Source: Chloroherpetonaceae bacterium (GTDB taxonomy: Bacteria; Bacteroidota; Chlorobiia; Chlorobiales; Thermochlorobacteraceae). From it: a stretch of 64,000 bases of DNA. Shown piece after piece: positions 1 through 64,000 of this stretch; positions within the stretch are counted from its first letter, which is position 1; each line of letters begins with the position of its first letter. Made by a program: the position numbers and the translations under genes. Location of the stretch: assembly GCA_033763895.1 (NCBI GenBank), contig JANRJQ010000004.1, positions 545,001-609,000 of the forward strand. The letters are read 5' to 3'. The notes under the pieces were generated by a model, which saw only the letters and a list, made by a program, of their open reading frames with translations, was not told the origin of the DNA and ran no database searches.

Positions 1-1
1 T

Positions 2-1075
2 TGTGAGCAACTTCTATTCGTCAATGAAAAGGAAAAGTCTATAACATTTTCGGCTGCTATGGTCAATAATTCCTCGAGGCCGACTGAAAGACATCTATAT
101 ACAGTTAATTTTAACGGGAAGAATCTAAGAGCAATTACACAAGAAGCAGGTAGTCATAGTGCCGAATTTTCTCCTGATGGAAAATTTTACAGCCACACCT
201 ATTCAAATTTTGATTCGCCACCTAAGTTTTATTTAAGAACTCAGACAGGGAAAGTGATCAGAGAATTGGAAACGAATCAAGAACTTCAAAAGTCATTAGG
301 CCTTTTCAAACTCAGTCATACAAAGTTTACGACTTTTCAGTCGCCTTCAGGAGAGATGCTCAATGGGTTTATGATTCTTCCTCAAAATTTTGATTCGACA
401 AAAAAGTATCCTGTAATTATGTATGTGTATGGAGGGCCGGGTTCACAGACAGTGGTGGATCGATATTCGAGCGGATTTGTTTTATGGCTTCGCTTGATGG
501 CACATCGAGGATATGTGGTCGTAAGTGTTGATAACCGTGGAACTGGATTTCGTGGGAATGCTTTTAAGACTTCAACTTATTTGGAATTGGGTGTAAAAGA
601 ATGTGAGGATCAGGTTGCTGTAGCTAATCAATTGGCATTAATGTCTTTTATTGATTCAAAGAGGATTGGGATATTTGGTTGGAGTTATGGCGGATACATG
701 ACGGCTTATTGCTTGAGTAGAGGAAACGGAATATTTAAGGCAGGAATATCTGGCGCACCCGTTGTTGATTGGAAATTTTACGACACGATTTACACGGAAA
801 GGTTTATGCTAACGCCACTTCAGAACGCTGATGGTTATAAAAAGTCATCTGTTCTTACTTATGCATCAGAATTGAAAGGGAACCTATTTTTAATACACGG
901 GACTGCGGATGACAATGTCCATTTTCAAAATTCTGTTACACTTACAAAACAATTACAAGAAAACGGGATAATGTTTGAATTTATGATGTATCCCGAACAG
1001 TATCACGGAGTTAGGGGAAAGCAACGGGCACATTTGATGCGGGCGATGACCTCATTTTTTGAAGAGAACTTATAG
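2..1075 (+). CDS. Dipeptidyl-peptidase IV-like S9 serine peptidase, C-terminal part (5' truncated by window)
   Basis: The reading frame is open from base 2, so the true start lies outside the window. What is visible is the end of the beta-propeller (a PTERHLY segment typical of DPP IV relatives) followed by the alpha/beta-hydrolase domain of prolyl oligopeptidase family S9. Counting from the Met at base 59, the nucleophile sits in GWSYGGY (Ser209), the acid in GTADDNVH (Asp284/285) and the histidine in QYHGVRG (His316), so the catalytic triad is intact. Family members remove N-terminal dipeptides, usually with proline in second position, from peptides in the periplasm. The signal peptide and most of the propeller are not in view. 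The gene converges on the next one and the two overlap by 6 bases. Confidence 0.93.
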   Translation, partial: CEQLLFVNEKEKSITFSAAMVNNSSRPTERHLYTVNFNGKNLRAITQEAGSHSAEFSPDGKFYSHTYSNFDSPPKFYLRTQTGKVIRELETNQELQKSLGLFKLSHTKFTTFQSPSGEMLNGFMILPQNFDSTKKYPVIMYVYGGPGSQTVVDRYSSGFVLWLRLMAHRGYVVVSVDNRGTGFRGNAFKTSTYLELGVKECEDQVAVANQLALMSFIDSKRIGIFGWSYGGYMTAYCLSRGNGIFKAGISGAPVVDWKFYDTIYTERFMLTPLQNADGYKKSSVLTYASELKGNLFLIHGTADDNVHFQNSVTLTKQLQENGIMFEFMMYPEQYHGVRGKQRAHLMRAMTSFFEENL

Positions 1076-1765
1076 TTTGGCTGAATACACTTGTGTTAGT
1101 GAAAGGTGTTTCAAGTATTTTTTAAGGAACACCTTTTTTTCTTTCAGTTTATACTGCATGATGAAACGAGGATGTTCCAATGGAATAATTTTCTCGAAAA
1201 ATTTATGCTCGTTGTTGAGTTCATTAAAGTATTTGAAGAGTTTTGCACTTCCTAAGCAAAAAGCCAAGTTACGATTGGCGCCAAAGGTAAGTTGTACATT
1301 TATTTTTTCGATAATGAAAGGTTTTATATTGGATGCCAATTGTTTATCGTCATAAAAATTAAAATTCGCCCCATTTTTTGTGAAACCTAACGGCGATAGG
1401 CTGGTGATATAAAAATGATTATAGAAGGAATCGAATCCACCCATTGACTCAATCACTTCTGTGATAAAAGTTGCGGAAAGTTCTCTTTTTTGGGGTAAGT
1501 CGTTACTAATTGAGAGTTTTTCTGTGAGTGTAACGGGGTCAGTGAATGCAATTCCTGTAATTCCGCTGCCAAATCGGCCGGGATTGATTCCAAAGATAAA
1601 TGTTCTTTTTTGTGAATTGTTAAAGAATCGATTAAAAAAAATTTTGTAGAAGTGAGGCGCTTTGTTGAATGGGTTAAGGATTTGAACAGATTTCGGAATT
1701 TTTATGGAATTGGGGAATTGCAAGTTTTTATAGAATGGGATGGCTTTTGAAGCGAACGTTTGCAT
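1070..1765 (-). CDS. SMUG2-like (DUF4918) uracil-DNA glycosylase family protein
   Basis: A 231-residue protein of the uracil-DNA glycosylase superfamily. Motif 1 is GINPGRFG (residues 59-66) followed by a GIAFTDP segment. The second active-site motif is HPRFIMQYK, with His198. This pairing is typical of the DUF4918/SMUG2 group found in Bacteroidota-type bacteria, which is expected to remove uracil or oxidised pyrimidines from DNA in base-excision repair. ATG start. The gene begins 6 bases after the stop of the upstream MFS gene, so the two are probably co-transcribed, although no functional link is obvious. Its 3' end overlaps the convergent peptidase gene. The superfamily call is firm; substrate preference is inferred. 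Confidence 0.8.
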   Translation of the reverse strand: MQTFASKAIPFYKNLQFPNSIKIPKSVQILNPFNKAPHFYKIFFNRFFNNSQKRTFIFGINPGRFGSGITGIAFTDPVTLTEKLSISNDLPQKRELSATFITEVIESMGGFDSFYNHFYITSLSPLGFTKNGANFNFYDDKQLASNIKPFIIEKINVQLTFGANRNLAFCLGSAKLFKYFNELNNEHKFFEKIIPLEHPRFIMQYKLKEKKVFLKKYLKHLSLTQVYSAKL

Positions 1766-1771
1766 TGAGAT

Positions 1772-3238
1772 TTAATCTGCAACACTTATCACTTCTGAAA
1801 GAACTTCGGAAGTTCGTTTTTTGAATTCTTCGACACTTACAGTACTTAAGATTTTTATTGCCATTACAAGCGCAACGACTTCGATTGCAAATGCAGTTGA
1901 ATAGCCTATAAATTGATTTCCAGTGAGCCACAATGCTACATCTCTTACAGCACCCCCAAAAGCATTTGCTAAAAAATTTGCGGCTGCCTGCGCCATTCCC
2001 CAAAGCCCCATAAAGAAGCCGGCATTTTGGGAGGTTGTCATATTCATCATCATTGTCAGGCTGCCGACGGTCAGTGCACCATTCCCGACTCCAAGGAGGA
2101 AAACCCCATAAATAAAGATTGATTTATCGAAATTTGGGGAACTTGCGATTACAAGAAATCCGATTGCTGAGATGGCGCAACCCAAGTATGTTGTTTTTTT
2201 TGCCCCGATTTTTCCTACAAAAAATAATCCGAGCAACAACAACCCGGCCATTGTTCCGCTTCCCCAAACTTGTGTGAGCTTAGAAGTTTCGGAAACTGAC
2301 ATCGAAAAAATGTGTGCGCCGAAAGGTTCGAGAATAACATCTTGGGCTTGTATGGCCAAAACAGTAACAAACATAAACCAAAAGAATCGATAGACTGTAG
2401 GGTTTGCCGCAAGCTTTTTTATTGAAACTTTTCTTGATTCGTTAATGGTGATAGGCGTTGCCGTTTGATTCTGAAGAAATCTCTTTTCACTAAAAAGCAT
2501 TGCAACCCAAGTGAATCCTACGGCTGACAAGGTGCCTATCCAAAAAACACGGATTAAATTTTGCGTATTAAATTCTTCAAGCCCCTTTGAAACGAACACA
2601 GAAGCAACGATACTTCCAAGGATAAGAATAAACCACCCTATTGTTACCGCTTTTGATTTTTGCTTTTCCCCAGCTTTATCGGCGAGAAGGGCATAGAAAA
2701 GTGTTCCTGTAATGTTAATCCCAATTCCATAAAAGGTGAAGCTCATTAGGAGGATTAATATTCCGAGATTAAAGTTTTGTGCGAGCATGACTGCTCCATA
2801 GACTGAGAGAAGAGTTCCTCCGGTAACAAGCAAATTCCCGATAAGTATTAAATGAGTTCTTCTAAACCCATAAAAAAAATGATGATCTGAATAATATCCA
2901 ATAAAGGGACGAATGAAAGCAAAGAGGTTGTGGAACCCTATCAAGATGCCAACTAGGAATGCCGAGACACCGAATTCAACAATTAATACACGATTGAGTG
3001 TACTATTGAGTAAAACGAAGCAAATTGCGGTAGAAACCTGCATCAAGGAGATTTGAAGAATTCGTTGGATTGAATCCGTTTGCGAGAGGGTTCTAAAGTG
3101 TTCGAATGGGTCGGAAATCGTGTTGGCTTTTTCTCCAATTAATCTCTTTTTGAGTTCAAAGGATTGGATTTTTTCACTTTTTACTTCCTCCACGTTGGTC
3201 AATTGGGGAATTTCGGAATACTTTTTTAATTCGAACAT
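1772..3238 (-). CDS. PucC/LhaA-type MFS protein (light-harvesting or chlorophyll-related transporter family)
   Basis: A 488-residue, about 12-helix major facilitator. The stretch LLNSTLNRVLIVEFGV (about residues 76-91) followed by SDHHFFYGFRR (about 116-126) closely matches the PucC/LhaA/BCH2 family (PF03209), whose consensus reads LLNGTLNRVMIVELGV and SDHHxxxGWRR. Family members in phototrophs help assemble light-harvesting complexes or deliver (bacterio)chlorophyll. About 50 polar residues precede the first helix. The gene is first in a two-gene unit with the SMUG2-like gene. No pigment-biosynthesis genes are in the window, so a role in phototrophy here is inference from family membership. 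Confidence 0.75.
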   Translation of the reverse strand: MFELKKYSEIPQLTNVEEVKSEKIQSFELKKRLIGEKANTISDPFEHFRTLSQTDSIQRILQISLMQVSTAICFVLLNSTLNRVLIVEFGVSAFLVGILIGFHNLFAFIRPFIGYYSDHHFFYGFRRTHLILIGNLLVTGGTLLSVYGAVMLAQNFNLGILILLMSFTFYGIGINITGTLFYALLADKAGEKQKSKAVTIGWFILILGSIVASVFVSKGLEEFNTQNLIRVFWIGTLSAVGFTWVAMLFSEKRFLQNQTATPITINESRKVSIKKLAANPTVYRFFWFMFVTVLAIQAQDVILEPFGAHIFSMSVSETSKLTQVWGSGTMAGLLLLGLFFVGKIGAKKTTYLGCAISAIGFLVIASSPNFDKSIFIYGVFLLGVGNGALTVGSLTMMMNMTTSQNAGFFMGLWGMAQAAANFLANAFGGAVRDVALWLTGNQFIGYSTAFAIEVVALVMAIKILSTVSVEEFKKRTSEVLSEVISVAD

Positions 3239-3415
3239 CTTAAACTTTGAATTACTTAGTCAAAAAAACCATCAGTGGATGTTGTTTCTAATTGAAAGAT
3301 AGGGAGTGGGTGTAAGTATATCAATCAAAAGGGCTAAAGTATTGATTGTTTAAGAACCGCTTTGGCCGATTTACTCGGTAAGTCTCGAGGTTTGAGGAGA
3401 GTAGGGGTAAGGGAA

Positions 3416-4087
3416 TTAAATTTCGAGATATCTCATTAATTCTTGCGCTCTAAACGAAGCATCGTCAATCAAGATTTCGCTTTCTTGTGAGTTATACGTA
3501 ACATGATAGCCGTAGCGCTCTAAAGTTTTTTGGAGTCGAAAAGCGTCTCTTGATTCAACATTTAGGGTTATCAAGTTTGTATCGGGGAATTCGTGGGATT
3601 GAGTGGTGGCAAGGCTAATCACACGAGTTTCATTTTGTTCAAGCAGTTTTACTAAATCGGATAACTTAAATGCACCTGCGGGTATTTCAATTTCAATCAG
3701 GTGGTGGATATTACTTAAAGAAAACACTTTGCTCAACTCTTCGAGGATATCTCGATGTAAGACAACTCCAAGATACTGTTGATTTTCATTGACAACGGGC
3801 AAGAAGCCTAAACCAGTTTGTGAAATTAATTTCACAGCTTGGTAAGGATGAGACTCTTCATAGAGGGAGGGAGGAAATTGTAGTGATAATTCCTTAATTG
3901 CTTTTCCTGTTAACGATGATAAGCGAGAAAGTTCGGGTGAATGAAGGCTTAAAATTGCGCTTAGTTTTTGGTTATCGACAACAGGTAAAGCCCCAAAACC
4001 ATTCAACTTAATTAAAGCCAAACTGCTTTCAATCTTATCATTTGAGGATAGGACTGGCAGTTTTTTCTCAATTGGATAGCGACTCAT
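3416..4087 (-). CDS. CBS-domain-pair protein with C-terminal ACT-like region
   Basis: A 223-residue soluble protein. Two CBS repeats occupy about residues 1-125, each with a typical GFGALPVVDN or GLGFLPVVNE strand-turn. The C-terminal 85 residues have an ACT-like pattern of alternating strands and helices. Similar CBS-ACT proteins (AcuB-like) are common in Bacteroidota-type genomes; CBS pairs usually bind adenosyl ligands, but the ligand and partner here are unknown. ATG start with a good Shine-Dalgarno (AAGGGAG, about 6 bases upstream). It appears to be a single-gene unit with 177 bases behind it and 189 in front. Confidence 0.75.
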   Translation of the reverse strand: MSRYPIEKKLPVLSSNDKIESSLALIKLNGFGALPVVDNQKLSAILSLHSPELSRLSSLTGKAIKELSLQFPPSLYEESHPYQAVKLISQTGLGFLPVVNENQQYLGVVLHRDILEELSKVFSLSNIHHLIEIEIPAGAFKLSDLVKLLEQNETRVISLATTQSHEFPDTNLITLNVESRDAFRLQKTLERYGYHVTYNSQESEILIDDASFRAQELMRYLEI

Positions 4088-4276
4088 ATATAACTCCCTT
4101 TTATTACTTCTTGCCGGAGCCTAAGTTTGAGTTGTAAAAAACAAAAACAATGTTTCAACCGACCTATTTCTTGATTTTTAGGATTTTATATCAAAAAATC
4201 AATCTTTATTCGGCGTTTATTTGACGAATTACATGTTTGAATGTTTCTCTATTCTATTTCGTTCAAATAAAAAAAC

Positions 4277-4705
4277 CTAAGGTTCAATTTTATCGACTCT
4301 CGCTGAATGCCTTCCTCCTTCAAAACTTGCTGAAAACCAACTTGACAAACACTCCTTCATTTCCGCTTCGGAAAGAAATCGGGCTGGTAAGCACATGACA
4401 TTGGCATTATTGTGAGCGCGAGCAAGTTTGGCGATTTCGGGATTAAAAACAAGGGCTGCTCTAATTCCTTTTGTTTTATTTGCAACAATGCTGACACCAA
4501 CGGCACTTCCGCAAAGCAAAACTCCTTGTTCGCTTTCTAGACTTGCAACTGACTGTGCCACTTTTTTTGCATAATCGGGATAATCGACGGAATCTTTGGA
4601 AAAGGTACCTTTGTCGATAACTTGATGACCATTTTTCAAAAGCCAGTCTTCAACGATTTTTTTTCCTTCAAACCCGGCGTGGTCGCTTCCAATGGCTATA
4701 ATCAT
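4277..4705 (-). CDS. rpiB: Ribose-5-phosphate isomerase B
   Basis: A 142-residue RpiB/LacAB-family enzyme that interconverts ribose 5-phosphate and ribulose 5-phosphate in the pentose phosphate pathway. It starts IAIGSDHAGFEGK, carries the catalytic-cysteine loop LLCGSAVGVSIVANK (usually CGTGIGMSIAANK), and ends the active site with HNNANVMCLPARF. The CGSAVG loop is a small departure from the usual CGTGIG, but the cysteine and the phosphate-binding glycines remain. Length is normal for the family. It lies 6 bases behind the POT transporter and is probably translated from the same message. Confidence 0.93.
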   Translation of the reverse strand: MIIAIGSDHAGFEGKKIVEDWLLKNGHQVIDKGTFSKDSVDYPDYAKKVAQSVASLESEQGVLLCGSAVGVSIVANKTKGIRAALVFNPEIAKLARAHNNANVMCLPARFLSEAEMKECLSSWFSASFEGGRHSARVDKIEP

Positions 4706-4711
4706 AATAAT

Positions 4712-6061
4712 TTATTTGACTCCGTGCATCAATTTGCGAAGGAAAAACGACAATACATAAAGAACCAATGCTGCCGTGGCCGCAGCGACGACAAAGATTC
4801 CGAAGAAGTAGGATAGCGAGGCATTGCGAGAGATTTCATCAATAAAGCCTGTGATTGCGCCCGCGATATAATTTCCGATGGCAGAAGCCAAAAACCAAAT
4901 TCCGAACATCATTCCAAGCAATCGCTTTGGGGAAAGTTTATTGACAAAAGAAAGTCCTACAGGGGAGAGACACAATTCGCCATAAGTTTGAAACAAATAT
5001 GCCAGAACTAACCAAAGCATACTGACTTTGGCGGTTTCAGCACCTGAAGGAATTTGTGAAGATCCTACCACTAATGAAATAAATCCAAACCCGAGAAGCA
5101 AAAGCCCGATAGCAAATTTCATTAAGCCGTTGGGATTGAGATTGTATGATTCAAGTTTTACCCAAAGCCAAGAGAACAAAGGGGCGAACATGAAAATGAA
5201 CATTGAGTTCACCGATTGAAACCAAGAGGCCGGCATTTCCCATCCGCCAATGATTCTATCTGTAAATTTTAAGGCATAGATATTCATTGATGCACCGCCT
5301 TGCTCAAAACACATCCAAAAAATGATTGAGAAAAAGGACATGACAAAAACAACAACCAGCCGATCGATTTCGACTTTGGTTAGAGGTTCTTTCGGTTCTT
5401 GATTTTCATTTTGCTTTTTTTCAGGCTTTAACCCAATTTTTCCCAACATGCCTTGACCGAGGTAAAACAAAACAAGACCAAAAACCATACCAATCCCTGC
5501 GGCTCCAAAGCCCCAATGCCATCCGATTTTTTCTGCCAAATAACCACAAATCAAAACTCCAATAAACGCACCAATATTGATGCCCATATAAAAAATGGTG
5601 TAGGCTGAATCTTTTAAGGGACTTCCTTCAGGGTAAAGTTGACCGACCATAGAGGAGATATTCGGTTTGAACAACCCATTTCCAATAATCAAACAAAAAA
5701 GACCGAGATAGAAAAAGATCATACTATCCACTGCGAGTGATGCATGACCTAATGCCATTATTGACCCGCCGATAAGAACTGCGTATCGAAACCCGATCAA
5801 GCGATCGGCAATGAATCCTCCGATGAGTGGGGTAACATAAACAAGACCCGTGTAGATGCCGTAAAGTTGCCCAGCTTGTTGAGAAGCCCATCCAAGACCA
5901 CCATCAGCGATTTCGGTGACCATATAAAGAGTCAGAAGTGCCCGCATGCCATAGTAGCTGAAGCGCTCCCACATTTCGGTAAAGAAAAGGAGATATAATG
6001 CTTTGGGATGCCGATCTGAAATGGTAAGGTGTTCGTGAGAGATGCTTCCTGCTGTTGACAT
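4712..6061 (-). CDS. POT/PTR family proton-dependent oligopeptide transporter
   Basis: A 449-residue inner-membrane MFS protein of the proton-dependent oligopeptide transporter family. The hallmark first-helix motif is ERFSYYGMRALL (about residues 32-43). It is followed by GNGLFKPNISSMVGQLY (second family signature) and a late SPVGLSFVNKLSP segment. It is expected to import di- and tripeptides with protons. A hydrophilic loop rich in Lys/Glu near residues 210-225 separates the two halves. ATG start. The downstream rpiB follows after 6 bases; trpS ends 30 bases upstream, so this gene could be part of the longer trpS unit. Confidence 0.9.
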   Translation of the reverse strand: MSTAGSISHEHLTISDRHPKALYLLFFTEMWERFSYYGMRALLTLYMVTEIADGGLGWASQQAGQLYGIYTGLVYVTPLIGGFIADRLIGFRYAVLIGGSIMALGHASLAVDSMIFFYLGLFCLIIGNGLFKPNISSMVGQLYPEGSPLKDSAYTIFYMGINIGAFIGVLICGYLAEKIGWHWGFGAAGIGMVFGLVLFYLGQGMLGKIGLKPEKKQNENQEPKEPLTKVEIDRLVVVFVMSFFSIIFWMCFEQGGASMNIYALKFTDRIIGGWEMPASWFQSVNSMFIFMFAPLFSWLWVKLESYNLNPNGLMKFAIGLLLLGFGFISLVVGSSQIPSGAETAKVSMLWLVLAYLFQTYGELCLSPVGLSFVNKLSPKRLLGMMFGIWFLASAIGNYIAGAITGFIDEISRNASLSYFFGIFVVAAATAALVLYVLSFFLRKLMHGVK

Positions 6062-6091
6062 ACAAATAATGGTTTAGGTACTTCAAAAAAA

Positions 6092-7102
6092 TTAACCGAG
6101 CTTCATTGCTTCATGAACTTGCTGCATTGTCGTAGCAGCCACTTTTCGTGCTTTCGATTCACCATCGTGCAGAACTTCTAATACTTTTTCTTGAGTGATA
6201 GATGCTCTTGTTTCAAGAATCGGAGCAAGAAAGCGTGAGATACTTTCGGAACACATTTTTTTGCAGGCAACACAACCTAAAGTTCCGGTGCGACAATCTG
6301 AATCAATGGATGCGATTTCCGGTTCAGTTGAAAACTTTTTATGATAAGCAAAAACGGTGCAAATGTCAGGGTTACCGGGATCATTTTTTCTCACTTTTGC
6401 GGGATCGGTGACGGCGGTTCTTACTTTTGCTTGAACCTCTTCGGGACTATCAGAAAGAAGGATTGTATTGCCAAGAGATTTCGACATCTTCGCTTTTCCA
6501 TCAAGCCCGACCAAGCGAGAAAACTTGGTCAATTTCGGCTCTGGCTCGGGGAATACTGCCTTGGCTAAGGTGTATTGTTGGTTAAAGCGTCTTGCTAATT
6601 CGCGGGTAATTTCAACATGCGGTAATTGATCTTCACCAACAGGAACAAAATTTCCTTTGTAAAGCAAAATATCGGCAGCTTGAAGCACCGGATAACCCAA
6701 ATGACCATAAGCGATTGTATCCATTTCGAGATCGCGAACTTGCTCTTTAAGAGAAGGATTTCGCTCGAGTCTTGAGGTTGTAATGAGCATTGAAAAAATC
6801 AGGAAAAGCTCGGCGTGTTCTTTGACTTGGGATTGCCGGAAGATGGGGCTCTCTTCAGGATTTATCCCGGCTGAGAGCCAATCGATAACCATATCGATTG
6901 TATGTTGAAAAATATCTGTCGATGTAGGGTTTGTCGTTAAAGAATGGTAATCTGCTATGAGGTAAAAATTTTGATAGAGATGATTTCCATTTACGTCTTT
7001 TTCGTTTTGGAGTTGAACCCAATTTTCGAGTGCTCCTGCGAAGTGGCCAATGTGGAGTTTGCCGGTTGGCCGCATCCCACTCAGAATAACTATTGAACTC
7101 AT
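6092..7102 (-). CDS. trpS: Tryptophanyl-tRNA synthetase with an iron-sulfur-type cysteine motif
   Basis: A class I synthetase charging tRNA-Trp. The HIGH signature is KLHIGH (residues 15-20) and the KMSKS loop is intact (205-209), giving a normal length of 336 residues. The ATG at 7102 is preferred over an in-frame upstream start at 7147 because the extra 15 residues would overlap bamA, and known TrpRS proteins begin a few residues before the first strand. Cys248, Cys270, Cys277 and Cys280 form C-x21-C-x6-C-x2-C, nearly the C-x22-C-x6-C-x2-C that holds a 4Fe-4S cluster in Thermotoga maritima TrpRS. The gene starts 5 bases after the bamA stop. Confidence 0.95.
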   Translation of the reverse strand: MSSIVILSGMRPTGKLHIGHFAGALENWVQLQNEKDVNGNHLYQNFYLIADYHSLTTNPTSTDIFQHTIDMVIDWLSAGINPEESPIFRQSQVKEHAELFLIFSMLITTSRLERNPSLKEQVRDLEMDTIAYGHLGYPVLQAADILLYKGNFVPVGEDQLPHVEITRELARRFNQQYTLAKAVFPEPEPKLTKFSRLVGLDGKAKMSKSLGNTILLSDSPEEVQAKVRTAVTDPAKVRKNDPGNPDICTVFAYHKKFSTEPEIASIDSDCRTGTLGCVACKKMCSESISRFLAPILETRASITQEKVLEVLHDGESKARKVAATTMQQVHEAMKLG

Positions 7103-7107
7103 ATTGA

Positions 7108-9687
7108 CTATCGTGCAAATTGCCCAAAGGTAAAGATAAATTTCCATCCTTGATTCTGACGAAGCAGTGCGCCGGTGTTGTTATCACGATCGACTGGAAC
7201 AGTATCAAAGCCAAATCCGTAATCGAAACCAACGAGTCCGACGATGGGTAAAAAGATACGAACCCCGATTCCTGCGGAGCGCTTTAAGTCTGCTAAGTTG
7301 ACATCATTCCCTCGCAGCCAGACATTTCCAGCTTCAGCAAAAGCAAGGACATAAACTTGAGCACTTGGATTCAGAGAGAGTGGGTAGCGAATTTCAGATA
7401 CAAACTTTGTATAAAGGTCACCGGTGTATCTTCCGGCAACAAGGGCTCCGATCGATTGTGGTTCATATCCTCTCAGTGGAATTGTAGGAATAAATGAAAT
7501 CCCGTTATTTCCCATAAAAAATGTATTGATAAACGGAATGAAATCATTTTCGCTGAAGCGCCCAAGGTAACCGCCTTCTGCGGAGAGCATGAGAACGAGA
7601 TCGCCGGCTAATGGACTGAACCACGCATTTCGTGCCGTGAATTTATAAAAATTGACCGAACCGGGGAGCGGACCACCTGAGAGTTGGGCGGTAAATGAAA
7701 AATCGCTGCCACGACGAGAATAGATTGGGTTATCGGTACTGTTTCGGCTAATTATTTGAGTGATGCTGAATTCGCTTGCAACATTTGGTGCATTGGCATC
7801 AAAAATGCCGAAGTTGATTAAACCCCCTTCATTTCGCTGATAGCGGAATGAATAATCGAGTCTGAAATAATCATCAGGGAATGTGAGTCTTCGACCGACA
7901 GAGATGGTAAAGCCGGTTTGACGAATAAACCCGGTGAAGTTTTGCTGTGTATCGAAAATACTCATTCCGAGTGTGAGCGGTGTTCCAAAAGCCCACGGTT
8001 CGGTAAACGAAAGTGATAGGGTTTGGAAATTGAAGTTTCCGAATTGCCATTGGAAATCAAGCCGCTGACCGTCTCCGTGGGGAAGCGGTTTATAGGCGCT
8101 GCCATCCAAAACATCTTGAATTGAGAAATTATTGAATGTTAGGCCGAGTGCGCCAGTGAGTCCGATAAATTGGCTGTAACCTGCGGAAGCATTAAAGGTA
8201 TCGGTTTGTTTTTCTGCAAGTTCGTAGGTGATATCAACTTGATCTTCGCTTCGAGGTTGTATATCGGGATTAATTTTTTCGGAATCGAAATAATTAATGG
8301 TTGCAAGTTGGCGTACACTTCGGATAATATTTTCTCGGCTGAACAGGTCTCCGGGAAGGGTGTAAAGTTCGCGGCGGATGACGTGATCTTTGGTTTTTGT
8401 ATTTCCTTTGATAGAGACTTGACGGATTTTGAATTGATTACCTTCAACTATTACAATGCGGATATCGACGGAATCGCCGGCGACGACAGTTTCTTCGGGC
8501 ATTGCGCGAAATGTGAGGTAACCCCTATCGGTATAGAGCGAATTGATATCACCGCCATCTTGAGAGAAAGTTAAGCGTTCTTTGATTTTTTTATCATTAA
8601 ACACATCTCCTTTTTTAAATCCAAACACGGATTCGAGTGTTTCGGTTGGGTAAAGTGTATTTCCTTCCCAAGTCACATTTCGAATAACGTATTTAGGACC
8701 TTCGGAAATGAAGACATCGAGAAAAAGATTGGATTTGTCTTCCGAATAGGTGATTGAATCGCGCAGGATACGGGCGTCGCGAAACCCTCGCTCACGGTAA
8801 AATGCAAGAAGTTTTTGTTTATCCTCTTCATATTTGCGGCGGTCGAGTTTTGGTCGGCCGAAGATACTTCTCCAAAGGTTATTCTGTTTGGTTTCTTCAA
8901 GGGCACCTAAGAGATCTCCTCTATCAATGACTTGATTGCCGTGAAAGGTAATTCGGTCGATTATGACACGGTTATTTTCTCGGATTTTAAATTTGAGGGT
9001 AGCTCTTCCATTTGATGTTTCTAGGAGTTCGTGAGTAATTTCCGCACGGAGAAATCCTTTTTCTTCATATTTCTTAAGGATTCTGGTTTTTGCAGCGGCG
9101 ATCGATTGCTCGGTGATCGTTGAGCCTTTTATCAATAATGCTTGCTTTTGAAGGTCTTCTTCATCTAGTTCGTCATTCCCTTCAAATTCAATTGCGGAGA
9201 GCACGGGATACTCACGAACTCGAACTAAAAGAAACACGCCTTCATCGGTTTTCTTTTCTATTTCAATTTTAATTTCACTGAAGAGCCGTTGACGCCACAA
9301 TCGTTTAACCGCGTTGGCGATTTCAAAGCCGGGAACGGTGATTTCTTGACCGACTTGAATCGGAAAGCGTGCAAGAACATCCTTTTCTTCTATCGTTGAA
9401 AGTCCTTCGATTGAAATCCCAAGGATGCGGTAACGGGTTGGGGTATCGCCATCATAAACAGGTTCAGAAAAATCGAGATTTTGCCCTTGCTTCAAGGAAT
9501 CTTCAGGCGTCTCTTGAGCAATTGTTTTTGACTGCATAAATAAGAAAAGCAGAACAATGCACCCAGCCGATAACAAGCGGTTCTTGGTTTTTATTCTTAT
9601 GCTTCTGACGGGAAATGGTTTGGGACTTGATAGCTGGGAATTCAGAACAATGAGAACAAGAGAAAATTTATTGATGATTTCGGACAT
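7108..9687 (-). CDS. bamA: Outer membrane protein assembly factor BamA
   Basis: An 859-residue Omp85 protein, the core of the machine that folds beta-barrels into the outer membrane. After a hydrophobic export signal (about residues 36-57, ending near KTIAQ) come five POTRA repeats to about residue 480, then a C-terminal barrel with the GLVGFDYGFGFD strand near the end. About 35 extra residues precede the hydrophobic core of the signal peptide. No better in-frame start was seen, so the N-terminus is uncertain. The order uppS-bamA is common in Bacteroidota and Chlorobiota. Here trpS follows directly. Confidence 0.94.
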   Translation of the reverse strand: MSEIINKFSLVLIVLNSQLSSPKPFPVRSIRIKTKNRLLSAGCIVLLFLFMQSKTIAQETPEDSLKQGQNLDFSEPVYDGDTPTRYRILGISIEGLSTIEEKDVLARFPIQVGQEITVPGFEIANAVKRLWRQRLFSEIKIEIEKKTDEGVFLLVRVREYPVLSAIEFEGNDELDEEDLQKQALLIKGSTITEQSIAAAKTRILKKYEEKGFLRAEITHELLETSNGRATLKFKIRENNRVIIDRITFHGNQVIDRGDLLGALEETKQNNLWRSIFGRPKLDRRKYEEDKQKLLAFYRERGFRDARILRDSITYSEDKSNLFLDVFISEGPKYVIRNVTWEGNTLYPTETLESVFGFKKGDVFNDKKIKERLTFSQDGGDINSLYTDRGYLTFRAMPEETVVAGDSVDIRIVIVEGNQFKIRQVSIKGNTKTKDHVIRRELYTLPGDLFSRENIIRSVRQLATINYFDSEKINPDIQPRSEDQVDITYELAEKQTDTFNASAGYSQFIGLTGALGLTFNNFSIQDVLDGSAYKPLPHGDGQRLDFQWQFGNFNFQTLSLSFTEPWAFGTPLTLGMSIFDTQQNFTGFIRQTGFTISVGRRLTFPDDYFRLDYSFRYQRNEGGLINFGIFDANAPNVASEFSITQIISRNSTDNPIYSRRGSDFSFTAQLSGGPLPGSVNFYKFTARNAWFSPLAGDLVLMLSAEGGYLGRFSENDFIPFINTFFMGNNGISFIPTIPLRGYEPQSIGALVAGRYTGDLYTKFVSEIRYPLSLNPSAQVYVLAFAEAGNVWLRGNDVNLADLKRSAGIGVRIFLPIVGLVGFDYGFGFDTVPVDRDNNTGALLRQNQGWKFIFTFGQFAR

Positions 9688-9760
9688 TCGTTGAATTAAA
9701 GACTATTTCAGAACTTGTTTGTGCCATATGAAAATTCATAGGGCTAAAAAATGGGTGTTA

Positions 9761-10702
9761 CTACTTTTTAATAAATAATGGATTTATGGTTTCGGAGGTC
9801 GCGGCTTCAGCAGAAACCTTTAACTGCTCTGCGGTCATACCAAAACGGCGTTCGCGTTTTTGAAAATCTTTGATTGCGTCATAAAGTTTGTGACGGCGAA
9901 AATCGGGCCAATAGCAATTGGTAAAATGTATTTCGGTATAAGCCAATTGCCATAATAAGAAATTGCTGATTCGAAATTCACCGCTTGTTCTTATGAGTAA
10001 ATCCGGATGAGGCATTCCAAAAGTTGCCAAGTGGCGTTCGATGTGCTCGGATGTAATCTCGGAGGGTTTCACTTTTCCTGATTCCACGAGTGAAGCTATT
10101 TTTCGAACAGCTTCTAAAATTTCCCAACGGCCGCTATAGCTCAAAGCAAGCGAGAGGGTCATCCGATTATTGTTTTTTGTGTGCTCTTGAGATTCTATTA
10201 GCTTTTCACGAACGCGGGAAGGAAGGTCAAAGACATTTCCAATGACATTGAGTTTAATGTTATTATCGTGAAGGGTTTTGGTTTCGTTTCGAAGTGCTTC
10301 AATGAGGAGTTGCATCAAGGCGGAAATTTCTTGTTCTGGTCGCTTCCAATTTTCAGTTGAAAAAGCATAGAGGGTGAGATATGGAATTCCGAGTTGAGCG
10401 CATGCTTCAACGGTATCGCGAACAGCATCGATTCCTGCGCTATGCCCCGAGACGCGCAATTTTCCGCGGCTTTTTGCCCAACGGCCATTACCATCCATTA
10501 TAATGGCAATATGCTTGGGAAGTTCTCCGCTTAATTTGAGGGCATTTTGTTCATGAATATCTTCCGGTGAATTTGGTTCTAGCGCGGCTGTCGCAAAGGA
10601 TTCGGAGGAACCTTTCAAATCGGAAGTTGATTTATTTTCCTTTTTTGACTTTTCTTGAAAACGAAAAGAAAAAGGGTTCAAAGATTTTGCGGTTGTGTTC
10701 AC
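9761..10702 (-). CDS. uppS: Isoprenyl transferase (undecaprenyl diphosphate synthase)
   Basis: A cis-prenyltransferase that makes the C55 lipid carrier for peptidoglycan from farnesyl diphosphate and isopentenyl diphosphate. The catalytic motif IMDGNGRWA (Asp70) and later motifs LYAFSTENW and LLIRTSGEFRISNFLLWQ are present. At 313 residues it is longer than the usual 240-250 because of a polar, low-complexity N-terminal extension of about 45-60 residues. It starts at GTG with no clear ribosome site, so part of the extension could be untranslated, but no better start was seen. It stands 73 bases upstream of bamA. Confidence 0.92.
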   Translation of the reverse strand: MNTTAKSLNPFSFRFQEKSKKENKSTSDLKGSSESFATAALEPNSPEDIHEQNALKLSGELPKHIAIIMDGNGRWAKSRGKLRVSGHSAGIDAVRDTVEACAQLGIPYLTLYAFSTENWKRPEQEISALMQLLIEALRNETKTLHDNNIKLNVIGNVFDLPSRVREKLIESQEHTKNNNRMTLSLALSYSGRWEILEAVRKIASLVESGKVKPSEITSEHIERHLATFGMPHPDLLIRTSGEFRISNFLLWQLAYTEIHFTNCYWPDFRRHKLYDAIKDFQKRERRFGMTAEQLKVSAEAATSETINPLFIKK

Positions 10703-10786
10703 GCGTATTGTATGGTTTGAAAAATCTTGTGAATTTACCCTCTGGCATTTGAATTATCAAAGGGACAATCCTCCCCTTGTGAAAAA

Positions 10787-11638
10787 TCATTTCATTTGAA
10801 CAGGAAACAAAAATCTAAGCATTGGGCCGACACGCTTTGCCCAATCGCTTTCGCTATGACCTGAGTTTGGTGCTTCGAAATAGAGTAGGTCTTCATCAAG
10901 TTCCCACCCTTTGGCAATCAATGAATACTTCAGAAGCCTTGTCGGGCTTACCATTGTGTGCATATCTTCTTTAAGACCGACATCGAGCCAAATTTTTTGA
11001 TTTGGCTTACGTTTAATTTTAGCAACTTCTTTGACGATGGCTTTGCCTGCCCACCAAGTCGAAGGCGAGAGAATCGCGAGTTTGCCAAATACTTCGTTGT
11101 AGCGAAGACCAAAATACAAGGAAACCAACCCACCTAAAGACGACCCGCCGACACCGGTATGTTCTGGCGTTCTGAGGGTTCGATACTTTGCGTCGATAAA
11201 TGGTTTAAGTTCTTCGATAATCATTTTTGCATAATCATCAGCTTTACCGCCTCGCCCTCGCCAATCTTTGATAAAAGTATATTCATCGAGCCTTGACTCC
11301 CCTGTGTTATAAATTCCAACGATAATCATAGGTTCAATTTCTCCGTTTGAAATGAGCTCTTCGGCTGTTTCATCCATTCTCCATTCAACACCCGGAATAA
11401 ACGATGTGGCACCATCGAAAAGGTTTTGCCCGTCGTGCATATAGAGAACCGGGTAACGCTTTCGAAGGTTACGCTCATAATCGGGAGGGAGATAAACAAT
11501 AATCGTGCGATCTTTTTCCAGATAAATTGATGGAAAATCTTTGTGCACGACGAAATTACCAGTTAGGGTGTGGCGAGCCGGGGGCTTTGGTCTTAACCTT
11601 TGGCTTGAATCCTGCACTCTGCTTTCTTCTATTCTCAT
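10787..11638 (-). CDS. Enterochelin-esterase/esterase-D-like alpha/beta hydrolase
   Basis: A 283-residue soluble protein of the putative-esterase family (Fes/EstD-like). The nucleophile is Ser167 in GGSSLGG, the histidine is His261 in GHSESDW, and an early YPVLYMHDGQNLFDG segment is typical of the family. Natural substrates of this group vary (siderophore esters, acyl-glutathione, polysaccharide esters), and nothing nearby points to one. There is no signal peptide, so it is probably cytoplasmic. ATG start. It is divergent from the VWA gene, with 201 bases between them. Confidence 0.8.
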   Translation of the reverse strand: MRIEESRVQDSSQRLRPKPPARHTLTGNFVVHKDFPSIYLEKDRTIIVYLPPDYERNLRKRYPVLYMHDGQNLFDGATSFIPGVEWRMDETAEELISNGEIEPMIIVGIYNTGESRLDEYTFIKDWRGRGGKADDYAKMIIEELKPFIDAKYRTLRTPEHTGVGGSSLGGLVSLYFGLRYNEVFGKLAILSPSTWWAGKAIVKEVAKIKRKPNQKIWLDVGLKEDMHTMVSPTRLLKYSLIAKGWELDEDLLYFEAPNSGHSESDWAKRVGPMLRFLFPVQMK

Positions 11639-11839
11639 TCGATAAATTTCATTCTGCTTTTCAAATAATCGCCTGCTTAGCGCTTTACTTATTCAACATT
11701 CCTCTCTCTCAGAGTTTTACAACTTTTACTACACCAAAATTGAAGGTAAGTTTTTATTTCATTTTTTTCAGTGCTTTTGCGTGCAGGAATATTCGGGAAA
11801 ATTGCTTTACAAATATTTCTTTACCTTAGGCTTTGAATT

Positions 11840-14059
11840 TTGATTTTCGTCCTTTTTTTGGCCAACTTATTCATGATTTTTTTCACACTTTTTTCTCTCA
11901 ATTTCTCAAACAGCCCACTTTTAGTGCTGTTCTTCATCGTTTCTTTTGGTATTGCATTTGCGACTTATTACAAGTTACCCATTACTTCAAAAAAACGTTG
12001 GATTCTGACGATTGCAAGAACAATCGGCTTTTTTTTACTCCTAAGCCTTTTTTTGGAGCCATCGCTTGAACAAATAAATCGTTTCACGAAAGAGCCCCGA
12101 ATGGTCATACTGACCGATAACTCAAAGAGTATGACGATTATCGATAAAAAATCAAATGACTCTTACCGAAGAGACAGCATTACCGTTGAACTTCTATCTC
12201 GACTTGGCAAACTCAAGCAATTTGAAAAAAACTATTCGATATTTGGTCGTCAGGCTCGCGATGTTTCAATCGATAGCCTTCTCTATCACCTTAAGTTTGA
12301 AGACACTGAAACCAATATTTCTCTTGCCCTCCAAAAAGTTTTACGAGAGAATTATGACGCTGCGATTGTGATAAGCGACGGGCGTTTTAATGCCGGTGAA
12401 CTCCCGCAAAATAGCGCGGAAAATTCCAACTTGCCGATTTTCACGATTCTCATTGGTGATACCTTGGAAAAGCGAGATATCATCCTAAAAAAAGTTCTTG
12501 CGCCAGAAGGTGCTGTTTCGGGTTCAAAGGTTCCAATTACTGCGGTTATCTCATCGCAAGGATTTCAAGGTGCAAAGATAGATATTCTTTTGGAAACAGC
12601 AGGTGAGGTAAAAGCGCGTAAAGAATTGACGCTTACATCGACCGAAATGACCATAGGCTTTGAGCTCGACGTGACTTATGATGAGTCGCGAAACGGTGAA
12701 ATGCCACTTAAGGTCAGTATTCTTCCGGTTGATGGTGAATTCTCCGTTTTGAATAATACTCAATCAACCTCTATAAGTGTTTTAAAGAACAAACGCAAGG
12801 TGGTGGTATTTTCCGGGATTGCCGATGCGGAAATCGGTGCTGTAAGAAATGCCTTGGCTTCTTTGCCGAATTTCAATTCAGTTTTTTATTCACAAAAAAC
12901 CCCTAACGATTTTTATGAAGGGGTATTTCAAGCAGTCACTCATCAAGATGCGGATGTTGCGATTTTGATTGGATTACCGAATTCAACAATGAGCAATGCA
13001 AGAACAAACGAGATTCTTGCGTTTCTGCAATCCAAAAAGATTCCTGTTTTTACCATTTTCACGTTTCAAACTTCAGGGAGAGAATTACAGAAGTTCGATT
13101 CCTTTTTGGCACTTAAAAACGGTCGGGTGGTATTTGGGGAAGCGATTGAAAACACAGCCTTTCTAAGAAATACTCCGAAAGGCTCTAGCTTTATCGGCTT
13201 TAAGCCAATTGCGCCGATTCTTGAAGAGGCGATTACTGCCGCACCACCATTGGGTTACCTTGATTATGATTTTCGCCCTAAATCCGGTACGGAGATACTT
13301 TGGAAGCTATTTCTTAACACTCGGCCAACAGAGAAAATCGCGTTCGCAATCTTAAACACTGACGGAAGAAAAACCGCCACACTTACGACACCTCAGTTTT
13401 GGAGGCTAAGGCTTTCAGAAGATAAATCGGTTCAGGAACTCTATCGACAGACGATTTCCGGTACAATCCAATGGTTGATGCAGTCGGAATCCGGAGAACG
13501 ATTTCGCGTAGAGCCAATCGCGAAAGTATTTGATGCGGGTTCTGTAGCTGAATTTTCAGCGAACCTACAAGATGAATTTTTACAACCGGTTTCGAAAGCA
13601 GAGATTACGCTTCGTGCTATTAATCTTCAAACCAAGCAAAGTTTTTCCGGCACTTTCTTTTCAACCAAAGAGGCGGGATCTTTTTCGCTTTCTTTGGATG
13701 GCTTGCCAACGGGTGATTACCGTTTTGAATCTGAAGCCAAAGAAGGCAAGTCTTCTGAAGGAACGATTTTAGGCAAAGCCACCGGGAGTTTTAGAATTGT
13801 TCAAACTGGAAAGGAATTTCGAAATACATCAGCAGATATTGGTACAATGAGAGAAATTGCTGAACGCTCGGGGGGGAAATTTTATTTAGCGTCCGAATTC
13901 TCATCGCTCGAATCGGATCTTCTTGCAGCAGGCATTCAACCGAAAGTTCAAGAACAAACTTCAAAGCAAGATTTATCTGCGAGCGCTTGGATACTCTTTT
14001 TGACTATTTTAAGTTTTGGATTTGAGTGGCTTTTTAGGAAGCTCTCTTCACTTCCATAG
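11840..14059 (+). CDS. Membrane-anchored von Willebrand factor A-like protein
   Basis: A 739-residue protein with two or three N-terminal membrane helices (about residues 1-20, 25-43 and 56-72), then a VWA-like domain opening with the metal-binding pattern DNSKS (Asp93, Ser95, Ser97). A large, probably periplasmic region with Ig-like strands follows, and a last helix near residues 714-731 precedes a short basic tail. The layout resembles large VWA proteins found near Bat operons in Bacteroidota, but no Bat or MoxR gene is here. The start is TTG at 11840, because a stop codon lies two codons upstream and a weak TTAGG precedes it; ATG at 11873 is an alternative. Function unknown. Confidence 0.78.
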   Translation: MIFVLFLANLFMIFFTLFSLNFSNSPLLVLFFIVSFGIAFATYYKLPITSKKRWILTIARTIGFFLLLSLFLEPSLEQINRFTKEPRMVILTDNSKSMTIIDKKSNDSYRRDSITVELLSRLGKLKQFEKNYSIFGRQARDVSIDSLLYHLKFEDTETNISLALQKVLRENYDAAIVISDGRFNAGELPQNSAENSNLPIFTILIGDTLEKRDIILKKVLAPEGAVSGSKVPITAVISSQGFQGAKIDILLETAGEVKARKELTLTSTEMTIGFELDVTYDESRNGEMPLKVSILPVDGEFSVLNNTQSTSISVLKNKRKVVVFSGIADAEIGAVRNALASLPNFNSVFYSQKTPNDFYEGVFQAVTHQDADVAILIGLPNSTMSNARTNEILAFLQSKKIPVFTIFTFQTSGRELQKFDSFLALKNGRVVFGEAIENTAFLRNTPKGSSFIGFKPIAPILEEAITAAPPLGYLDYDFRPKSGTEILWKLFLNTRPTEKIAFAILNTDGRKTATLTTPQFWRLRLSEDKSVQELYRQTISGTIQWLMQSESGERFRVEPIAKVFDAGSVAEFSANLQDEFLQPVSKAEITLRAINLQTKQSFSGTFFSTKEAGSFSLSLDGLPTGDYRFESEAKEGKSSEGTILGKATGSFRIVQTGKEFRNTSADIGTMREIAERSGGKFYLASEFSSLESDLLAAGIQPKVQEQTSKQDLSASAWILFLTILSFGFEWLFRKLSSLP

Positions 14060-14101
14060 CCTTTCTTTCAGTGATGATTCCCTAAGGGGGCTTATTTAGA
14101 A

Positions 14102-15520
14102 GTGAGGCTATCAATCAGATTCATTTTAATTTTTATGGCAATTATTTTTGATGGTGTAAGGCTAATCAATCCAGCTGAATCGATCGACTCATTGGGTTGT
14201 GTTCGTATTTCTCATGAAGGCGTCATTACCGATATTCGATTGGGTCGTGGTGGTTTTGCACAAGAGTTGGCACAAACCGATGACCTTATTTATGACTTTA
14301 CGCACCGCGGGGGTGAAGTATTATTTGCTTCCGGCCTATTTGATATGCATTGCCATTTTCGACAACCGGGTTTTGAATACAAAGAAACGCTTGAAACCGG
14401 AAAAAATGCTGCAATTGCCGGTGGATTCACTGGTGTTGCGCTAATGCCCAATACTGAACCTCCCATAGATAATGCGCAGAACGCTGCTTTTATCTATCAC
14501 TTAACCCATCAATTTCCAATTGAAACATCCGTTATTGGGGCTATAACTGAGGGACGAAAAGGTCAAAAAATTTGTGGTTATGGCGACCTTTCCACCGTTG
14601 GTGTTACCGCAATTTCGGATGATGGTTCACCGGTGATGAATTCACGCACAATGCGAATGGCTTTTGAATATGCCACTGCATTTGATATGCTTGTCATTCA
14701 GCATTGTGAAGATACATGCCTTGCAGAGAGTGGTGTTATGAATGAAGGTGTTTATTCTTCGATACTCGGGCTTCGCGGAATTCCTTCAATCTCTGAAAGC
14801 ATCATTCTTTCGCGCGATCTCTCACTCTTACGATATCTTTCAGATAAAAAGAAATCCGTTTTCCCGAATGCGCCCCGATATCATGTGGCACATATCAGTA
14901 CAGCAGAGGGGATTAAATTGGTCAAGGAGGCAAAGTCGGAGGGGCTTTGTGTAACGGCAGAAGTAACTCCGCATCATTTTACGCTAACCGAACGTGATGT
15001 TTTTGAATCGGGGTTTGACGGAAATTTTAGAATGAACCCGCCACTTCGCTCGGAGCGAGATAAGGAAGCCATTTTAGAAGCGATTGAAACAGGCGTAATT
15101 GATGTGATTGCAACAGATCACGCCCCACACGCTCCGCATGAAAAGGAATGCGGCATTATGCAAGCTGCATTTGGGATTGTCGGCCTTGAAACGGCTGTTG
15201 GACTTTCTTGGACGGAGCTTCATTTCAAACGCGGGATTTCTCATGCCCAGATTGTTTCGATGCTTTCTTCGGCACCGCGTGCCCTCTTAAAACTTCCTGC
15301 TATATCGTTTCGCAAGGGTGCCCTTGCAAATTTCAGTTTGATTGATACTGCCATTGAATATCTTGCATTGAATTCAAGCTTTCAATCGAAATCAAAAAAT
15401 TCTCCCTTTAACGGGCGAAAGTTGCGAGGTAAGGCCATTGCAATTGGAAGCAAGGGGGTTTTTCTTAAAGATGATACGCTTTTTTCAAGCTCGGCTAAGA
15501 TTCATCAATTTAAACCTTAG
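14102..15520 (+). CDS. pyrC: Dihydroorotase
   Basis: A 472-residue class I dihydroorotase of pyrimidine synthesis, which cyclises carbamoyl-aspartate to dihydroorotate. Metal ligands are visible in DMHCHFRQPG, later HCED and HIST segments, and ATDHAPHAPHEKE. Two starts are possible. GTG at 14102 has a purine-rich AAGGGGG 11 bases upstream; ATG at 14135 gives the more typical N-terminus (MAIIFDG) but has no ribosome site. The extra 11 hydrophobic residues from the GTG are not seen as a signal peptide. The gene follows the VWA gene by 42 bases and precedes the Fur-family gene by 9. Confidence 0.93.
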   Translation: MRLSIRFILIFMAIIFDGVRLINPAESIDSLGCVRISHEGVITDIRLGRGGFAQELAQTDDLIYDFTHRGGEVLFASGLFDMHCHFRQPGFEYKETLETGKNAAIAGGFTGVALMPNTEPPIDNAQNAAFIYHLTHQFPIETSVIGAITEGRKGQKICGYGDLSTVGVTAISDDGSPVMNSRTMRMAFEYATAFDMLVIQHCEDTCLAESGVMNEGVYSSILGLRGIPSISESIILSRDLSLLRYLSDKKKSVFPNAPRYHVAHISTAEGIKLVKEAKSEGLCVTAEVTPHHFTLTERDVFESGFDGNFRMNPPLRSERDKEAILEAIETGVIDVIATDHAPHAPHEKECGIMQAAFGIVGLETAVGLSWTELHFKRGISHAQIVSMLSSAPRALLKLPAISFRKGALANFSLIDTAIEYLALNSSFQSKSKNSPFNGRKLRGKAIAIGSKGVFLKDDTLFSSSAKIHQFKP

Positions 15521-15529
15521 TTGATTTTC

Positions 15530-16009
15530 ATGACGCCATCAATTAAAAGTGCGCAGAGAAAGTATTACGACCTTTTGAAGAATAACGACTTCAAGGTTAC
15601 TATGGCTCGCCTCAAAATGCTTGAGGTGATTGATAAACTTCACATCCCTCTTACTGCGGCTGAAATTCACGAGAAGCTTAAAAATCTTGAGCCTCCTGTG
15701 AAGGCGGATTTAGCAACAGTTTACCGCTCGTTAAATCAATTTGCAGACACCGGTATTTTGAGCCGAGTAGAACTGGGCGATAGCTCGACTCGATTTGAAT
15801 ATCCTCAATCGCACCATCATCATATCATTTGCGTCGATTGCGGAAAAATTTCAAATATTCATTTGTGCAATCTTGATTTGCTTGTGAAAGAAATTTCTTC
15901 CATAACCGGATTTACCGATATCAATCATGAAGTGATTTTTAAGGGTAAATGCGGGTGCAAAGGAACGGCAAGTCGCTCGACGAGTCCATCAAATTTTCAT
16001 CGTCATTGA
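15530..16009 (+). CDS. Fur-family metal-responsive transcriptional regulator
   Basis: A 159-residue DNA-binding regulator with the winged helix at about residues 20-85 (KVTMARLKMLEVI, DLATVYRSLNQF). The dimer/metal domain carries a SHHHHIICVDCGK cluster. The structural zinc site is unusual: the first CxxC (CVDC) is normal, but the C-terminal pair is CGC (GKCGCKG) instead of CxxC, and the protein ends in a His-containing tail. Without a second CxxC the metal specificity (Fur, Zur or PerR type) cannot be called. The ATG at 15530 is chosen over an upstream TTG. It follows pyrC by 9 bases and ends before a strong terminator. Confidence 0.9.
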   Translation: MTPSIKSAQRKYYDLLKNNDFKVTMARLKMLEVIDKLHIPLTAAEIHEKLKNLEPPVKADLATVYRSLNQFADTGILSRVELGDSSTRFEYPQSHHHHIICVDCGKISNIHLCNLDLLVKEISSITGFTDINHEVIFKGKCGCKGTASRSTSPSNFHRH

Positions 16010-16045
16010 ACTTTTTTCGTCAGTTGAGGTTTGTTTTTAGAACTT

Positions 16046-16078
16046 AAAAAGGGAGTCGTTTATTGACTCCCTTTTTTT
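16046..16078. terminator. Bidirectional intrinsic terminator between fur-family gene and ftsZ
   Basis: A run of A, a GGGAGTC arm, a 7-base loop, the matching GACTCCC arm and a run of seven T. Because A and T runs flank both arms it can stop the plus-strand pyrC-fur unit and the minus-strand dcw cluster, which end on either side. Confidence 0.9.
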
Positions 16079-16106
16079 CATTCACCCATTATCACTTTCA
16101 ATATGA

Positions 16107-17540
16107 TTAGTCCATAATTCTTCGAAGAAACGCCGGGCGATCGGGATTATTTTTTCGAATTCGTTCATCGTTAAACGATTTTAAGTCAGTCACTGGCTTC
16201 TCAGTGATTTCCTCATCGAGCGGTGGTTTTTCCTTAATGATGGGCTGAATCGGTTGCTGATTTTCTTTTCGCATATAGGCGGGTATCTCGTAGATATCGC
16301 GCATATTTTGCGGTTCAGAAATTTGCGGGCGGCCTGTTGGAAATGGCCTTTGGTCATTGACATCAAAGGGTTTCGGCAAATGAGTTTCCGGAGCCTTTGG
16401 CACCCCTACTGAATTTGATCCGAAAATTTGAGTTTGATCGGGATCAACATTTTTTGCTTGAATTGGCGATTTAATGGGCTCTTGCAAACCGCTTGAGCGA
16501 ACGACTTTTAATCCACTTGGGGTTGCGATAGGCTGCTGAGTAGCCGCGGAAATATTGCGGACAAAATTGACCCCCTTTTTATTGAATCCTGTCGCAATAA
16601 CGGTTACTGTAATTTCACCTTGCTTTTCCTCATTTTCCACAATACCGTGAATGATGTGAGCATCAGTTCCAACTTGTTCTTGAATGTAATTCATTGCGAT
16701 CTCGACGTCGTCGATACTCACATCACCTGTAATGTTCACCAATACACCTGAGGAGCCTTTGATTGATTGGCCATCGAGTAAGGGGCTTGAGATGGCTTCT
16801 TTTGCCGCTCGGAGCGCACGCTCTTCGCCTGATGCTACGGCTGAGCCCATCACGGCATCACCGGCCTCAGTCATAATGTTTCGAACATCGGCGAAATCGA
16901 CATTGACATGCCCGTGATTGGTCACGATTTCGGAAATTCCTTTAGCGGCGCGATAGAGCACTTCATTGGCAAGGTTATAGGCATCGCGAGATTTCAGCCC
17001 TTTTGGTGCAAGCTGAAGAATACGCTGATTTTGAACAACAATGAGGGTATCGACATGTTTTCGTAATTCTTCAATACCCTTTTCAGCTGTTTGAGTCACA
17101 CGCGGGCCTTCATAATTGAACGGCTTCGTGATAATGCCAATAGTTAAGATGCCTAAGTTTTTAGCAATTGCCGCTACAACAGGCGCGGCGCCGGTTCCGG
17201 TACCTTTGCCCATTCCGGCAGTAATGAAAAGCATATCAGTATTTCTGACCAGTTCAGAAATTCTTTCACGATCTTCTTCAGCGGCTTTTTGACCGACAAG
17301 CGGATTAAACCCTGCGCCTAAGCCTTTTGTAGCTTCGCGTCCGAGTTGTATGGTTTCATCAGCTTTTGAGGCTGAAAGGGCTTGTCTATCGGTATTGCAG
17401 ACGATGAACTCAACGCCTGTAATTCCCCGTTCAATCATGTTATTGACTGCGTTTCCACCGCAACCGCCAACTCCAATAATTTTAATTTTGGCACCGCCCA
17501 AATGCTCTGCAGCGCGGTCAAATTCAAATGTTGACGTCAT
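16107..17540 (-). CDS. ftsZ: Cell division protein FtsZ
   Basis: The tubulin-like GTPase that forms the division ring. The GTP-binding tubulin signature GKGTGTG is at residues 111-117 and the N-terminal GVGGCGGNAVN loop is at about 23-33. After the globular domain (to about residue 320) there is a long Pro/Gln-rich linker of about 140 residues, then a conserved C-terminal peptide PAFLRRIMD (469-477) that would bind FtsA. ATG start with a strong GAGGAGG site. It is the last gene of the dcw cluster, 122 bases behind ftsA; the gap suggests its own promoter. Confidence 0.98.
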   Translation of the reverse strand: MTSTFEFDRAAEHLGGAKIKIIGVGGCGGNAVNNMIERGITGVEFIVCNTDRQALSASKADETIQLGREATKGLGAGFNPLVGQKAAEEDRERISELVRNTDMLFITAGMGKGTGTGAAPVVAAIAKNLGILTIGIITKPFNYEGPRVTQTAEKGIEELRKHVDTLIVVQNQRILQLAPKGLKSRDAYNLANEVLYRAAKGISEIVTNHGHVNVDFADVRNIMTEAGDAVMGSAVASGEERALRAAKEAISSPLLDGQSIKGSSGVLVNITGDVSIDDVEIAMNYIQEQVGTDAHIIHGIVENEEKQGEITVTVIATGFNKKGVNFVRNISAATQQPIATPSGLKVVRSSGLQEPIKSPIQAKNVDPDQTQIFGSNSVGVPKAPETHLPKPFDVNDQRPFPTGRPQISEPQNMRDIYEIPAYMRKENQQPIQPIIKEKPPLDEEITEKPVTDLKSFNDERIRKNNPDRPAFLRRIMD

Positions 17541-17587
17541 CGTTTCCTCCTCTAAAGATTTTAATACGGCTTAAAGTCCGGTTGCTT

Positions 17588-17601
17588 CTTTCAATTGAAA
17601 G
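17588..17601. promoter_or_regulatory. Perfect 14-bp palindrome in the ftsZ leader
   Basis: CTTTCAATTGAAAG is a perfect inverted repeat 48 bases upstream of the ftsZ ATG, inside the 122-base ftsA-ftsZ gap. A TATTAT element lies further upstream (near 17622-17627 on the minus strand) and could be a -10 box, though its -35 partner is poor. The palindrome could be an operator or a weak hairpin in the leader; which one cannot be told from sequence. Confidence 0.35.
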
Positions 17602-17662
17602 TCGCATTGTTGTGTTGTGATAATATTTCATGATGCGTTTAGGCAAGTCGATTTTCGAATAA

Positions 17663-18967
17663 TTAAATTTGATCAAACCAGTTTTTAAGTCGATTCACCA
17701 AAGAGTTATCATTTTCTTTGGGAATTTCTTTTGGCACCTCGGTTGCGGCTCTTTCTTCGGAGAGCAATGAATTTTCGGCACGAATCGGATTTTGTTCGAT
17801 TTCTTCGAGTGCGCGTAAGACAAGCCCTACGGCCGTTGCGTAAATCGGTGAATTTATTTCACCAAGCATACCTCCTGATATACCTTCTGGTTTTCCGATT
17901 CGAACATCCATTCCAAGAATCTCTTGGGCGAGAGCTTGGGTACCGTCGATCATTGAACCACCTCCGGTGAGAATTGCACCGGCATTGAGATAATCGTAGT
18001 AGTCAGATTTTTTTAGGACTTTTACAGAGTGCTCAAAAATTTCAATCAATCGGGCTTCGATAATATTTGTCAGTTGACTACGCATAAACATTTTTGGTGC
18101 TCGGCCTTCAATGCTTTGGACATGAATTTCCTCGTCACGAATAAGATCGCGAGAGTAGGCAAATCCGTATTTGATTTTAAGATCTTCTGCAACATAGTCA
18201 AGTGTTTTAAGGCCGTAAGCGATGTCGTTCGTAACATCAAAGGCTGCCAATTTTATGACTTCTGAATGACGAATGACACCTTTTGTATAAATCGCGATAT
18301 CGGATGTTCCTCCGCCGATATCAATAATTGCAACGCCAGACTTTTTCTCTGATTCTTTTAAGACTGCAAGCCCCGATGCAATGGGTTCAAAGGTCATTCC
18401 ATTGATGACAAGACCAGCCTTTTCAATACACTGCTCGATATTGCGAATTTTATTCTTCATTCCAACCACCACATACACGGCACCCTTCATCGTTTGACCG
18501 ACCATCCCAATTGGGTCAATAACACCTTCTTGATCATCGATAATAAATTCTTGCGGAATCGAGTGAATGATTTCTCGCTCAAGATTGATCAGATTAATCA
18601 GGTTATTTTTGGCTTTATCGACAAACCGGCGGACATCGTCTTCTCGAACAATTCCGCTGGGGTTAATGGTAATTTCGGCATTCGACTTTATGCATTGGAC
18701 ATGCTCACCCGATATACCCACATTTACCCCTTTGATGCGTATGCCCGACAGTTGCTCCGCTTGCTCAACGGCTTTTGTGATGGCATCAACTGTTTTATTG
18801 ATGTTCACTACTGCTGCTCTTGAAACCCCTTCCGATTTTGCTTTTCCAACGCCAAGAATTTGAATTTTTCCGAATTCATCTTTCTTAGCGACAACCACAC
18901 AAATTTTGGTGGTGCCGATATCCAACCCTACAACAATTTTATCTTTCATATCCCGATGCTTTGGCAA
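17663..18967 (-). CDS. ftsA: Cell division protein FtsA
   Basis: An actin-like ATPase that tethers FtsZ to the membrane. It starts with the phosphate-1 motif VVGLDIGTTKI, has the AIIDIGGGTSD phosphate-2 motif and GAILTGGGSMI adenosine motif, and ends in an amphipathic helix (SLVNRLKNWFDQI) that would insert in the membrane. Start choice: TTG at 18967 has AGGA 7 bases upstream; ATG at 18949 gives a usual N-terminus but no ribosome site. Either start overlaps the 3' end of ftsQ, so the two are translationally coupled. Confidence 0.96.
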   Translation of the reverse strand: MPKHRDMKDKIVVGLDIGTTKICVVVAKKDEFGKIQILGVGKAKSEGVSRAAVVNINKTVDAITKAVEQAEQLSGIRIKGVNVGISGEHVQCIKSNAEITINPSGIVREDDVRRFVDKAKNNLINLINLEREIIHSIPQEFIIDDQEGVIDPIGMVGQTMKGAVYVVVGMKNKIRNIEQCIEKAGLVINGMTFEPIASGLAVLKESEKKSGVAIIDIGGGTSDIAIYTKGVIRHSEVIKLAAFDVTNDIAYGLKTLDYVAEDLKIKYGFAYSRDLIRDEEIHVQSIEGRAPKMFMRSQLTNIIEARLIEIFEHSVKVLKKSDYYDYLNAGAILTGGGSMIDGTQALAQEILGMDVRIGKPEGISGGMLGEINSPIYATAVGLVLRALEEIEQNPIRAENSLLSEERAATEVPKEIPKENDNSLVNRLKNWFDQI

Positions 18968-19922
18968 ATACTTTTCCTGAATACCTTAAATCGACATACT
19001 CAAAAGCATTAATTCCCTTTTTGGTAATCACTGCTTTCCAGAATGTTTCAAAACTGACCAATACTTCCTGATGACGTTTCTCTTCCCTTTCATTCGTTAA
19101 TTTTTCACTTTCTCCCTGCGGCGTTTCTATGGCTCCACCTGAAATGTAGAATCGCGTATCACCATCGTTTGTAAGAGCAATAATTCGCTTTGGATTTGCA
19201 ACATTGATTTCAGCAATGACCATTTTTGCAAATTCACTTTTTTGTAGCTCGTTCAAGAAAAATAAGGCATCGCTTACCTCCGTACGATCTAACTTTCGCT
19301 TTCCTTCTTCTTTTACAATTTTCTGAAAGCCACTGAGTACCGGAATTTTTCCTGAGCCCTTCATTGCTTCGGAAGCAAAAGGCAGTAAACTTCCTTCTCT
19401 TGAAATCATAACCCATTTCCCGGAGACTGAGGCCATAGCAACAGGAATTTCTTCAACAATTTCAACTCGAATGGCATCCGGTAATTCTTTTGACACAATA
19501 GCCTTTGCAATAAATGGCTCAGATTGAAGCGTATCTGCTATTGCCGTAATTGAAACCTCTGAAAGCGACATTCCGCGCCACTTTTTGGTGAGCTTTACGA
19601 TTGATTCTTCAGCAACGGTTTGATTCCCTGTGACGATGAGCCTCTCAAATTTTGACTCACCAAGAAGCAACCGAGATGCGATAAAAGCGACAATGAGAAC
19701 AGAAACCAGCGCACCGATAACCCATAATTTTTTTCGTGAATCATTTGCATCAGGCTCCGTTATTCCTTCCCTTTCGGTTTCACTATTTTCAATATTCTCT
19801 TTCAGTTCCAATGAGGGTTTCTCATCGGTTGTGATATAGCTTTGAGCTGTGCTTGGTAAATCTGCCCGATTATTTTTTGGTTCAAACGGCCGATCTTCCC
19901 CTAAGTCAACATATCCTTTCAT
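18939..19922 (-). CDS. ftsQ: Cell division protein FtsQ
   Basis: A 327-residue bitopic protein. About 65 polar residues come first, then one membrane helix (about 68-88, LWVIGALVSVLIVAFIA), then a POTRA domain that starts FERLIVTGNQTV, and a beta domain. It is expected to link early and late division proteins at the septum. The cytoplasmic part is long for the family. Its ATG overlaps the murB stop by 4 bases, and its own end overlaps ftsA. Sequence identity to model FtsQ is low, so the call rests on position, topology and the POTRA segment. Confidence 0.85.
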   Translation of the reverse strand: MKGYVDLGEDRPFEPKNNRADLPSTAQSYITTDEKPSLELKENIENSETEREGITEPDANDSRKKLWVIGALVSVLIVAFIASRLLLGESKFERLIVTGNQTVAEESIVKLTKKWRGMSLSEVSITAIADTLQSEPFIAKAIVSKELPDAIRVEIVEEIPVAMASVSGKWVMISREGSLLPFASEAMKGSGKIPVLSGFQKIVKEEGKRKLDRTEVSDALFFLNELQKSEFAKMVIAEINVANPKRIIALTNDGDTRFYISGGAIETPQGESEKLTNEREEKRHQEVLVSFETFWKAVITKKGINAFEYVDLRYSGKVFAKASGYER

Positions 19923-20929
19923 ACCTCTAAATATGATGTTTGATTTCCGGCAGTTTGGCCAAAGGAATTTTCTTGAGCTTTCAAGGCATTCTGAGAAAAT
20001 CCCAAGAGTTTAATTTCTAATTCGAGCGAGACACGAAACTTTTGAAAGACTTCTCTTTTAGCGATATCAATCAATTCTAGCATTTCACTTGCTTTTGCCG
20101 AAGCATTTGCATTGACCAAAAAATTGGCATGTTTTTCTGAAATTTGAGCGCCTCCCCTTTGAAGGCCTTTTAGTCCACAAGCTTCAATCATCACACCGGC
20201 AAACCTTGGATTACCCTCTGAATCCGGTGGCGGATTTTTGAAGACACTTCCTGCATTTGGCAAATTGAGCGGTTGAGACGAGCGGCGTTTTTCCATCCAC
20301 TCTTTCTTCTTTTCGATTGCAATTTTCAGTTCACTTTCTTTAAGTTTCTTCAATTTCAACTTGGTTGAAAGAATGATATCATTCCCAAGATCGGTACCTC
20401 GGTATCGGTATGCAATTTTGCTTTTGTGTAATTTTTCAATTTTGCCATTCCTTAAAACCTCGACCCATTCAATGACTTCAAAAATTTCTTTTCCGTAAGC
20501 GCCGGCATTCATTAATACAGCTCCGCCAATACTCCCGGGCACACCGGAAAGATTTTCTAACCCGCCATATCCTTTCTTTAGTGTTTTTGCAGCGAGCTCG
20601 GGTAAGTCAACCCCGGCTTCAACATAGAAGTAAATATGTTCTTCATCTTCCGATTCCACTTCAACCTTTTCAAGATTTTCGCGAAGTGAAATGACCGCGC
20701 CACGAATTCCCTCATCCGAAATCAGCACATTGCTACCCCGTCCTAAAACAACATATTGAATCCCTGATTTCTGAAAGAACGAGACTGCAGAAAGGACATC
20801 TTGTTTGTCAAGCGGTTTAATGAAGAAATCCGCATTTCCACCGATTCGGTAACTTGAATACTTCGCTAGATTCTCGGCGATAAGAATTTCACCACGAATA
20901 GCTTTTCTCATTTCTTCCAAAGAAACCAT
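19919..20929 (-). CDS. murB: UDP-N-acetylenolpyruvoylglucosamine reductase
   Basis: The flavoenzyme that reduces UDP-GlcNAc-enolpyruvate to UDP-MurNAc. The FAD-binding region contains VVLGRGSNVLISDEG and SGVPGSIGGAVLMNAGAYG; the catalytic serine lies in NAGSVFKNP. The ATG at 20929 is chosen (336 residues) over one at 20959 because AAAGGAG sits 5 bases upstream of it, whereas the longer form would overlap murC. It begins 10 bases after the murC stop and overlaps ftsQ by 4 bases. Confidence 0.97.
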   Translation of the reverse strand: MVSLEEMRKAIRGEILIAENLAKYSSYRIGGNADFFIKPLDKQDVLSAVSFFQKSGIQYVVLGRGSNVLISDEGIRGAVISLRENLEKVEVESEDEEHIYFYVEAGVDLPELAAKTLKKGYGGLENLSGVPGSIGGAVLMNAGAYGKEIFEVIEWVEVLRNGKIEKLHKSKIAYRYRGTDLGNDIILSTKLKLKKLKESELKIAIEKKKEWMEKRRSSQPLNLPNAGSVFKNPPPDSEGNPRFAGVMIEACGLKGLQRGGAQISEKHANFLVNANASAKASEMLELIDIAKREVFQKFRVSLELEIKLLGFSQNALKAQENSFGQTAGNQTSYLEV

Positions 20930-20939
20930 TGATACTCCT

Positions 20940-22877
20940 TTAGGCTTCAAGCGCGGCATTGCCGTGCTCTAAGGTTAAATGCTTAGTTGCATAATCAATT
21001 GTCAATTTCATACCCTTAAAGAATGAATAACCGATAATTGCTTTTGGTAATGCCGCTGTTTGTGCACCTCGCTCTTCGAGAAAGGTTCGAACGGAAGAGA
21101 GGTCCATAATGCCAACATGAATATTTTTTCGTGAAGTATTTCCGATTTCCATTTGTTCGGCCTTTACAACATCAATAATATGAATTGCCCCATCAACGCT
21201 ATGAACTTCTCGATCAAGATATTCACCCAATAACTCTTCAAATTCTCCTTCTTCCGCAATATCTTTTGAAATCAAACAATCTGTGGCACCTGTATCAAGT
21301 ACGGCACTTAGTTGGAACTTTTTGTTTTTTGAATGAATCGTTAAAGGCACAATAATTAGCGGAACATTTTCGGCTGCCAATTCGAAGCTGATTCTGTTTT
21401 TTTCGGTTACGACAGCGGTTTGCTGCCCTGATTTCATAATGAATTGCTCAGCAAGCACGGCTGCATCTTTGGTGATATCACCTGCACCCATAAAAACAAA
21501 TACATCCGTGGTTTCTCGCATTTGTGAAATACAGGTTTCTATAAATGCTTTTCGATCTGTGACAAGACCACCTTTTGCGCTTTGAATTTGATTAAGAACC
21601 AAGGCGGAACTTACCTCGTTATAGTCTTCTTTTTTCTCACGAGATCCGAAAACTTCATAAAGCGCAACAGAGTCGGCGAGATCTAAGGCTTCAGCAAATC
21701 CTTTTGCAAAATCTTTTGTTCGCGAGTACAGGTGCGGTTGAAAAACTGCCTTGATATTTTTCTTTGGAAATGCATTTCGTGCCGCGCTCAATGTTGCTTT
21801 AATTTCTGTGGGATGGTGTGCGTAGTCATCGATCACGACAGGGAATTCACTCGATCCTGAAAAACGAACATCAAACCGACGACCAACGCGGACAAACTTT
21901 TTAAGTGACTCGGCTATGGACGAAATATCCAGTCCAAGTTCCAGACCTACCGCGATTGCCGCGAGTGCATTTTTTGTATCGTGAATTCCTGCGGAGGCCA
22001 GTGAAATCAACCCGACGTCTTTGCCCCGAATTGAGAGACGGAATGTTTGTGAAACCCCATCAGTATTGAAATCTGATGCTCTGATATCCGCGTTTTCCTT
22101 TAAGCCATACGTGACCTTGCGGTGTTTCAGGTTTTTAGCAATTTCCAGAAGATTTTCCTCATCGGCACACAAAATAACAGATCCATAGAATGGGACTTTT
22201 TCAGCAAAGGTTGTGAAGGCATTTTTCAAATCATCCAAGTCCTTATAAATGTCAAGATGCTCGGCTTCGAGCGTTGTCATGACGGCAATGGTTGGGGTAA
22301 GTTTTAAGAATGTTCTGTCATATTCATCCGCTTCGATGACCATATATTCTCCTGAACCGACTAAACTGCTTCCTCCAAACCCTTGCTCTCGGAAATATGT
22401 CGATACGCCGCCAATTAATGCTGTTGGTTTTAACCCGCATTCGTGAAGCACGGTGGCTGTTAGCGAGGTGGTCGTGGTTTTTCCGTGAGTTCCTGCAATA
22501 CATATTCCAACCTTGTGACGCATGACTTCTCCCAACAATTCATCACGCTTAACGACAGGAATCCCTTGTTTATAGGCTTCCAATGTTTCGGGATTTTCTT
22601 TCGGGTTGACGGCAGAAGAGTGCGCCACAGCCTCAACACCAATAACATGAGCGGCTTGATGACCGATAAAAATTTTCGCCCCTCGCTCTTTCAATCGGTC
22701 AGTCACCTCCGATTCTTTTTCGTCTGAACCGCTGATAATCAGCCCTTTACTCAGCAAAATTTCTGCAATAGCACTCATCCCTGCTCCACCAATGCCGACT
22801 AAATGCATTCGCTTGAGCTTTCCAAACGGAAGACCCATTTGTGAAATCACGGATTGCTGTGTATTGCCTTTATTCAT
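20940..22877 (-). CDS. murC: UDP-N-acetylmuramate-L-alanine ligase fused to a retropepsin-like aspartic protease domain
   Basis: A 645-residue protein against the usual 455-490. Residues about 20-480 are a complete MurC: MHLVGIGGAGMS nucleotide loop, the ATP loop GTHGKTTTT (129-137), EADEYDRTF, and DDYAHHPTEIK. It adds L-alanine to UDP-MurNAc. Residues about 505-640 are an extra clan-AA aspartic protease fold: PLIIVPLTI strand, DTGAT catalytic loop (Asp528), and the second-half IIGYSFF (614-620) followed by a LTIDY strand. Such single-domain proteases act as dimers. The frame is open through the junction, so this is not a missed stop. The gene lies between murG and murB; ATG start. Confidence 0.93.
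   Translation of the reverse strand: MNKGNTQQSVISQMGLPFGKLKRMHLVGIGGAGMSAIAEILLSKGLIISGSDEKESEVTDRLKERGAKIFIGHQAAHVIGVEAVAHSSAVNPKENPETLEAYKQGIPVVKRDELLGEVMRHKVGICIAGTHGKTTTTSLTATVLHECGLKPTALIGGVSTYFREQGFGGSSLVGSGEYMVIEADEYDRTFLKLTPTIAVMTTLEAEHLDIYKDLDDLKNAFTTFAEKVPFYGSVILCADEENLLEIAKNLKHRKVTYGLKENADIRASDFNTDGVSQTFRLSIRGKDVGLISLASAGIHDTKNALAAIAVGLELGLDISSIAESLKKFVRVGRRFDVRFSGSSEFPVVIDDYAHHPTEIKATLSAARNAFPKKNIKAVFQPHLYSRTKDFAKGFAEALDLADSVALYEVFGSREKKEDYNEVSSALVLNQIQSAKGGLVTDRKAFIETCISQMRETTDVFVFMGAGDITKDAAVLAEQFIMKSGQQTAVVTEKNRISFELAAENVPLIIVPLTIHSKNKKFQLSAVLDTGATDCLISKDIAEEGEFEELLGEYLDREVHSVDGAIHIIDVVKAEQMEIGNTSRKNIHVGIMDLSSVRTFLEERGAQTAALPKAIIGYSFFKGMKLTIDYATKHLTLEHGNAALEA
20943..21365 (-). 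other. Retropepsin-like aspartic protease domain within murC
   Basis: This marks codons 505-645 of murC. The domain has the family pattern: a strand ending in two hydrophobics, LDTGAT with Asp528, a flap-like middle region, a hydrophobic-hydrophobic-Gly motif (IIG, 614-616) and a final strand. It matches the bacterial Asp_protease_2/gag-asp type by eye. A methionine at residue 481 could in principle start a separate product, but no ribosome site was checked as convincing there. Activity and substrate are unknown. Confidence 0.8.
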
Positions 22878-22898
22878 TTTTTGCGTTTAAAGTGATTG

Positions 22899-24041
22899 CT
22901 ATGGTTTTTCATCCAATTCACCTTCTTTAATCAATTCATCCTTAAAAACTTGTGCGTAAGCAATGGCATGCTTTGCGATCTCATGAGCTGCATTGGGCTT
23001 TGCAAAAGTTTGAACAGCCTTTGACATTGCGCTGAGCTTTGAATCATTCTTCAAAAGCGATTCAATTTTTACAACGCTTTCTTCACTTGTGAGATTGGCG
23101 TCAACAATTAATTCTGCAGCGCCTTTTTCAGTGAAACTTTCTGCATTGTGAAATTGATGATTATTTGCAGCAAATGGATATGGAATCAAAATGGAGGGTT
23201 TTCCGATTCGTGCCAACTCCGCAAGCGTTGAAGCTCCTGCTCGGCATAGCACCAAATCTGCTGCTGAATAAGCGACATCCATTTCATCGACAAAGCGATT
23301 GACCCACAAATGTTGCCTCTCTCCAATCCTTTTTATTATCGATTCAAACTCCAATTTTCCGGTTTGCCAAATCAAATTATTTTCGTTTAGAAATCGATCA
23401 AGATTTGCTTCGATAAATCGATTTAGGCTTCTTGCACCAAGGCTTCCTCCAAAGGCAAATAATGTTGGCCTTTCGGGCAATAGTCCAATTTTTTTTCTCG
23501 CTTCTGATTTTTCAATCAACTTAAAATCACGCGTCGGATTCCCGCTGACAAAAACACCCTCACGATTTAAGAGCTTTTTTGAACTTTCAAATGACAGGTG
23601 AACTTCATCGGCATTACGTGCTAAAAATTTTGTTGAAATGCCAAGTGACGCATTCTGCTCTTGAATGATGGTTGGGATTCCCCACCTTTGTGCCGCATAA
23701 ACGACCGGTGCACTAACATAACCACCGGTTCCGATTACCACATCCGGCTCTTCTTGATCCAACAAACGATACGATTCATCAATACTTTGCTTTAAGCGAA
23801 ATGGAAACTTTAGATTTTCTAGAATATTATGAATTGAAAACCCGCGCTTAAATCCTGCAATTGAAATTAAATGAAGAGTAAACCCTTGTTTTGGAACCTC
23901 GGTTGCCTCAATCCCTCTCTCTGTACCGGCAAAATGAATTCGTGAATCAGGCTTCATTTTCAAGATTTCTCTTGCAATGGCGATTCCGGGAAAAAGGTGC
24001 CCCCCTGTTCCACCGCCTGCGAATAAGAACTTTAACGGCAT
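22899..24041 (-). CDS. murG: UDP-N-acetylglucosamine:lipid I transferase MurG
   Basis: A 380-residue GT-B glycosyltransferase that adds GlcNAc to lipid I on the cytoplasmic face of the inner membrane, giving lipid II. The N-terminal glycine loop GGGTGGHLFPGIAIA and the C-terminal donor-site region (RAGASTLAEL, IPYPFAANNHQ) are intact. Its ATG follows the ftsW stop codon with no gap, preceded by an AAGGAG site inside ftsW, so translation is coupled. It ends 21 bases before murC. Confidence 0.98.
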   Translation of the reverse strand: MPLKFLFAGGGTGGHLFPGIAIAREILKMKPDSRIHFAGTERGIEATEVPKQGFTLHLISIAGFKRGFSIHNILENLKFPFRLKQSIDESYRLLDQEEPDVVIGTGGYVSAPVVYAAQRWGIPTIIQEQNASLGISTKFLARNADEVHLSFESSKKLLNREGVFVSGNPTRDFKLIEKSEARKKIGLLPERPTLFAFGGSLGARSLNRFIEANLDRFLNENNLIWQTGKLEFESIIKRIGERQHLWVNRFVDEMDVAYSAADLVLCRAGASTLAELARIGKPSILIPYPFAANNHQFHNAESFTEKGAAELIVDANLTSEESVVKIESLLKNDSKLSAMSKAVQTFAKPNAAHEIAKHAIAYAQVFKDELIKEGELDEKP

Positions 24042-25337
24042 CTACGCTCCTTCTCCAGAGAATTTTTGAATTCGCGGATCCAAGTGCCCGATTTCGGTGT
24101 TCATTACGTTTGGAGAAGGCAACGCATTTAATCTCCGCTTTTTCTCTCGAGAAATACTAATCAACAGCCCCACGCCAAGGGCATTAAAGAGCGCCGCGCT
24201 ACCACCATAACTGATAAACGGCATAGGCAAGCCTGTATTTGGCAAGAGGTGGCAAGCCACCGCAGCATTTACAAAAGCATACATCCCAAGTGCAACCGTA
24301 ATACCGAAGGCTAAGTATTTTCCAAAATCATCGAGTGCATGACGCGCAATTGTAAACCCGCACCATACAATTCCCACAAAAAGGAGAAGCAGTGCCACAG
24401 CCCCCAAAAAGCCGTATTCTTCACCAACGACAGCAAAGATGAAATCATTATAGGATGCAGGTAAAAAAAGTTCTCTTTGTTTGCTCGCACCAATACCCAA
24501 TCCAAATAATCCGCCATTGCCTAATCCAATTAAGGCTTGCTCATTTTGGTAACTGGCTTCTCCGATAAATGAATCAATCCGATCTTTACGGTATCCGCCA
24601 AAAAGCACAAATAATGCCGCCGGAGGAAGTGCGCAAAGCCCTGTGATTGTTAAATGCTTTACACTTACACCACCGGCGAAAAGTATCATCATACCTATCG
24701 CTGCGAGTACTGCGGCTGTAGAAAAGTTTGGTGCCAAGGCAACAAGTACGACTGTAATCCCAATGACAATCATCATTGGCTGAAAACTCTTTTCAAGATC
24801 TTTTATGAACGATTGCTTTTCAGAAAGCAACATTGCGAGGTGAATGATTAATGCATATTTCGCAAGGTCAGAGGCTTGAAATCGGAATCTACCATAACCC
24901 AGCCAACGAGCAGCTCCTGTGATAACACCACCGGCTTTGAGGATTAATAATAAAGCCAGTAAAGCGATACTCACCATCCAAATAATTTTGCTGTATTTTT
25001 TTAGCAGTTTGTAATCAATCCCACCCACGAAAAAAATCACCCCAATGCCTAATATCACATAGATCAATTGACGCCATAAAAAGTATTCTGAATCTTGAAA
25101 TTTTCGAGCACCCCACCCTGCACCGCTGCTATAGACCATTAAGACACCGATGCACATCAAGATAATTGTTAGAAGAAGCAAGAATTTACCTGAGATGCTT
25201 TCTAGGGTTTTTTTCTGTAAAGGATCGAGCAATGCCCCGCCGAGGTTTCCGTTTGAGGTACTTTGCCCAACAGAAACTTGCGTATCTGAACTGCTTTTGC
25301 GTCCAATTCCTTTTTCAGAAAAAATGAAACCTTTCAC
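24042..25337 (-). CDS. ftsW: Lipid II polymerase / division protein FtsW (SEDS family)
   Basis: A 431-residue SEDS protein with about ten membrane helices after a 50-residue polar N-terminus. Family marks include VYSSGAGW after helix 1, RWLGYGRFRFQASDLAKYA, and the late LPNTGLPMPFISYGGSA segment. It polymerises glycan strands from lipid II with its partner FtsI. The start is GTG at 25337; an in-frame stop lies two codons upstream and no strong ribosome site is visible. Unlike its neighbours it is separated from the upstream gene (murD) by 159 bases that hold a GC-rich stem-loop. Confidence 0.96.
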   Translation of the reverse strand: MKGFIFSEKGIGRKSSSDTQVSVGQSTSNGNLGGALLDPLQKKTLESISGKFLLLLTIILMCIGVLMVYSSGAGWGARKFQDSEYFLWRQLIYVILGIGVIFFVGGIDYKLLKKYSKIIWMVSIALLALLLILKAGGVITGAARWLGYGRFRFQASDLAKYALIIHLAMLLSEKQSFIKDLEKSFQPMMIVIGITVVLVALAPNFSTAAVLAAIGMMILFAGGVSVKHLTITGLCALPPAALFVLFGGYRKDRIDSFIGEASYQNEQALIGLGNGGLFGLGIGASKQRELFLPASYNDFIFAVVGEEYGFLGAVALLLLFVGIVWCGFTIARHALDDFGKYLAFGITVALGMYAFVNAAVACHLLPNTGLPMPFISYGGSAALFNALGVGLLISISREKKRRLNALPSPNVMNTEIGHLDPRIQKFSGEGA

Positions 25338-25412
25338 TTCAAATTATTCAATAAAAATGCCGTTAATAAATCATTGTTCAAATTCATTATGCCTCATAAT
25401 TATTTTATATCC

Positions 25413-25453
25413 ACACCGGATGAAGCCCGAGAAGCCCCCGGGCTCCGCGGTGC
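25413..25453 (-). other. GC-rich stem-loop in the murD-ftsW gap (possible RNA element)
   Basis: An outer CACCG/CGGTG pairing and an inner AGCCCG/CGGGCT pairing with a 9-base loop form a nested stem in otherwise AT-rich spacer. No T-run follows on the minus strand, so it is not a standard terminator. TATAAAAT just downstream on the minus strand could be a -10 element for ftsW. A 25-codon frame starting MFFLYEP spans the stem but has no support as a gene. It may be a structured leader or processing site. Confidence 0.4.
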
Positions 25454-25496
25454 AGACTAAAAGGCTCATAGAGAAAGAACATAAAAAAACTCACAT

Positions 25497-26942
25497 TTAC
25501 GCTTTTACTGCTTCGGGTAAGGCGTTGACGATTCTTTTGAATATGCTTCCTCGCTCTTCAAAATTGGCGAACATATCAAAGCTTGCACAAGCAGGCGATA
25601 GAAGAACTGTATCACCTTCAGCCGCCTTTCTAGAAGAAATCAAAATGGCTTCATCAAAGGAATCGGCCGAAAAAACCTCGGTGATACCTGAAAATGCATT
25701 GATGATTTTCTCTTTTGATTCTCCGATAGCGACAATGGCTTTCACTTTTTGGCGTACCAAGTCAAATACTTTTGAATAATCGTTTCCCTTATCTCTACCT
25801 CCTGCAATTAAGACGATGCCATCTGGGATGGTATCTAAGGCGTACCACATTGCATTGACGGTCGTGGCTTTGGAATCATTCACAAAGCGAACTCCGCCAA
25901 CTTCTCTTACGAATTCGATGCGATGCTCAACACCTTCAAAGGTTTTGATACTTTCTCGAATCACTTCTTTGCGAACTTCTAGCGCGCGCGATGCAATCGC
26001 GGCTGCAAGCGAATTATAGGCGTTGTGCTTTCCGCGAAAATGAACACTATTCAAAATGACATCCTCCTTAATAATTGGTTCTTGAAATCCATTGATGCAA
26101 ACAGTGAGCTCACCGTCTTTTAGAAAACCGCAATCCGCATAGTCTTTTGAAAGATCCTTTTTCAGACTAAATGGAATTGCTTTTACTTTTAATTTTCCTT
26201 CTGCTCTTAACGCTGCGATATGTTGAGAAAGCGTTTCGCTATCCTCACTGTATATCAAAACATCGTTTTCATCTTGCGCCTGAAAGATTCTATACTTTGA
26301 AGCTGCATACTTTTGAAAGTTGTTATCGTACCGATCCAAATGATTCGGTGTTATATTTGTAATCACGCTTACCGCAGGTTTATACGAATAGCAATGATCC
26401 AATTGAAAACTGCTTGTTTCTACAACAGCAACATCTTTTTCAGTTAATTTTTCAGCATGATTTGAAAATGCTTCTCCGATATTGCCCAATGCCATTGCCT
26501 TAAAGCCCTTTTCATTTCCTGCATTTGAAAGGATTTTAGCCGTTAAGGTAGTTGTAGTGGTTTTTCCGTCTGTTCCGGTAATGGCCACAATTTTTGCTTT
26601 GCAAAAGCGGGCAGCCAATTCAATTTCGCTGATAATCCGACACCCCCGCAGTTCCAACTCTTTCACAATCGCCACACTTGAAGCAATTCCCGGACTGATC
26701 ACACATTTATCAAACTCTAACACCTGATTCGAGTGGCCGCCGAATTCCGTTGCTATACCAAAGTCATTGAGCTCTTCATTAAGACGCATTCCACCCCTTT
26801 TTTCATCACTGACGCCAATCAAGTCAAGAGGCTTTTTTTCTGAGAGAAGTACGGATGCGCCGTTTCGTGCAAGCAGTTTCGCCGCAGCGATTCCGCTCTT
26901 TTCAGCACCCAAAACCACCCAACGCTCGCCTCGAACCTTCAT
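25497..26942 (-). CDS. murD: UDP-N-acetylmuramoylalanine-D-glutamate ligase
   Basis: A 481-residue Mur ligase adding D-glutamate to UDP-MurNAc-L-Ala. It opens with a Rossmann-type VVLGAEKSGIAAAKLL segment, has the ATP loop GTDGKTTTT, the TPNHLDRYD motif and FVNDSKATTVNAM near the third domain, all standard for MurD. ATG start. It begins 4 bases after the mraY stop and ends 159 bases before ftsW. Confidence 0.97.
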   Translation of the reverse strand: MKVRGERWVVLGAEKSGIAAAKLLARNGASVLLSEKKPLDLIGVSDEKRGGMRLNEELNDFGIATEFGGHSNQVLEFDKCVISPGIASSVAIVKELELRGCRIISEIELAARFCKAKIVAITGTDGKTTTTTLTAKILSNAGNEKGFKAMALGNIGEAFSNHAEKLTEKDVAVVETSSFQLDHCYSYKPAVSVITNITPNHLDRYDNNFQKYAASKYRIFQAQDENDVLIYSEDSETLSQHIAALRAEGKLKVKAIPFSLKKDLSKDYADCGFLKDGELTVCINGFQEPIIKEDVILNSVHFRGKHNAYNSLAAAIASRALEVRKEVIRESIKTFEGVEHRIEFVREVGGVRFVNDSKATTVNAMWYALDTIPDGIVLIAGGRDKGNDYSKVFDLVRQKVKAIVAIGESKEKIINAFSGITEVFSADSFDEAILISSRKAAEGDTVLLSPACASFDMFANFEERGSIFKRIVNALPEAVKA

Positions 26943-26946
26943 TTAA

Positions 26947-28053
26947 TTAACGCAGTTTTAAGGTGATTAAGCTCGCCACCGCAAAAATGAGTGTGATAAT
27001 CCAAAAGCGAATCACAATTTTCTCTTCGTGCCAGCCCTCTTTTTGAAAGTGATGATGAAGGGGTGCCATTTTAAAAATTCTCCTTCCCTCACCATATCGA
27101 AGCCTTGTAAACTTGAACCAGTATCGCTGCAAAATCACCGAAAGGGTTTCAATCAAAAATATTCCGGCAAGTGACGGAAGAAGCAATTCCTTTTTAATAA
27201 GTAAAGCGATTACCGCGATAGCTCCGCCGATTGCAAGCGAACCTGTATCACCCATAAATACTTGCGCAGGATGGGCGTTAAACCATAAGAATCCTATGCA
27301 CGCTGCTGCTAATGCAAGCGCGAGAATCGTAACTTCGCCCGCACCTTCGATATAGACGATATTGAGATATTTCGAGAACTTGATATTCCCCGAGAGATAA
27401 GCGAAGCCTGCCAACGCAAGAAGAACAATCGCTGAGCATCCTGCTGCTAATCCATCTAAGCCGTCGGTCAGGTTAACCGCATTTGAGACTGCAGTAACGA
27501 TAAAAACACAAACCGGGACATACCACCAACCGTAATCAATGGTCACATTTTTTAATAGAGGCACGGTCGTGTTTGAGAGTAGCACCGAAAGCTTAGGATC
27601 AAGCAAGGTGTAGATTCCGATTCCCAAACCCAAAGCCACCTGTCCAATCAATTTTGATTTTTCAGAAAGGCCGCCCTTCACTTTTTTTATCACCTTGAGA
27701 TAGTCGTCATAAAATCCAACAGCGCCCATCCAGCCTACGGTAAGGAGAATAAGCCACGCAAATGGATCAGTGAGTTTTACCCAGCAAAGGGCTGAAATAA
27801 AGAGTGAGAGCAGAATAATGGTTCCCCCCATTGTTGGGATACCCACTTTCAGCCGGTGAGATTCCGGTGCTTCTTCTTTTATCGGTTCAATGACCTTTGA
27901 CTTTAGGTAAGCAATAACTCTTGGCCCAATAAACATCGCAACCAAAAGCGCAGTGACCGCCGCTGCCAACGCACGAAAGGTGATATAATTCACCACGCGC
28001 AGCCACGTGATATCGTAGGCTGTATGCAAGTAATAGAGTAGTGAATAAAGCAC
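26947..28053 (-). CDS. mraY: Phospho-N-acetylmuramoyl-pentapeptide transferase
   Basis: A 368-residue, ten-helix membrane enzyme that makes lipid I from UDP-MurNAc-pentapeptide and undecaprenyl phosphate. Family signatures seen are GTPTMGG-like [10 protein letters not shown], the active-site aspartates in FYDDYLKV and [10 protein letters not shown], and APLHHHFQ near the end. GTG start giving the usual [10 protein letters not shown]-terminus, 4 bases after murF. Confidence 0.98.
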
Positions 28054-28057
28054 TGGA

Positions 28058-29524
28058 CTAAGCGGTTTTTTGGTTTCGAATATTTTTTATAAAAAGATCT
28101 AAAATTTCTTCAACTTTCATTCCTCGTGACCCCTTAAATAGCAAGGCATCACCAGCTTTAACGGTGTTCGTTAAAGCTTCTGCCACTTCTGCCTTTGTTT
28201 TGAAGTGCATTTTGATTGCCACTTGTGCGGCATTATTTATTTCCTCGGCCCACGAGCCAATTGTAAAAAGCAAGTCAACTTTCGTTTCATTCAGAAAATC
28301 ACCGATGGCACGGTGTTCTGATTGAGAAAGATTTCCCAATTCAAGCATATCAGAAAGAATGGCAACCTTTTTACCCGAGTGCTGTATATCGCAGAGTGCA
28401 GTAATTCCGGCGCGCATCGATTCCGGGTTGGCGTTGTATGTGTCGTTGATGATCGTTATGCCACTTTCTTGAAAAACCACCATTCTCTTCAGTGCGGGCG
28501 CCATTTCAAATTGCTCAAGCGACCGAGTAATACTTTCTGGAGAAACACCAAAGTTTAATCCAACGGCTGCTGCAGAAAGTGCATTGAAAATGTTATGCCT
28601 GCCGGTCATCTTTAATTGAATCTCAAATGATTTTTCACCGGTGGATATTCTCATTTTCACAGCACCTGTTTCGTTGAGTCCAATTTCTTCTGCAATCACA
28701 TCTGCTTTCAAGCCACCTCGCTTCATTATCCAATCCGGCGTTTTTACTGCCATTAAAATTTTATGGCGCACCATTTCCGACTTCTCTAAAACCAAATCGT
28801 CGTTTGTATTGATAAAGGCACTTCCTTCAGTTTCATTCAAATACTCAAAAAGCTCGGCCTCTGCATTGGCTACATTTTCGATTGAACCGAAATACTCAAT
28901 GTGTGCTTTCCCGATATTGGTTATCAGCCCGTGAGTTGGCGCTGCAATGTTGCAGAGTTCGGTCATTTCATCGTAGTGGTTCATTCCCATTTCGATGACT
29001 GCAATCTCTGTCTCTTTGCGAAGCCCCAAGAGTGTCATTGGCACGCCGATGTGATTGTTCAAATTCCCTTCGGTAGAAAGTGTATGGCAATAAGCACGAA
29101 GCACGGTGGCCGTCATCTCTTTGGTTGTTGTTTTGCCGCTATTTCCGCCAAGTGCAACAACCGGAATTGAAAACTTTTTTCGGTATTGCTTCGCCAAGTT
29201 TTGTAATGTTTCCAGCGGGTCAGATGTAACAAGCAATGGCATCAACGGAAGTTCTTCTTGATGAGTAGCCCAATATTGATGACTTACGATTGCAAGTGAG
29301 GCTTTCCTTTCAGCCACCGTATTGAGAAAAGCATGACCATCGGTATTCTCTCCTTTCAAGGCAACAAAAATTTCACCACCGATCACTTTTCTTGAGTCAA
29401 TGACGACTTTTGGCTGCTCCAATCCTATGCTCTCTTTGCCGGAGGGCATCACCAGATTTCCGAGCTGCTGAAGGTCGGCCTCATTAATCAAGATTGTTTC
29501 TATTGTGCTTTCTTTTGAACTCAC
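28058..29524 (-). CDS. murF: UDP-N-acetylmuramoyl-tripeptide-D-alanyl-D-alanine ligase
   Basis: A 488-residue Mur ligase adding D-Ala-D-Ala to the UDP-MurNAc-tripeptide. The N-terminal uridine-binding domain includes [22 protein letters not shown]. The ATP loop is [11 protein letters not shown], and [11 protein letters not shown] plus a [10 protein letters not shown] segment are MurF-specific. GTG start. murE stops 29 bases upstream. Confidence 0.97.
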
Positions 29525-29553
29525 GCTGCTATAGACTTTACCCTAAGAATTTT

Positions 29554-31128
29554 TTAACGATCTAATTTTCGATATGCCTTTTCAATTTCTTCACGATCAT
29601 CAAAGTGAAGTTTTTCCTTGCCGAGAATTTGATAAGTTTCATGACCCTTTCCGGCAACCAAGAGCACGCTTTTGGAATCCAACAGTGAAACACCTAATTC
29701 AATTGCCTTTTCACGACTTGCGATTCGCATGATCTGCTTTTTTCCTTCCAATCCGGCTTGGATGTCGTCTAAGATCATCTCCGGATCTTCACTCCTCGGA
29801 TTATCCGAAGTCAGAATTACGATGTCTGCATAGGACTCTGCAATTTTTGCCATCAAAGGTCGTTTCCCTTTGTCACGATCTCCACCACAACCAAAAATCA
29901 CGATGATTCTTTCATTTGACTCGCGATTTTCGACTATCGTCTTCAAAACATTTTCCAAGGCATCGGGTGTATGAGCATAATCGACAAATGCCAAATTGCC
30001 TTTTGGGCTTATCACCTTTTCCATTCGCCCTCGAACCGCTTGGCATGACTCAATGCCCTCCAAGATTGTATTCGGTTCCAAACCCATTGCCAGCCCTGCG
30101 CAAAAAGCTGCCGCGGCATTTTCAACATTAAATTGACCAACTTGCGGCAAATGAAATTTCAGAACCGCGCCGCTAAAATGAACGCTGATTTCACTACCCA
30201 ATAGTGATGCCTTTTCAATCATAAACCGTACATCTGCAATAGCAGCAAGGCTTGCTTTCTTTTCGCTTTCATTTTTTGAATTCACCAAATACCGCAAAAC
30301 TTTTGCTTTTGTATCGCGAATCATCATTTCCCCGTATGGACTTGCAATGTTTGTGATCGCAGTTGCGCTTGAAGTCAATCCATCGAAGAGAATTTTTTTT
30401 GCTTCGGCATACAGAGCCATTGTTCCGTGAAAATCCAAATGATCTTGTGTCAGATTGGTGAAAATGGCCACCTCAAAATTGATTCCTTCGGTTCGCTTCA
30501 AATACAATGCGTGAGACGAAACTTCCATCACCACCGCTTTGCACATTTCTTTCTCCATCACTTCAAAAAAATGGTGCAGTTCTGGTGCTTCCGGCGTTGT
30601 GCGATCGGCCTCAATTCTCATTTCGCCAATTTGATAAGAGACCGTACCCAGCAACCCGGCTTTGATGTGCGAATGCTCAAGCACCTGATGAATGAGTGTG
30701 GCCGTGGTCGTTTTTCCATTTGTTCCTGTTACGCCTACCGCTCTCAGCCGATCAATGCTCGCCCCGTAAAAACTTTTCGCAAGTGTTGCTAAAGCGCTTC
30801 TTGAATCGTCGGTTTGAATGTAGAGTGCGTCAGAAGGCCATTCAAGATTCTCGGGCCTTTCTTCACCGAAAACGACCCTCATCCCATTTCTTATGGCAGA
30901 AGCAATAAATTTGTGCCCATCTGATTTATAGCCTTTGATTGCCACAAACAGCGCATTTTCTTTCGCATCGTTTGAGTTATAAACCAAAGCTGAAATTGTT
31001 TCAGAGCCCCATTTCTTCAGCAATTCTTCAAGTGGAATTTTATTCGGCACTTGATTCAAAATTTCAAAGAACTCACAAGTCAATTCTTTTTGAAGCAGCG
31101 AGCGAAGCAATTCTTCAAGTGTTCTCAT
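29554..31128 (-). CDS. murE: UDP-N-acetylmuramoyl-L-alanyl-D-glutamate-2,6-diaminopimelate ligase
   Basis: A 524-residue Mur ligase with the ATP loop GTNGKTTTA and the third-residue selectivity motif DNPRSEDP at about residue 441. DNPR is the meso-diaminopimelate signature (lysine enzymes differ here), so the cell wall should be DAP-type. The N-terminal domain is about 30 residues longer than typical. ATG start, 17 bases after the ftsI stop. Confidence 0.97.
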   Translation of the reverse strand: MRTLEELLRSLLQKELTCEFFEILNQVPNKIPLEELLKKWGSETISALVYNSNDAKENALFVAIKGYKSDGHKFIASAIRNGMRVVFGEERPENLEWPSDALYIQTDDSRSALATLAKSFYGASIDRLRAVGVTGTNGKTTTATLIHQVLEHSHIKAGLLGTVSYQIGEMRIEADRTTPEAPELHHFFEVMEKEMCKAVVMEVSSHALYLKRTEGINFEVAIFTNLTQDHLDFHGTMALYAEAKKILFDGLTSSATAITNIASPYGEMMIRDTKAKVLRYLVNSKNESEKKASLAAIADVRFMIEKASLLGSEISVHFSGAVLKFHLPQVGQFNVENAAAAFCAGLAMGLEPNTILEGIESCQAVRGRMEKVISPKGNLAFVDYAHTPDALENVLKTIVENRESNERIIVIFGCGGDRDKGKRPLMAKIAESYADIVILTSDNPRSEDPEMILDDIQAGLEGKKQIMRIASREKAIELGVSLLDSKSVLLVAGKGHETYQILGKEKLHFDDREEIEKAYRKLDR

Positions 31129-31145
31129 TGCTTTTCGATTACGAT

Positions 31146-33323
31146 TTAATTGCTCATAACCAGCGTGATTGAAGCGCCTTTTGCTATTGTCTGTCCACTT
31201 CGAATCGATTGCGAAACCACTTTTCCATCGCCACCTGCAACTTGTACCCTCAATCCTAATTCTTCAGCTGCTGCAATGGCACGCGAGGCTCGAATACCCA
31301 AAAGTTCCGGCATTTTTGATGCTGCCGTTTCTCCTGAGAGATCAAGCGGAATTTTAGTCCAAATAGCGACTCTTTTACCCGGAGCAATCCCTTGCTTTGA
31401 AACAATCCCTGCATCTTCGCCGGAGCGAGAGAAATCAAGGCTATGCGAGCGCAATATTTTTTTTGCTTCTGTTATTGTTAACCCTCGAATATTTGGAACG
31501 ACAACAGTTCTTGCTGTATCCAAGAAGTATTGTTCTTTTGAAGCTTCGGGTTTCATTTCTGAAGCAATTCGGTCGCGGTATTCTTCGCCTGTTGTACTGA
31601 GCATTCGACTGGCAATTTTCGAAAAAACCGGTGCGGCTGCCATACTGCCGTAGTATCCGTTGGTTGGGTTTATCATCATGACAAGCACAGCAAATTCCGG
31701 CCTATCTTGAGGAAAGTAACCCACAAAGGAAGCCACATATCTTCCTGCTTTATAGCTGCCATTGGTTAATTGCTGTGCAGTTCCGGTCTTTCCACCAATC
31801 GGCAATCCTTGAACTCTCGCCGCCATCCCTGTTCCGCTATCAACCACTGCTTTGAAGTATTCACGCACCTTGCGCGCGGTTTCTTTTTCCATTGCGCGAG
31901 TCACTTTTTTTGGTTCCGCTCGAAAAGTCTGACTCCCCGCATTGTCGCTGATTTCTTTAATGATTATTGGCTTCATTCGCTCGCCATCATTGGCTAAAGT
32001 GGCGTAAGAAGAAAGAATTTGTAGCGGCGAAACAAGAACCTCATAACCGTGGGCCATCCACGGCAGGGTAATGCCAGTCCAATTTTTCACCGGTTTTACG
32101 GTGCCTGAGATTTCGCCCAAAAGTCCGGACTCCGTTTTATCGCCGTAGCCAAGCTTTTTGGTCATTTCATAAAATTTCTCGGTACCTACTTTCATTGCCA
32201 CTTTGGCTGAAACGATATTGCTGGACTTCATGATCGCCTCGCGGAGTGTGACATTGCCAACCTTTTCGTGATCTGAGATGATTCTATCTTTGACGCGCCA
32301 TTTCCCACCTTCGCCACTGTATTTATCGTAAGGCGTGATTATTCCTTCTTCGGTTGCGGCACTAAGTGCTACAATCTTAAATGTTGAGCCCGGTTCAAAA
32401 ACATCGGTGACCGCACGATTCCGAATATTTTCAGGGGTATAAGTTTCCTTCAGATTTGCGTCGAAATCAGGCTCATTGGCAATTGCCAGAATTTCGCCGG
32501 TTCGTACATCCATCACGATGCCAATTGCAGCAAATGAACCCGAAGCATCCATCCCTCGTTTTAATTCATCTTCAACCAACGCTTGGATATCCGAATCAAT
32601 CGTTAGGGTGATTGAACCTCCGTTTTCAGGTTCGTGATGCGCCTCCCCAACTGCCGGAAATGCTCTGCCCGTTGCCGTTCGCTGCATGAGCATCATGCCA
32701 TCTTTCCCAGATAGTACCTCTTGATACTGCTTTTCAATCCCACTGATGCCGTTTCCATCTGCATCTAAAAATCCAATGACTTGCGAGGCGAGATTTTCGT
32801 AACGGCGGCTTTGTTCTTTAATCTCCAAAACTCCATAGTACTTTGCCTCTAAAATCACATTTGCTCGTGAGATTGGCACTTGCCGCTCAAGCCATACAAA
32901 TCGATTTTTTTCTTTCAATTTTTTCAAATAGAAGTCTTTCGGTTTCTGAAATACTTCTGAAAAAAGCGAGGCAACGTCATCTGGATTTTCAATCACGGCA
33001 GGGTCCGCAGCAAATGAAATCGCGGTAACGGTTGTTGCAAGTCTTCTGCCATTCCGGTCGAGAATATCGCCGCGACTGGCTTTCACGGCAAGTTTATACT
33101 CGTATTGCTTTTTCGCACGCTTTTGATACTCGCCTGAAGCAACCACTTGGACATAGCCTAAACGGAAAACAACCATCGCCGCTAAAAGAAAAAGACCGCC
33201 AATGACCAAGGTCATGCGGATCTTCTCTTCTCGATTTTCGCTTTCACTTTTTCGGTTTATTGAAGACTCCACTTCATTTCCCGAACTCTGTGAGGCTTTT
33301 ATGTCCTTTTCTTTTTCGCCCAC
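31146..33323 (-). CDS. ftsI: Septal peptidoglycan transpeptidase FtsI (PBP3/PBP2x-like) with two PASTA domains
   Basis: A class B penicillin-binding protein of 725 residues. A polar N-terminus and one membrane helix (about 37-56) come first, then the dimerisation domain (SRGDILDRNGRRLA). The transpeptidase has STFK (Ser313, Lys316), SSN (367-369) and KTG (512-514). Two PASTA repeats follow at about 606-660 and 668-724. PASTA-bearing FtsI is uncommon in proteobacteria but occurs in Gram-positives and Bacteroidota-type bacteria, where the repeats may bind peptidoglycan. GTG start, 12 bases after ftsL. It is expected to crosslink glycan made by FtsW at the septum. Confidence 0.96.
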   Translation of the reverse strand: MGEKEKDIKASQSSGNEVESSINRKSESENREEKIRMTLVIGGLFLLAAMVVFRLGYVQVVASGEYQKRAKKQYEYKLAVKASRGDILDRNGRRLATTVTAISFAADPAVIENPDDVASLFSEVFQKPKDFYLKKLKEKNRFVWLERQVPISRANVILEAKYYGVLEIKEQSRRYENLASQVIGFLDADGNGISGIEKQYQEVLSGKDGMMLMQRTATGRAFPAVGEAHHEPENGGSITLTIDSDIQALVEDELKRGMDASGSFAAIGIVMDVRTGEILAIANEPDFDANLKETYTPENIRNRAVTDVFEPGSTFKIVALSAATEEGIITPYDKYSGEGGKWRVKDRIISDHEKVGNVTLREAIMKSSNIVSAKVAMKVGTEKFYEMTKKLGYGDKTESGLLGEISGTVKPVKNWTGITLPWMAHGYEVLVSPLQILSSYATLANDGERMKPIIIKEISDNAGSQTFRAEPKKVTRAMEKETARKVREYFKAVVDSGTGMAARVQGLPIGGKTGTAQQLTNGSYKAGRYVASFVGYFPQDRPEFAVLVMMINPTNGYYGSMAAAPVFSKIASRMLSTTGEEYRDRIASEMKPEASKEQYFLDTARTVVVPNIRGLTITEAKKILRSHSLDFSRSGEDAGIVSKQGIAPGKRVAIWTKIPLDLSGETAASKMPELLGIRASRAIAAAEELGLRVQVAGGDGKVVSQSIRSGQTIAKGASITLVMSN

Positions 33324-33335
33324 CCTTACGATTAT

Positions 33336-33908
33336 TTACTCCCTTGAAATGACAACCGGAGGATTGATATTGTATCGCAATCCTAACTTTTGATAGGCTT
33401 CCGACATAATTCGCTCACCCCGCTCTGCTTGCTTAATCTTGCTTTCAAGCTCTACATTCAGACTTTTTGCTTTTTCTAAATTTTCTTTTAATTCTTCAGA
33501 CTCTCCCGAAAGCCGATTGATTGAAATAACATTGTAGATATAGAGCCCAATACAAATGGCAGAGAAAATCACAATGACAAATGTTTGAAGTGTAAGCACA
33601 GATTCAATTCTCTCTTGAGCTCTTTGACTCATCCTTTTTTGAGCCACCGGCTTTTCGCTGTTTCGCTCGAGCTCATTCGGTTCTTTTGAAATGCGGCTAT
33701 TTACCGATTCTGAAATTCTATTTTTTGTGACAAAACTTTCCTGAAAAACGGTCTTTTGGATTTCACTTTCAGGGATTGCCTCATCACTTAATTCTTTTCC
33801 ACGAACCTTCATGCACTCTTCAACTGAGCGCTCGATGGTGCTTAACGCCTCTGTGTAAGAGACCTTTGGCGAGTAGCTTCCGAATATTTTCGATTCTTCT
33901 TTTGTCAT
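33336..33908 (-). CDS. ftsL: FtsL-like division protein
   Basis: A 190-residue bitopic protein: a polar, charged cytoplasmic N-terminus of about 100 residues, one membrane helix (TFVIVIFSAICIGLYIYNV), then a coiled coil rich in Glu/Lys/Leu and a short extracytoplasmic tail ending in INPPVVISRE. The topology and the place between rsmH and ftsI are those of FtsL, which with a DivIC/FtsB partner activates FtsWI. Sequence alone is not diagnostic. ATG at 33908, with AAAGAG 5 bases upstream, is preferred over an upstream TTG at 33953. The cytoplasmic part is long for the family. Confidence 0.75.
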   Translation of the reverse strand: MTKEESKIFGSYSPKVSYTEALSTIERSVEECMKVRGKELSDEAIPESEIQKTVFQESFVTKNRISESVNSRISKEPNELERNSEKPVAQKRMSQRAQERIESVLTLQTFVIVIFSAICIGLYIYNVISINRLSGESEELKENLEKAKSLNVELESKIKQAERGERIMSEAYQKLGLRYNINPPVVISRE

Positions 33909-33990
33909 CTTTATCTCTTTTTCGTTCTCATCAAAATCTCTTTGAATTCTCAATTCAATTGATAAGGCAACGCGATTTCCTTATCCACAT

Positions 33991-34938
33991 TCAAATTTTT
34001 TCTGCAATTCTCAGCTTTGCACTTCTTGATCTTGAATTGCGCGCGATTTCCTCATCACTTGGAACCAAGGGCTTTTTTGTGATAAGTTTTAAGCTTGCTT
34101 TTCGAATCGGCTCTCGAATCGGCAATCTTTTTTCACCCCAATCATCCGTACTTAAATCTTTCATGAAGTTTTTCACAATCCGATCTTCAAGCGAGTGGTA
34201 ACTGATGACGCCAATTCTTCCTCCCGGCTTTAAGAGTGCAATTGATTCCTTTAAGGTTTTTTGCAGTGCTTCAAGCTCATCGTTCACTTCTATTCGCAAG
34301 GCTTGAAATACTCTTGCCATCGCTTTGGTTTGCTCAGCCGGTTTATACTCCGGATAAAATGACTTCACGATTCCAGCCAGAGCGCCTGTCGTTTCGATTG
34401 GCGCAATCCTTCTTGCTTCTAAAATCCGTTTTGCAATCTGCCGTGATTTTGGTTCTTCGCCGTATCGCCAAAAAATCTCAGCAAGTTCCTTTTCGCTGTA
34501 GGTTGCAATGATATCACTTGCCCGATTTTCAGAGCCCACAGACATCCGCATGTCGAGTTGGTGATCGCTTCGAAATGAAAATCCCCTTTCTCCACGATCA
34601 AATTGATAAAACGAAACGCCAAGATCTAAAAGGATTCCTTGCACACCCGTTTCAATCGCATCTTTCGGCAAGGCAACTTGCAACTCTGAAAAATTTGTTT
34701 CAATGCTTTCAAAGAACGGTAAGTATCGCTTAAGTCTTTGGGTGGCAAAGGCAATGGCGTCACAGTCTTGATCAATCCCAAAAATTTTTGAATCTGAAAG
34801 CCACGCGTTGTTTTCAAGCTTTTGTAAAATTCCTTCCGTGTGACCGCCCCCGCCCAATGTTCCATCGATATAAATGCCGGGTCTCGTTACCAGACCTTCA
34901 AGGCACTCATTCAGCAATGCCGGAATATGATAGGTCAT
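33991..34938 (-). CDS. rsmH: 16S rRNA (cytosine-1402-N4)-methyltransferase
   Basis: A 315-residue MraW/RsmH methyltransferase that modifies C1402 in the ribosomal P site. The N-terminus HIPALLNECLEGL, the SAM-binding YIDGTLGGGGHTEGIL and the C-terminal GGRIGVISYHSLEDRIVKNF are all family hallmarks. ATG start. It is second in the dcw cluster, 41 bases after mraZ. Confidence 0.98.
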   Translation of the reverse strand: MTYHIPALLNECLEGLVTRPGIYIDGTLGGGGHTEGILQKLENNAWLSDSKIFGIDQDCDAIAFATQRLKRYLPFFESIETNFSELQVALPKDAIETGVQGILLDLGVSFYQFDRGERGFSFRSDHQLDMRMSVGSENRASDIIATYSEKELAEIFWRYGEEPKSRQIAKRILEARRIAPIETTGALAGIVKSFYPEYKPAEQTKAMARVFQALRIEVNDELEALQKTLKESIALLKPGGRIGVISYHSLEDRIVKNFMKDLSTDDWGEKRLPIREPIRKASLKLITKKPLVPSDEEIARNSRSRSAKLRIAEKI

Positions 34939-34979
34939 TTGCCCGTTGAATAAGGATTTTCGACCGGTGACGCTTGGGG

Positions 34980-35447
34980 TTATTGTAAGTGGCGAGATGT
35001 CAAGGTTTCCAACATCTCTTGATTTTCACTCACCGCCCGTTGCAATTTTTCCGGCTTCCAGATACTAAACTTGTTTCCTCCCCCAACAAGCACAACCTCA
35101 TTGGCATCCTTACTGACCCCCAAGTGCTCTTGTAAATCTTTGGTGATGACAATTCGGTGAGTTACCGAATCTTTCACCGCCGTGCGAGAAAGTTCCGCCT
35201 CTTCGAGGCTTTGATAGAGAAGCGTCTTTAGCAGTCGCTCCTCGCTTTTTAAGTCATCAAGTTTGGCTAAGGCTCTTTCTTTTTCTTCCCAAGCTTTGGG
35301 TTCATAAAGGTCAAGAGCACCTTCCGGTGTTTTCATCACAAAAAGCGACGCCGTGTCAGCCGCAATTTTCTTTGCGAATTTTGAAGGAATCACCAATCGC
35401 CCTTTGTCATCCAAAGAGTGTATGGATTTGCCCACAAAACCTGACAT
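34980..35447 (-). CDS. mraZ: Transcriptional regulator MraZ
   Basis: A 155-residue protein made of two AbrB-like SpoVT halves, the first with SIHSLDDKGRLVIPSKF and the second with THRIVITKDLQEHLGV. MraZ binds repeats upstream of its own gene and controls the dcw operon. It is the first gene of the cluster here, and a phased repeat array lies 90-140 bases upstream, which supports self-regulation. ATG start. Confidence 0.97.
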   Translation of the reverse strand: MSGFVGKSIHSLDDKGRLVIPSKFAKKIAADTASLFVMKTPEGALDLYEPKAWEEKERALAKLDDLKSEERLLKTLLYQSLEEAELSRTAVKDSVTHRIVITKDLQEHLGVSKDANEVVLVGGGNKFSIWKPEKLQRAVSENQEMLETLTSRHLQ

Positions 35448-35535
35448 ACGCTTTTCTTCTTTTAAGACAGTGAAAATTTCTAGGGAGACCTCAGTGTCGT
35501 TCTTAAGATTATCATCCGATTGTTCAAAATCTCAC

Positions 35536-35585
35536 AAACCATTTTCTACCACTTCACACCACTTACTCCCGCTTTCTCCCAAAAT
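35536..35585 (-). promoter_or_regulatory. MraZ-box-like array, five 10-bp-phased repeats
   Basis: Read on the minus strand, five consecutive 10-base units carry GG at the same phase: TTTTGGGAG, AAAGCGGGAG, TAAGTGGTGT, GAAGTGGTAG and AAAATGGTTT. The pattern fits known MraZ operators: repeated TGGGN with 5-base spacers in E. coli and AAAGTG(T/G)N3 repeats in Mycoplasma. It ends about 90 bases before the mraZ ATG. No convincing -35/-10 pair was identified, though GATAAT near 35507-35512 is a possible -10. Confidence 0.75.
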
Positions 35586-35853
35586 AGCAAAAAATATTTG
35601 AGTTTTGCCAACAAAAATCCCACTTTACTTAAAAAAATTTTTTACTCTGTGGCTTCGCGCAAAAATCATTAAAATCAGTTGCGCGAATTCTCAAATCTTG
35701 ATGAAATGAGAAAGAAATTCTTAATGAAATTTTTCTTCTGAAAAATCGGAGATACTCTTGATGAGCTCGATTAATGAAGGTATGAGTGAGATCGTGAGGA
35801 AATGAATCAGTGAAAAACCTTGAAAGAATTTGAAGGATTCTTTATTAAGTAAA
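35586..35853. other. AT-rich spacer between the lamin-tail gene and mraZ regulatory region
   Basis: Together with the MraZ-box array and the mraZ leader this is a 406-base gap without a gene. The stretch is strongly AT-rich, has no open frame of note, and shows no clear terminator for the minus-strand lamin-tail gene that would read away from it. Nothing else was recognised. Confidence 0.5.
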
Positions 35854-38800
35854 TCAATTCAGCGGCCTTGCCACAACCACCGCTTTTTTGAGAGAGGTCA
35901 CCACGGCGGAATTGGCACCGAGTGCTTCTAAAAAGATGATATAGATGCCCATTCGCAACCGCTCGCGATTTTCTCCAAAGCCATCCCAGATAATACTTCC
36001 CTCTGAGGCCGTTGGCTCTGAATTGGCAAGCGTTCTTACAAGCCTTCCACGAACATCATATATCTTTATTCGAATTCGATTGACATTATCAGGAAGTTTA
36101 TAAGAAATGACTGCATTGTCCTCTCGTCCATCGCCATCGGGAGAAAATGGATTTGGTTTTACCTCAATTTTCCCTTGAGTTTCAATTGTAATTGTTTCCG
36201 CAAAAGCCGCATTGCGGCGAGCAGGCGTACCGCCAAATTCGCGGTTAGAGGAACTTGTCCAATTTCTTGAATCATTTGAGCCAAGATGAGGATTGATTCG
36301 TTCAAGCGCAATTCCCGAGGTTGAGGAATAAAATGAATTATGCCACTCGGGTGAGTAACGAACGGAATCGATAATGCCATCGGTGTTATCCACAAGCTGT
36401 ACAAGTCCACCGGTCGTTGAATTGGAGAAGGTACTTCGTGAAGTGATGAAAAAAAGTTTTGCAGTAGAGTCGCTCTTTAGATAAGAATAGAAAAGCACTA
36501 AACGCGTTGAATCACGGAGAAGTAACCGATCTGGAGAAATAACCGCATAATCACCGGGCTTTAATGCATAGTTCGCAAGTGAATCGGTTGCAAATTCATA
36601 CTTCTCAAATTCCCCGCGTTCATTGGGTAAATTGGTTAAATACCATCCACGGAGATCGATGGTGCTATCGCTTCTGTTAAAAAGTTCAACATAGTCGGGT
36701 TGGTCTTGTTTGAAATCGGTCGAGCTTTGAATCGGTTGATATAAAATTTCATTTACCACAATGGCGTTTCTCGGTGTACCTGTGAGTAGCAAGGTTTCAG
36801 CGCGGTTATTCAAAAGGTCGTTATCACCAGTAGCGGTAAGTATGATGATAAATCGCCGTGAATTCCGCTGCGCGGCTTGAGCAGTGAAGGAACGAACCGT
36901 AGAATCATTGGGTATCAGGTTCGAAGACAAAGTGAACGAAGCAGAAGAAATTTCCTCTTCAGGCTCAACAAGTGTGTTGGAATTCAAATCTTCATATACT
37001 TTCACGGTTGCGCCTGCCCCAAAGGCATTTAAGCCGCGATTGATGATGGTATAACCGATATTGATGTTCGCTCCCGGTGGCGTGCTGAATCGCACAGCAA
37101 AACGCAGGGCAAGATCAAATGGCTTTGGCGTTACGGTGTTTTCTCTGCCGGGCGAACCTCGCAGTGTTAATGAAGGAATATAATTTGAAGGTGAATCATT
37201 GCGTGTCATCATAATTTTTTCAAGCGACTTTCCCTTCTGTTTTGAATCACCCACATATGCCATATGTGCAATCAATTCACCTTGAGCCGTAATGATGGAA
37301 ATCGAATCTCCATCGTTCGAAAAATTTAGCGAACCGGAAGACCTTGCCAGCACAGCGTTTGCAGGAATAATGTCTTTATAAAACTGTGGCGAAGTAAAAT
37401 AATTGGGTGCAAAGATGAGCGCAAATTGTTTTGGTCCAATCAAAACATTGGCGTTGCTGCCGAGCGAATCGGTGATGACTAAATTTACTGAACCGCCAAT
37501 TCGCCAATTGCGAAGATTCAGTGTGTCAGTTTCACTTCGGTTATAGACTTCAAGATATTCATCAAAGGTGGTGCTGTTCGATTCTGCCGGCGGGTCATAC
37601 ATCACCTCCGATATGATAAGATTGGTATCGACAAAGTTCGGCTCAAAGACGAGCGCCGTGGTTTTCAGGGTATCATTAAGCCGCGCTTCGTCAGCGCTGA
37701 GCGTTGCTGCAACAATAAATCGCTTGAGCCCCGGAATTGAAGTTGAAAACGAAAAATCGAGATTGAGCGAATCAAGGGAAGCCAAATTCGAGGAAAGTGT
37801 ACGCGTATCGAGAAGCTCACTTAAAGCAGCAACTTCATTAGAATCACGGTCGTCATAGACTTCCACCCGAACGCTCGTTGCGGCTTGCTGTCCGTAATTC
37901 CGAACATTAGCGCGCAATGTTCCTTGCGTACCCGTTCGAATATTGGTTGATGGAAAAACAGTAAGGGAATTGATTCCAATATCAAATGCTTTTGGGGTAA
38001 TGGTATTCACCGAACCGGGCGTTCCGCCTGAAATCCCAGCTCTTCCCCAGTTTTGGAGCGTGTTTTCGCGTGTGAGCAGCACCTTTTCAAGTGAAAAGCC
38101 TTTTGTCAAATTTCCGGAGTAAGAATAGGTTTGAATGGTATCGCCAATCGATGTAATCAATCGAATAGTCGTTCCGCCATTAGTCAGACTGAGCGACGCT
38201 GAGGCGCCGAGAACCAAAACCCCACTTGGCACCTTGCTATTGTAAAATCGTGGGAAAGTGCTGAGATACGAAGAAGGCACAATCAAGGCATAACTTCGCG
38301 GCGCGAGCCGTGTTCTGCCGTCTCCGGTATCGGCTAAGGAAATTACCGAGCCTGTGCCAACACGAAGCCGCCACCCGGAAAAATCAATCGTATCAGTAGC
38401 CGACGAATTATATACCTCAATAAATTCATGCGCCGTTGAATTCGCATCGGCCGGTGGGTCGGGCATCACTTCTGATAAAATGATGTTTGTATCGGCATCA
38501 TTCGGAACAAAGGTATTAAATTGAGCGCGTGCCGTATCGTTTGTGCGTGATTCATCGCCTAAGAAAGAAACAGCTGCGACCAGTCGTCGAAGCCCACCTT
38601 TATTGGCTAAGAGTTCAATTCCCGTCACATTGAAGGAATCGGCAGGAGCGATGTCTGTCGAAGCAAATGTTTGACTGAAGAAGCGCTCGGGTTGAGATAC
38701 CACATTGTTTGAATCCGCATCTTCAAAAATTTCTAACCGATAGCCTGTGGCCGTTTGAGTTCCCAAGTTTTTAATCACGGTTCTTAACACAACCGTTGTT

Positions 38801-40359
38801 CCTAAGCGCACCGAACTTCCGCTGGGCTGAAAAGTGGAAATAGTGAGATCCTTTTCCTTTGGGGTATTGGTATTGATCACACCCGGAGAACCTCCGCTCA
38901 CCAACGCTCTCGCCCAATTGACCGAAGTGTTTTCGCGGGTAAGCTCTTTTTTTTCTTGAGAGAATCCTTTGGTTTGAGAACCATAAGTGTAGGTCTGAAT
39001 TGTATCATTGGTGCTTGTAATCAAACGAATGGTTGTTCCGCCATTGGTAAGGCTTAAACCGCCCGATGATCTTACAACCAATGTTCCCGAAGGGAGCAAT
39101 GCATTATAAATCCGCTCGTTGGCTTGGTACGTGCTTGGCACAATCAGTGCATAAGAGCGTGGCCGTAGCCACACACGCCCATCGCTTGTATCAGAAATCG
39201 TAACCGTTGAATTCGTCCCTGCCCGAAAACGATATAAAGTGAGATTGAGCGAATCAGTTGAGCTTGTGTTAAACACTTCCACAAATTCATTGGCGGTGGT
39301 GTTTCCCGAGGGAGGGTCTGCCATCACTTCAGTAAAAATCAAAGCAGTATCAAGCCCGGCGGACTGTAAAACGGTGATGTTAATTTTAGCGGTATCGTTG
39401 GTGCGAACTTCATCGCCCGATTGAGTAACGATGGTAACAAATCGCCGTAGTCCACTCACCGACAATCGAACCCAATTTGAGAATAAGAGAGAATCTCCTG
39501 AATTAAGTGTGGAAGAATTCGTTTGAGAAAAAAGTCTTTCATTCGAAACAAGCGTCGCATTGGAATCGCGGTCTTCATAAATTTCGTATAAAAATCCGGC
39601 AGAAGCTGCTGTTCCTAAATTCCGAACCCGTGCATCCAAACGCACACTATCTCCTTGAGTGATTGAAACTGATGGGAAAGCTGATAGTGATGTGATTGTT
39701 AAATCATTCTCTCTTGGCGAAACTGAATTGAAGGCTCCCGGCGTCCCGCCTTGTTGCAATCCCCGTTGCCAATTTGAAGCATCATTAATGCGTGTGAGAT
39801 TAATTTTCTCAAAAGCAAACCCTTTTGTTGAATTGCCATAAAAGTAGTTTTGAACCGTATCGTTTGAGGGAGAAATCAATCTTGCCAATGTTCCTGAACC
39901 TGAATTTGAGAGATCAAGCGATGTGTTCGATGTTCCGGAAGCACGAATAAATAAAGTTCCAGATGGTACCAAAGCATCATAAAAACGAGGCGATGTGGTG
40001 GTATAAGAAAATGGCACAATGAGCGCGAAGCGGCGAGGCGGGATTTTGACTGAATTACCAAGCGTATCCGTTAAAGTTCTTGCTGTACCTGAAAGTCCGC
40101 CGCGAAGTCGCCATCCAGTAAGCGATACCGAATCCGAAAAACTCAAATTAAAAATTTCAACATACTCGTGAGCCGTCGTACTTGCTCCCGTTACCGGATC
40201 GGGCATGACCTCGGTTAAAATGAGAAGCGAATCCGGAATTCCTTGACTTAAGAGGGGTTGCGACGGGATAACCCAAAATAGCAGTGCCATTGTGAGTGAA
40301 ATAAACAACTTGGAAGAGCGAGAGGCGACTGTTTTTTTATTCGGAATATTCGAAGCCAT
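35854..40359 (-). CDS. Secreted lamin-tail-domain / CARDB repeat protein with FlgD-type C-terminus
   Basis: A 1501-residue exported protein. The N-terminal signal peptide has its hydrophobic core at about 18-38. Five lamin-tail domains start near residues 45, 338, 625, 913 and 1200, each opening with a variant of LILTEVMPDPP and later EFVEVYN and GWRLRxG. Between them lie four CARDB-like Ig domains (NLGTxxA, EIYEDRDSN, RRFVxxVT). The repeat unit is about 287 residues. The last 100 residues (NPFSPDGDG, IKIYDVRGRLVRTL, WDGFGENRERL) are a FlgD/gliding-type Ig domain often found on secreted proteins of this phylum group. It is probably cell-surface or released; function unknown. ATG start. Confidence 0.85.
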   Translation of the reverse strand: MASNIPNKKTVASRSSKLFISLTMALLFWVIPSQPLLSQGIPDSLLILTEVMPDPVTGASTTAHEYVEIFNLSFSDSVSLTGWRLRGGLSGTARTLTDTLGNSVKIPPRRFALIVPFSYTTTSPRFYDALVPSGTLFIRASGTSNTSLDLSNSGSGTLARLISPSNDTVQNYFYGNSTKGFAFEKINLTRINDASNWQRGLQQGGTPGAFNSVSPRENDLTITSLSAFPSVSITQGDSVRLDARVRNLGTAASAGFLYEIYEDRDSNATLVSNERLFSQTNSSTLNSGDSLLFSNWVRLSVSGLRRFVTIVTQSGDEVRTNDTAKINITVLQSAGLDTALIFTEVMADPPSGNTTANEFVEVFNTSSTDSLNLTLYRFRAGTNSTVTISDTSDGRVWLRPRSYALIVPSTYQANERIYNALLPSGTLVVRSSGGLSLTNGGTTIRLITSTNDTIQTYTYGSQTKGFSQEKKELTRENTSVNWARALVSGGSPGVINTNTPKEKDLTISTFQPSGSSVRLGTTVVLRTVIKNLGTQTATGYRLEIFEDADSNNVVSQPERFFSQTFASTDIAPADSFNVTGIELLANKGGLRRLVAAVSFLGDESRTNDTARAQFNTFVPNDADTNIILSEVMPDPPADANSTAHEFIEVYNSSATDTIDFSGWRLRVGTGSVISLADTGDGRTRLAPRSYALIVPSSYLSTFPRFYNSKVPSGVLVLGASASLSLTNGGTTIRLITSIGDTIQTYSYSGNLTKGFSLEKVLLTRENTLQNWGRAGISGGTPGSVNTITPKAFDIGINSLTVFPSTNIRTGTQGTLRANVRNYGQQAATSVRVEVYDDRDSNEVAALSELLDTRTLSSNLASLDSLNLDFSFSTSIPGLKRFIVAATLSADEARLNDTLKTTALVFEPNFVDTNLIISEVMYDPPAESNSTTFDEYLEVYNRSETDTLNLRNWRIGGSVNLVITDSLGSNANVLIGPKQFALIFAPNYFTSPQFYKDIIPANAVLARSSGSLNFSNDGDSISIITAQGELIAHMAYVGDSKQKGKSLEKIMMTRNDSPSNYIPSLTLRGSPGRENTVTPKPFDLALRFAVRFSTPPGANINIGYTIINRGLNAFGAGATVKVYEDLNSNTLVEPEEEISSASFTLSSNLIPNDSTVRSFTAQAAQRNSRRFIIILTATGDNDLLNNRAETLLLTGTPRNAIVVNEILYQPIQSSTDFKQDQPDYVELFNRSDSTIDLRGWYLTNLPNERGEFEKYEFATDSLANYALKPGDYAVISPDRLLLRDSTRLVLFYSYLKSDSTAKLFFITSRSTFSNSTTGGLVQLVDNTDGIIDSVRYSPEWHNSFYSSTSGIALERINPHLGSNDSRNWTSSSNREFGGTPARRNAAFAETITIETQGKIEVKPNPFSPDGDGREDNAVISYKLPDNVNRIRIKIYDVRGRLVRTLANSEPTASEGSIIWDGFGENRERLRMGIYIIFLEALGANSAVVTSLKKAVVVARPLN

Positions 40360-40447
40360 TTTTCAGAGTTTGTGAAAATCGCGGTGCTTTTTTTATGTCC
40401 CGAAAACTACGAACTACCGCGTTACCAAATGTTAACCTTTTCGTCTT

Positions 40448-41905
40448 TCAATTCTCATTTGATTTTCGAAAAAGCGCCACACTCTCAATGTGGTTGGTAT
40501 GCGGAAAAAGATCAACCGCTCGGACTTTTTCGAGCTTATACCCGCTTTCCGCCAAAAGCTTTCCGTCACGCGCAAGGCTTGACGGATTGCAACTCACATA
40601 CACAATTCTCTGCGATCCCAATTCAATCATCGATTTCACCGCATTCGGATGCATCCCCGCGCGCGGCGGGTCGGTTATGATGACATCGGGTGTGATTTGA
40701 ATGGTTTTCAACACATCGCGAACATCCTTCATATCCCATCGGAAGAATTCAGCATTGCTCACTCCGTTTCGCTCGGCATTGGCTTTGGCATCATTGACAC
40801 TGCTTTCAATCAGTTCAACACCAATCACCTTTTTGCACCGAGCAGAAATGAAAATTGAAATCGAGCCGGTTCCTGAGTAAAAATCAAAAACAGTTTCACG
40901 CCCACTAATTTCAGCGAATTCCTCTGCCACGCCGTAAAGCAATTCTGCACCCAAGGTGTTGGTCTGAAAAAATGAATTGGCTGAAATTCGAAAGTGGTAA
41001 TTGCCAAGTTTTTCGGTAATAAACGGCTTGCCGTGAAGCAGATATTCCGATTCGCCAAAAGAAACATTGCTTTTTGCAGTTGTTACATTGCAAACCACCG
41101 AAGCAAGATTTTGACCGAGCGATTGAACAAGCAATTTTGCAAGGGGTTCTAAAACTTCGGGCAAATACTCAGAAGTCACCAAATTCACCATTACTTCTCC
41201 GGTATGAAATGCCTTCCGCATTGCCAAGTGCCGCCAAAATCCGGTGTGGTCTTTTGTTGAGTATGGCTTTAACCCCGAGTTCATCGCATAGCTTTTTACG
41301 ATTTCAAGTACACGAGACATGTCGTCGCTTGCAATTTCACAACGATTGATATCAATCACCTTATCATACCTCTCCGGCGCATGAAAGCCCAACGCAAAGT
41401 CGAGCGACTTTCGCCCTTCCTCAATTTCATTGGGAAGTGTGAAGCGTTTATCACAAAACGAAAACTCAATTTTATTTCGATACCCAAATATCAACGGTGC
41501 AGAAATAGGCTCTTCAAAGGGCGGCGTTTCGAAACCGCCGATGTGAATAAGCGCATCACGAACCTTTTTCTCCTTCAACTTCACTTGCTCATCATACTTC
41601 ACATGTTGCCACTTACAACCGCCACAGGCCCCAAAGTGCTCACACTTTGGGTCGCTTCGTAACTCCGATGGCTTTATAAGCCGCTGAAAAAAAAGCTCGA
41701 GATAACTTTTTTTAATCTTAATAATCTCAGCTTCCACTTCATCGCCTATCGCAAGCGGCGCATCCGATACCCGCCGTGAAAGAAATGCCGATATGCCATC
41801 AGGCATTCGGGCAAAAAGCTTATCGCCCTCAGCGACATCCGAAAGGGTTACTATCACTCGATCGCCTTTTTTGTAAGGGTTTGGTTGTGCTTTTTCGTCG
41901 CTCAT
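40448..41905 (-). CDS. 23S rRNA (uracil-5)-methyltransferase, RlmD/TrmA family
   Basis: A 485-residue SAM-dependent m5U methyltransferase. An N-terminal TRAM domain (about 10-75) is followed by the iron-sulfur cysteines CEHFGACGGCKWQH. Next are the SAM motif VFDFYSGTGSISIF, the TDPPRAG motif and the catalytic cysteine in VSCNPSSLARD. The architecture matches RlmD (U1939), but bacteria outside proteobacteria have RlmCD enzymes that methylate more than one site, so no symbol is given. ATG start; 88 bases separate it from the lamin-tail gene. Confidence 0.9.
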   Translation of the reverse strand: MSDEKAQPNPYKKGDRVIVTLSDVAEGDKLFARMPDGISAFLSRRVSDAPLAIGDEVEAEIIKIKKSYLELFFQRLIKPSELRSDPKCEHFGACGGCKWQHVKYDEQVKLKEKKVRDALIHIGGFETPPFEEPISAPLIFGYRNKIEFSFCDKRFTLPNEIEEGRKSLDFALGFHAPERYDKVIDINRCEIASDDMSRVLEIVKSYAMNSGLKPYSTKDHTGFWRHLAMRKAFHTGEVMVNLVTSEYLPEVLEPLAKLLVQSLGQNLASVVCNVTTAKSNVSFGESEYLLHGKPFITEKLGNYHFRISANSFFQTNTLGAELLYGVAEEFAEISGRETVFDFYSGTGSISIFISARCKKVIGVELIESSVNDAKANAERNGVSNAEFFRWDMKDVRDVLKTIQITPDVIITDPPRAGMHPNAVKSMIELGSQRIVYVSCNPSSLARDGKLLAESGYKLEKVRAVDLFPHTNHIESVALFRKSNEN

Positions 41906-41969
41906 TGAGTTCAGTTGGTGTGAATCAGATTGGTGTGAATCGTGGGATAGGGGATTCTTATTTGAATGC

Positions 41970-42473
41970 TCATCGCATCAATTTTCGAAGCAGCACTTTT
42001 AATTCGTCGTTGGTCATCGAAGGGCTGTAACCCGCTAAAAACTTTGTAATATGATGATCCAATTCATCTCTTAATTTTCGATACGCCTCAATATTTCTTC
42101 CCGCAGCGTCCTTAAATCCCCAATGGGCATTGAGAATCGTTGAACTTGAGTAAAGCCAAACCGGGCACACTTCATATGCATTTCCGCAGAGAGTAATCGC
42201 AATGTCAAGTGGAACATTCCGATAATCATCAATGCTATTGGTGTAATGCTCTGTGATATCAATCCCAATTTCTTTCATCACTTGAACCGCATGCCGGTCG
42301 ATAAAAGGAACCGGGGAAGACCCCGCGCTATAAACGATAAAATCTTTAGAACGCGCCTTCAAAAAACCTTCTGCCATCTGACTTCGAATGGCATTGGCTG
42401 TGCAAATAAATAACAAACTTCTTTGTTTAACAGCAGTTTCAAGAGCGGTTGAATTTTCAGTTTGGGTTTCCAA
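41970..42473 (-). CDS. Arsenate reductase-like low-molecular-weight phosphatase
   Basis: A 167-residue protein of the LMW-PTP fold. The P-loop is CTANAIR (Cys24 to Arg30, CX5R) followed by SQMAEGF, and a LCGNAYEVCP segment supplies the two further cysteines used by thioredoxin-linked ArsC enzymes. Those enzymes reduce arsenate to arsenite. The loop is usually CTGNSCRS; the Ala-Ile replacements are unusual, so a protein phosphatase role cannot be excluded. The start appears to be TTG with no ribosome site; no in-frame ATG exists before the P-loop. No other ars gene is near. A 15-bp inverted repeat lies 31 bases upstream. Confidence 0.75.
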   Translation of the reverse strand: METQTENSTALETAVKQRSLLFICTANAIRSQMAEGFLKARSKDFIVYSAGSSPVPFIDRHAVQVMKEIGIDITEHYTNSIDDYRNVPLDIAITLCGNAYEVCPVWLYSSSTILNAHWGFKDAAGRNIEAYRKLRDELDHHITKFLAGYSPSMTNDELKVLLRKLMR

Positions 42474-42503
42474 TTTCGAATAATATGATTAATGAACAAT
42501 TCA

Positions 42504-42518
42504 CCTAAATTTATTAGG
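42504..42518. promoter_or_regulatory. 7-1-7 inverted repeat upstream of the arsC-like gene
   Basis: CCTAAATTTATTAGG differs at only two central positions from the perfect repeat at 61098-61112 upstream of amt. The layout (seven bases, one base, seven bases, AT-rich centre) is that of Fur-family operators. It lies 31 bases upstream of the arsC-like start codon, where a repressor would act. Confidence 0.4.
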
Positions 42519-42575
42519 TTTCTTTCAAAAAACAAGGTGCCTTTGTTAATCTCTTATTAGAAAAAAACCCCGTAC

Positions 42576-43883
42576 TTATTTCACCCCACAGCGGCGAAAG
42601 AGTATATCCACATTTCCCTTGATTTTCTTAAGCAGTGCATCCGAAGAAAAAACAGCTCTTAATTCCTTTCCATTGAGATGTTTGGTTATCTCTTCATCTC
42701 CGACCACCAAAGTTTCAAGCGCAATTTTTTCGCCCCAGCTTTTCATTGCATTACGCTGAACCAAGGCATACGCAGCTTCACGCGTGAGTCCTTTTTTCGT
42801 TAATGCAAGTAGTAAGGTTTGCGAATACATCAGCCCGTATGACGAATCAAAATTTTCCTTCATCCGTTCGGGGTAAACCACCAATTTCTCGAGCGAGGCC
42901 GTAAAGGTTCTCAGTATGTAGCAAAGTGAAATGGTTGAATCGGGGATGATAACGCGCTCCACGGAAGAATGCGAAATATCACGCTCATGCCATAGAGCCA
43001 CATTTTCTAAACCTGCGTGAGCGTTGGTGCGAATAATTCGGGCAAGGCCGGTTAGCCGCTCGAAGGTAATCGGGTTTCGCTTATGTGGCATCGCTGAACT
43101 TCCCTTCTGTCCCGGCGAAAAATATTCCTCTGTTTCCCGAACCTCTGTTCGCTGCAAGTGGCGAAGCTCAACCGAAAACTTTTCGATCGAGGCGGCCACA
43201 ACCGCCAAAGTGCAAAGATACTCCGCATGCCGATCGCGCTGAATGACTTGCGTGGCAATTGGCGCCGGCTTGAGCCCCAATTTTTTGCACACAAAGGCTT
43301 CCACTTTTGGCGAAAGATGCTCAAATGTTCCCACAGCGCCCGAAAGCTTCCCAATTGAGATTATCTCAATTGCGCGTTTCAAGCGTTCTTTGTTTCGCTT
43401 CATTTCTTCGTACCAAAGCAGCAACTTCAATCCAAAGGTAATCGGCTCGGCGTGGATTCCGTGCGTTCGCCCAATTTGAAGCGTGTATTTGAATTCTTTT
43501 GCACGCTTGGTAAGAACTTTCAAAAGTGCTTCGATATCCACCAAGAGTAACTTTCCGGCATCGCGCATTTGCATTGAAAGGGCGGTATCGAGCACATCGC
43601 TTGAGGTCATGCCTTGATGAATATGCCGCGAAGCGGGGCCAACATATTCCGCCACATTGGTGAGAAAAGCAATTACATCGTGTTTAGTCGTTTTCTCGAT
43701 TTCTAACGCACGAGATACTTCAAACTTTGCCTTCCTCTTAATTTCGTCAAAATCTTTTTTTGGAACTTCTCCCAATTGCACCCGAGCTTCCACAGCAGCA
43801 AGTTCAATCTCAAGCCAACGGTTCATCTTGGCTTCTTCGCTCCAAAGTGCCGCCATATCGGGCGGAGAATAGCGTTCAATCAT
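42576..43883 (-). CDS. purB: Adenylosuccinate lyase
   Basis: A 435-residue member of the fumarase/aspartase superfamily that acts twice in purine synthesis, splitting SAICAR and adenylosuccinate. The signature loop [11 protein letters not shown] is intact, as are [10 protein letters not shown] and the N-terminal [15 protein letters not shown] typical of the bacterial short form. ATG start, 18 bases after tenA, so the two genes likely share a transcript. Confidence 0.97.
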
Positions 43884-43901
43884 AAAAAAGTGTTGCGGTT
43901 T

Positions 43902-44570
43902 TTACTGTGGTTTCCAAGTTTCTAAGTGATACGCGCTCTCCCAAAAGAGCCACTCCAAGCGTGAAGAATTCACAAAGGCTTCCTTCATTTTGGTTCTAAT
44001 TTCATCTGTGGTTTCGGTTGCCATTCGCTCGGTAATGGCGAGCATCTTTTCGACCACCGCGCCGTATTCCTCGCCGGAATACATATCAATCCATTTTTTG
44101 TACGGGTGCTCATCATAGCTCGCCTGCGTTGATACTTGCTTGTAGAGCACATTGCCCACTTCGCGGTAAATCCAAAAGCACGGCAAAAGAGCCGCTGCGG
44201 CCACTTCGATTGGGCGAGTTGCGGCGGAAGCGAGCATATAATTGGTGTACATAAAGCACGCCGGGGCGTATGTCACATCAAGCTTGGTTTGGTAGAGATC
44301 AAAATAAAACTCGTGCAACCCGCGCTCGGCCACAATGGCACCTTCAGAGAAGCGAACAAAGTCCACAATCTGCTCAGCAGAATCGGAGCGGGCAGCAATG
44401 AGCGCAAGGGCTTTGGCGAAATCGGTGAGGTAGAGCGCGTCTTGCTTCATATAGAATTGGAATTTTTCCTGAGGCAAGGTTCCGTCTAAAAGCTCTTGAT
44501 TGAACGGGTGGCGTAGAATTTCGTGGTAGATGGTATCAATAGATGTCCAAAGGGAATCAGTGAAACGCAT
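43902..44570 (-). CDS. tenA: TenA-family thiaminase II / aminopyrimidine hydrolase
   Basis: A 222-residue all-helical TenA protein. Active-site residues seen are the Asp in FYMKQDALYL, the Cys in LLPCFWIYREVG and the Glu in FWESAYHLE. The family salvages the pyrimidine part of degraded thiamine by hydrolysing aminopyrimidines. No TPP riboswitch was found upstream and no other thiamine gene is present. The gene begins the tenA-purB unit; ATG start. Confidence 0.9.
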   Translation of the reverse strand: MRFTDSLWTSIDTIYHEILRHPFNQELLDGTLPQEKFQFYMKQDALYLTDFAKALALIAARSDSAEQIVDFVRFSEGAIVAERGLHEFYFDLYQTKLDVTYAPACFMYTNYMLASAATRPIEVAAAALLPCFWIYREVGNVLYKQVSTQASYDEHPYKKWIDMYSGEEYGAVVEKMLAITERMATETTDEIRTKMKEAFVNSSRLEWLFWESAYHLETWKPQ

Positions 44571-45027
44571 TGGTTATGGCTAAACTTTTGAATTAGATAC
44601 AGAAATTTTGGGGTGAAGATACGGAATAGAAAATGACTTCCCTTTCGTGTACCAAGTGTTAATTTATTTTATTGAATATGAAAATTGTATGATAACTACT
44701 ATACCCGATTAAGTGTTATTGGACTCAAAACTGAAGAAAGTAGATGTGATTTTTGAAATGGCAATAGCTCTTTTTCAACATGAAAAATAACAGACCAATT
44801 TCAAGCTGATACTGGCAATCGAAAAAAATCACTTCAATACTATGTTACTTCTTTCAAAGCAGACATTGAGACACTCAATTGCTTAGGTCTCTTTTAATTG
44901 TTATTTCAAATTTCTCTCGAATAATCGCTTTTTCAAGAATTAGTTTCTTAGAACTACTTAAAAAACAATATGGCAATTTTATATTTTATTAAAGCTTCTA
45001 ATTTATTATTTAATTGAAATATCAATA
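44571..45027. other. AT-rich intergenic region, no gene recognised
   Basis: About 457 bases between tenA and the trypsin-like gene, markedly richer in A and T than the flanks. A plus-strand frame around 44739-44885 reads for about 50 codons with one internal stop, which could be a decayed gene, but it resembles nothing recognised. No tRNA, terminator or repeat stands out. Confidence 0.45.
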
Positions 45028-45813
45028 TCATAGTATTTGTTTCCTTTGAATAGAATAATTGTCGTTAAAATTTAAATAGTCATTCAAAATAAATAAAGTC
45101 TTTCCCGAACTTGTAGCAAAAAAATATTTTTCTTTTGGAAGATAACTTATAAGCATTCCAATCCATTTTGGAATTATTTTATCACCTTTCTTAAACCAAC
45201 CCCAAATCGGACTTCCACTCATCCCTTCAAATTTTGGCAATACTGCACTTTTACCTGTTTCAGTAGCCACTTTCAGGTTGTAGGGAAGATAGAAATTTTC
45301 AAAATGGTGACTGTTATAAAATTTTTGGTTTAATTCAATAAATTCATTATTGACGTCATGTTTAAAGTGCCAAGAGTGGTAATTAGTACGAAAATTTAAA
45401 TTTTTATTTTGAGAACCCGGAAAGCCAGAAATAGTGTAATAGCCTAAATATTCGTGGTCATTAATTTCCCCAATATCAAATGATGAAATAAATCGAAAGT
45501 TGTTATTTTCAAAAAAAATTTTTGTTTTTTCATCCATCAAAGCAAATGCTAAATCAGCACGATCATAATCTCTCCCTAAAGCAGGTCTTTTAGTTTTGTA
45601 AAAGGTAGATATCTTTCCAAAGCCATTATCGACTCCCCATTTACAGTTTTCTAAGTCATCAACAGTATGAGCAGTAGTAACAAGTAAATATTCTTTGGGT
45701 GATTCAAAAGTTAATAGAAAAGAAGTTGAAACAATTGATAATTTTCTTTCATTTTCAAATGAAAGTGTGTAAATACAGTTAAATAATTCCTTATCTCGAG
45801 AAATTGCATTCAT
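45028..45813 (-). CDS. Trypsin-like serine protease-fold protein
   Basis: A 261-residue protein with the chymotrypsin-fold triad in order: His49 in VTTAHTV, Asp87 in DRADLAFAL and Ser199 in GMSGSPIW. No signal peptide or membrane segment is seen, so it should be cytoplasmic. It is unusually rich in Asn, Phe, Tyr and Lys, and its DNA is visibly more AT-rich than the neighbouring genes, suggesting recent transfer. Cytoplasmic trypsin-like proteins of this kind occur alone or with partner genes, including in some defence systems, but no partner is adjacent. Role unknown. Confidence 0.72.
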   Translation of the reverse strand: MNAISRDKELFNCIYTLSFENERKLSIVSTSFLLTFESPKEYLLVTTAHTVDDLENCKWGVDNGFGKISTFYKTKRPALGRDYDRADLAFALMDEKTKIFFENNNFRFISSFDIGEINDHEYLGYYTISGFPGSQNKNLNFRTNYHSWHFKHDVNNEFIELNQKFYNSHHFENFYLPYNLKVATETGKSAVLPKFEGMSGSPIWGWFKKGDKIIPKWIGMLISYLPKEKYFFATSSGKTLFILNDYLNFNDNYSIQRKQIL

Positions 45814-45871
45814 TTTTTCAAAAACAACTTAATCTTGGGTCATCACTTTCAAGTAAAGGGTTAATTGGTTA

Positions 45872-46558
45872 TTACACCACTCGCACCCCTTCTCTTGGCG
45901 CAAGGTTCAGGCTGTGGGACATCCATTGAGTGATATCGGCAAGGCTTTCGGAAGAAACTTCGTGCCCCATTGAATATTCGCGGTAGGTGAGGTCAAGCGG
46001 CAAGCGGCGAAGTTCCTTTTCGCTTTGGCGGCCGTGATGAATCGGAAGCAGGGTATCAAAAATGCCGTGCGTGAGCATCACTCGCAAGTGATTGTAACTT
46101 TCATTTTTCTCACTTGGAATCATTGAAGGGCGCAAACCGCCGCCACTCATCGCAATAATTCCCATAAAGTGCTTCGGCGACATCAGCATTGCCCCTAAAG
46201 AGAGACTCGCGCCCTGACTAAATCCCATTGCAAAAACACGGTCTGGATCAATGCCATATTTCTCGATTGCAAAGTCAATCATCCCAAGAACTTTATTCCC
46301 GCTATGCAATGCGGCTTTTTCATCAAATTGAATACCGCCGTCCGATAAAATCTTGTAAGGAAACCAAAAATATGACCCTTGTTCAATTTCAAATGGTGCG
46401 CGCAGGCTCATCACTAAAAATCGCTCATCAAAACTTTGGAGCATCCCAAATAAATCTTCTTCATTGCTTCCATATCCGTGAAGCAAAAGTAGTAACGGGG
46501 GTTTTGATTTTGAAGTTGTTTCTTTTTTGAGGGGCTCGGCAACCAAATGATGAAGCAT
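45872..46558 (-). CDS. Phospholipase/carboxylesterase-family hydrolase
   Basis: A 228-residue alpha/beta hydrolase of the PF02230 type. The oxyanion region is LLHGYGSNEEDL, the nucleophile Ser114 is in GFSQGASLS, the acid lies in HGIFDTLLP and the histidine in SMGHEVSSE. Relatives hydrolyse short acyl esters or lysophospholipids. ATG start, 9 bases after the small membrane protein gene, so probably expressed with it. Confidence 0.85.
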   Translation of the reverse strand: MLHHLVAEPLKKETTSKSKPPLLLLLHGYGSNEEDLFGMLQSFDERFLVMSLRAPFEIEQGSYFWFPYKILSDGGIQFDEKAALHSGNKVLGMIDFAIEKYGIDPDRVFAMGFSQGASLSLGAMLMSPKHFMGIIAMSGGGLRPSMIPSEKNESYNHLRVMLTHGIFDTLLPIHHGRQSEKELRRLPLDLTYREYSMGHEVSSESLADITQWMSHSLNLAPREGVRVV

Positions 46559-46567
46559 GTGATAATT

Positions 46568-46741
46568 TCAGTTTAGTCTATAATCGTTATCAGAAAGGTC
46601 TTTGAAAAGCTCTCGAAGCATCTCGTTCTTTTGGAGTGTTTTCCGCCGAAAAGAAAAAAACTGCCACACAACAAACCCGATGATAAAAAAAGTTGTTGAG
46701 GCAATCAGCATTAAAATAATTAAATCTTTCGTTAGCGGCAT
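46568..46741 (-). CDS. Small single-pass membrane protein (57 residues)
   Basis: An ATG-initiated frame of 57 codons with a clear membrane helix (about residues 6-30, DLIILMLIASTTFFIIGF) followed by a basic FRRK stop-transfer and a charged tail ending YRLN. It sits between kup and the esterase on the same strand with a 9-base gap to the latter. Hydrophobic-then-basic design and tight spacing support a real gene, but no ribosome site is obvious and no family was recognised. Confidence 0.55.
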   Translation of the reverse strand: MPLTKDLIILMLIASTTFFIIGFVVWQFFSFRRKTLQKNEMLRELFKDLSDNDYRLN

Positions 46742-46836
46742 TTAGCAGTTTAGGTTCATCTTAAAGGGCATTTTCAAACTTCAAAGCCTTACAGGCTACT
46801 CGCAATCTACACCAAAGAACCGTAAGTTAAAACGAA

Positions 46837-48792
46837 TCATTTTGCCTTTTCTACGGCAGTTTGTTCAATCCGAGTGAGCATCACATCGGTTGCAGGGACA
46901 ACAACCAACGGAAACTTCTCAACCGTAACATCATTCTCATCAAGGCCAAAAGCACGCTCAACCGAGAGCGACCATTTTTTTAACGCAAAATAATTTTTGA
47001 GAAGAAAGTTTTCTTTGAAAGGCAAGTCGTTTTCAATGGAAAGAAACTTCTCAGAAACCACAAATCGAAAATCAGATTCCAAATTATATCGGCTCTCAGA
47101 AGGTAATTCGGGGGGGATCTCTTTGGTGCGCATCATTTCTTGCATCACTTGCTTAAAGAAAAGATTGAGTCGCAACTGCACCTTAAAGCCAATTCGAAAA
47201 TCAACGCGAATGATTTTATCGTTGACAAGTTCTTGAACCGAATACTCCATTGTATAGGGCGCGTCGGTACGCTCCAAATGCACAAACCAATAAATGTCTG
47301 CCCGTTTCGGCTTTTTACCGAAAATACTCGGGATAATTTTATGCTCAATCATCAGGGGGTTTTCAGACTTCGTTAGGTAAATTAAGTGAGTCGCAAACTT
47401 TGGAATTTTTTCAGCTTGGCTGAGGTTTTCAAGCGTTTTGAGAAACGGTTCTAAATCGACAAATACTGTAAATCGACTGAGCAATTTCTTTGAGCCTTGC
47501 CAAATTAGCATGATGCCTAAAGTAAACACAGCAAATAAAAGCGGCGCCCATCCGGTTTTCAGCTTAATGATATTGGCAATAAAAAAGCTTCCTTCAACTG
47601 TAAGAAACACCGTGAGGAAAATAAAAATGAGCCACTTCTGCGCCTTTCGAACATAGCGCAAATAGAAAATTAAAAGCGTGGTGGTCATGAGCATTGTCAT
47701 CGTGATGGCAAATCCATACGCCCCTTCCATATTCGATGACTCGCGGAAGTAGAGTTGAACAGAGATACATCCAATCAGCAAAAACCAATTCACGCTTGGA
47801 ATATAGTGCTGACCTTTCGATTCAGACGGATGATGAATTTCGACGCGAGGCCAAATGTTTAGTCCAATTGCTTCACTTATAAGCGTAAATGATCCTGAAA
47901 TCAAGGCTTGACTTGCAATAATTGCGGCAATAGAAGCGATAATGATTCCTACAATCAAAAACCACTCCGGCATCAACTCATAAAAAGGATTTCTTCTTCC
48001 AAGTGTTTCACCGGAGTGCTTTAAAAGCCACGCGCCTTGACCAAAATAATTTAAAAGCAAGGCGGTCTTAACAAATATCCACGCAACTTGGATGTTGCTT
48101 CTTCCGCAATGCCCTAAATCGCTATAAAGTGCCTCAGCCCCCGTTGTGCAAAGAAAGACGGCTCCCAAAAGCCAAAATCCTCCGGGATGTTGAACAAGCA
48201 ATTGAATGGCGTAATGCGGGCTAAATGCGCGAAGGACAATAGGATTTTGAACGATATGAATAAATCCCAATATCGCCATCATGCTGAACCAAACCACCAT
48301 CATTGGGCCAAAAGATTTTCCAACAAGTGATGTTCCAAATTGTTGAAAAAGAAAAATGCATACCAAAATGGTAATGATAATTGTGAGTGTTGGAATATTT
48401 GGGTTTACTTCATGCAACCCTTCAATGGCAGATGAAATGGAAATCGGCGGTGTAATAATTCCGTCTGCCAAAAGCATTGCTGCGCCGATAATCGTTGGAA
48501 TCACAAGCCAATTCCCGCGCCGGCGAATCAAGGCGTAGAGAGAAAAAATTCCACCTTCACCGTTGTTATCTGCTTGTAGCGTTAGGATGATATATTTAAG
48601 GGTTGTTTGGATGGTCAGTGTCCAAAACACACAAGAAATTCCTCCAAGAACTAAATCTTCATCAATTGGTGCATCGCCAATGATGGCTCTCATAACATAG
48701 AGGGGCGAGGTGCCAATATCTCCGAAAATGATACCAAGCGTCATCAAAACGCCTGCAGCCGTAGCTTTTGAGTGATTAAATGAAGAACTCAC
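46837..48792 (-). CDS. kup: KUP-family potassium uptake protein
   Basis: A 651-residue, 12-helix potassium/proton symporter with a cytoplasmic C-terminal domain of about 200 residues. The N-terminal GIIFGDIGTSPLYVM, the ADNNGEGGIFSLYALIRR loop and the GAEALYSDLGHCGR segment are family signatures. GTG start at 48792 with no ribosome site visible; the next methionine would cut into helix 1. It is divergent from hscB. Confidence 0.95.
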   Translation of the reverse strand: MSSSFNHSKATAAGVLMTLGIIFGDIGTSPLYVMRAIIGDAPIDEDLVLGGISCVFWTLTIQTTLKYIILTLQADNNGEGGIFSLYALIRRRGNWLVIPTIIGAAMLLADGIITPPISISSAIEGLHEVNPNIPTLTIIITILVCIFLFQQFGTSLVGKSFGPMMVVWFSMMAILGFIHIVQNPIVLRAFSPHYAIQLLVQHPGGFWLLGAVFLCTTGAEALYSDLGHCGRSNIQVAWIFVKTALLLNYFGQGAWLLKHSGETLGRRNPFYELMPEWFLIVGIIIASIAAIIASQALISGSFTLISEAIGLNIWPRVEIHHPSESKGQHYIPSVNWFLLIGCISVQLYFRESSNMEGAYGFAITMTMLMTTTLLIFYLRYVRKAQKWLIFIFLTVFLTVEGSFFIANIIKLKTGWAPLLFAVFTLGIMLIWQGSKKLLSRFTVFVDLEPFLKTLENLSQAEKIPKFATHLIYLTKSENPLMIEHKIIPSIFGKKPKRADIYWFVHLERTDAPYTMEYSVQELVNDKIIRVDFRIGFKVQLRLNLFFKQVMQEMMRTKEIPPELPSESRYNLESDFRFVVSEKFLSIENDLPFKENFLLKNYFALKKWSLSVERAFGLDENDVTVEKFPLVVVPATDVMLTRIEQTAVEKAK

Positions 48793-49092
48793 TCGTTTGA
48801 ATGATTAATTAAACCGGGAGTCGCGGCGACCCAGAAAAAATGCTCATCCGCTTCAAGCCTCAACGCTTGGCTTTAAGCCGCGTCCGCTTCGCACTTGGCC
48901 AAACGGCTAACGAAATACTGCTAAATATACATCAAGACCAAAGATTTCACTTGTGTTTTTGATTTCACCCATTTTGCCTTGAATCAAGCAATTTTTATTC
49001 TCTATGTTTTCTTCTTCTTCTGCCGTACTTTTGATTCTTCGCCGATTTTCTATTTCAGTAACTATGATTCACGGCGATTACTTAGGATTTTT
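48793..49092. other. Divergent kup-hscB intergenic region with GC-rich hairpins
   Basis: The 300-base spacer holds a GC-rich patch at about 48826-48912, unlike other spacers here. GCTTCAAGCC (48850-48859) can pair with GGCTTTAAGC (48869-48878) with one mismatch. AGCCG (48876-48880) could alternatively pair with CGGCT (48904-48908). Both promoters for the divergent genes must lie here, but no clear -35/-10 pair was seen. Confidence 0.45.
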
Positions 49093-49656
49093 ATGACTCC
49101 AATTGATTTTTTTTCGCTTTTCGGGCTTTCTGAAAAAATTCATCTTGATACCAAAGATCTTCAGAAACGCTTTTATGCGCTCTCCAAAGAGATTCACCCC
49201 GACTTTCATCAAACGTCACATCTTAGCGAGCAAGAAGCCAGTCTTTCAGCAACCGCCAGACTTAATCAAGCTTTTTTGACCTTAAAAGATTTTGATAAAC
49301 GCGTTTGGTATCTGGTCAATTCAAAACTTGGCGAATTGCCTGAGGTTGAAAAAAAGAAAACGCCTCCAGAATTGCTCATTCGCCTGATGGACATTCGTGA
49401 AACCTTGAGCGAATTTCAATCCACCCCGTCTGACTTGCTCCGCCATTCGCTTGAAGCATCTCTTCACTCACTTCAAGAAGAACAAAAGGAATTGAACGCT
49501 GAGATTTACGCTCTTGGCGAATCCTTCGATCAAACCAATTCTGAAGATGCACGCGAAAATTTACTCAAGGCTATTCGCAGCCTAATGCTCAAAAAAAACT
49601 TTCTGAAATCTTTAATTCAAACGATTGATTCAACATTGAATCCATCGGAATTCTAA
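49093..49656 (+). CDS. hscB: Fe-S assembly co-chaperone HscB-like J-domain protein
   Basis: A 188-residue protein with an N-terminal J domain (FFSLFGLSEKIHLD, HPD in KEIHPDFHQ) and a C-terminal helical bundle, the HscB layout. HscB delivers the IscU scaffold to the HscA chaperone. The ATG at 49093 follows TTAGGA by 7 bases and is preferred over a TTG at 48979, which would add a non-conserved hydrophobic stretch. No hscA or isc gene is next to it. It is followed after 29 bases by the biotin carrier gene. Confidence 0.88.
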   Translation: MTPIDFFSLFGLSEKIHLDTKDLQKRFYALSKEIHPDFHQTSHLSEQEASLSATARLNQAFLTLKDFDKRVWYLVNSKLGELPEVEKKKTPPELLIRLMDIRETLSEFQSTPSDLLRHSLEASLHSLQEEQKELNAEIYALGESFDQTNSEDARENLLKAIRSLMLKKNFLKSLIQTIDSTLNPSEF

Positions 49657-49685
49657 ACCAACCTTGTTAAAGGAGGCGTAAATCG

Positions 49686-50213
49686 ATGACATACAGAGCA
49701 AAAATCGGTACAGAAACACTCGAACTAAAAGGTGACACGATGCCGGAAAACGGTTCGGCAAGTCTTGTGATATCAGGAATTGAAACCCCCGTTATTCTTT
49801 CGAAACTTTCAAAAACCCATAAGAACAGCGATTATGTGATGCTCAATATCGGAGGGAAAAATTTTCGCGCAGAAGTCATCTCTACCCCCGAAGGTGCAGA
49901 GGTAAAACTCGCAGACGGAAGAAAATTTTTCGTGGAACTCTCCGACGAAAAGCAGCTTTTACTTGAATCGATGGGCGTGAAATCATCGGCAAAAAAATCA
50001 AGCGGTGTCATTAAATCGCCAATGCCGGGATTGGTCATAAAAATTAATGTTTCGGTAGGTGACACCGTTACACAAGGGCAAAATGTTGCTATTTTGGAAG
50101 CAATGAAAATGCAAAATGATATCAAATCGCCTACGGCCGGCGTTGTCAAAGAAATTAATGTTAAGGAAAAGCAAGCCGTTGAAAAGAATCAAGCTTTAAT
50201 GAAAATTGAATAA
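49686..50213 (+). CDS. Biotin carboxyl carrier protein-like subunit
   Basis: A 175-residue protein whose C-terminal 70 residues form a biotinyl domain with the attachment site EAMKMQ and flanking GxVxxxxVxxGxxV repeats. The N-terminal 100 residues resemble those of propionyl-CoA/pyruvate or oxaloacetate-type carrier subunits. It would carry carboxyl groups between a biotin carboxylase and a carboxyltransferase, neither of which is adjacent, so the parent enzyme cannot be named. Strong AAAGGAGG site and ATG start. Confidence 0.88.
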   Translation: MTYRAKIGTETLELKGDTMPENGSASLVISGIETPVILSKLSKTHKNSDYVMLNIGGKNFRAEVISTPEGAEVKLADGRKFFVELSDEKQLLLESMGVKSSAKKSSGVIKSPMPGLVIKINVSVGDTVTQGQNVAILEAMKMQNDIKSPTAGVVKEINVKEKQAVEKNQALMKIE

Positions 50214-50326
50214 ACTATTTTTTAAGCTGAGCAGGAGGTTTTTTAGGGTAAACTGGTCCTTTCTAAAAACCCTTTTGTTCGATTCACCTTTTTTTCTTGC
50301 TTTGAAAATAAGTGGAGGAGGCTTTT

Positions 50327-51352
50327 TTGTTTAAGGTTGAGCCTGAACATAAACTTCTCATTACTGGCGCTTCCGGTTTTCTTGGAGGCGCTCTTTTTTC
50401 GTTTTTCGAAAAAAACCTAACGCCACGCTCTCCCATTCGTGTTCTGGTTCGAAATACATCTGCTCTCGCGCGATTTAAGCATATCGGGGAGGAGCGTTAT
50501 GAACCAGTTTTTGGCGATTTAAACAATATCAGTTCGCTTTACCAAGCCCTAAAAGGGATTGATATTGTTATTCATAGTGGTGCATTGGTTTCATTTGCAC
50601 AAAGGGATTACCGAGCGCTTTACCAAACAAATGTGGTGGGCACGCGAAATTTAGTGGATGCCTCACTTATAGGCGGCGTAAAGCGATTTCTTCATATTAG
50701 TTCCACGGCAGCCATTGGCAGTTTTGGCGACGGCAGTCTTTCTGATGAACGAACACCCTTTCAGGATTGGCAGCGGCGGATTGGGTATATGATTTCAAAG
50801 TATTTTGCTGAATTTGAAATTTTACGCGGTGTCTCAGAGGGTCTCAATGCCGTAATGATAAACCCCGGTGTCATTTTTGGTGATGAAGTGAGGCATCAGA
50901 ATTCTGCCACACAACTCATTCGACAAATAGGAAGAGGGAAAATTCCTTACTTCCCAACCGGCGGGGTTGGTGTAGTGGGTCTTCAAGAAGTTTGCAAAGC
51001 GGCATTGGCCGCGCTTCAAGTGAGCCACACGGGGACAAAGCATGTTATCATAGCAGAAAATCTTTCTTATCAAAACCTGTTTGATTTGGTTTATGCTACT
51101 GCCGGCAGGCGTGCTGTCTCGTTGCCGATTCCTGAAATAACGGGGAGATTCGCCGGCCTTTTAATGGATGCCGTTGCTTTGCTTGGCGTAAAAAAGCCTT
51201 TCATTACCTTCGACACAATGTCACTTTCTGAGAAATCGTTGTTTTATGATCATTCGAAATCAAAAACCGACCTCGCTCTTTCCTATCCCCCATTTCAAGA
51301 AACCATTTCTAAGATTTTAAGCTTAAGGTCGCCGCAGAAAAACTTGCTTTAG
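50327..51352 (+). CDS. NAD(P)-dependent epimerase/dehydratase (extended SDR)
   Basis: A 341-residue extended short-chain dehydrogenase. The nucleotide loop is LLITGASGFLGG, with LRVLVRN after strand 2, and the active site YMISKYFAE provides Tyr and Lys. It resembles dihydroflavonol-reductase-like and hopanoid-associated epimerases; the substrate is unknown. TTG at 50327 is chosen because GGAGGAGG lies 5 bases upstream; the upstream GTG at 50312 would use that ribosome site as coding sequence. It follows the biotin carrier by 113 bases, which contain an imperfect TTTTTAG-type stem. Confidence 0.85.
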   Translation: MFKVEPEHKLLITGASGFLGGALFSFFEKNLTPRSPIRVLVRNTSALARFKHIGEERYEPVFGDLNNISSLYQALKGIDIVIHSGALVSFAQRDYRALYQTNVVGTRNLVDASLIGGVKRFLHISSTAAIGSFGDGSLSDERTPFQDWQRRIGYMISKYFAEFEILRGVSEGLNAVMINPGVIFGDEVRHQNSATQLIRQIGRGKIPYFPTGGVGVVGLQEVCKAALAALQVSHTGTKHVIIAENLSYQNLFDLVYATAGRRAVSLPIPEITGRFAGLLMDAVALLGVKKPFITFDTMSLSEKSLFYDHSKSKTDLALSYPPFQETISKILSLRSPQKNLL

Positions 51353-51465
51353 GCATTCAAATGGCTGTTGATAAACTTTTTGTAACTTACGCCACATTTA
51401 GAACAGATTTTAGATTTCATATCCATATTTGAATTTTTAATCTTAATCAGTAATCAACTTCACTT

Positions 51466-52644
51466 ATGAAAGACAATAGAAATTCCCTTTTTATGGCGAT
51501 TGCGCTTTGCACGGCCTTTTTCGCTTATTCCTGCGGAACGCCAACCGAGCGCTCAAACGCACTTGTGCAATCGGCAACTCTTGAGATTGTCGAAGCCCAA
51601 AACTTAACCCAGCAAGCAGAAAACGCTGATGAAGGAAAAGCCAAAACCCTTCTCGCCCAAGCCGAAGCGCTTAAAGAAAAAGGTCTTAAGCACTTTGATG
51701 AAGCTGTTGTACTTGACTCAACCAATATTAACGCGTACTGGAATTATGGGATTGTGCTCCAAGGATTCGGATATTTGGAAGAAGCCTTGGCTAATTTTGA
51801 AAAAGGCTTTGGATTAGTAGTTTCCACCAATCCACCTCCTTATGGCGTCGATAAATATCCTGATACTGCTGTCCGCGATTCGTTGAAAAATCAATACAAC
51901 GGTTTTGTTCTTCAACTATACACCACTTATAAAAACTTAAAGCAATACGAAAAAGCATTGAAATATGCTTCCGACCCATTTTTCAGAAATTTTTATCCAT
52001 CTAAATATCCTGAAGCGGCTCTTGCATTTGGGTATAATTTGATTGGCCAAAAGAAATTCGCAGAAGCCATCGATCAATTTAAGATTGCTCAAGAAGCAGC
52101 CAAAGATGCCCGTACCAATGAAGGTCGCCAAACTGTTTACTCAGCAGCATTTTACACCGAACAAGCGATTCGCGGGATGGCTGGTAAAGATACGCCTGAT
52201 TATTTAGCGATTGTCGAGGCTTATGAAAAAGCCATTCAAGTTGATGGAGAAAATCCGGAAAGCTATTCACGCTTAGCCACAGTATGTGACGAAGCCGGCG
52301 AGAAAGGCGTAAAGGGGATGGATGCAAAAGCCATTGAAGTTTATAAAACCGCTATCGAAAAAAATCCGAAGAGTGAAATGCTTCGCTCCAATTTCGGTAT
52401 GCTTTTGGTCAATAAAGGGAAAGTTCAAGATGGAATTGGACAATGGAAAGAAATTCTAACATTCAACCCCAATAGCGCCGATACTTACCAAAATTTGGCC
52501 GTTGTTCATGACCGAATGGAGAAAACCGGTGAGGCCAATAATTACTATAAAAAGTTTGTAGAAACTGCTAAAAATGATCCTTCAAAAGCCGGCGATGTTA
52601 AAGCGGCGATTGAACGCTTGCAAAAGGCCGGAATTAAAATTTAA
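51466..52644 (+). CDS. TPR-repeat lipoprotein
   Basis: A 392-residue exported lipoprotein: the signal ends in a lipobox FAYSCGT, with Cys23 as lipidated residue. About six tetratricopeptide repeats follow (for example AYWNYGIVLQGFGYLEEAL, YSRLATVCDEAGEKGV, YQNLAVVHDRMEKTG), so it should be a protein-interaction scaffold on a membrane facing the periplasm. Partner unknown. ATG start; a strong terminator lies about 60 bases behind it. Confidence 0.88.
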   Translation: MKDNRNSLFMAIALCTAFFAYSCGTPTERSNALVQSATLEIVEAQNLTQQAENADEGKAKTLLAQAEALKEKGLKHFDEAVVLDSTNINAYWNYGIVLQGFGYLEEALANFEKGFGLVVSTNPPPYGVDKYPDTAVRDSLKNQYNGFVLQLYTTYKNLKQYEKALKYASDPFFRNFYPSKYPEAALAFGYNLIGQKKFAEAIDQFKIAQEAAKDARTNEGRQTVYSAAFYTEQAIRGMAGKDTPDYLAIVEAYEKAIQVDGENPESYSRLATVCDEAGEKGVKGMDAKAIEVYKTAIEKNPKSEMLRSNFGMLLVNKGKVQDGIGQWKEILTFNPNSADTYQNLAVVHDRMEKTGEANNYYKKFVETAKNDPSKAGDVKAAIERLQKAGIKI

Positions 52645-52705
52645 TCGTTCTGGTATTGTCATTCATTAAAAGAACCGATTTAACAAGCTTAAAACGTTTC
52701 AATAA

Positions 52706-52736
52706 AAACAGGCGCAGCAAGTGCGCCTGTTTTTTT
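52706..52736 (+). terminator. Intrinsic terminator after the TPR lipoprotein gene
   Basis: An 11-base perfect stem (AAACAGGCGCA with its complement), 5-base loop GCAAG, and a run of T. It separates the lipoprotein gene from trigger factor. Confidence 0.93.
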
Positions 52737-52770
52737 ATCTTTACAACTTGTTTTTTTAATCCGTAAAAGC

Positions 52771-52785
52771 CCCGAAAGTTTCGGG
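52771..52785. promoter_or_regulatory. Perfect 15-base inverted repeat upstream of tig
   Basis: CCCGAAAGTTTCGGG is a 7-1-7 perfect inverted repeat 28 bases before the trigger factor start. It could be an operator, a leader hairpin or a second weak terminator, since TTACTTTT follows. Confidence 0.35.
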
Positions 52786-52813
52786 TTACTTTTCAAACAC
52801 AATACTAACTGCC

Positions 52814-54112
52814 TTGACACACGATATAAAAGTTCTTAGTGCAACAGAACAAGAAATGACGCTCACGTTTGAGCACGATGATTACCAAACCGAATTGAAC
52901 AATCGGTACAAAGAAGCCCAATCGGCGGTACAATTTAAAGGATTTCGCCGCGGAAAAGTCCCGATGGATTTAATCCGCAAAACGATGGGGAAAGAAATTG
53001 AATCCGATACCGTTGAAACCATTACCCAAAAAAAATTCTCAGAGCTTGCCGAGTCTCTTAAAATCAAAATGGTCGGCCGGGCACGAATTCGTCATTTTGA
53101 ATTTAAGGGCGATCTGACGCTTCAAGTATTTGTTCAGTATGAAGTTCAACCGGATTTTGATTTAAAGCCTTATGAAGATTATGAGTTTATTCGCCCGAAA
53201 TACACAGTAACCGATAGCTCGGTTCAAAATGAAATTAAAAGTTTGCTTCGAGAGCATGCGGTTTGGGTAAATGAAGATAAGCCGGCTACAGAAGAAAACA
53301 TGATTGTGGCTGATGCTCAAAAACTGGATAACGGTGGGATGCCCATTATCGGCGGCCGATTTGAAAATCAGGAATTTAACTTGAAAGCAATGTCGCCGGA
53401 GTCGCCACTTCGTAAATCACTTCTTGGCGTGATTCCAAATGATGAACGTGTGGTGGATTTAGAACTTGCCGATAAGAATGGCGCAAAAGAACTTGCTAAA
53501 ATTCGTGTGACCATTAAAGAAGTAAAACGACAAGATTTTCCCGAACTTACCGATGACTTAGCCAAAGAGATCACCAACGGGCAATTCGAAAGTGCCGACG
53601 CACTAAAGACGGATATTCATAAACAACTGGAACAATTTTATGAAGCTCAAGCCGAAGAGGCATTAAGGGAAGATATCGCTCAAAAATTTGTAAAGGAAAA
53701 CACGGTTGAACTGCCGCAATCGCTCGTTGCTTCATTTTCAGATTCATTTGTTGAGAATGCGAAATATCGATTAGGCGGAAAATTTCCTCCGAATTTTAAC
53801 ATTGATGCATTCCGACGCGAAACCCGCCCAAGCGCAGAGATGCAGGCAAAATGGATGTTGATAAGGACAAAAATCATTGAAACCGCCGGGATAAAACTTG
53901 AAGAAGCCGATATTCAAGCCCTCGCCGCTGAAGATGCCAAAAAGTACGGCATCGATACCGAGGCAATGATGAAAAATTATCAGTCAGAAGAAATGCTAAA
54001 TGTCGTGATTGACCGAATCATGCGCACCAAAGTGTATGACCACTTGAAATCAAAAATGAAAATCAAAGAGGAAGTTCGCGAATTCAAGCCCGAAGATGCA
54101 GTCGAAGCTTAA
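52814..54112 (+). CDS. tig: Trigger factor
   Basis: A 432-residue ribosome-bound chaperone. The N-terminal ribosome-binding domain has the signature GFRRGKVP (the usual form is GFRPGKVP). The middle region (about 150-245) occupies the place of the FKBP-type prolyl isomerase but is poorly conserved, and the C-terminal helical chaperone domain is complete. TTG start, chosen because the usual N-terminus begins just there and no earlier ATG exists; no ribosome site is visible. Flanked by terminators on both sides, so a single-gene unit. Confidence 0.93.
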   Translation: MTHDIKVLSATEQEMTLTFEHDDYQTELNNRYKEAQSAVQFKGFRRGKVPMDLIRKTMGKEIESDTVETITQKKFSELAESLKIKMVGRARIRHFEFKGDLTLQVFVQYEVQPDFDLKPYEDYEFIRPKYTVTDSSVQNEIKSLLREHAVWVNEDKPATEENMIVADAQKLDNGGMPIIGGRFENQEFNLKAMSPESPLRKSLLGVIPNDERVVDLELADKNGAKELAKIRVTIKEVKRQDFPELTDDLAKEITNGQFESADALKTDIHKQLEQFYEAQAEEALREDIAQKFVKENTVELPQSLVASFSDSFVENAKYRLGGKFPPNFNIDAFRRETRPSAEMQAKWMLIRTKIIETAGIKLEEADIQALAAEDAKKYGIDTEAMMKNYQSEEMLNVVIDRIMRTKVYDHLKSKMKIKEEVREFKPEDAVEA

Positions 54113-54132
54113 TTCATTTGTTGTTCATAAAA

Positions 54133-54165
54133 GGGCCGAGTTTCTCGGCTCTTTTTGTTTTTTTT
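54133..54165 (+). terminator. Intrinsic terminator after tig
   Basis: GGGCCGAG pairs with CTCGGCTC (one wobble pair) over a 3-base loop, followed by T-rich sequence. Confidence 0.85.
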
Positions 54166-54209
54166 CTCCTACATTTGTGATTGATGTTTTGCTCACCAAA
54201 CCGTAATGA

Positions 54210-57038
54210 ATGACTTTGAGGCACATCTTTCGCCACTCGTTAATATTCAAATTAGGTATTGCTTTTGTTATCCTTTCTAGTTCTCATTTTTGTATTATTT
54301 GTTCATCCTTCGCTCAACCGGTTATAGGAACCGATTCATCAACCCTTCAAACCATTTCTTCCCAATCGTTCATTTTTGAGAACCGAACATTACCAGAATT
54401 TTTCCAATACAAAACCGGACGATTCAAAAAAATTGGTTTGGTTCTTTCAGGCGGTGGCGCACGAGGCTTAGCACATATTGGAATTCTAAAAGCCTTTGAG
54501 GAACATCATATTCCAATTGATTACTTGGTTGGAACAAGTATCGGTGGGTTAGTTGGGGCACTTTATGCCGGCGGCTATACTGCAATTGAACTTGAACAAA
54601 TTGCTGATACTCTCAATTGGCCAAAACTTACCTCACTCAGTTCTGCAAGACGAAGACAAGACTTATTTCTCGAACAAAAAAGAACCTTTGACCGAGCGAT
54701 TCTCACACTTCAATTTGATGGGCTTCGGTTGATAATTCCAAAATCGATAAGTGCAAGCCAACCACTAACAACAGAAATGGACTTATTGCTTTTGAATGCA
54801 CCTCATATTGTCGGTAAACAAGGATTTGATTCTCTCAAAGTTCCATTTCGCGCCATCGCCACTGATTTAGGAACAGGAAAAAAAGTTGTGCTTCGAGATG
54901 GCTCGTTATCTGAAGCCGCTCGAGCAAGTTCAACCGTACCAATTATTCATAAACCCATTGTGCGAAACGGCAGTGAACTGGTAGATGGCGGTTTAGTTGC
55001 AAATGTGGATGTTGAAACAGCGGAACTACTCGGTGCAGATTACACCATTGCCGTTGATGTCATGAGTGACCTTTACCGCCCCAATGAAATTGATGCACCT
55101 TGGAAAGCCGCCGACCAAGTCATATCAATACTTATGCAAAAGCAAAATGCACAACAATTAGCCAAAGCCTCTCGTGTCATTTCTCCACCATTAGATTCAA
55201 TAAGCAGCTCCGATTTCTCCCGCATCAAACCATTGATTGATATTGGTTATCGCTGCGGACTTGCTTTTATCGATTCAATCTCACAGGAAATTCGAAAAGG
55301 GGCTCCTTCAAATTTTCATATTTCAAACTTTCCGATTTCAGGATATGAAATTACTTTTCAAGGCATTTCCACCTTTTCAAAAGAACAACAAGAGTTGTTT
55401 CGACAATTGGCAACCGCTTCCCTTACCACAACATCTCTAATTTCTTCATTACTTGATACCCGCTTTTTTCAGAACGTATCGCTTGTGCGCGATTCTTTGA
55501 ATAAACGGTTAACCGTAAAACTTAACTCACTTCCAATATTTAACTCCGTTCAGTTCAATCTTCGCAGTGAGGTTACGGATTCCCTAAACTCGCTTTTTAC
55601 GCCAATCTTCTCCCGCCATTACAAAGGTGAAGAAATCGCTGATATTCTTGATAAAGCCCAGAAAGCCTATCGTTCATTAAAACGAAATAATTTATTAAAA
55701 CTGAGCGCAAAGACATTAAAAGATGATACGCTTTACATTGAACTTTCAGAAGAAAAGATCTCTCAAATTGTTTTGAAAAAGGATCGAGGTTGGACTAAAG
55801 ACGACGTGATCTTGCGTGAATTTCAAATCGTACCGGATGAACATTTTGAAACCGAAACGTTACGAGGCACGATTGACCGACTGACAAACCTTGGAATTTT
55901 TGATCGGGTTTCTGCTTCGTTACAAGCCGAAGAAGACTCTTTAGGAAATGGTAAAAAAACAAAATTGGTAATTTCGCTTGAGGAACGATTGACCGAGTTA
56001 TTACGCGTTGGGTTTCGAATCGATGACCTTTACGCCAGTCAAATTTATTTGGATTTCAGAAATGAAAGCTTTTTAGGAACAACCACAGAAATTGGAGGTT
56101 CTTTTACTCTCGGTACCCGAAATGCTTCTGCCCAAGCCGAGATTCGCGCTTCTCGTTTATGGAATACTTATATCGATTTTTACTCAAGTTTATTTTTTGA
56201 AAGACGTAATGTTTTTTCTACCCAAGTGAAATTTAATTCAACCGAATTTGATCAGGAACGGGTGCAATTGGGGGAATACTTTTTTGAAAACTACGGGATT
56301 AGCACGGGTGTCGGTTGGCAATTTGGAAGTGCCGGTGCATTTTCACTTCAAGCATTTTTTGAAAAAGCAAATTCGCGACAGCTTTTTACCGCGCCTCAAG
56401 TTTTGCAATCTTTACCGCCGATTTTGGAATCGAATCGATTTTTAAGTTTTAAGGCAGAGCTTACCATTGACACCCGCAATATGCCCGTTGGCGCAACCAC
56501 GGGCAGTTATACTGAAGTCTTTTACGATTACACGCCACCATTCTTGGGTAATGACATTGAATTCTCAAGGCTTTACTTTGCACACGAATTCAATACTGCT
56601 TTCAATGATTGGCTGTATGGTAGAGTTCGTTTTGATTTTGCAATCAGTGACGATCGAACACCTTTGGCAAAGCAATTTAGCATCGGCGGTTTCGGCTCAG
56701 CTTATAGCAGCACGTTTTATGGTTTGAGAATGGATGACTATCGAGGTCGTCAAATTATGGTGGCCGGCACGGAAGTTCAAGCGCTGCTCCCAATTCAATT
56801 TGTTGTCCCTACACTTATTGGTATTCATTATAATTTTGGAAATGCTTGGGAGCAATTTAGCTCAATCCGATTTCAAGAAATGATTCACGGTGTTGGTGCC
56901 GTTCTTACACTTCGTACGCCAATTGGCGAGGCCCGCGTGGGTGTTGGCAGGCCATTTCGTTTGGTTCAAATCGGAGAAGAATCTTTCATTCGCTTTGCCC
57001 CAAGTGTTTATTATGCAGCAATCGGTTACGAATTTTAA
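54210..57038 (+). CDS. Patatin-like phospholipase with POTRA and outer-membrane beta-barrel (type Vd-like)
   Basis: A 942-residue exported protein. After a signal peptide (to about residue 36) comes a patatin domain with the oxyanion loop GGGARG (81-86), nucleophile Ser110 in GTSIGG and catalytic Asp259 in VDGGLVA. A POTRA-like segment starts near 375 (ITFQGISTFS), probably with one or two more repeats before 590. The rest is an Omp85-type barrel ending in a C-terminal phenylalanine. This layout matches PlpD-type autotransporters that place a phospholipase on the outer membrane. All catalytic residues are present. ATG start, single-gene unit. Confidence 0.9.
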   Translation: MTLRHIFRHSLIFKLGIAFVILSSSHFCIICSSFAQPVIGTDSSTLQTISSQSFIFENRTLPEFFQYKTGRFKKIGLVLSGGGARGLAHIGILKAFEEHHIPIDYLVGTSIGGLVGALYAGGYTAIELEQIADTLNWPKLTSLSSARRRQDLFLEQKRTFDRAILTLQFDGLRLIIPKSISASQPLTTEMDLLLLNAPHIVGKQGFDSLKVPFRAIATDLGTGKKVVLRDGSLSEAARASSTVPIIHKPIVRNGSELVDGGLVANVDVETAELLGADYTIAVDVMSDLYRPNEIDAPWKAADQVISILMQKQNAQQLAKASRVISPPLDSISSSDFSRIKPLIDIGYRCGLAFIDSISQEIRKGAPSNFHISNFPISGYEITFQGISTFSKEQQELFRQLATASLTTTSLISSLLDTRFFQNVSLVRDSLNKRLTVKLNSLPIFNSVQFNLRSEVTDSLNSLFTPIFSRHYKGEEIADILDKAQKAYRSLKRNNLLKLSAKTLKDDTLYIELSEEKISQIVLKKDRGWTKDDVILREFQIVPDEHFETETLRGTIDRLTNLGIFDRVSASLQAEEDSLGNGKKTKLVISLEERLTELLRVGFRIDDLYASQIYLDFRNESFLGTTTEIGGSFTLGTRNASAQAEIRASRLWNTYIDFYSSLFFERRNVFSTQVKFNSTEFDQERVQLGEYFFENYGISTGVGWQFGSAGAFSLQAFFEKANSRQLFTAPQVLQSLPPILESNRFLSFKAELTIDTRNMPVGATTGSYTEVFYDYTPPFLGNDIEFSRLYFAHEFNTAFNDWLYGRVRFDFAISDDRTPLAKQFSIGGFGSAYSSTFYGLRMDDYRGRQIMVAGTEVQALLPIQFVVPTLIGIHYNFGNAWEQFSSIRFQEMIHGVGAVLTLRTPIGEARVGVGRPFRLVQIGEESFIRFAPSVYYAAIGYEF

Positions 57039-57145
57039 TCGAATTGCACTATGCTTACTAAAATCGCACATTTGCAGGCAATAAAGATTTTGTAATTTAG
57101 AAAACCTAAAGGTTGAACTCATTCGAAATTTCTTAAAACCAAAAC

Positions 57146-57161
57146 GCGGAAATGCTTCCGC
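57146..57161 (+). promoter_or_regulatory. Small hairpin directly before the aconitase ribosome site
   Basis: GCGGAA and TTCCGC form a 6-base stem with a 4-base loop, and the AAAAGGAG ribosome site begins immediately after it. It may stabilise the leader or tune translation; there is no direct evidence of regulation. Confidence 0.35.
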
Positions 57162-57178
57162 AAAAGGAGTAACTCATT

Positions 57179-59458
57179 ATGGCTTTATTTGACCTCGAGA
57201 TGATACAAGCTGTTTATCAACGCTTGCCTGAACGCATTTCAGCGGCTCGTAAACTTCTTGGCCGACCGCTCTCCCTAACCGAAAAAATACTCTATAGCCA
57301 TCTTGATGCCGCCACTCCAGCAAAGAACTTTCAGCGAGGTAAGGATTATGTCGATTTCAACCCTGATCGTGTTGCGATGCAGGACGCAACTGCACAAATG
57401 GCACTTCTTCAATTCATGCAAGCAGGTCGAAGTACAGTGGCAGTGCCATCTACCGTTCATTGCGATCACCTCATCACGGCCAAAGTCGGCGCCGGAGATG
57501 ATCTTAAAAATGCGAACGATGAAAGCAAAGAAGTTTATGATTTTCTTGCCTCTGTCTCGAATAAATATGGCATCGGTTTTTGGAAACCGGGCGCAGGGAT
57601 TATTCACCAAATTGTTCTTGAAAATTATGCTTTTCCCGGAGGCATGATGATTGGTACCGATTCCCATACTGTCAATGCAGGCGGGCTTGGAATGGTTGCG
57701 ATTGGCGTTGGCGGAGCCGATGCGTGCGACGTGATGGCCGGCCTTCCTTGGGAATTGAAATTCCCAAAACTGATTGGTGTGAAGCTGACGGGGAAATTAA
57801 ATGGTTGGGCATCTGCAAAAGATGTCATTCTTAAAGTTGCCGGTATTCTTACCGTTAAAGGAGGAACCGGTGCAATCATTGAGTACTTCGGAGACGGCGC
57901 AATCGCGCTTTCATGTACCGGCAAAGGCACAATCTGCAATATGGGCGCAGAAGTCGGTGCTACAACTTCAACCTTTGGTTACGACGCCTCGATGTCTCGC
58001 TATCTTCGTGCAACCGGCCGCGAAGCCGTTGCAGCACTTGCCGATTCCGTCGCCGAGCACTTAACCGGCGACCGTGAGGTGTATGAATCGCCCGAAAAGT
58101 ATTTCGATCAAGTCATTGAAATCAATCTCTCAGAATTAGAACCACACCTGAATGGTCCTTTCTCCCCAGACATAGCCACACCAATTTCTAAACTTAAAGA
58201 AGAAGCCGCGAAAAACGGTTGGCCAATGAAAGTTGAAGTCGGATTGATTGGCTCTTGCACCAATTCATCGTATGAAGATATTTCACGCGCAGCTTCTCTT
58301 GCCAAACAAGTGGTTGCCAAAAACTTAAAGACAAAAGCTGAGTTTACCATTACCCCGGGTTCGGAGCAGATTCGTTATACCATTGAGCGCGACGGATTTT
58401 TGGATGTGTTTGATAAAATTGGCGCAAAAGTTTTTGCCAATGCCTGTGGCCCGTGCATCGGAATGTGGTCAAGAATGGGGGCTGAAAAGAAAGAGAAAAA
58501 TACCATCGTCCACTCCTTTAATCGAAATTTTCAAGCGCGGCAAGACGGTAATCCTAATACCTATGCCTTTGTGGGCTCACCGGAACTTGTAACAGCCCTT
58601 GCCATCGCCGGCGATTTGGGATTCAATCCCCTCACCGATTCACTCATCAACGAAAAGGGTGAACAGGTCATGCTTGACGCGCCAACCGGTGATGAGCTTC
58701 CACCTCAAGGTTTTGATGTCAAAGACGCCGGTTTTCAAGCGCCTTCGCAAAATGGTGAGTCCATTGCGATTCGGGTAGAACCAAGCTCAACCCGACTTCA
58801 ACTTTTAGCTTCCTTTTCTGCTTGGGAAGGGACAGATTTGAAAGGCCTTCGTTTACTCATTAAGGCAAAAGGCAAGTGCACCACCGATCATATTTCCCCA
58901 GCCGGAAAATGGCTGATGTTCCGTGGGCATTTGGACAATATTTCAAACAATATGCTTACCGGTGCAACAAACTTTTTCAACGATAAAATTAACTCGGTAA
59001 AAAACAGTCTTTCAGGTCAATATGACGAAGTTCCCAAAGTGCAGCGTGCATACAAAGCTGCGGGAATTGGCTCAATTGTCGTTGGAGATGAAAATTACGG
59101 TGAAGGCTCCTCACGCGAACATGCGGCAATGGAACCAAGGTTTCTGGGTGTTCGTGCCATTTTGGTGAAATCTTTTGCACGCATTCATGAAACCAACTTG
59201 AAAAAGCAAGGCATGCTCGCACTTACCTTTTCAAACAAAGAGGATTATAACAAGGTGAGAGAAGATGATGTAATCGATATTGTTGGGCTTACGAGCTTTG
59301 CACCGAGCACTCCGCTTACCGTTGTGATTCATCATCAAGATGGAAGCACAGACGAGATTTTGGCAAATCATACTTACAATGAAAATCAAATCGAGTGGTT
59401 TAAATCAGGCTCCGCGTTGAACCTTATCAAACTTCAACAGCAAGGCGAATTGGCTTAA
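57179..59458 (+). CDS. Aconitate hydratase
   Basis: A 759-residue aconitase of the mitochondrial-like type, converting citrate to isocitrate in the TCA cycle. The 4Fe-4S cysteines lie in [11 protein letters not shown] and in [10 protein letters not shown]. Substrate-binding segments include [13 protein letters not shown], and the swivelling domain carries [14 protein letters not shown]. Length is slightly below the mitochondrial enzyme and well below the 890-residue AcnA type. ATG start. Isocitrate dehydrogenase follows, though a hairpin terminator lies between them. Confidence 0.96.
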
Positions 59459-59470
59459 TTTTATCCTTCC

Positions 59471-59510
59471 TATATGAAAAGGTCGGACTTATGTTCGGCT
59501 TTTTCATATA
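59471..59510 (+). terminator. Long hairpin terminator after aconitase
   Basis: TATATGAAAA pairs with TTTTCATATA, continuing inward through GGTCGGAC and GTTCGGCT (with wobble pairs) to a 4-base loop. The T-run sits in the 3' arm. Confidence 0.75.
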
Positions 59511-59628
59511 CATAGGGGTAAAAAAAGACCTTCCGCCCATAGTTTTTTTGGTAATTTTGTATTCCGTGCCGAAAAAATGAAAAGAAATTCCAAAAGCGGC
59601 ACTTTTTTTTAATCCAATCATTCGTAAC

Positions 59629-60984
59629 ATGCAGTTAGTCACCGAATCCGCCCCTACCTATGAACGTTTAATTCCACCACAAAAGGGAGAAAAAATCACG
59701 ACCGTCAATGGGAAACTCACCGTTCCCGATAATCCGATTATTCCATTTATTGAAGGCGACGGCACCGGGGTTGACATTTGGCCGGCCTCTAAACTTGTTT
59801 TGGATGCCGCAGTAGCCAAAGCTTATGGAGGAAAGAAAAAAATCGAGTGGTTTGAAGTGTATGCCGGCGAAAAAGCCAACAAAGTTTATGAAAAGGAAAT
59901 CTGGCTACCTGATGACACGATTAAAGCCATCGGTGAATATTTAGTAGCAATCAAAGGACCCTTAACGACCCCAGTTGGGGGCGGTTTTCGAAGCATAAAT
60001 GTTGCCCTGCGACAAATGCTCGACCTTTACGTTTGCTTGCGTCCGGTTCAGTATTTCAAAGGAGTTCCTTCTCCCGTTAAGCATCCGGAACTTGTTGATA
60101 TGATCATTTTCCGTGAAAACACCGAAGACATTTACGCCGGTATTGAATTCAAAGGAGGCTCTCCGGAATCGCAAAAACTCTTGGATTTCATTCAAAAAGA
60201 ATATCCAAAGATGTTTGAGAAAATCCGCTTTGGAACGGAGTTGAAAGCTCACGACTTCTGGCAATTGGTTGGCACAACCGTTGATGAATCCGTTCAAGTA
60301 GGATTAGGAATTAAACCGGTTTCACAAAGTGGAACCATACGCTTGATGCATAGCGCTATTGAATATGCGATTCAGAATAATCGCAAAAATGTAACGCTTG
60401 TTCATAAAGGCAACATTATGAAGTTCACCGAGGGTGGCTTCCGCGATTGGGGCTATGAAGTGGCGAAGAAATATTTCGGTGCTGTTGAAATTGATGGTGG
60501 TCCGTGGTGTCGAATTCCCGAAGGAAAGCGCGGCGCAGGCATCATCATTAAGGATTCAATCGCAGATGCGTTCCTTCAACAAATCCTTACTCGCCCAGCA
60601 GAATACGACGTTATTGCCACCTTAAATTTGAATGGCGATTATATTTCAGATGCGCTTGCCGCCCAAGTAGGGGGAATCGGAATTGCACCCGGAGCAAATA
60701 TTAATTATATCACCGGTCACGCGGTATTTGAAGCCACCCACGGAACCGCACCGAAATATGCCGGTCAAGACAAAGTTAATCCGGGGTCAGTCATTCTTTC
60801 GGGCGAAATGATGCTTCGTCATTTGGGTTGGAATGAAGCCGCCGATCTTGTAGTGAAAGGCCTTAACGCCGCGATCAGCAATAAGACGGTTACTTATGAT
60901 TTCGCGAGACTGATGGAAGGGGCTAAAGAAGTGAAATGCTCTGAGTTCGCTCAAGAAATCGTTAAAGCAATCCATCTTTCATAA
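59629..60984 (+). CDS. icd: NADP-dependent isocitrate dehydrogenase, homodimer type
   Basis: A 451-residue enzyme that converts isocitrate to 2-oxoglutarate and CO2. The substrate loop [13 protein letters not shown] contains the serine phosphorylated in E. coli. NADP-type residues are in [17 protein letters not shown], and the metal site lies in [14 protein letters not shown]. This is the subfamily of E. coli and Bacillus rather than the 740-residue monomeric form of Chlorobium limicola. ATG start. Downstream of aconitase, it completes two successive TCA steps, either oxidative or reductive. Confidence 0.96.
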
Positions 60985-61010
60985 CTTCCGAATCTACCAA
61001 TTCATGATAA

Positions 61011-61038
61011 AGCGAGCCAAATGGCTCGCTTTTTTTTC
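61011..61038 (+). terminator. Intrinsic terminator after icd
   Basis: A perfect 8-base stem AGCGAGCC/GGCTCGCT, 4-base AAAT loop and eight T. Confidence 0.95.
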
Positions 61039-61097
61039 TCCTATCCTATTTTTTTTACGAAGCTTGATTACTTCAAATAGATTTTAAAGAAATGTTC

Positions 61098-61112
61098 CCT
61101 AAATTATTTAGG
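61098..61112. promoter_or_regulatory. Perfect 7-1-7 inverted repeat upstream of amt
   Basis: CCTAAATTATTTAGG is perfectly symmetrical about one central T and lies just upstream of a candidate promoter for amt. Its near copy at 42504-42518 precedes the arsC-like gene. The 7-1-7 form with AAT-N-ATT centre is that of Fur-family operators. Confidence 0.45.
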
Positions 61113-61114
61113 TG

Positions 61115-61143
61115 TTGCGTATATTTGCCTTCATAATTAAGAT
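61115..61143 (+). promoter_or_regulatory. Candidate amt promoter
   Basis: TTGCGT and TAAGAT are separated by 17 bases and lie 58 bases or more upstream of the amt ATG. The match to the sigma-70 consensus is moderate. The inverted repeat abuts its -35 end. Confidence 0.35.
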
Positions 61144-61200
61144 CATTTTCCATTTATCTATCAATAAAGCAACTTCTTTTTAATTTTATCCTAAATTCTT

Positions 61201-62589
61201 ATGATGAAAAAAATCTCTGGCGGTTTAGCGCTTACCCTGTTGGCCATTTGTTCAACAAGTAATCTCGTATTCGCTCAAGATTCGGTTGCCGCTCCGCCAA
61301 TCAGTGCCGGTGATACCGCTTGGGTGTTAATTAGTGCAGCCTTAGTGATGCTCATGACTCCCGGGCTCGCATATTTTTATGGTGGAATGGTACAATCAAA
61401 AAACGTGGTTTCCACTCTTTTTAAGAATTTTTCTGCAATTGCAATTGTCGGTGTTTTATGGGTCGTTTGTGGTTACAGCCTTGCTTTTGCGCCATCAAAC
61501 GGAGGGATTATCGGTGGATTAAATTGGTTGTTCTTGAATGGCGTTGGGCAAGAAGCTTTTAGTGACTACTCCGCCACTATTCCGCATCTCGCGTTTATGA
61601 TTTTTCAATGTATGTTCGCCATTATCACTCCGGCATTGATTATTGGTGCAATTGTTGAACGCGTCCGCTTTAGCGCTTGGCTTGTTTTTATGGCGGTTTG
61701 GTCCCTTATCGTGTATTCACCGGTAGCGCATTGGGTTTGGGGTGTTGGAGGATGGATTCGCTCGATGGGTTCATTGGACTTTGCAGGCGGTATGGTTGTG
61801 CACATGACGGCCGGGTATTCAGCTCTTGTTGCCGCGGCGTTGGTTGGCCATCGTAAAGTTGCTCACTCAGAAGTAAAGCCGTTCAGTTCAGGCTATGTAA
61901 TGTTAGGCACTGCGTTACTATGGTTTGGTTGGTTTGGGTTCAATAGCGGTTCTGCATTGGGTGCAAATGGTCTTGCCGCACATGCATTTGTTACCACGAT
62001 GGCTGCTGCTTCAATGGCGTTTCTTTCTTGGATGCTTCTTGATTGGTTTACAAAAGGAACACCCTCTGCAATTGGTGCATGTATCGGCGCTGTCGCAGGG
62101 CTTGTCGCCATCACTCCAGCAGCAGGGTTTGTTTCTATTTCCTCATCCTTAGTGATTGGATTGATTGCTGGCGTTCTTTGCAACCTTGCCGCTACACTTG
62201 TTAAGAAAAAAATCCCTCTTGATGATTCGCTCGATGTTTTTGCCTGTCACGGGGTAGGTGGAACATTAGGAACAATCTTAACCGCCATTTTCGCAAGCAA
62301 AGCCGTCAATGGCGCTGGTGCAGATGGTCTGATCTTTGGAAGTGCCTCATTGCTTATCTCAAATTTAATCTCTGCCTTCGCTGTTATTGCCTATAGTATG
62401 ATTATGACTTTTGTCATCTTGAAGGTCATTAACATCATCATTCCGCTCCGTGCAGAAGCCTCAGAGGAAGTCACCGGACTTGATACAAGCATTCATAATG
62501 AATCGATTTATAACCACGCTTCCATTGGAATCGAAGAACCGACATACGAAGCCAAACCGAAAAAACGGGAACTGGAAGAATTGGTTTAA
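61201..62589 (+). CDS. amt: Ammonium transporter (Amt family)
   Basis: A 462-residue protein with a cleavable signal peptide (to about residue 25, FAQDS), then 11 membrane helices. Family marks include MLMTPGLAYFYGGMVQSKNV, the SPVAHWVWG and DFAGGMVVHMTAG segments, and the pore histidines in FACHGVGGTLG. It conducts ammonium across the inner membrane. The C-terminal cytoplasmic tail is about 45 residues. Usually a glnK gene follows, but here a terminator and an ABC permease do. ATG at 61201, with a second ATG as the next codon. Confidence 0.95.
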   Translation: MMKKISGGLALTLLAICSTSNLVFAQDSVAAPPISAGDTAWVLISAALVMLMTPGLAYFYGGMVQSKNVVSTLFKNFSAIAIVGVLWVVCGYSLAFAPSNGGIIGGLNWLFLNGVGQEAFSDYSATIPHLAFMIFQCMFAIITPALIIGAIVERVRFSAWLVFMAVWSLIVYSPVAHWVWGVGGWIRSMGSLDFAGGMVVHMTAGYSALVAAALVGHRKVAHSEVKPFSSGYVMLGTALLWFGWFGFNSGSALGANGLAAHAFVTTMAAASMAFLSWMLLDWFTKGTPSAIGACIGAVAGLVAITPAAGFVSISSSLVIGLIAGVLCNLAATLVKKKIPLDDSLDVFACHGVGGTLGTILTAIFASKAVNGAGADGLIFGSASLLISNLISAFAVIAYSMIMTFVILKVINIIIPLRAEASEEVTGLDTSIHNESIYNHASIGIEEPTYEAKPKKRELEELV

Positions 62590-62613
62590 TTTTATTGACT
62601 TTAATTGTTGATG

Positions 62614-62640
62614 AAAAGGAGGCGAAAGCCTCCTTTTTTT
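62614..62640 (+). terminator. Intrinsic terminator after amt
   Basis: A 10-base stem AAAAGGAGGC/GCCTCCTTTT with a GAAA tetraloop and further T. Confidence 0.95.
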
Positions 62641-62711
62641 TCCCGAATTCGTAATTCGAAATTCTACTTTCTTACTTTTACAAGTTATCAATTCCCAAAT
62701 TCACTGTAATG

Positions 62712-62757
62712 TTTGAACTGTTCTATCTGTGAACTGTGTTAGGTTTGAACGTGATCT
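62712..62757. repeat. Three direct repeats with 16-bp period upstream of the ABC permease
   Basis: TGAAC occurs at 62714, 62730 and 62746, exactly 16 bases apart, embedded in TTTGAACTG, TGTGAACTG and TTTGAACGT. The array lies about 150 bases upstream of the permease start, in the 310-base gap between amt and that gene. It could be a regulator binding array; otherwise the gap shows only an AT-rich sequence and an inverted repeat near 62644-62658. Confidence 0.35.
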
Positions 62758-62899
62758 TATTTCAGCTTATTGCCTTTACATCGATCCTAATTCATTGATT
62801 TTTCATTAAGCAAATTTATGTGAATGATTGCTTCGTGAGTAATGAGGGATACGATTCAGCAAACCAAAAAATATCGTGTTTTTAAAGGAAATCTTTTTG

Positions 62900-64000
62900 A
62901 TGTCGCTTTCATCTTTGAAGGCGAACACGCTTCGCTCCATTCTTACAATGTTTGGGATAACAGTGGGTGTTTTCTCTGTCATTGGTGTAATGACCATCAT
63001 TTCTTCTTTACAGGCACAAGTAGAGGAAGGTTTAAATATTTTGGGTTCGGGGACTTTTAAAATCTCACGGTATCCTGCAATAAACTTTGGAGGGCCGCGT
63101 TCTTCTCGCTTCGCGAACCGCCCAAAAATAACCTATGAACAAGGATTAAGGCTTCGCAAACTTTTGGGAAACGACGCGAAATCCGTTGGACTTGAAGTTG
63201 GAACAGGAGGGCGCACTGCGGTTTACAATGGCATAAAAACTAATCCGAACCTTGACATTTACGGTACTGATCAATTTGCACTCTTAACCAATAATTACGA
63301 AATGGAGAACGGTCGATTTCTTACCGAAGAAGACGTTCTTTATGCTCGAAATGTTTGTGTCGTCGGTTATGATGTCGCACAAAAGCTTTTTCTTTCAGAA
63401 AATCCGATTGGTAAAACGATTAAAGTTCAAGGGAAAAATTATGTTGTAATCGGTGTCGTCTCTCCAAAGGGAACTTCATTTGGGCAAAGTCAAGATTTAT
63501 TTGTCACAATACCAATCACCAAATTCTTTGAAAACTATGGAAAAACATTTCGTAGCCTTCAAATTTCTGTTCAGGCGTTTTCACAAAGCGATTATGACCA
63601 ATTGTTGGATAAAACCATTGGCTTAATGCGCGTCGTAAGAGGGCTTGATGCCACTGAAGAAAATGATTTCGAAATGGTTTCGAATGAATCGCTGATTAGT
63701 ACTTTCGAGCAAATTGCAGGTGTAATTCGAATCGGGGCATTTATCATTAGCTTTATTGCATTAATCACGGCCGGTATTGGGATTATGAATATTATGCTGG
63801 TAAGTGTTACAGAGCGCACGAAAGAGATTGGAATTCGAAAATCAATTGGTGCAAAGAAATTCAGCATCTTAAAGCAATTTTTGATTGAAGCCGTGCTTCT
63901 TTCTGAAATGGGTGGATTGATGGGAATTATTGTGGGTGTTACTGGGGGAAACTTATTTGCAATTGCCTTCAACGCCCCATTGGTTTTCCCTTGGGATTGG
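62900..64000 (+). CDS. MacB/FtsX-type ABC transporter permease (3' truncated by window)
   Basis: The frame is open from 62900 to the window end (367 codons). A first membrane helix in TLRSILTMFGITVGVFSVIGV is followed by a periplasmic MacB-like domain of about 230 residues (GRFLTEEDV, VVGYDVAQKLF, NPIGKTIKV). The FtsX core then starts at IMNIMLVSVTERTKEIGIRKSIGA. Such permeases work with an ATPase to export or extract molecules across the envelope. ATG at 62900 has AAGGA 10 bases upstream; GTG at 62876 or TTG at 62897 are alternatives. The ATPase gene is not in the window. Substrate unknown. Confidence 0.88.
   Translation, partial: MSLSSLKANTLRSILTMFGITVGVFSVIGVMTIISSLQAQVEEGLNILGSGTFKISRYPAINFGGPRSSRFANRPKITYEQGLRLRKLLGNDAKSVGLEVGTGGRTAVYNGIKTNPNLDIYGTDQFALLTNNYEMENGRFLTEEDVLYARNVCVVGYDVAQKLFLSENPIGKTIKVQGKNYVVIGVVSPKGTSFGQSQDLFVTIPITKFFENYGKTFRSLQISVQAFSQSDYDQLLDKTIGLMRVVRGLDATEENDFEMVSNESLISTFEQIAGVIRIGAFIISFIALITAGIGIMNIMLVSVTERTKEIGIRKSIGAKKFSILKQFLIEAVLLSEMGGLMGIIVGVTGGNLFAIAFNAPLVFPWDW

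Follow-up and report, generated by a model that had tools for sequence, protein, structure and literature searches.

The dcw cluster is one of the best-studied gene clusters of bacteria and, to our knowledge, its usual membership does not include a cytoplasmic protease. Within a window of 64,000 nucleotides from a Chloroherpetonaceae bacterium (contig JANRJQ010000004.1), a sequence-only reading had pointed to a dcw cluster in which the ligase MurC runs without interruption into an aspartic protease of the retropepsin type. This locus raises the question of whether such a fusion is real, from where its protease part was acquired, and what a protease attached to an enzyme of wall synthesis may do. 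In this work, we analyzed the architecture of the fusion gene, looked for its protease domain in related genomes and weighed the explanations that may account for it.

Architecture of the fusion gene

The minus strand of the window carries, exactly where it had been placed, a single frame of 645 codons devoid of internal stops (Table 1). Its first part is an ordinary MurC, as had been claimed: the NCBIfam murC model TIGR01082 matches residues 24-473 with 451.8 bits (cut-off 335.1), the three Mur ligase domains PF01225, PF08245 and PF02875 all score above their Pfam cut-offs, the ATP-binding GTHGKTTTT loop of MurC is present in the translation as AGTHGKTTTT, and an alignment with 12 relatives, ending in ...GDITK-A..LAE-F, extends the MurC homology in frame to about residue 479. 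The other Mur-ligase matches of this genome correspond to murD, murE and murF and, by inspection, to an Mpl-like and a FolC-like protein; thus, the fusion is the sole MurC of the organism. The linker that follows the MurC part is missing from the free proteases of relatives in the alignments.

The similarity of the C-terminus to clan-AA aspartic proteases was borne out by profile searches, in which PF13650 (Asp_protease_2) matched residues 518-619 with 34.7 bits (E=2.9e-8) in the full protein and reached 37.5 bits (E=3.9e-9) when the tail was searched alone, the gathering score being 24.3. Among the other Pfam models, gag-asp_proteas scored just above its cut-off with the tail, and RVP and Asp_protease below theirs. 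The DTGAT motif (Asp528) and the IIG motif of the second half were both found at the positions previously given for them. DTGAT is invariant in nine members of the clade and its DTGA core also in six distant homologues from Bacteroidota; the psi-loop glycine is invariant in the 15 sequences, and the DTGA core, one glycine and an IDY motif are common to the dcw proteases and the six distant homologues. The flap tip, which reads H(Q)-G-I-G-G in the free relatives, has become HSVDG in the fusion (G560S, I561V and G562D).

The domain is predicted to adopt a single-lobe, all-beta retropepsin fold. Its AlphaFold2 model (mean pLDDT 83.5, pTM 0.79) is weakest around the flap and at the ends, with low pLDDT at its start on the linker side. 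The top PDB match of this model in Foldseek was 5c9f, the APRc protease of Rickettsia conorii (E=5.7e-7, probability 1.00); a Bacteroides endopeptidase came next, ahead of pepsin-like enzymes and Ddi1. The free homologue from genome G009 was modeled with a pLDDT of 89.2 and also had APRc as its top match, and Ddi1 again figured among its hits. By sequence profile, the nearest solved proteins were Ddi1 domains (best E=5.8e-4).

Table 1 Features of the murC-protease locus (positions in the window)
Feature	Position	Strand	Basis
murG, upstream neighbour in operon	22899..24041	-	inspection and synteny
murC-protease fusion gene	20940..22877	-	645 codons plus TAA; open frame, murC and Asp_protease_2 over cut-offs
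MurC part, residues 1-480	21438..22877	-	TIGR01082 at residues 24-473; alignment with 12 relatives
Linker, residues 481-493 (MKSGQQTAVVTEK)	21399..21437	-	alignments
A7 run, codons 492-494	21397..21403	-	possible indel site, sequence checked
Retropepsin-like domain, residues 494-645	20943..21398	-	PF13650; AlphaFold2 model; Foldseek
Catalytic motif D528-T-G-A-T532	21282..21296	-	fits D-[ST]-G-[AST]
Flap tip H559-S-V-D-G563	21189..21203	-	alignment with free relatives
Psi-loop motif (hydrophobic-hydrophobic-Gly) I614-I-G616	21030..21038	-	sequence, alignment
murB	19919..20929	-	TIGR00179 over cut-off; start by alignment with relatives
ftsQ	18939..19922	-	weak FtsQ match and position

The murC and protease genes of relatives lie in different frames with short overlaps, so that a single wrong base, introduced by sequencing or assembly, could mimic a fusion by joining two frames that really overlap. 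Two features near the junction would suit such an error: ATG481 lies within ATTATGA, where a change of frame would let the TGA terminate MurC, and a run of seven adenines (A7) occupies codons 492-494. Against it, the extent of the in-frame MurC homology confines the error to a few bases without a long homopolymer. A length error in the A7 run would strip the protease frame of a start codon between the preceding stop and the conserved first strand, and in either of the shifted readings at A7 there is no protease start codon upstream of the run. Furthermore, when coding frames were scanned over the 464 kb surrounding the locus, a single candidate frame break lacking a start codon turned up, and the fused domain is strongly diverged and preceded by an N-terminal linker seen in no free relative. 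On these grounds, we consider an artefact very unlikely. Neither a stop nor a frameshift is present near codons 480-505, the stretch in which the earlier reading had placed the risk of one, and its view of the fusion as fixed rather than a pseudogene is supported: this is a real MurC joined to a retropepsin-like domain.

A programmed frameshift at the A-AAA-AAC slippery heptamer, which the A7 run forms in frame, was also considered; it was dropped because, by eye, the -1 frame adds only some 30 residues before a stop and no further support for it was found. As regards internal initiation at ATG481, the free relatives have no consistent ribosome-binding site for the protease start, and ribosome-binding site strength is therefore uninformative on this point.

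Origin from a neighbouring dcw gene

The surroundings of the fusion are those of the otherwise canonical dcw cluster that had been described, with the full gene set from mraZ to ftsZ: mraZ, mraW, ftsL, ftsI, murE, murF, mraY, murD, ftsW, murG, murC-protease, murB, ftsQ, ftsA and ftsZ, all 15 on the minus strand (names by inspection of translations). The likely start of murB is at 20929 and its AAGGAG site abuts the stop codon of the fusion. Upstream of mraZ, the window holds a 1501-codon frame (35854-40359) whose translation shows several domain repeats (EVM.DP...EFIEV...) and, at its C-terminus, a segment resembling a secretion/sorting domain.

A search with the tail alone, covering 101 genomes (100 near ones besides that of the window), found the domain in ten of them, the window's genome included. 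In all nine others, a free frame that encodes it, about 143-153 codons in length, follows murC and precedes murB. These nine are G009, probably Chloroherpeton thalassium, and all eight remaining genomes of the family to which the window belongs. The free protease gene overlaps the end of murC in eight of the nine genomes, and the start of murB is often overlapped too. The fused domain shares 28-36% identity with the free proteases and is homologous to them over its whole length. A profile built from nine sequences and scanned across 395 genomes of the phylum recovered the same ten genomes at E 1e-58 or better, the matches in all other genomes of the phylum being weak (E 1e-8 or worse). Orthologues of the same domain, as a separate gene at the same place in nine related genomes, exclude chance as the source of this similarity. 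In the lineage of the window, a free dcw protease gene has clearly become the C-terminus of MurC. The earlier interpretation thus stands as far as a real, fixed MurC-retropepsin fusion is concerned, but its protease is no isolated invention: it is normally a free, conserved gene of the Chloroherpetonaceae/Thermochlorobacter-like lineage, whose dcw cluster, as the conserved murC/murB position shows, includes a retropepsin-like gene.

No other genome carried the fusion, either among the 98 of the class or among the 395 of the phylum; a scan of the whole class with the full fusion gave no second MurC-protease fusion, and a whole-protein contig search with it returned ordinary MurCs only. One candidate, locus L022 from Moraniibacteriota, had a match reaching query residue 557, but its 494-codon frame has a normal MurC ending and it was rejected. 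A protease gene after murC is absent from the sampled Chlorobiaceae and from G012, which a five-protein tree places as sister to G009; as these genomes lack it at this place, the protease is dispensable. The simplest history would place the gene in the common ancestor of both families, with a loss in G012. In G010, the murC match is partial and searches with FtsA and FtsQ gave no convincing dcw match.

Members of PF13650 are not restricted to the dcw subfamily. Some of these genomes encode, at other loci, generic PF13650 proteins that fall outside that subfamily, and the window's genome has a second Asp_protease_2 match (G000:C6:171-443), in a 255-codon frame near a contig end, that does not belong to it. 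Other Bacteroidota encode free, cytoplasmic-looking clan-AA proteases of 145-165 aa (L037, L044, L048, L050, L055 and L056), in which the DTGA[ST], DLS-like and IDY motifs of the dcw protease recur; none of these genes lies beside murC/murB. Among the 20 loci checked that carry distant aspartic protease matches in the phylum, none had murC or murB as a neighbour within about 1.5 kb. A further observation concerns murB in Chlorobiaceae: with the window's MurB as query, the dcw loci L097, L098, L100-L104 and L106 show no murB between murC and ftsQ, and L099 shows a partial match there, so murB in these clusters seems to have moved, been lost or become very divergent.

Selection and possible function of the dcw protease

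The free protease is under purifying selection about as strong as that acting on its neighbours. Its dN/dS is 0.03-0.12 in most close pairs, compared with 0.07-0.17 for murC and 0.07-0.12 for murB, and is higher (0.25) in the pair G003/G007, all these values being rough as several dS are near saturation. The fused domain behaves differently: its terminal branch has a length of 2.05 substitutions per site, whereas those of MurC and MurB from this genome reach 0.61 and 0.37, i.e. the domain evolved 3-6 times faster than either. Of 45 residues invariant in eight free sequences, the fusion keeps 25, including the whole DTGAT, the psi-loop glycine and IDY, and has changed 20, the flap tip among them. 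This fast evolution together with the loss of the flap G-x-G tip may reflect a relaxed function.

A lead towards a possible partner came from ftsQ, located two genes downstream of the fusion. The first 68 or so residues of its product (19719-19922) form a long acidic cytoplasmic tail carrying YVDL...SYIT, and the FtsQ cytoplasmic tail is longer and mostly acidic in the protease-bearing genomes. In agreement with this, when G009 FtsQ was used as query, most protease-bearing genomes aligned from residue 1-3 and the genomes without the gene from later positions, with G002 and G004 as exceptions. A tandem aromatic-acidic motif, [FY][VI][EDA][FYLM]...Y[VAI][EAT], is present in the tail in 9/9 protease-bearing genomes, the fused one included, and in 0/10 of the sampled protease-less ones, although the pattern was defined after the sequences had been seen, the genomes are not independent and only G012 provides a contrast outside the Chlorobiaceae split. 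The motif-bearing FtsQs are those of the window and of loci L087-L095. The co-occurrence of motif and protease makes the FtsQ tail a candidate substrate or docking partner of the dcw protease; as putative substrates, this tail and the linker within the fusion come first.

Starting from a fusion that derives from a conserved neighbouring gene and retains its catalytic motifs in a predicted retropepsin fold, we infer dimerisation, proteolytic activity and a substrate as follows. The dcw operon of this lineage encodes a small cytoplasmic retropepsin-like protease between murC and murB, whose output is probably kept in step with that of MurC and MurB by the overlapping reading frames. In the window's lineage, the protease gene lost its own start and turned into the C-terminal domain of the only MurC. 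Retropepsins are homodimers in which each chain gives one aspartate; likewise, two copies of the domain would pair, each contributing D528, and the dimer would cut a specific partner of the wall or division pathway, or its own linker. The fusion would set the ratio of protease to MurC at one to one and might also pair MurC molecules. By analogy with APRc, RimB and RloA, we propose that the dcw protease specifically processes proteins of the wall or of division. Taken as a whole, a dcw retropepsin fused to MurC and acting as a dimer on a wall/division partner or on its own linker is the best explanation we can offer, and we regard it as having an even chance of being correct. A narrower version, in which a dedicated dcw retropepsin processes a division protein, with [FY]VE[FY]...Y[AV]E of the FtsQ tail as candidate site, and the MurC fusion ties this processing to the enzyme by which the wall precursor receives its first amino acid, is a long shot. 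If true, division would be coupled to the supply of precursors through proteolysis, a connection that has not been previously described.

The flap changes and the fast evolution bear directly on this explanation, since they imply that the fused copy is possibly not a working protease. Its fold could have been retained for dimerisation or regulation, as an accessory part pairing MurC molecules or holding MurC near the division machinery, and the core fold is indeed still well predicted after losing the flap glycines and diverging several times faster than MurC and MurB. Nevertheless, D-T-G-A-T, the psi-loop glycine and IDY have all survived while 20 of the 45 invariant sites changed, and a pure scaffold would have no need of the catalytic aspartate. 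We see a real, though minor, chance that this possibility holds, and it is the most serious of the competitors. The same flap changes weigh against a polyprotein, in which the domain would cleave itself within the linker of about 13 residues and release free MurC and free protease. Both parts are separate proteins in the relatives, the linker is short, with a start that is poorly structured in the model, and APRc processes itself from a fusion (PMC4140852); but the loss of the protease start codon need not imply processing, and we find this outcome improbable. We attach a similarly low probability to the fusion being a neutral event between co-transcribed genes, in which case the protease would act on a substrate that has nothing to do with the cell wall and would not be functionally tied to MurC. 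The similar small clan-AA proteases found elsewhere in Bacteroidota, away from murC/murB, would be in line with such a passenger; however, the murC/murB position was kept in nine genomes of the clade, belonging to two families, and the fusion has kept both its frame and its active site. Altogether, the processing dimer described above remains our preferred reading.

Relation to known systems

Retropepsin-like proteins with roles in cell-cycle or developmental control are known in bacteria, namely PerP of Caulobacter and the membrane-anchored SpoIIGA of Bacillus, both of which the earlier reading had named; we know of no fusion of either to a wall-synthesis enzyme. MurC, in turn, has been found joined to other enzymes: a MurB-MurC fusion is known in Verrucomicrobium spinosum (PMC4803751) and the MurC-Ddl fusion has its own NCBIfam model (NF011171). 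In these cases, unlike the one described here, MurC is joined to another biosynthetic enzyme from its own pathway and no protease is involved.

The nearest functional parallel is RimB, a retropepsin-like bacterial protease that works with the amino-acid ligase RimK, and of which an active RimBK hybrid exists (PMC11957791). Both systems combine a small DTG retropepsin-like protease with an ATP-dependent amino-acid ligase, as partners and, in some species, as a fusion. However, RimK is an ATP-grasp glutamate ligase acting on the ribosomal protein RpsF, whereas the partner here is a Mur ligase; the protease is N-terminal in RimBK (PMC11957791) and C-terminal in the MurC fusion; and the Pfam models matched in the latter are Asp_protease_2 and gag-asp_proteas. 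APRc of R. conorii (RC1339; PDB 5C9F and others) is likewise a bacterial retropepsin-like protein and the best PDB fold match of both the fused and the free domain; it accumulates as a dimer, and its GST fusion processes itself in an aspartate-dependent manner (PMC4140852). In contrast, it shows 15-20% identity to the dcw protease, and work on it has concerned its modulation of surface proteins in Rickettsia, with no link to Mur ligases. Ddi1, the closest solved relative by profile, is covered over the active site and flap region, but it is eukaryotic, has a different domain layout and its similarity is weak. The RloA proteases of Pseudomonas, related to RimB, are dimeric bacterial retropepsins with solved structures, whose operon includes an ATP-grasp protein and without which cell shape and the sensitivity to antibiotics are altered (PMC12239564); unlike the dcw protease, they are secreted, encoded outside the dcw cluster and not fused to a ligase.

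MurC-MurB and MurC-Ddl fusions, bacterial retropepsins and a retropepsin-ligase hybrid were thus already known. A literature search among open-licence papers returned nothing relevant on a MurC-aspartic-protease fusion or a dcw aspartic protease, and a retropepsin as a conserved dcw resident and its fusion to MurC are, within the literature searched, new. As a conserved gene between murC and murB, this small protease of the HIV type appears to be a member of the wall-synthesis and division cluster that has escaped notice. The joining of a retropepsin to the essential enzyme MurC would be the second of a retropepsin to an amino-acid ligase after RimBK, which suggests a recurrent design. The conserved position of the protease gene, the purifying selection acting on it and its single natural fusion with MurC all suggest that a retropepsin is functionally linked to wall synthesis; should G009 prove to be Chloroherpeton thalassium, this link could be tested in an organism that is in culture.

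Follow-up and report, generated by a model that had tools for sequence, protein, structure and literature searches.

The mraZ locus and the phased array

The dcw cluster considered here lies on the minus strand of a 64-kb stretch of DNA, referred to below as the window. It is headed by mraZ and runs in the order mraZ-rsmH-ftsL-ftsI...ftsZ. The gene following mraZ is rsmH (mraW; 33991–34938, minus strand), which matches Pfam PF01795 at 351.6 bits. It is followed by an ftsL-like gene (33336–33953, minus strand), whose match to PF19579 (23.4 bits) is under the cut-off of 24.6, and by an ftsI-like gene (31146–33323, minus strand) encoding a penicillin-binding protein with Transpeptidase and PBP_dimer domains and two PASTA stretches, all identified with Pfam. 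The remaining genes (16107–31128, minus strand) are murE, murF, mraY, murD, ftsW, murG, a fused murC, murB, ftsQ, ftsA and ftsZ, annotated on the basis of Pfam domains except for mraY, which was recognised from its translation. The individual Mur ligases are presumptive assignments, made from gene order.

The fused MurC-like ligase (645 residues, 20940–22877, minus strand) carries an in-frame, C-terminal, retropepsin-like Asp_protease_2 domain (residues 518–619, 34.7 bits). Its last 156 residues match short separate ORFs in nine of 20 related genomes, namely all eight from the same family together with G009. In five of the genomes (G001–G004 and G007) the separate protease ORF is on the mraZ contig, 13–14 kb from mraZ. 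This is a putative dcw-associated aspartyl protease, here fused to MurC.

The mraZ gene itself (34980–35447, minus strand) encodes a protein of 155 residues, and is the only PF02381 locus in the genome (51 bits, against a cut-off of 23). The C-terminal half of the protein is divergent. The D-x-K-x-R motif of the N-terminal half is kept, as LDDKGR at residues 12–17, whereas the D-x-x-x-R motif of the C-terminal half is broken: residue 87 is serine, where all 156 other aligned homologues have aspartate. A seven-residue insertion, VKDSVTH (residues 91–97), precedes the invariant Arg98 and is unique among 157 MraZ sequences. In addition, residue 25 is alanine, against arginine or lysine in 152 of the 156 homologues. 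These motifs are the putative DNA-contacting elements of the protein, as in the AbrB-like fold.

The divergence is also seen in the profile scores. The protein falls under the curated cut-offs of all of the NCBIfam MraZ models, reaching 116 bits against 162 for NF001476 and 63.5 against 98.35 for TIGR00242. Five relatives from the order that were scanned score higher on these two best models (149–207 and 83–107, respectively), and a member of the same taxonomic family (L007) also misses both cut-offs, more narrowly. On the basis of the domain score, the gene order and the overall alignment, the protein is nevertheless still a MraZ, though a divergent one. A single-sequence AlphaFold2 prediction of it (mean pLDDT 50.5, pTM 0.30) was too poor to use. 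Solved structures of MraZ include entries 9qlg, 9qlr and 9sx6.

Upstream of mraZ there is an intergenic region of 406 bp, bounded on its far side by the 3′ end of an ORF of 1501 residues on the same strand (35854–40359). The large protein that it encodes contains five lamin-tail (LTD) stretches, together with CARDB, FlgD_ig and CHU_C type IX secretion signal domains.

The array lies within this region, and mraZ is the first gene after it; 87 bp separate the end of the array from the mraZ start codon. The initial annotation had described five minus-strand units of 10 bases with GG in the same place, the middle ones reading AAGTGG, at 35585–35536. The five units are indeed present, with GG starting at 35580, 35570, 35560, 35550 and 35540 (units 1 to 5) in exact 10-bp phase, and units 3 and 4 do read AAGTGG. 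The position was out by one base: in the AARTGG register the units occupy 35584–35535.

The five units are not equally good, as judged by the weight matrix described below. Unit 1 (TTTTGGGAGA, 35575–35584, minus strand) has the core TTGG and scores 4.5 bits, and unit 2 (AAGCGGGAGT, 35565–35574, minus strand) has the core GCGG and scores 3.8 bits. The RTGG core is limited to units 3 (AAGTGGTGTG, 35555–35564, minus strand, 7.5 bits), 4 (AAGTGGTAGA, 35545–35554, minus strand, 13.8 bits) and 5 (AAATGGTTTG, 35535–35544, minus strand, 4.1 bits). Unit 4 is the best single match in the window, where 13.8 bits is reached at one position only out of 127,982. An isolated unit-like sequence, AAGTGGGATT (35616–35625, minus strand, 6.6 bits), lies 41 bp upstream of unit 1, and its GG is displaced by one base from the phase of the array (35621 rather than 35620).

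A weak candidate for the dcw promoter was identified by eye at 35581–35611 (minus strand). It consists of TTGGCA and TATTTT separated by 19 bp, with TGC before TATTTT. Unit 1 abuts the TATTTT; the distance from this hexamer to the GG is 6 bp for unit 1 and 16 bp for unit 2. With respect to the array, this candidate is placed much like the promoter of nine loci in or near the family, where the first GG is preceded by a TTGA-- box at 38 bp (counted by eye) and by TAAATT at 14 bp. By this comparison, unit 2 would correspond approximately to the position of the first unit in the relatives, and unit 1 would be an addition abutting the −10 box. A promoter scan did not report the TTGGCA-19-TATTTT candidate; it reported TTGTGA-18-GATAAT (35537–35508), just downstream of the array. 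If this second promoter is used, the array would be located upstream of or at the −35 box.

Chance controls and conservation in relatives

Chance does not account for the array. When the 406-bp intergenic region was shuffled 20,000 times with its dinucleotides preserved, and scored on both strands, an in-phase GG run of five occurred 0 times, and the longest run was four (in six shuffles). At periods of 6–15 other than 10, the intergenic region has at most two GG in phase. On both strands of the whole window there is one run of at least five, which is this array, and one run of four (63200, plus strand).

The weight matrix was derived from 174 units of relatives from the order. Its training left out our own locus (L003), L060, which has a stretch of N upstream of mraZ, L064 and E. 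coli. It ranks the array first in the entire window for any number of units from one to five, and none of 3,000 shuffles matched the observed score for two, three, four or five units.

The comparison within the order covered 60 mraZ loci and their upstream DNA from 59 other genomes, one of which has two loci. MraZ was found by protein search in 60 of the 61 genomes of the order, our own included. It had been proposed that the repeats be sought upstream of mraZ in related genomes, and they were present at every one of the 60 loci, none of which is from the same genus. At a matrix threshold of 3.5, 48 loci have three in-phase AARTGG(T/G) units and 12 have two. More weight is given to the counts that do not use the matrix, because it was trained on these same loci. 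At period 10, 46/60 loci have at least three in-phase TGG; at each of periods 7–9 and 11–13, 0/60 do.

The wider sample of the phylum gave a similar result. MraZ is present in 137 of 148 genomes; 101 of the loci lie outside the order, and 94 of these were examined. At least three in-phase TGG were found in 49/94 at period 10, and in 0/94 at periods 7–9 and 11–13. Eighteen of the 94 loci have a single unit only, using the order-trained matrix at 3.5; the array is therefore common but not universal in the phylum, or else the motif drifts. At period 11, runs of at least four GG (not TGG) occur in 17/94 phylum loci, and bare GG counts are thus noisier than TGG counts.

A control for in-phase TGG chains using reversed sequences was also run, and was discarded, since the reverse of GGT is TGG. 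The contamination is evident in its chains of three or more, which appeared in 1/61 order loci and 16/94 phylum loci, and also in our own locus. It was replaced by the scans at other periods.

On the basis of its distribution, the array appears to be a conserved MraZ operator of the lineage. A search of the genome contigs of named relatives produced a single distant match, at 28% identity.

It is worth adding that some genomes have no PF02381 match. G009, which is near-complete, is one of them, and so, among the matches listed, are all eight near-complete genomes of family f19 (G082, G106, G126, G137, G140, G146, G163 and G169). These absences suggest that MraZ has been lost across the lineage or has diverged strongly.

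The motif, known MraZ sites and a proposed mechanism

MraZ is a widespread regulator controlling cell-division genes, and E. coli K-12 is a known target species. Mycoplasmas retain a shorter version of the cluster. The consensus of the relatives from the order is AARTGG(G/T)RAA (AARTGGKRAA in the matrix). The E. coli repeats CAGTGGGAAA, TTGTGGGGCA, AAGTGGGAAT and AAGGGGTGAG fit the same frame, as does AAAGTGKN3. The units had been described initially as a blend of the E. coli and mycoplasma motifs. This description is unneeded, because the AGTGGG-type repeats of E. coli and the mycoplasma repeats fit one frame in the same register; the matrix of the relatives covers both, and the two site descriptions are thus one motif.

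The dcw operator of E. coli resembles the present array in having in-phase AGTGGG-type repeats with a 10-bp period just upstream of mraZ. It differs in that its units are G-rich (GTGGG), whereas units 3–5 here read TGGT. It also has four scoring units rather than five, and ends close to the start codon rather than 87 bp ahead of it.

The MraZ of Burkholderia cenocepacia is described as binding, in gel shifts, a fragment with four 7-nt repeats separated by 3-nt spacers, which lie past the −10 box and cover the transcription start (PMC7761207). As described there, the repeats and spacers give the same 10-bp period. The site has four repeats, whereas here there are five by a loose count, and the promoter is a candidate only. 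The Mollicutes site, as quoted in PMC5282649, is (AAAGTGKN3)3, and shares its core and period with the array: units 3 and 4 (AAGTGG) fit AAAGTGK at all but the first of its seven bases. The quoted consensus, unlike our array, holds three copies. The closest resemblance is to the arrays of the relatives from the order (L004–L063), which share motif, phase, orientation and gene. They have two or three units rather than five, and their MraZ proteins have the normal aspartate in the C-terminal half.

The locus thus has a (R)TGG(G/T) core at a 10-bp period, at least three repeats, and a conserved place at the head of the dcw cluster. The initial annotation had read the array as a MraZ operator. Gene order, conserved motif and 10-bp phase all speak strongly for this reading, as does the location of the repeats ahead of mraZ in 60/60 order loci. 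We therefore predict that the array is very probably an autoregulatory MraZ operator at the dcw promoter. This adds another order of the phylum to the documented range of the MraZ operator, with clear comparative support.

By analogy with other species, a mechanism can be proposed. The 10-bp phase places all of the units on one face of the helix, and each AARTGG unit may be touched by one MraZ subunit, either of a single ring-shaped oligomer or of adjoining oligomers. With the candidate promoter, the array would begin just past the −10 box or overlap it; MraZ bound there would stand in the way of RNA polymerase, and would thereby impose negative feedback on the genes from mraZ to ftsZ. The weaker units 1 and 2 would prolong the common core of three units on its promoter side, probably adding avidity.

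In Mycoplasma genitalium, loss of mraZ is reported to raise the transcripts of mraW, MG_223 and ftsZ (PMC8475190). An activating role of MraZ in mycoplasmas has been described as well (PMC7761207), and the sign of the regulation proposed here is therefore inferred.

The genome was searched for further arrays with two patterns. RTGGN6RTGGN6RTGG has three matches in the 3.55-Mb genome, one being the array and the other two lying inside ORFs. ARTGGKN4ARTGGK has 11 matches: two belong to the array, and the other nine lie within ORFs. The same pattern backwards has seven. No second promoter array was found with these two patterns, and the regulon may therefore be this operon alone.

The number of units and the divergent MraZ

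The number of units depends on how they are counted. The matrix was applied to 156 mraZ loci, made up of 60 from the order, 94 from the phylum, E. coli and our own. At a threshold of 3.8, our own locus has three units, because unit 2 is just under 3.8, and the counts were rerun at 3.5, 2.0, 0 and −3. At 3.5, no locus but our own has five units, and four are found in E. coli K-12 and in one phylum locus, L118. At 2.0, L076 also has five units, and at 0 so do 6/94 phylum loci. Counting bare in-phase GG, 10/94 phylum loci have five. All ten of these belong to family f18, and their extra units are mostly in the promoter spacer, directly behind a TTGACA-like box. The extra units 1 and 2 of our own locus are likewise on the promoter side.

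It had been suggested that five copies exceed the usual three or so. This holds in that our locus has the sole five-unit array at 3.5 and the order has two or three units; it does not hold more widely, given the four repeats published for B. cenocepacia, the four of E. coli K-12 and the ten phylum loci with five GG. As the unit count shifts with the threshold, and units 1 and 2 are without RTGG, five is best regarded as a high value on a continuous scale and not as a new kind of array. Neither five-unit arrays nor a variant C-terminal half of MraZ were found in the parts of the literature covered by a non-exhaustive search.

These considerations bear on a more restricted reading, that the operator is a three-unit core only (units 3–5 or 2–4), with the other in-phase GGs being chance or promoter sequence. 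We regard this as a real but lesser possibility, roughly one chance in three; it restricts the best explanation and does not contradict it. The RTGG core is absent from units 1 and 2, which score only 4.5 and 3.8 bits, and the relatives from the order carry three or two units. Four in-phase GGs are seen in 4/61 order loci (L064 included), and with GG making up about 3–5% of dinucleotides a chance extension by one unit would not be rare. Nevertheless, just 0.36% of the positions in the window score at least 3.8, yet two in-phase neighbours do so, and arrays that run on in phase on the promoter side are seen again in another family (the 10/94 loci with five GG). The full array remains our preferred operator. 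It is real, well conserved, ordinary in kind and somewhat long, and lies beside an atypical MraZ. As judged from the sequence comparisons, it would be an ordinary MraZ switch whose units slightly outnumber those of its closest relatives and are weaker.

A more speculative proposal is that the array became long and degenerate in step with the divergence of MraZ, such that a damaged or remade DNA-contact loop in the C-terminal half, making weaker contacts, is offset by more units, or reads a shifted motif. Our own locus has the sole five-unit array (at 3.5) of 156, and our own MraZ is the sole one of 157 that lacks the aspartate and has the insertion. However, this is a single case, in which two unique features coincide in one genome; L076 has five units at 2.0 and yet has the normal aspartate at that column; and the structural model is unusable (pLDDT 50.5). 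It is therefore unlikely, though worth stating, that a regulator with a remade C-terminal loop, having lost an invariant aspartate and gained seven residues, is paired here with an operator that grew from three units to five weaker ones. If true, this would be a natural example of a regulator and a phased array changing together, and would test how many ring subunits must contact DNA. The linked pair would also inform on the contribution of the C-terminal half.

That the array is the site of another factor, or a by-product of DNA composition, is very improbable: regulators besides MraZ do use short direct repeats, and the HsdC site is noted to resemble that of MraZ (PMC5282649), but the conservation is linked to mraZ and to period 10, and composition-preserving shuffles never reach the array.

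One locus of the order, L036 (genome G012), has an in-phase pair of GGs at each of two places roughly 100 bp apart ahead of mraZ, which may form a double operator.
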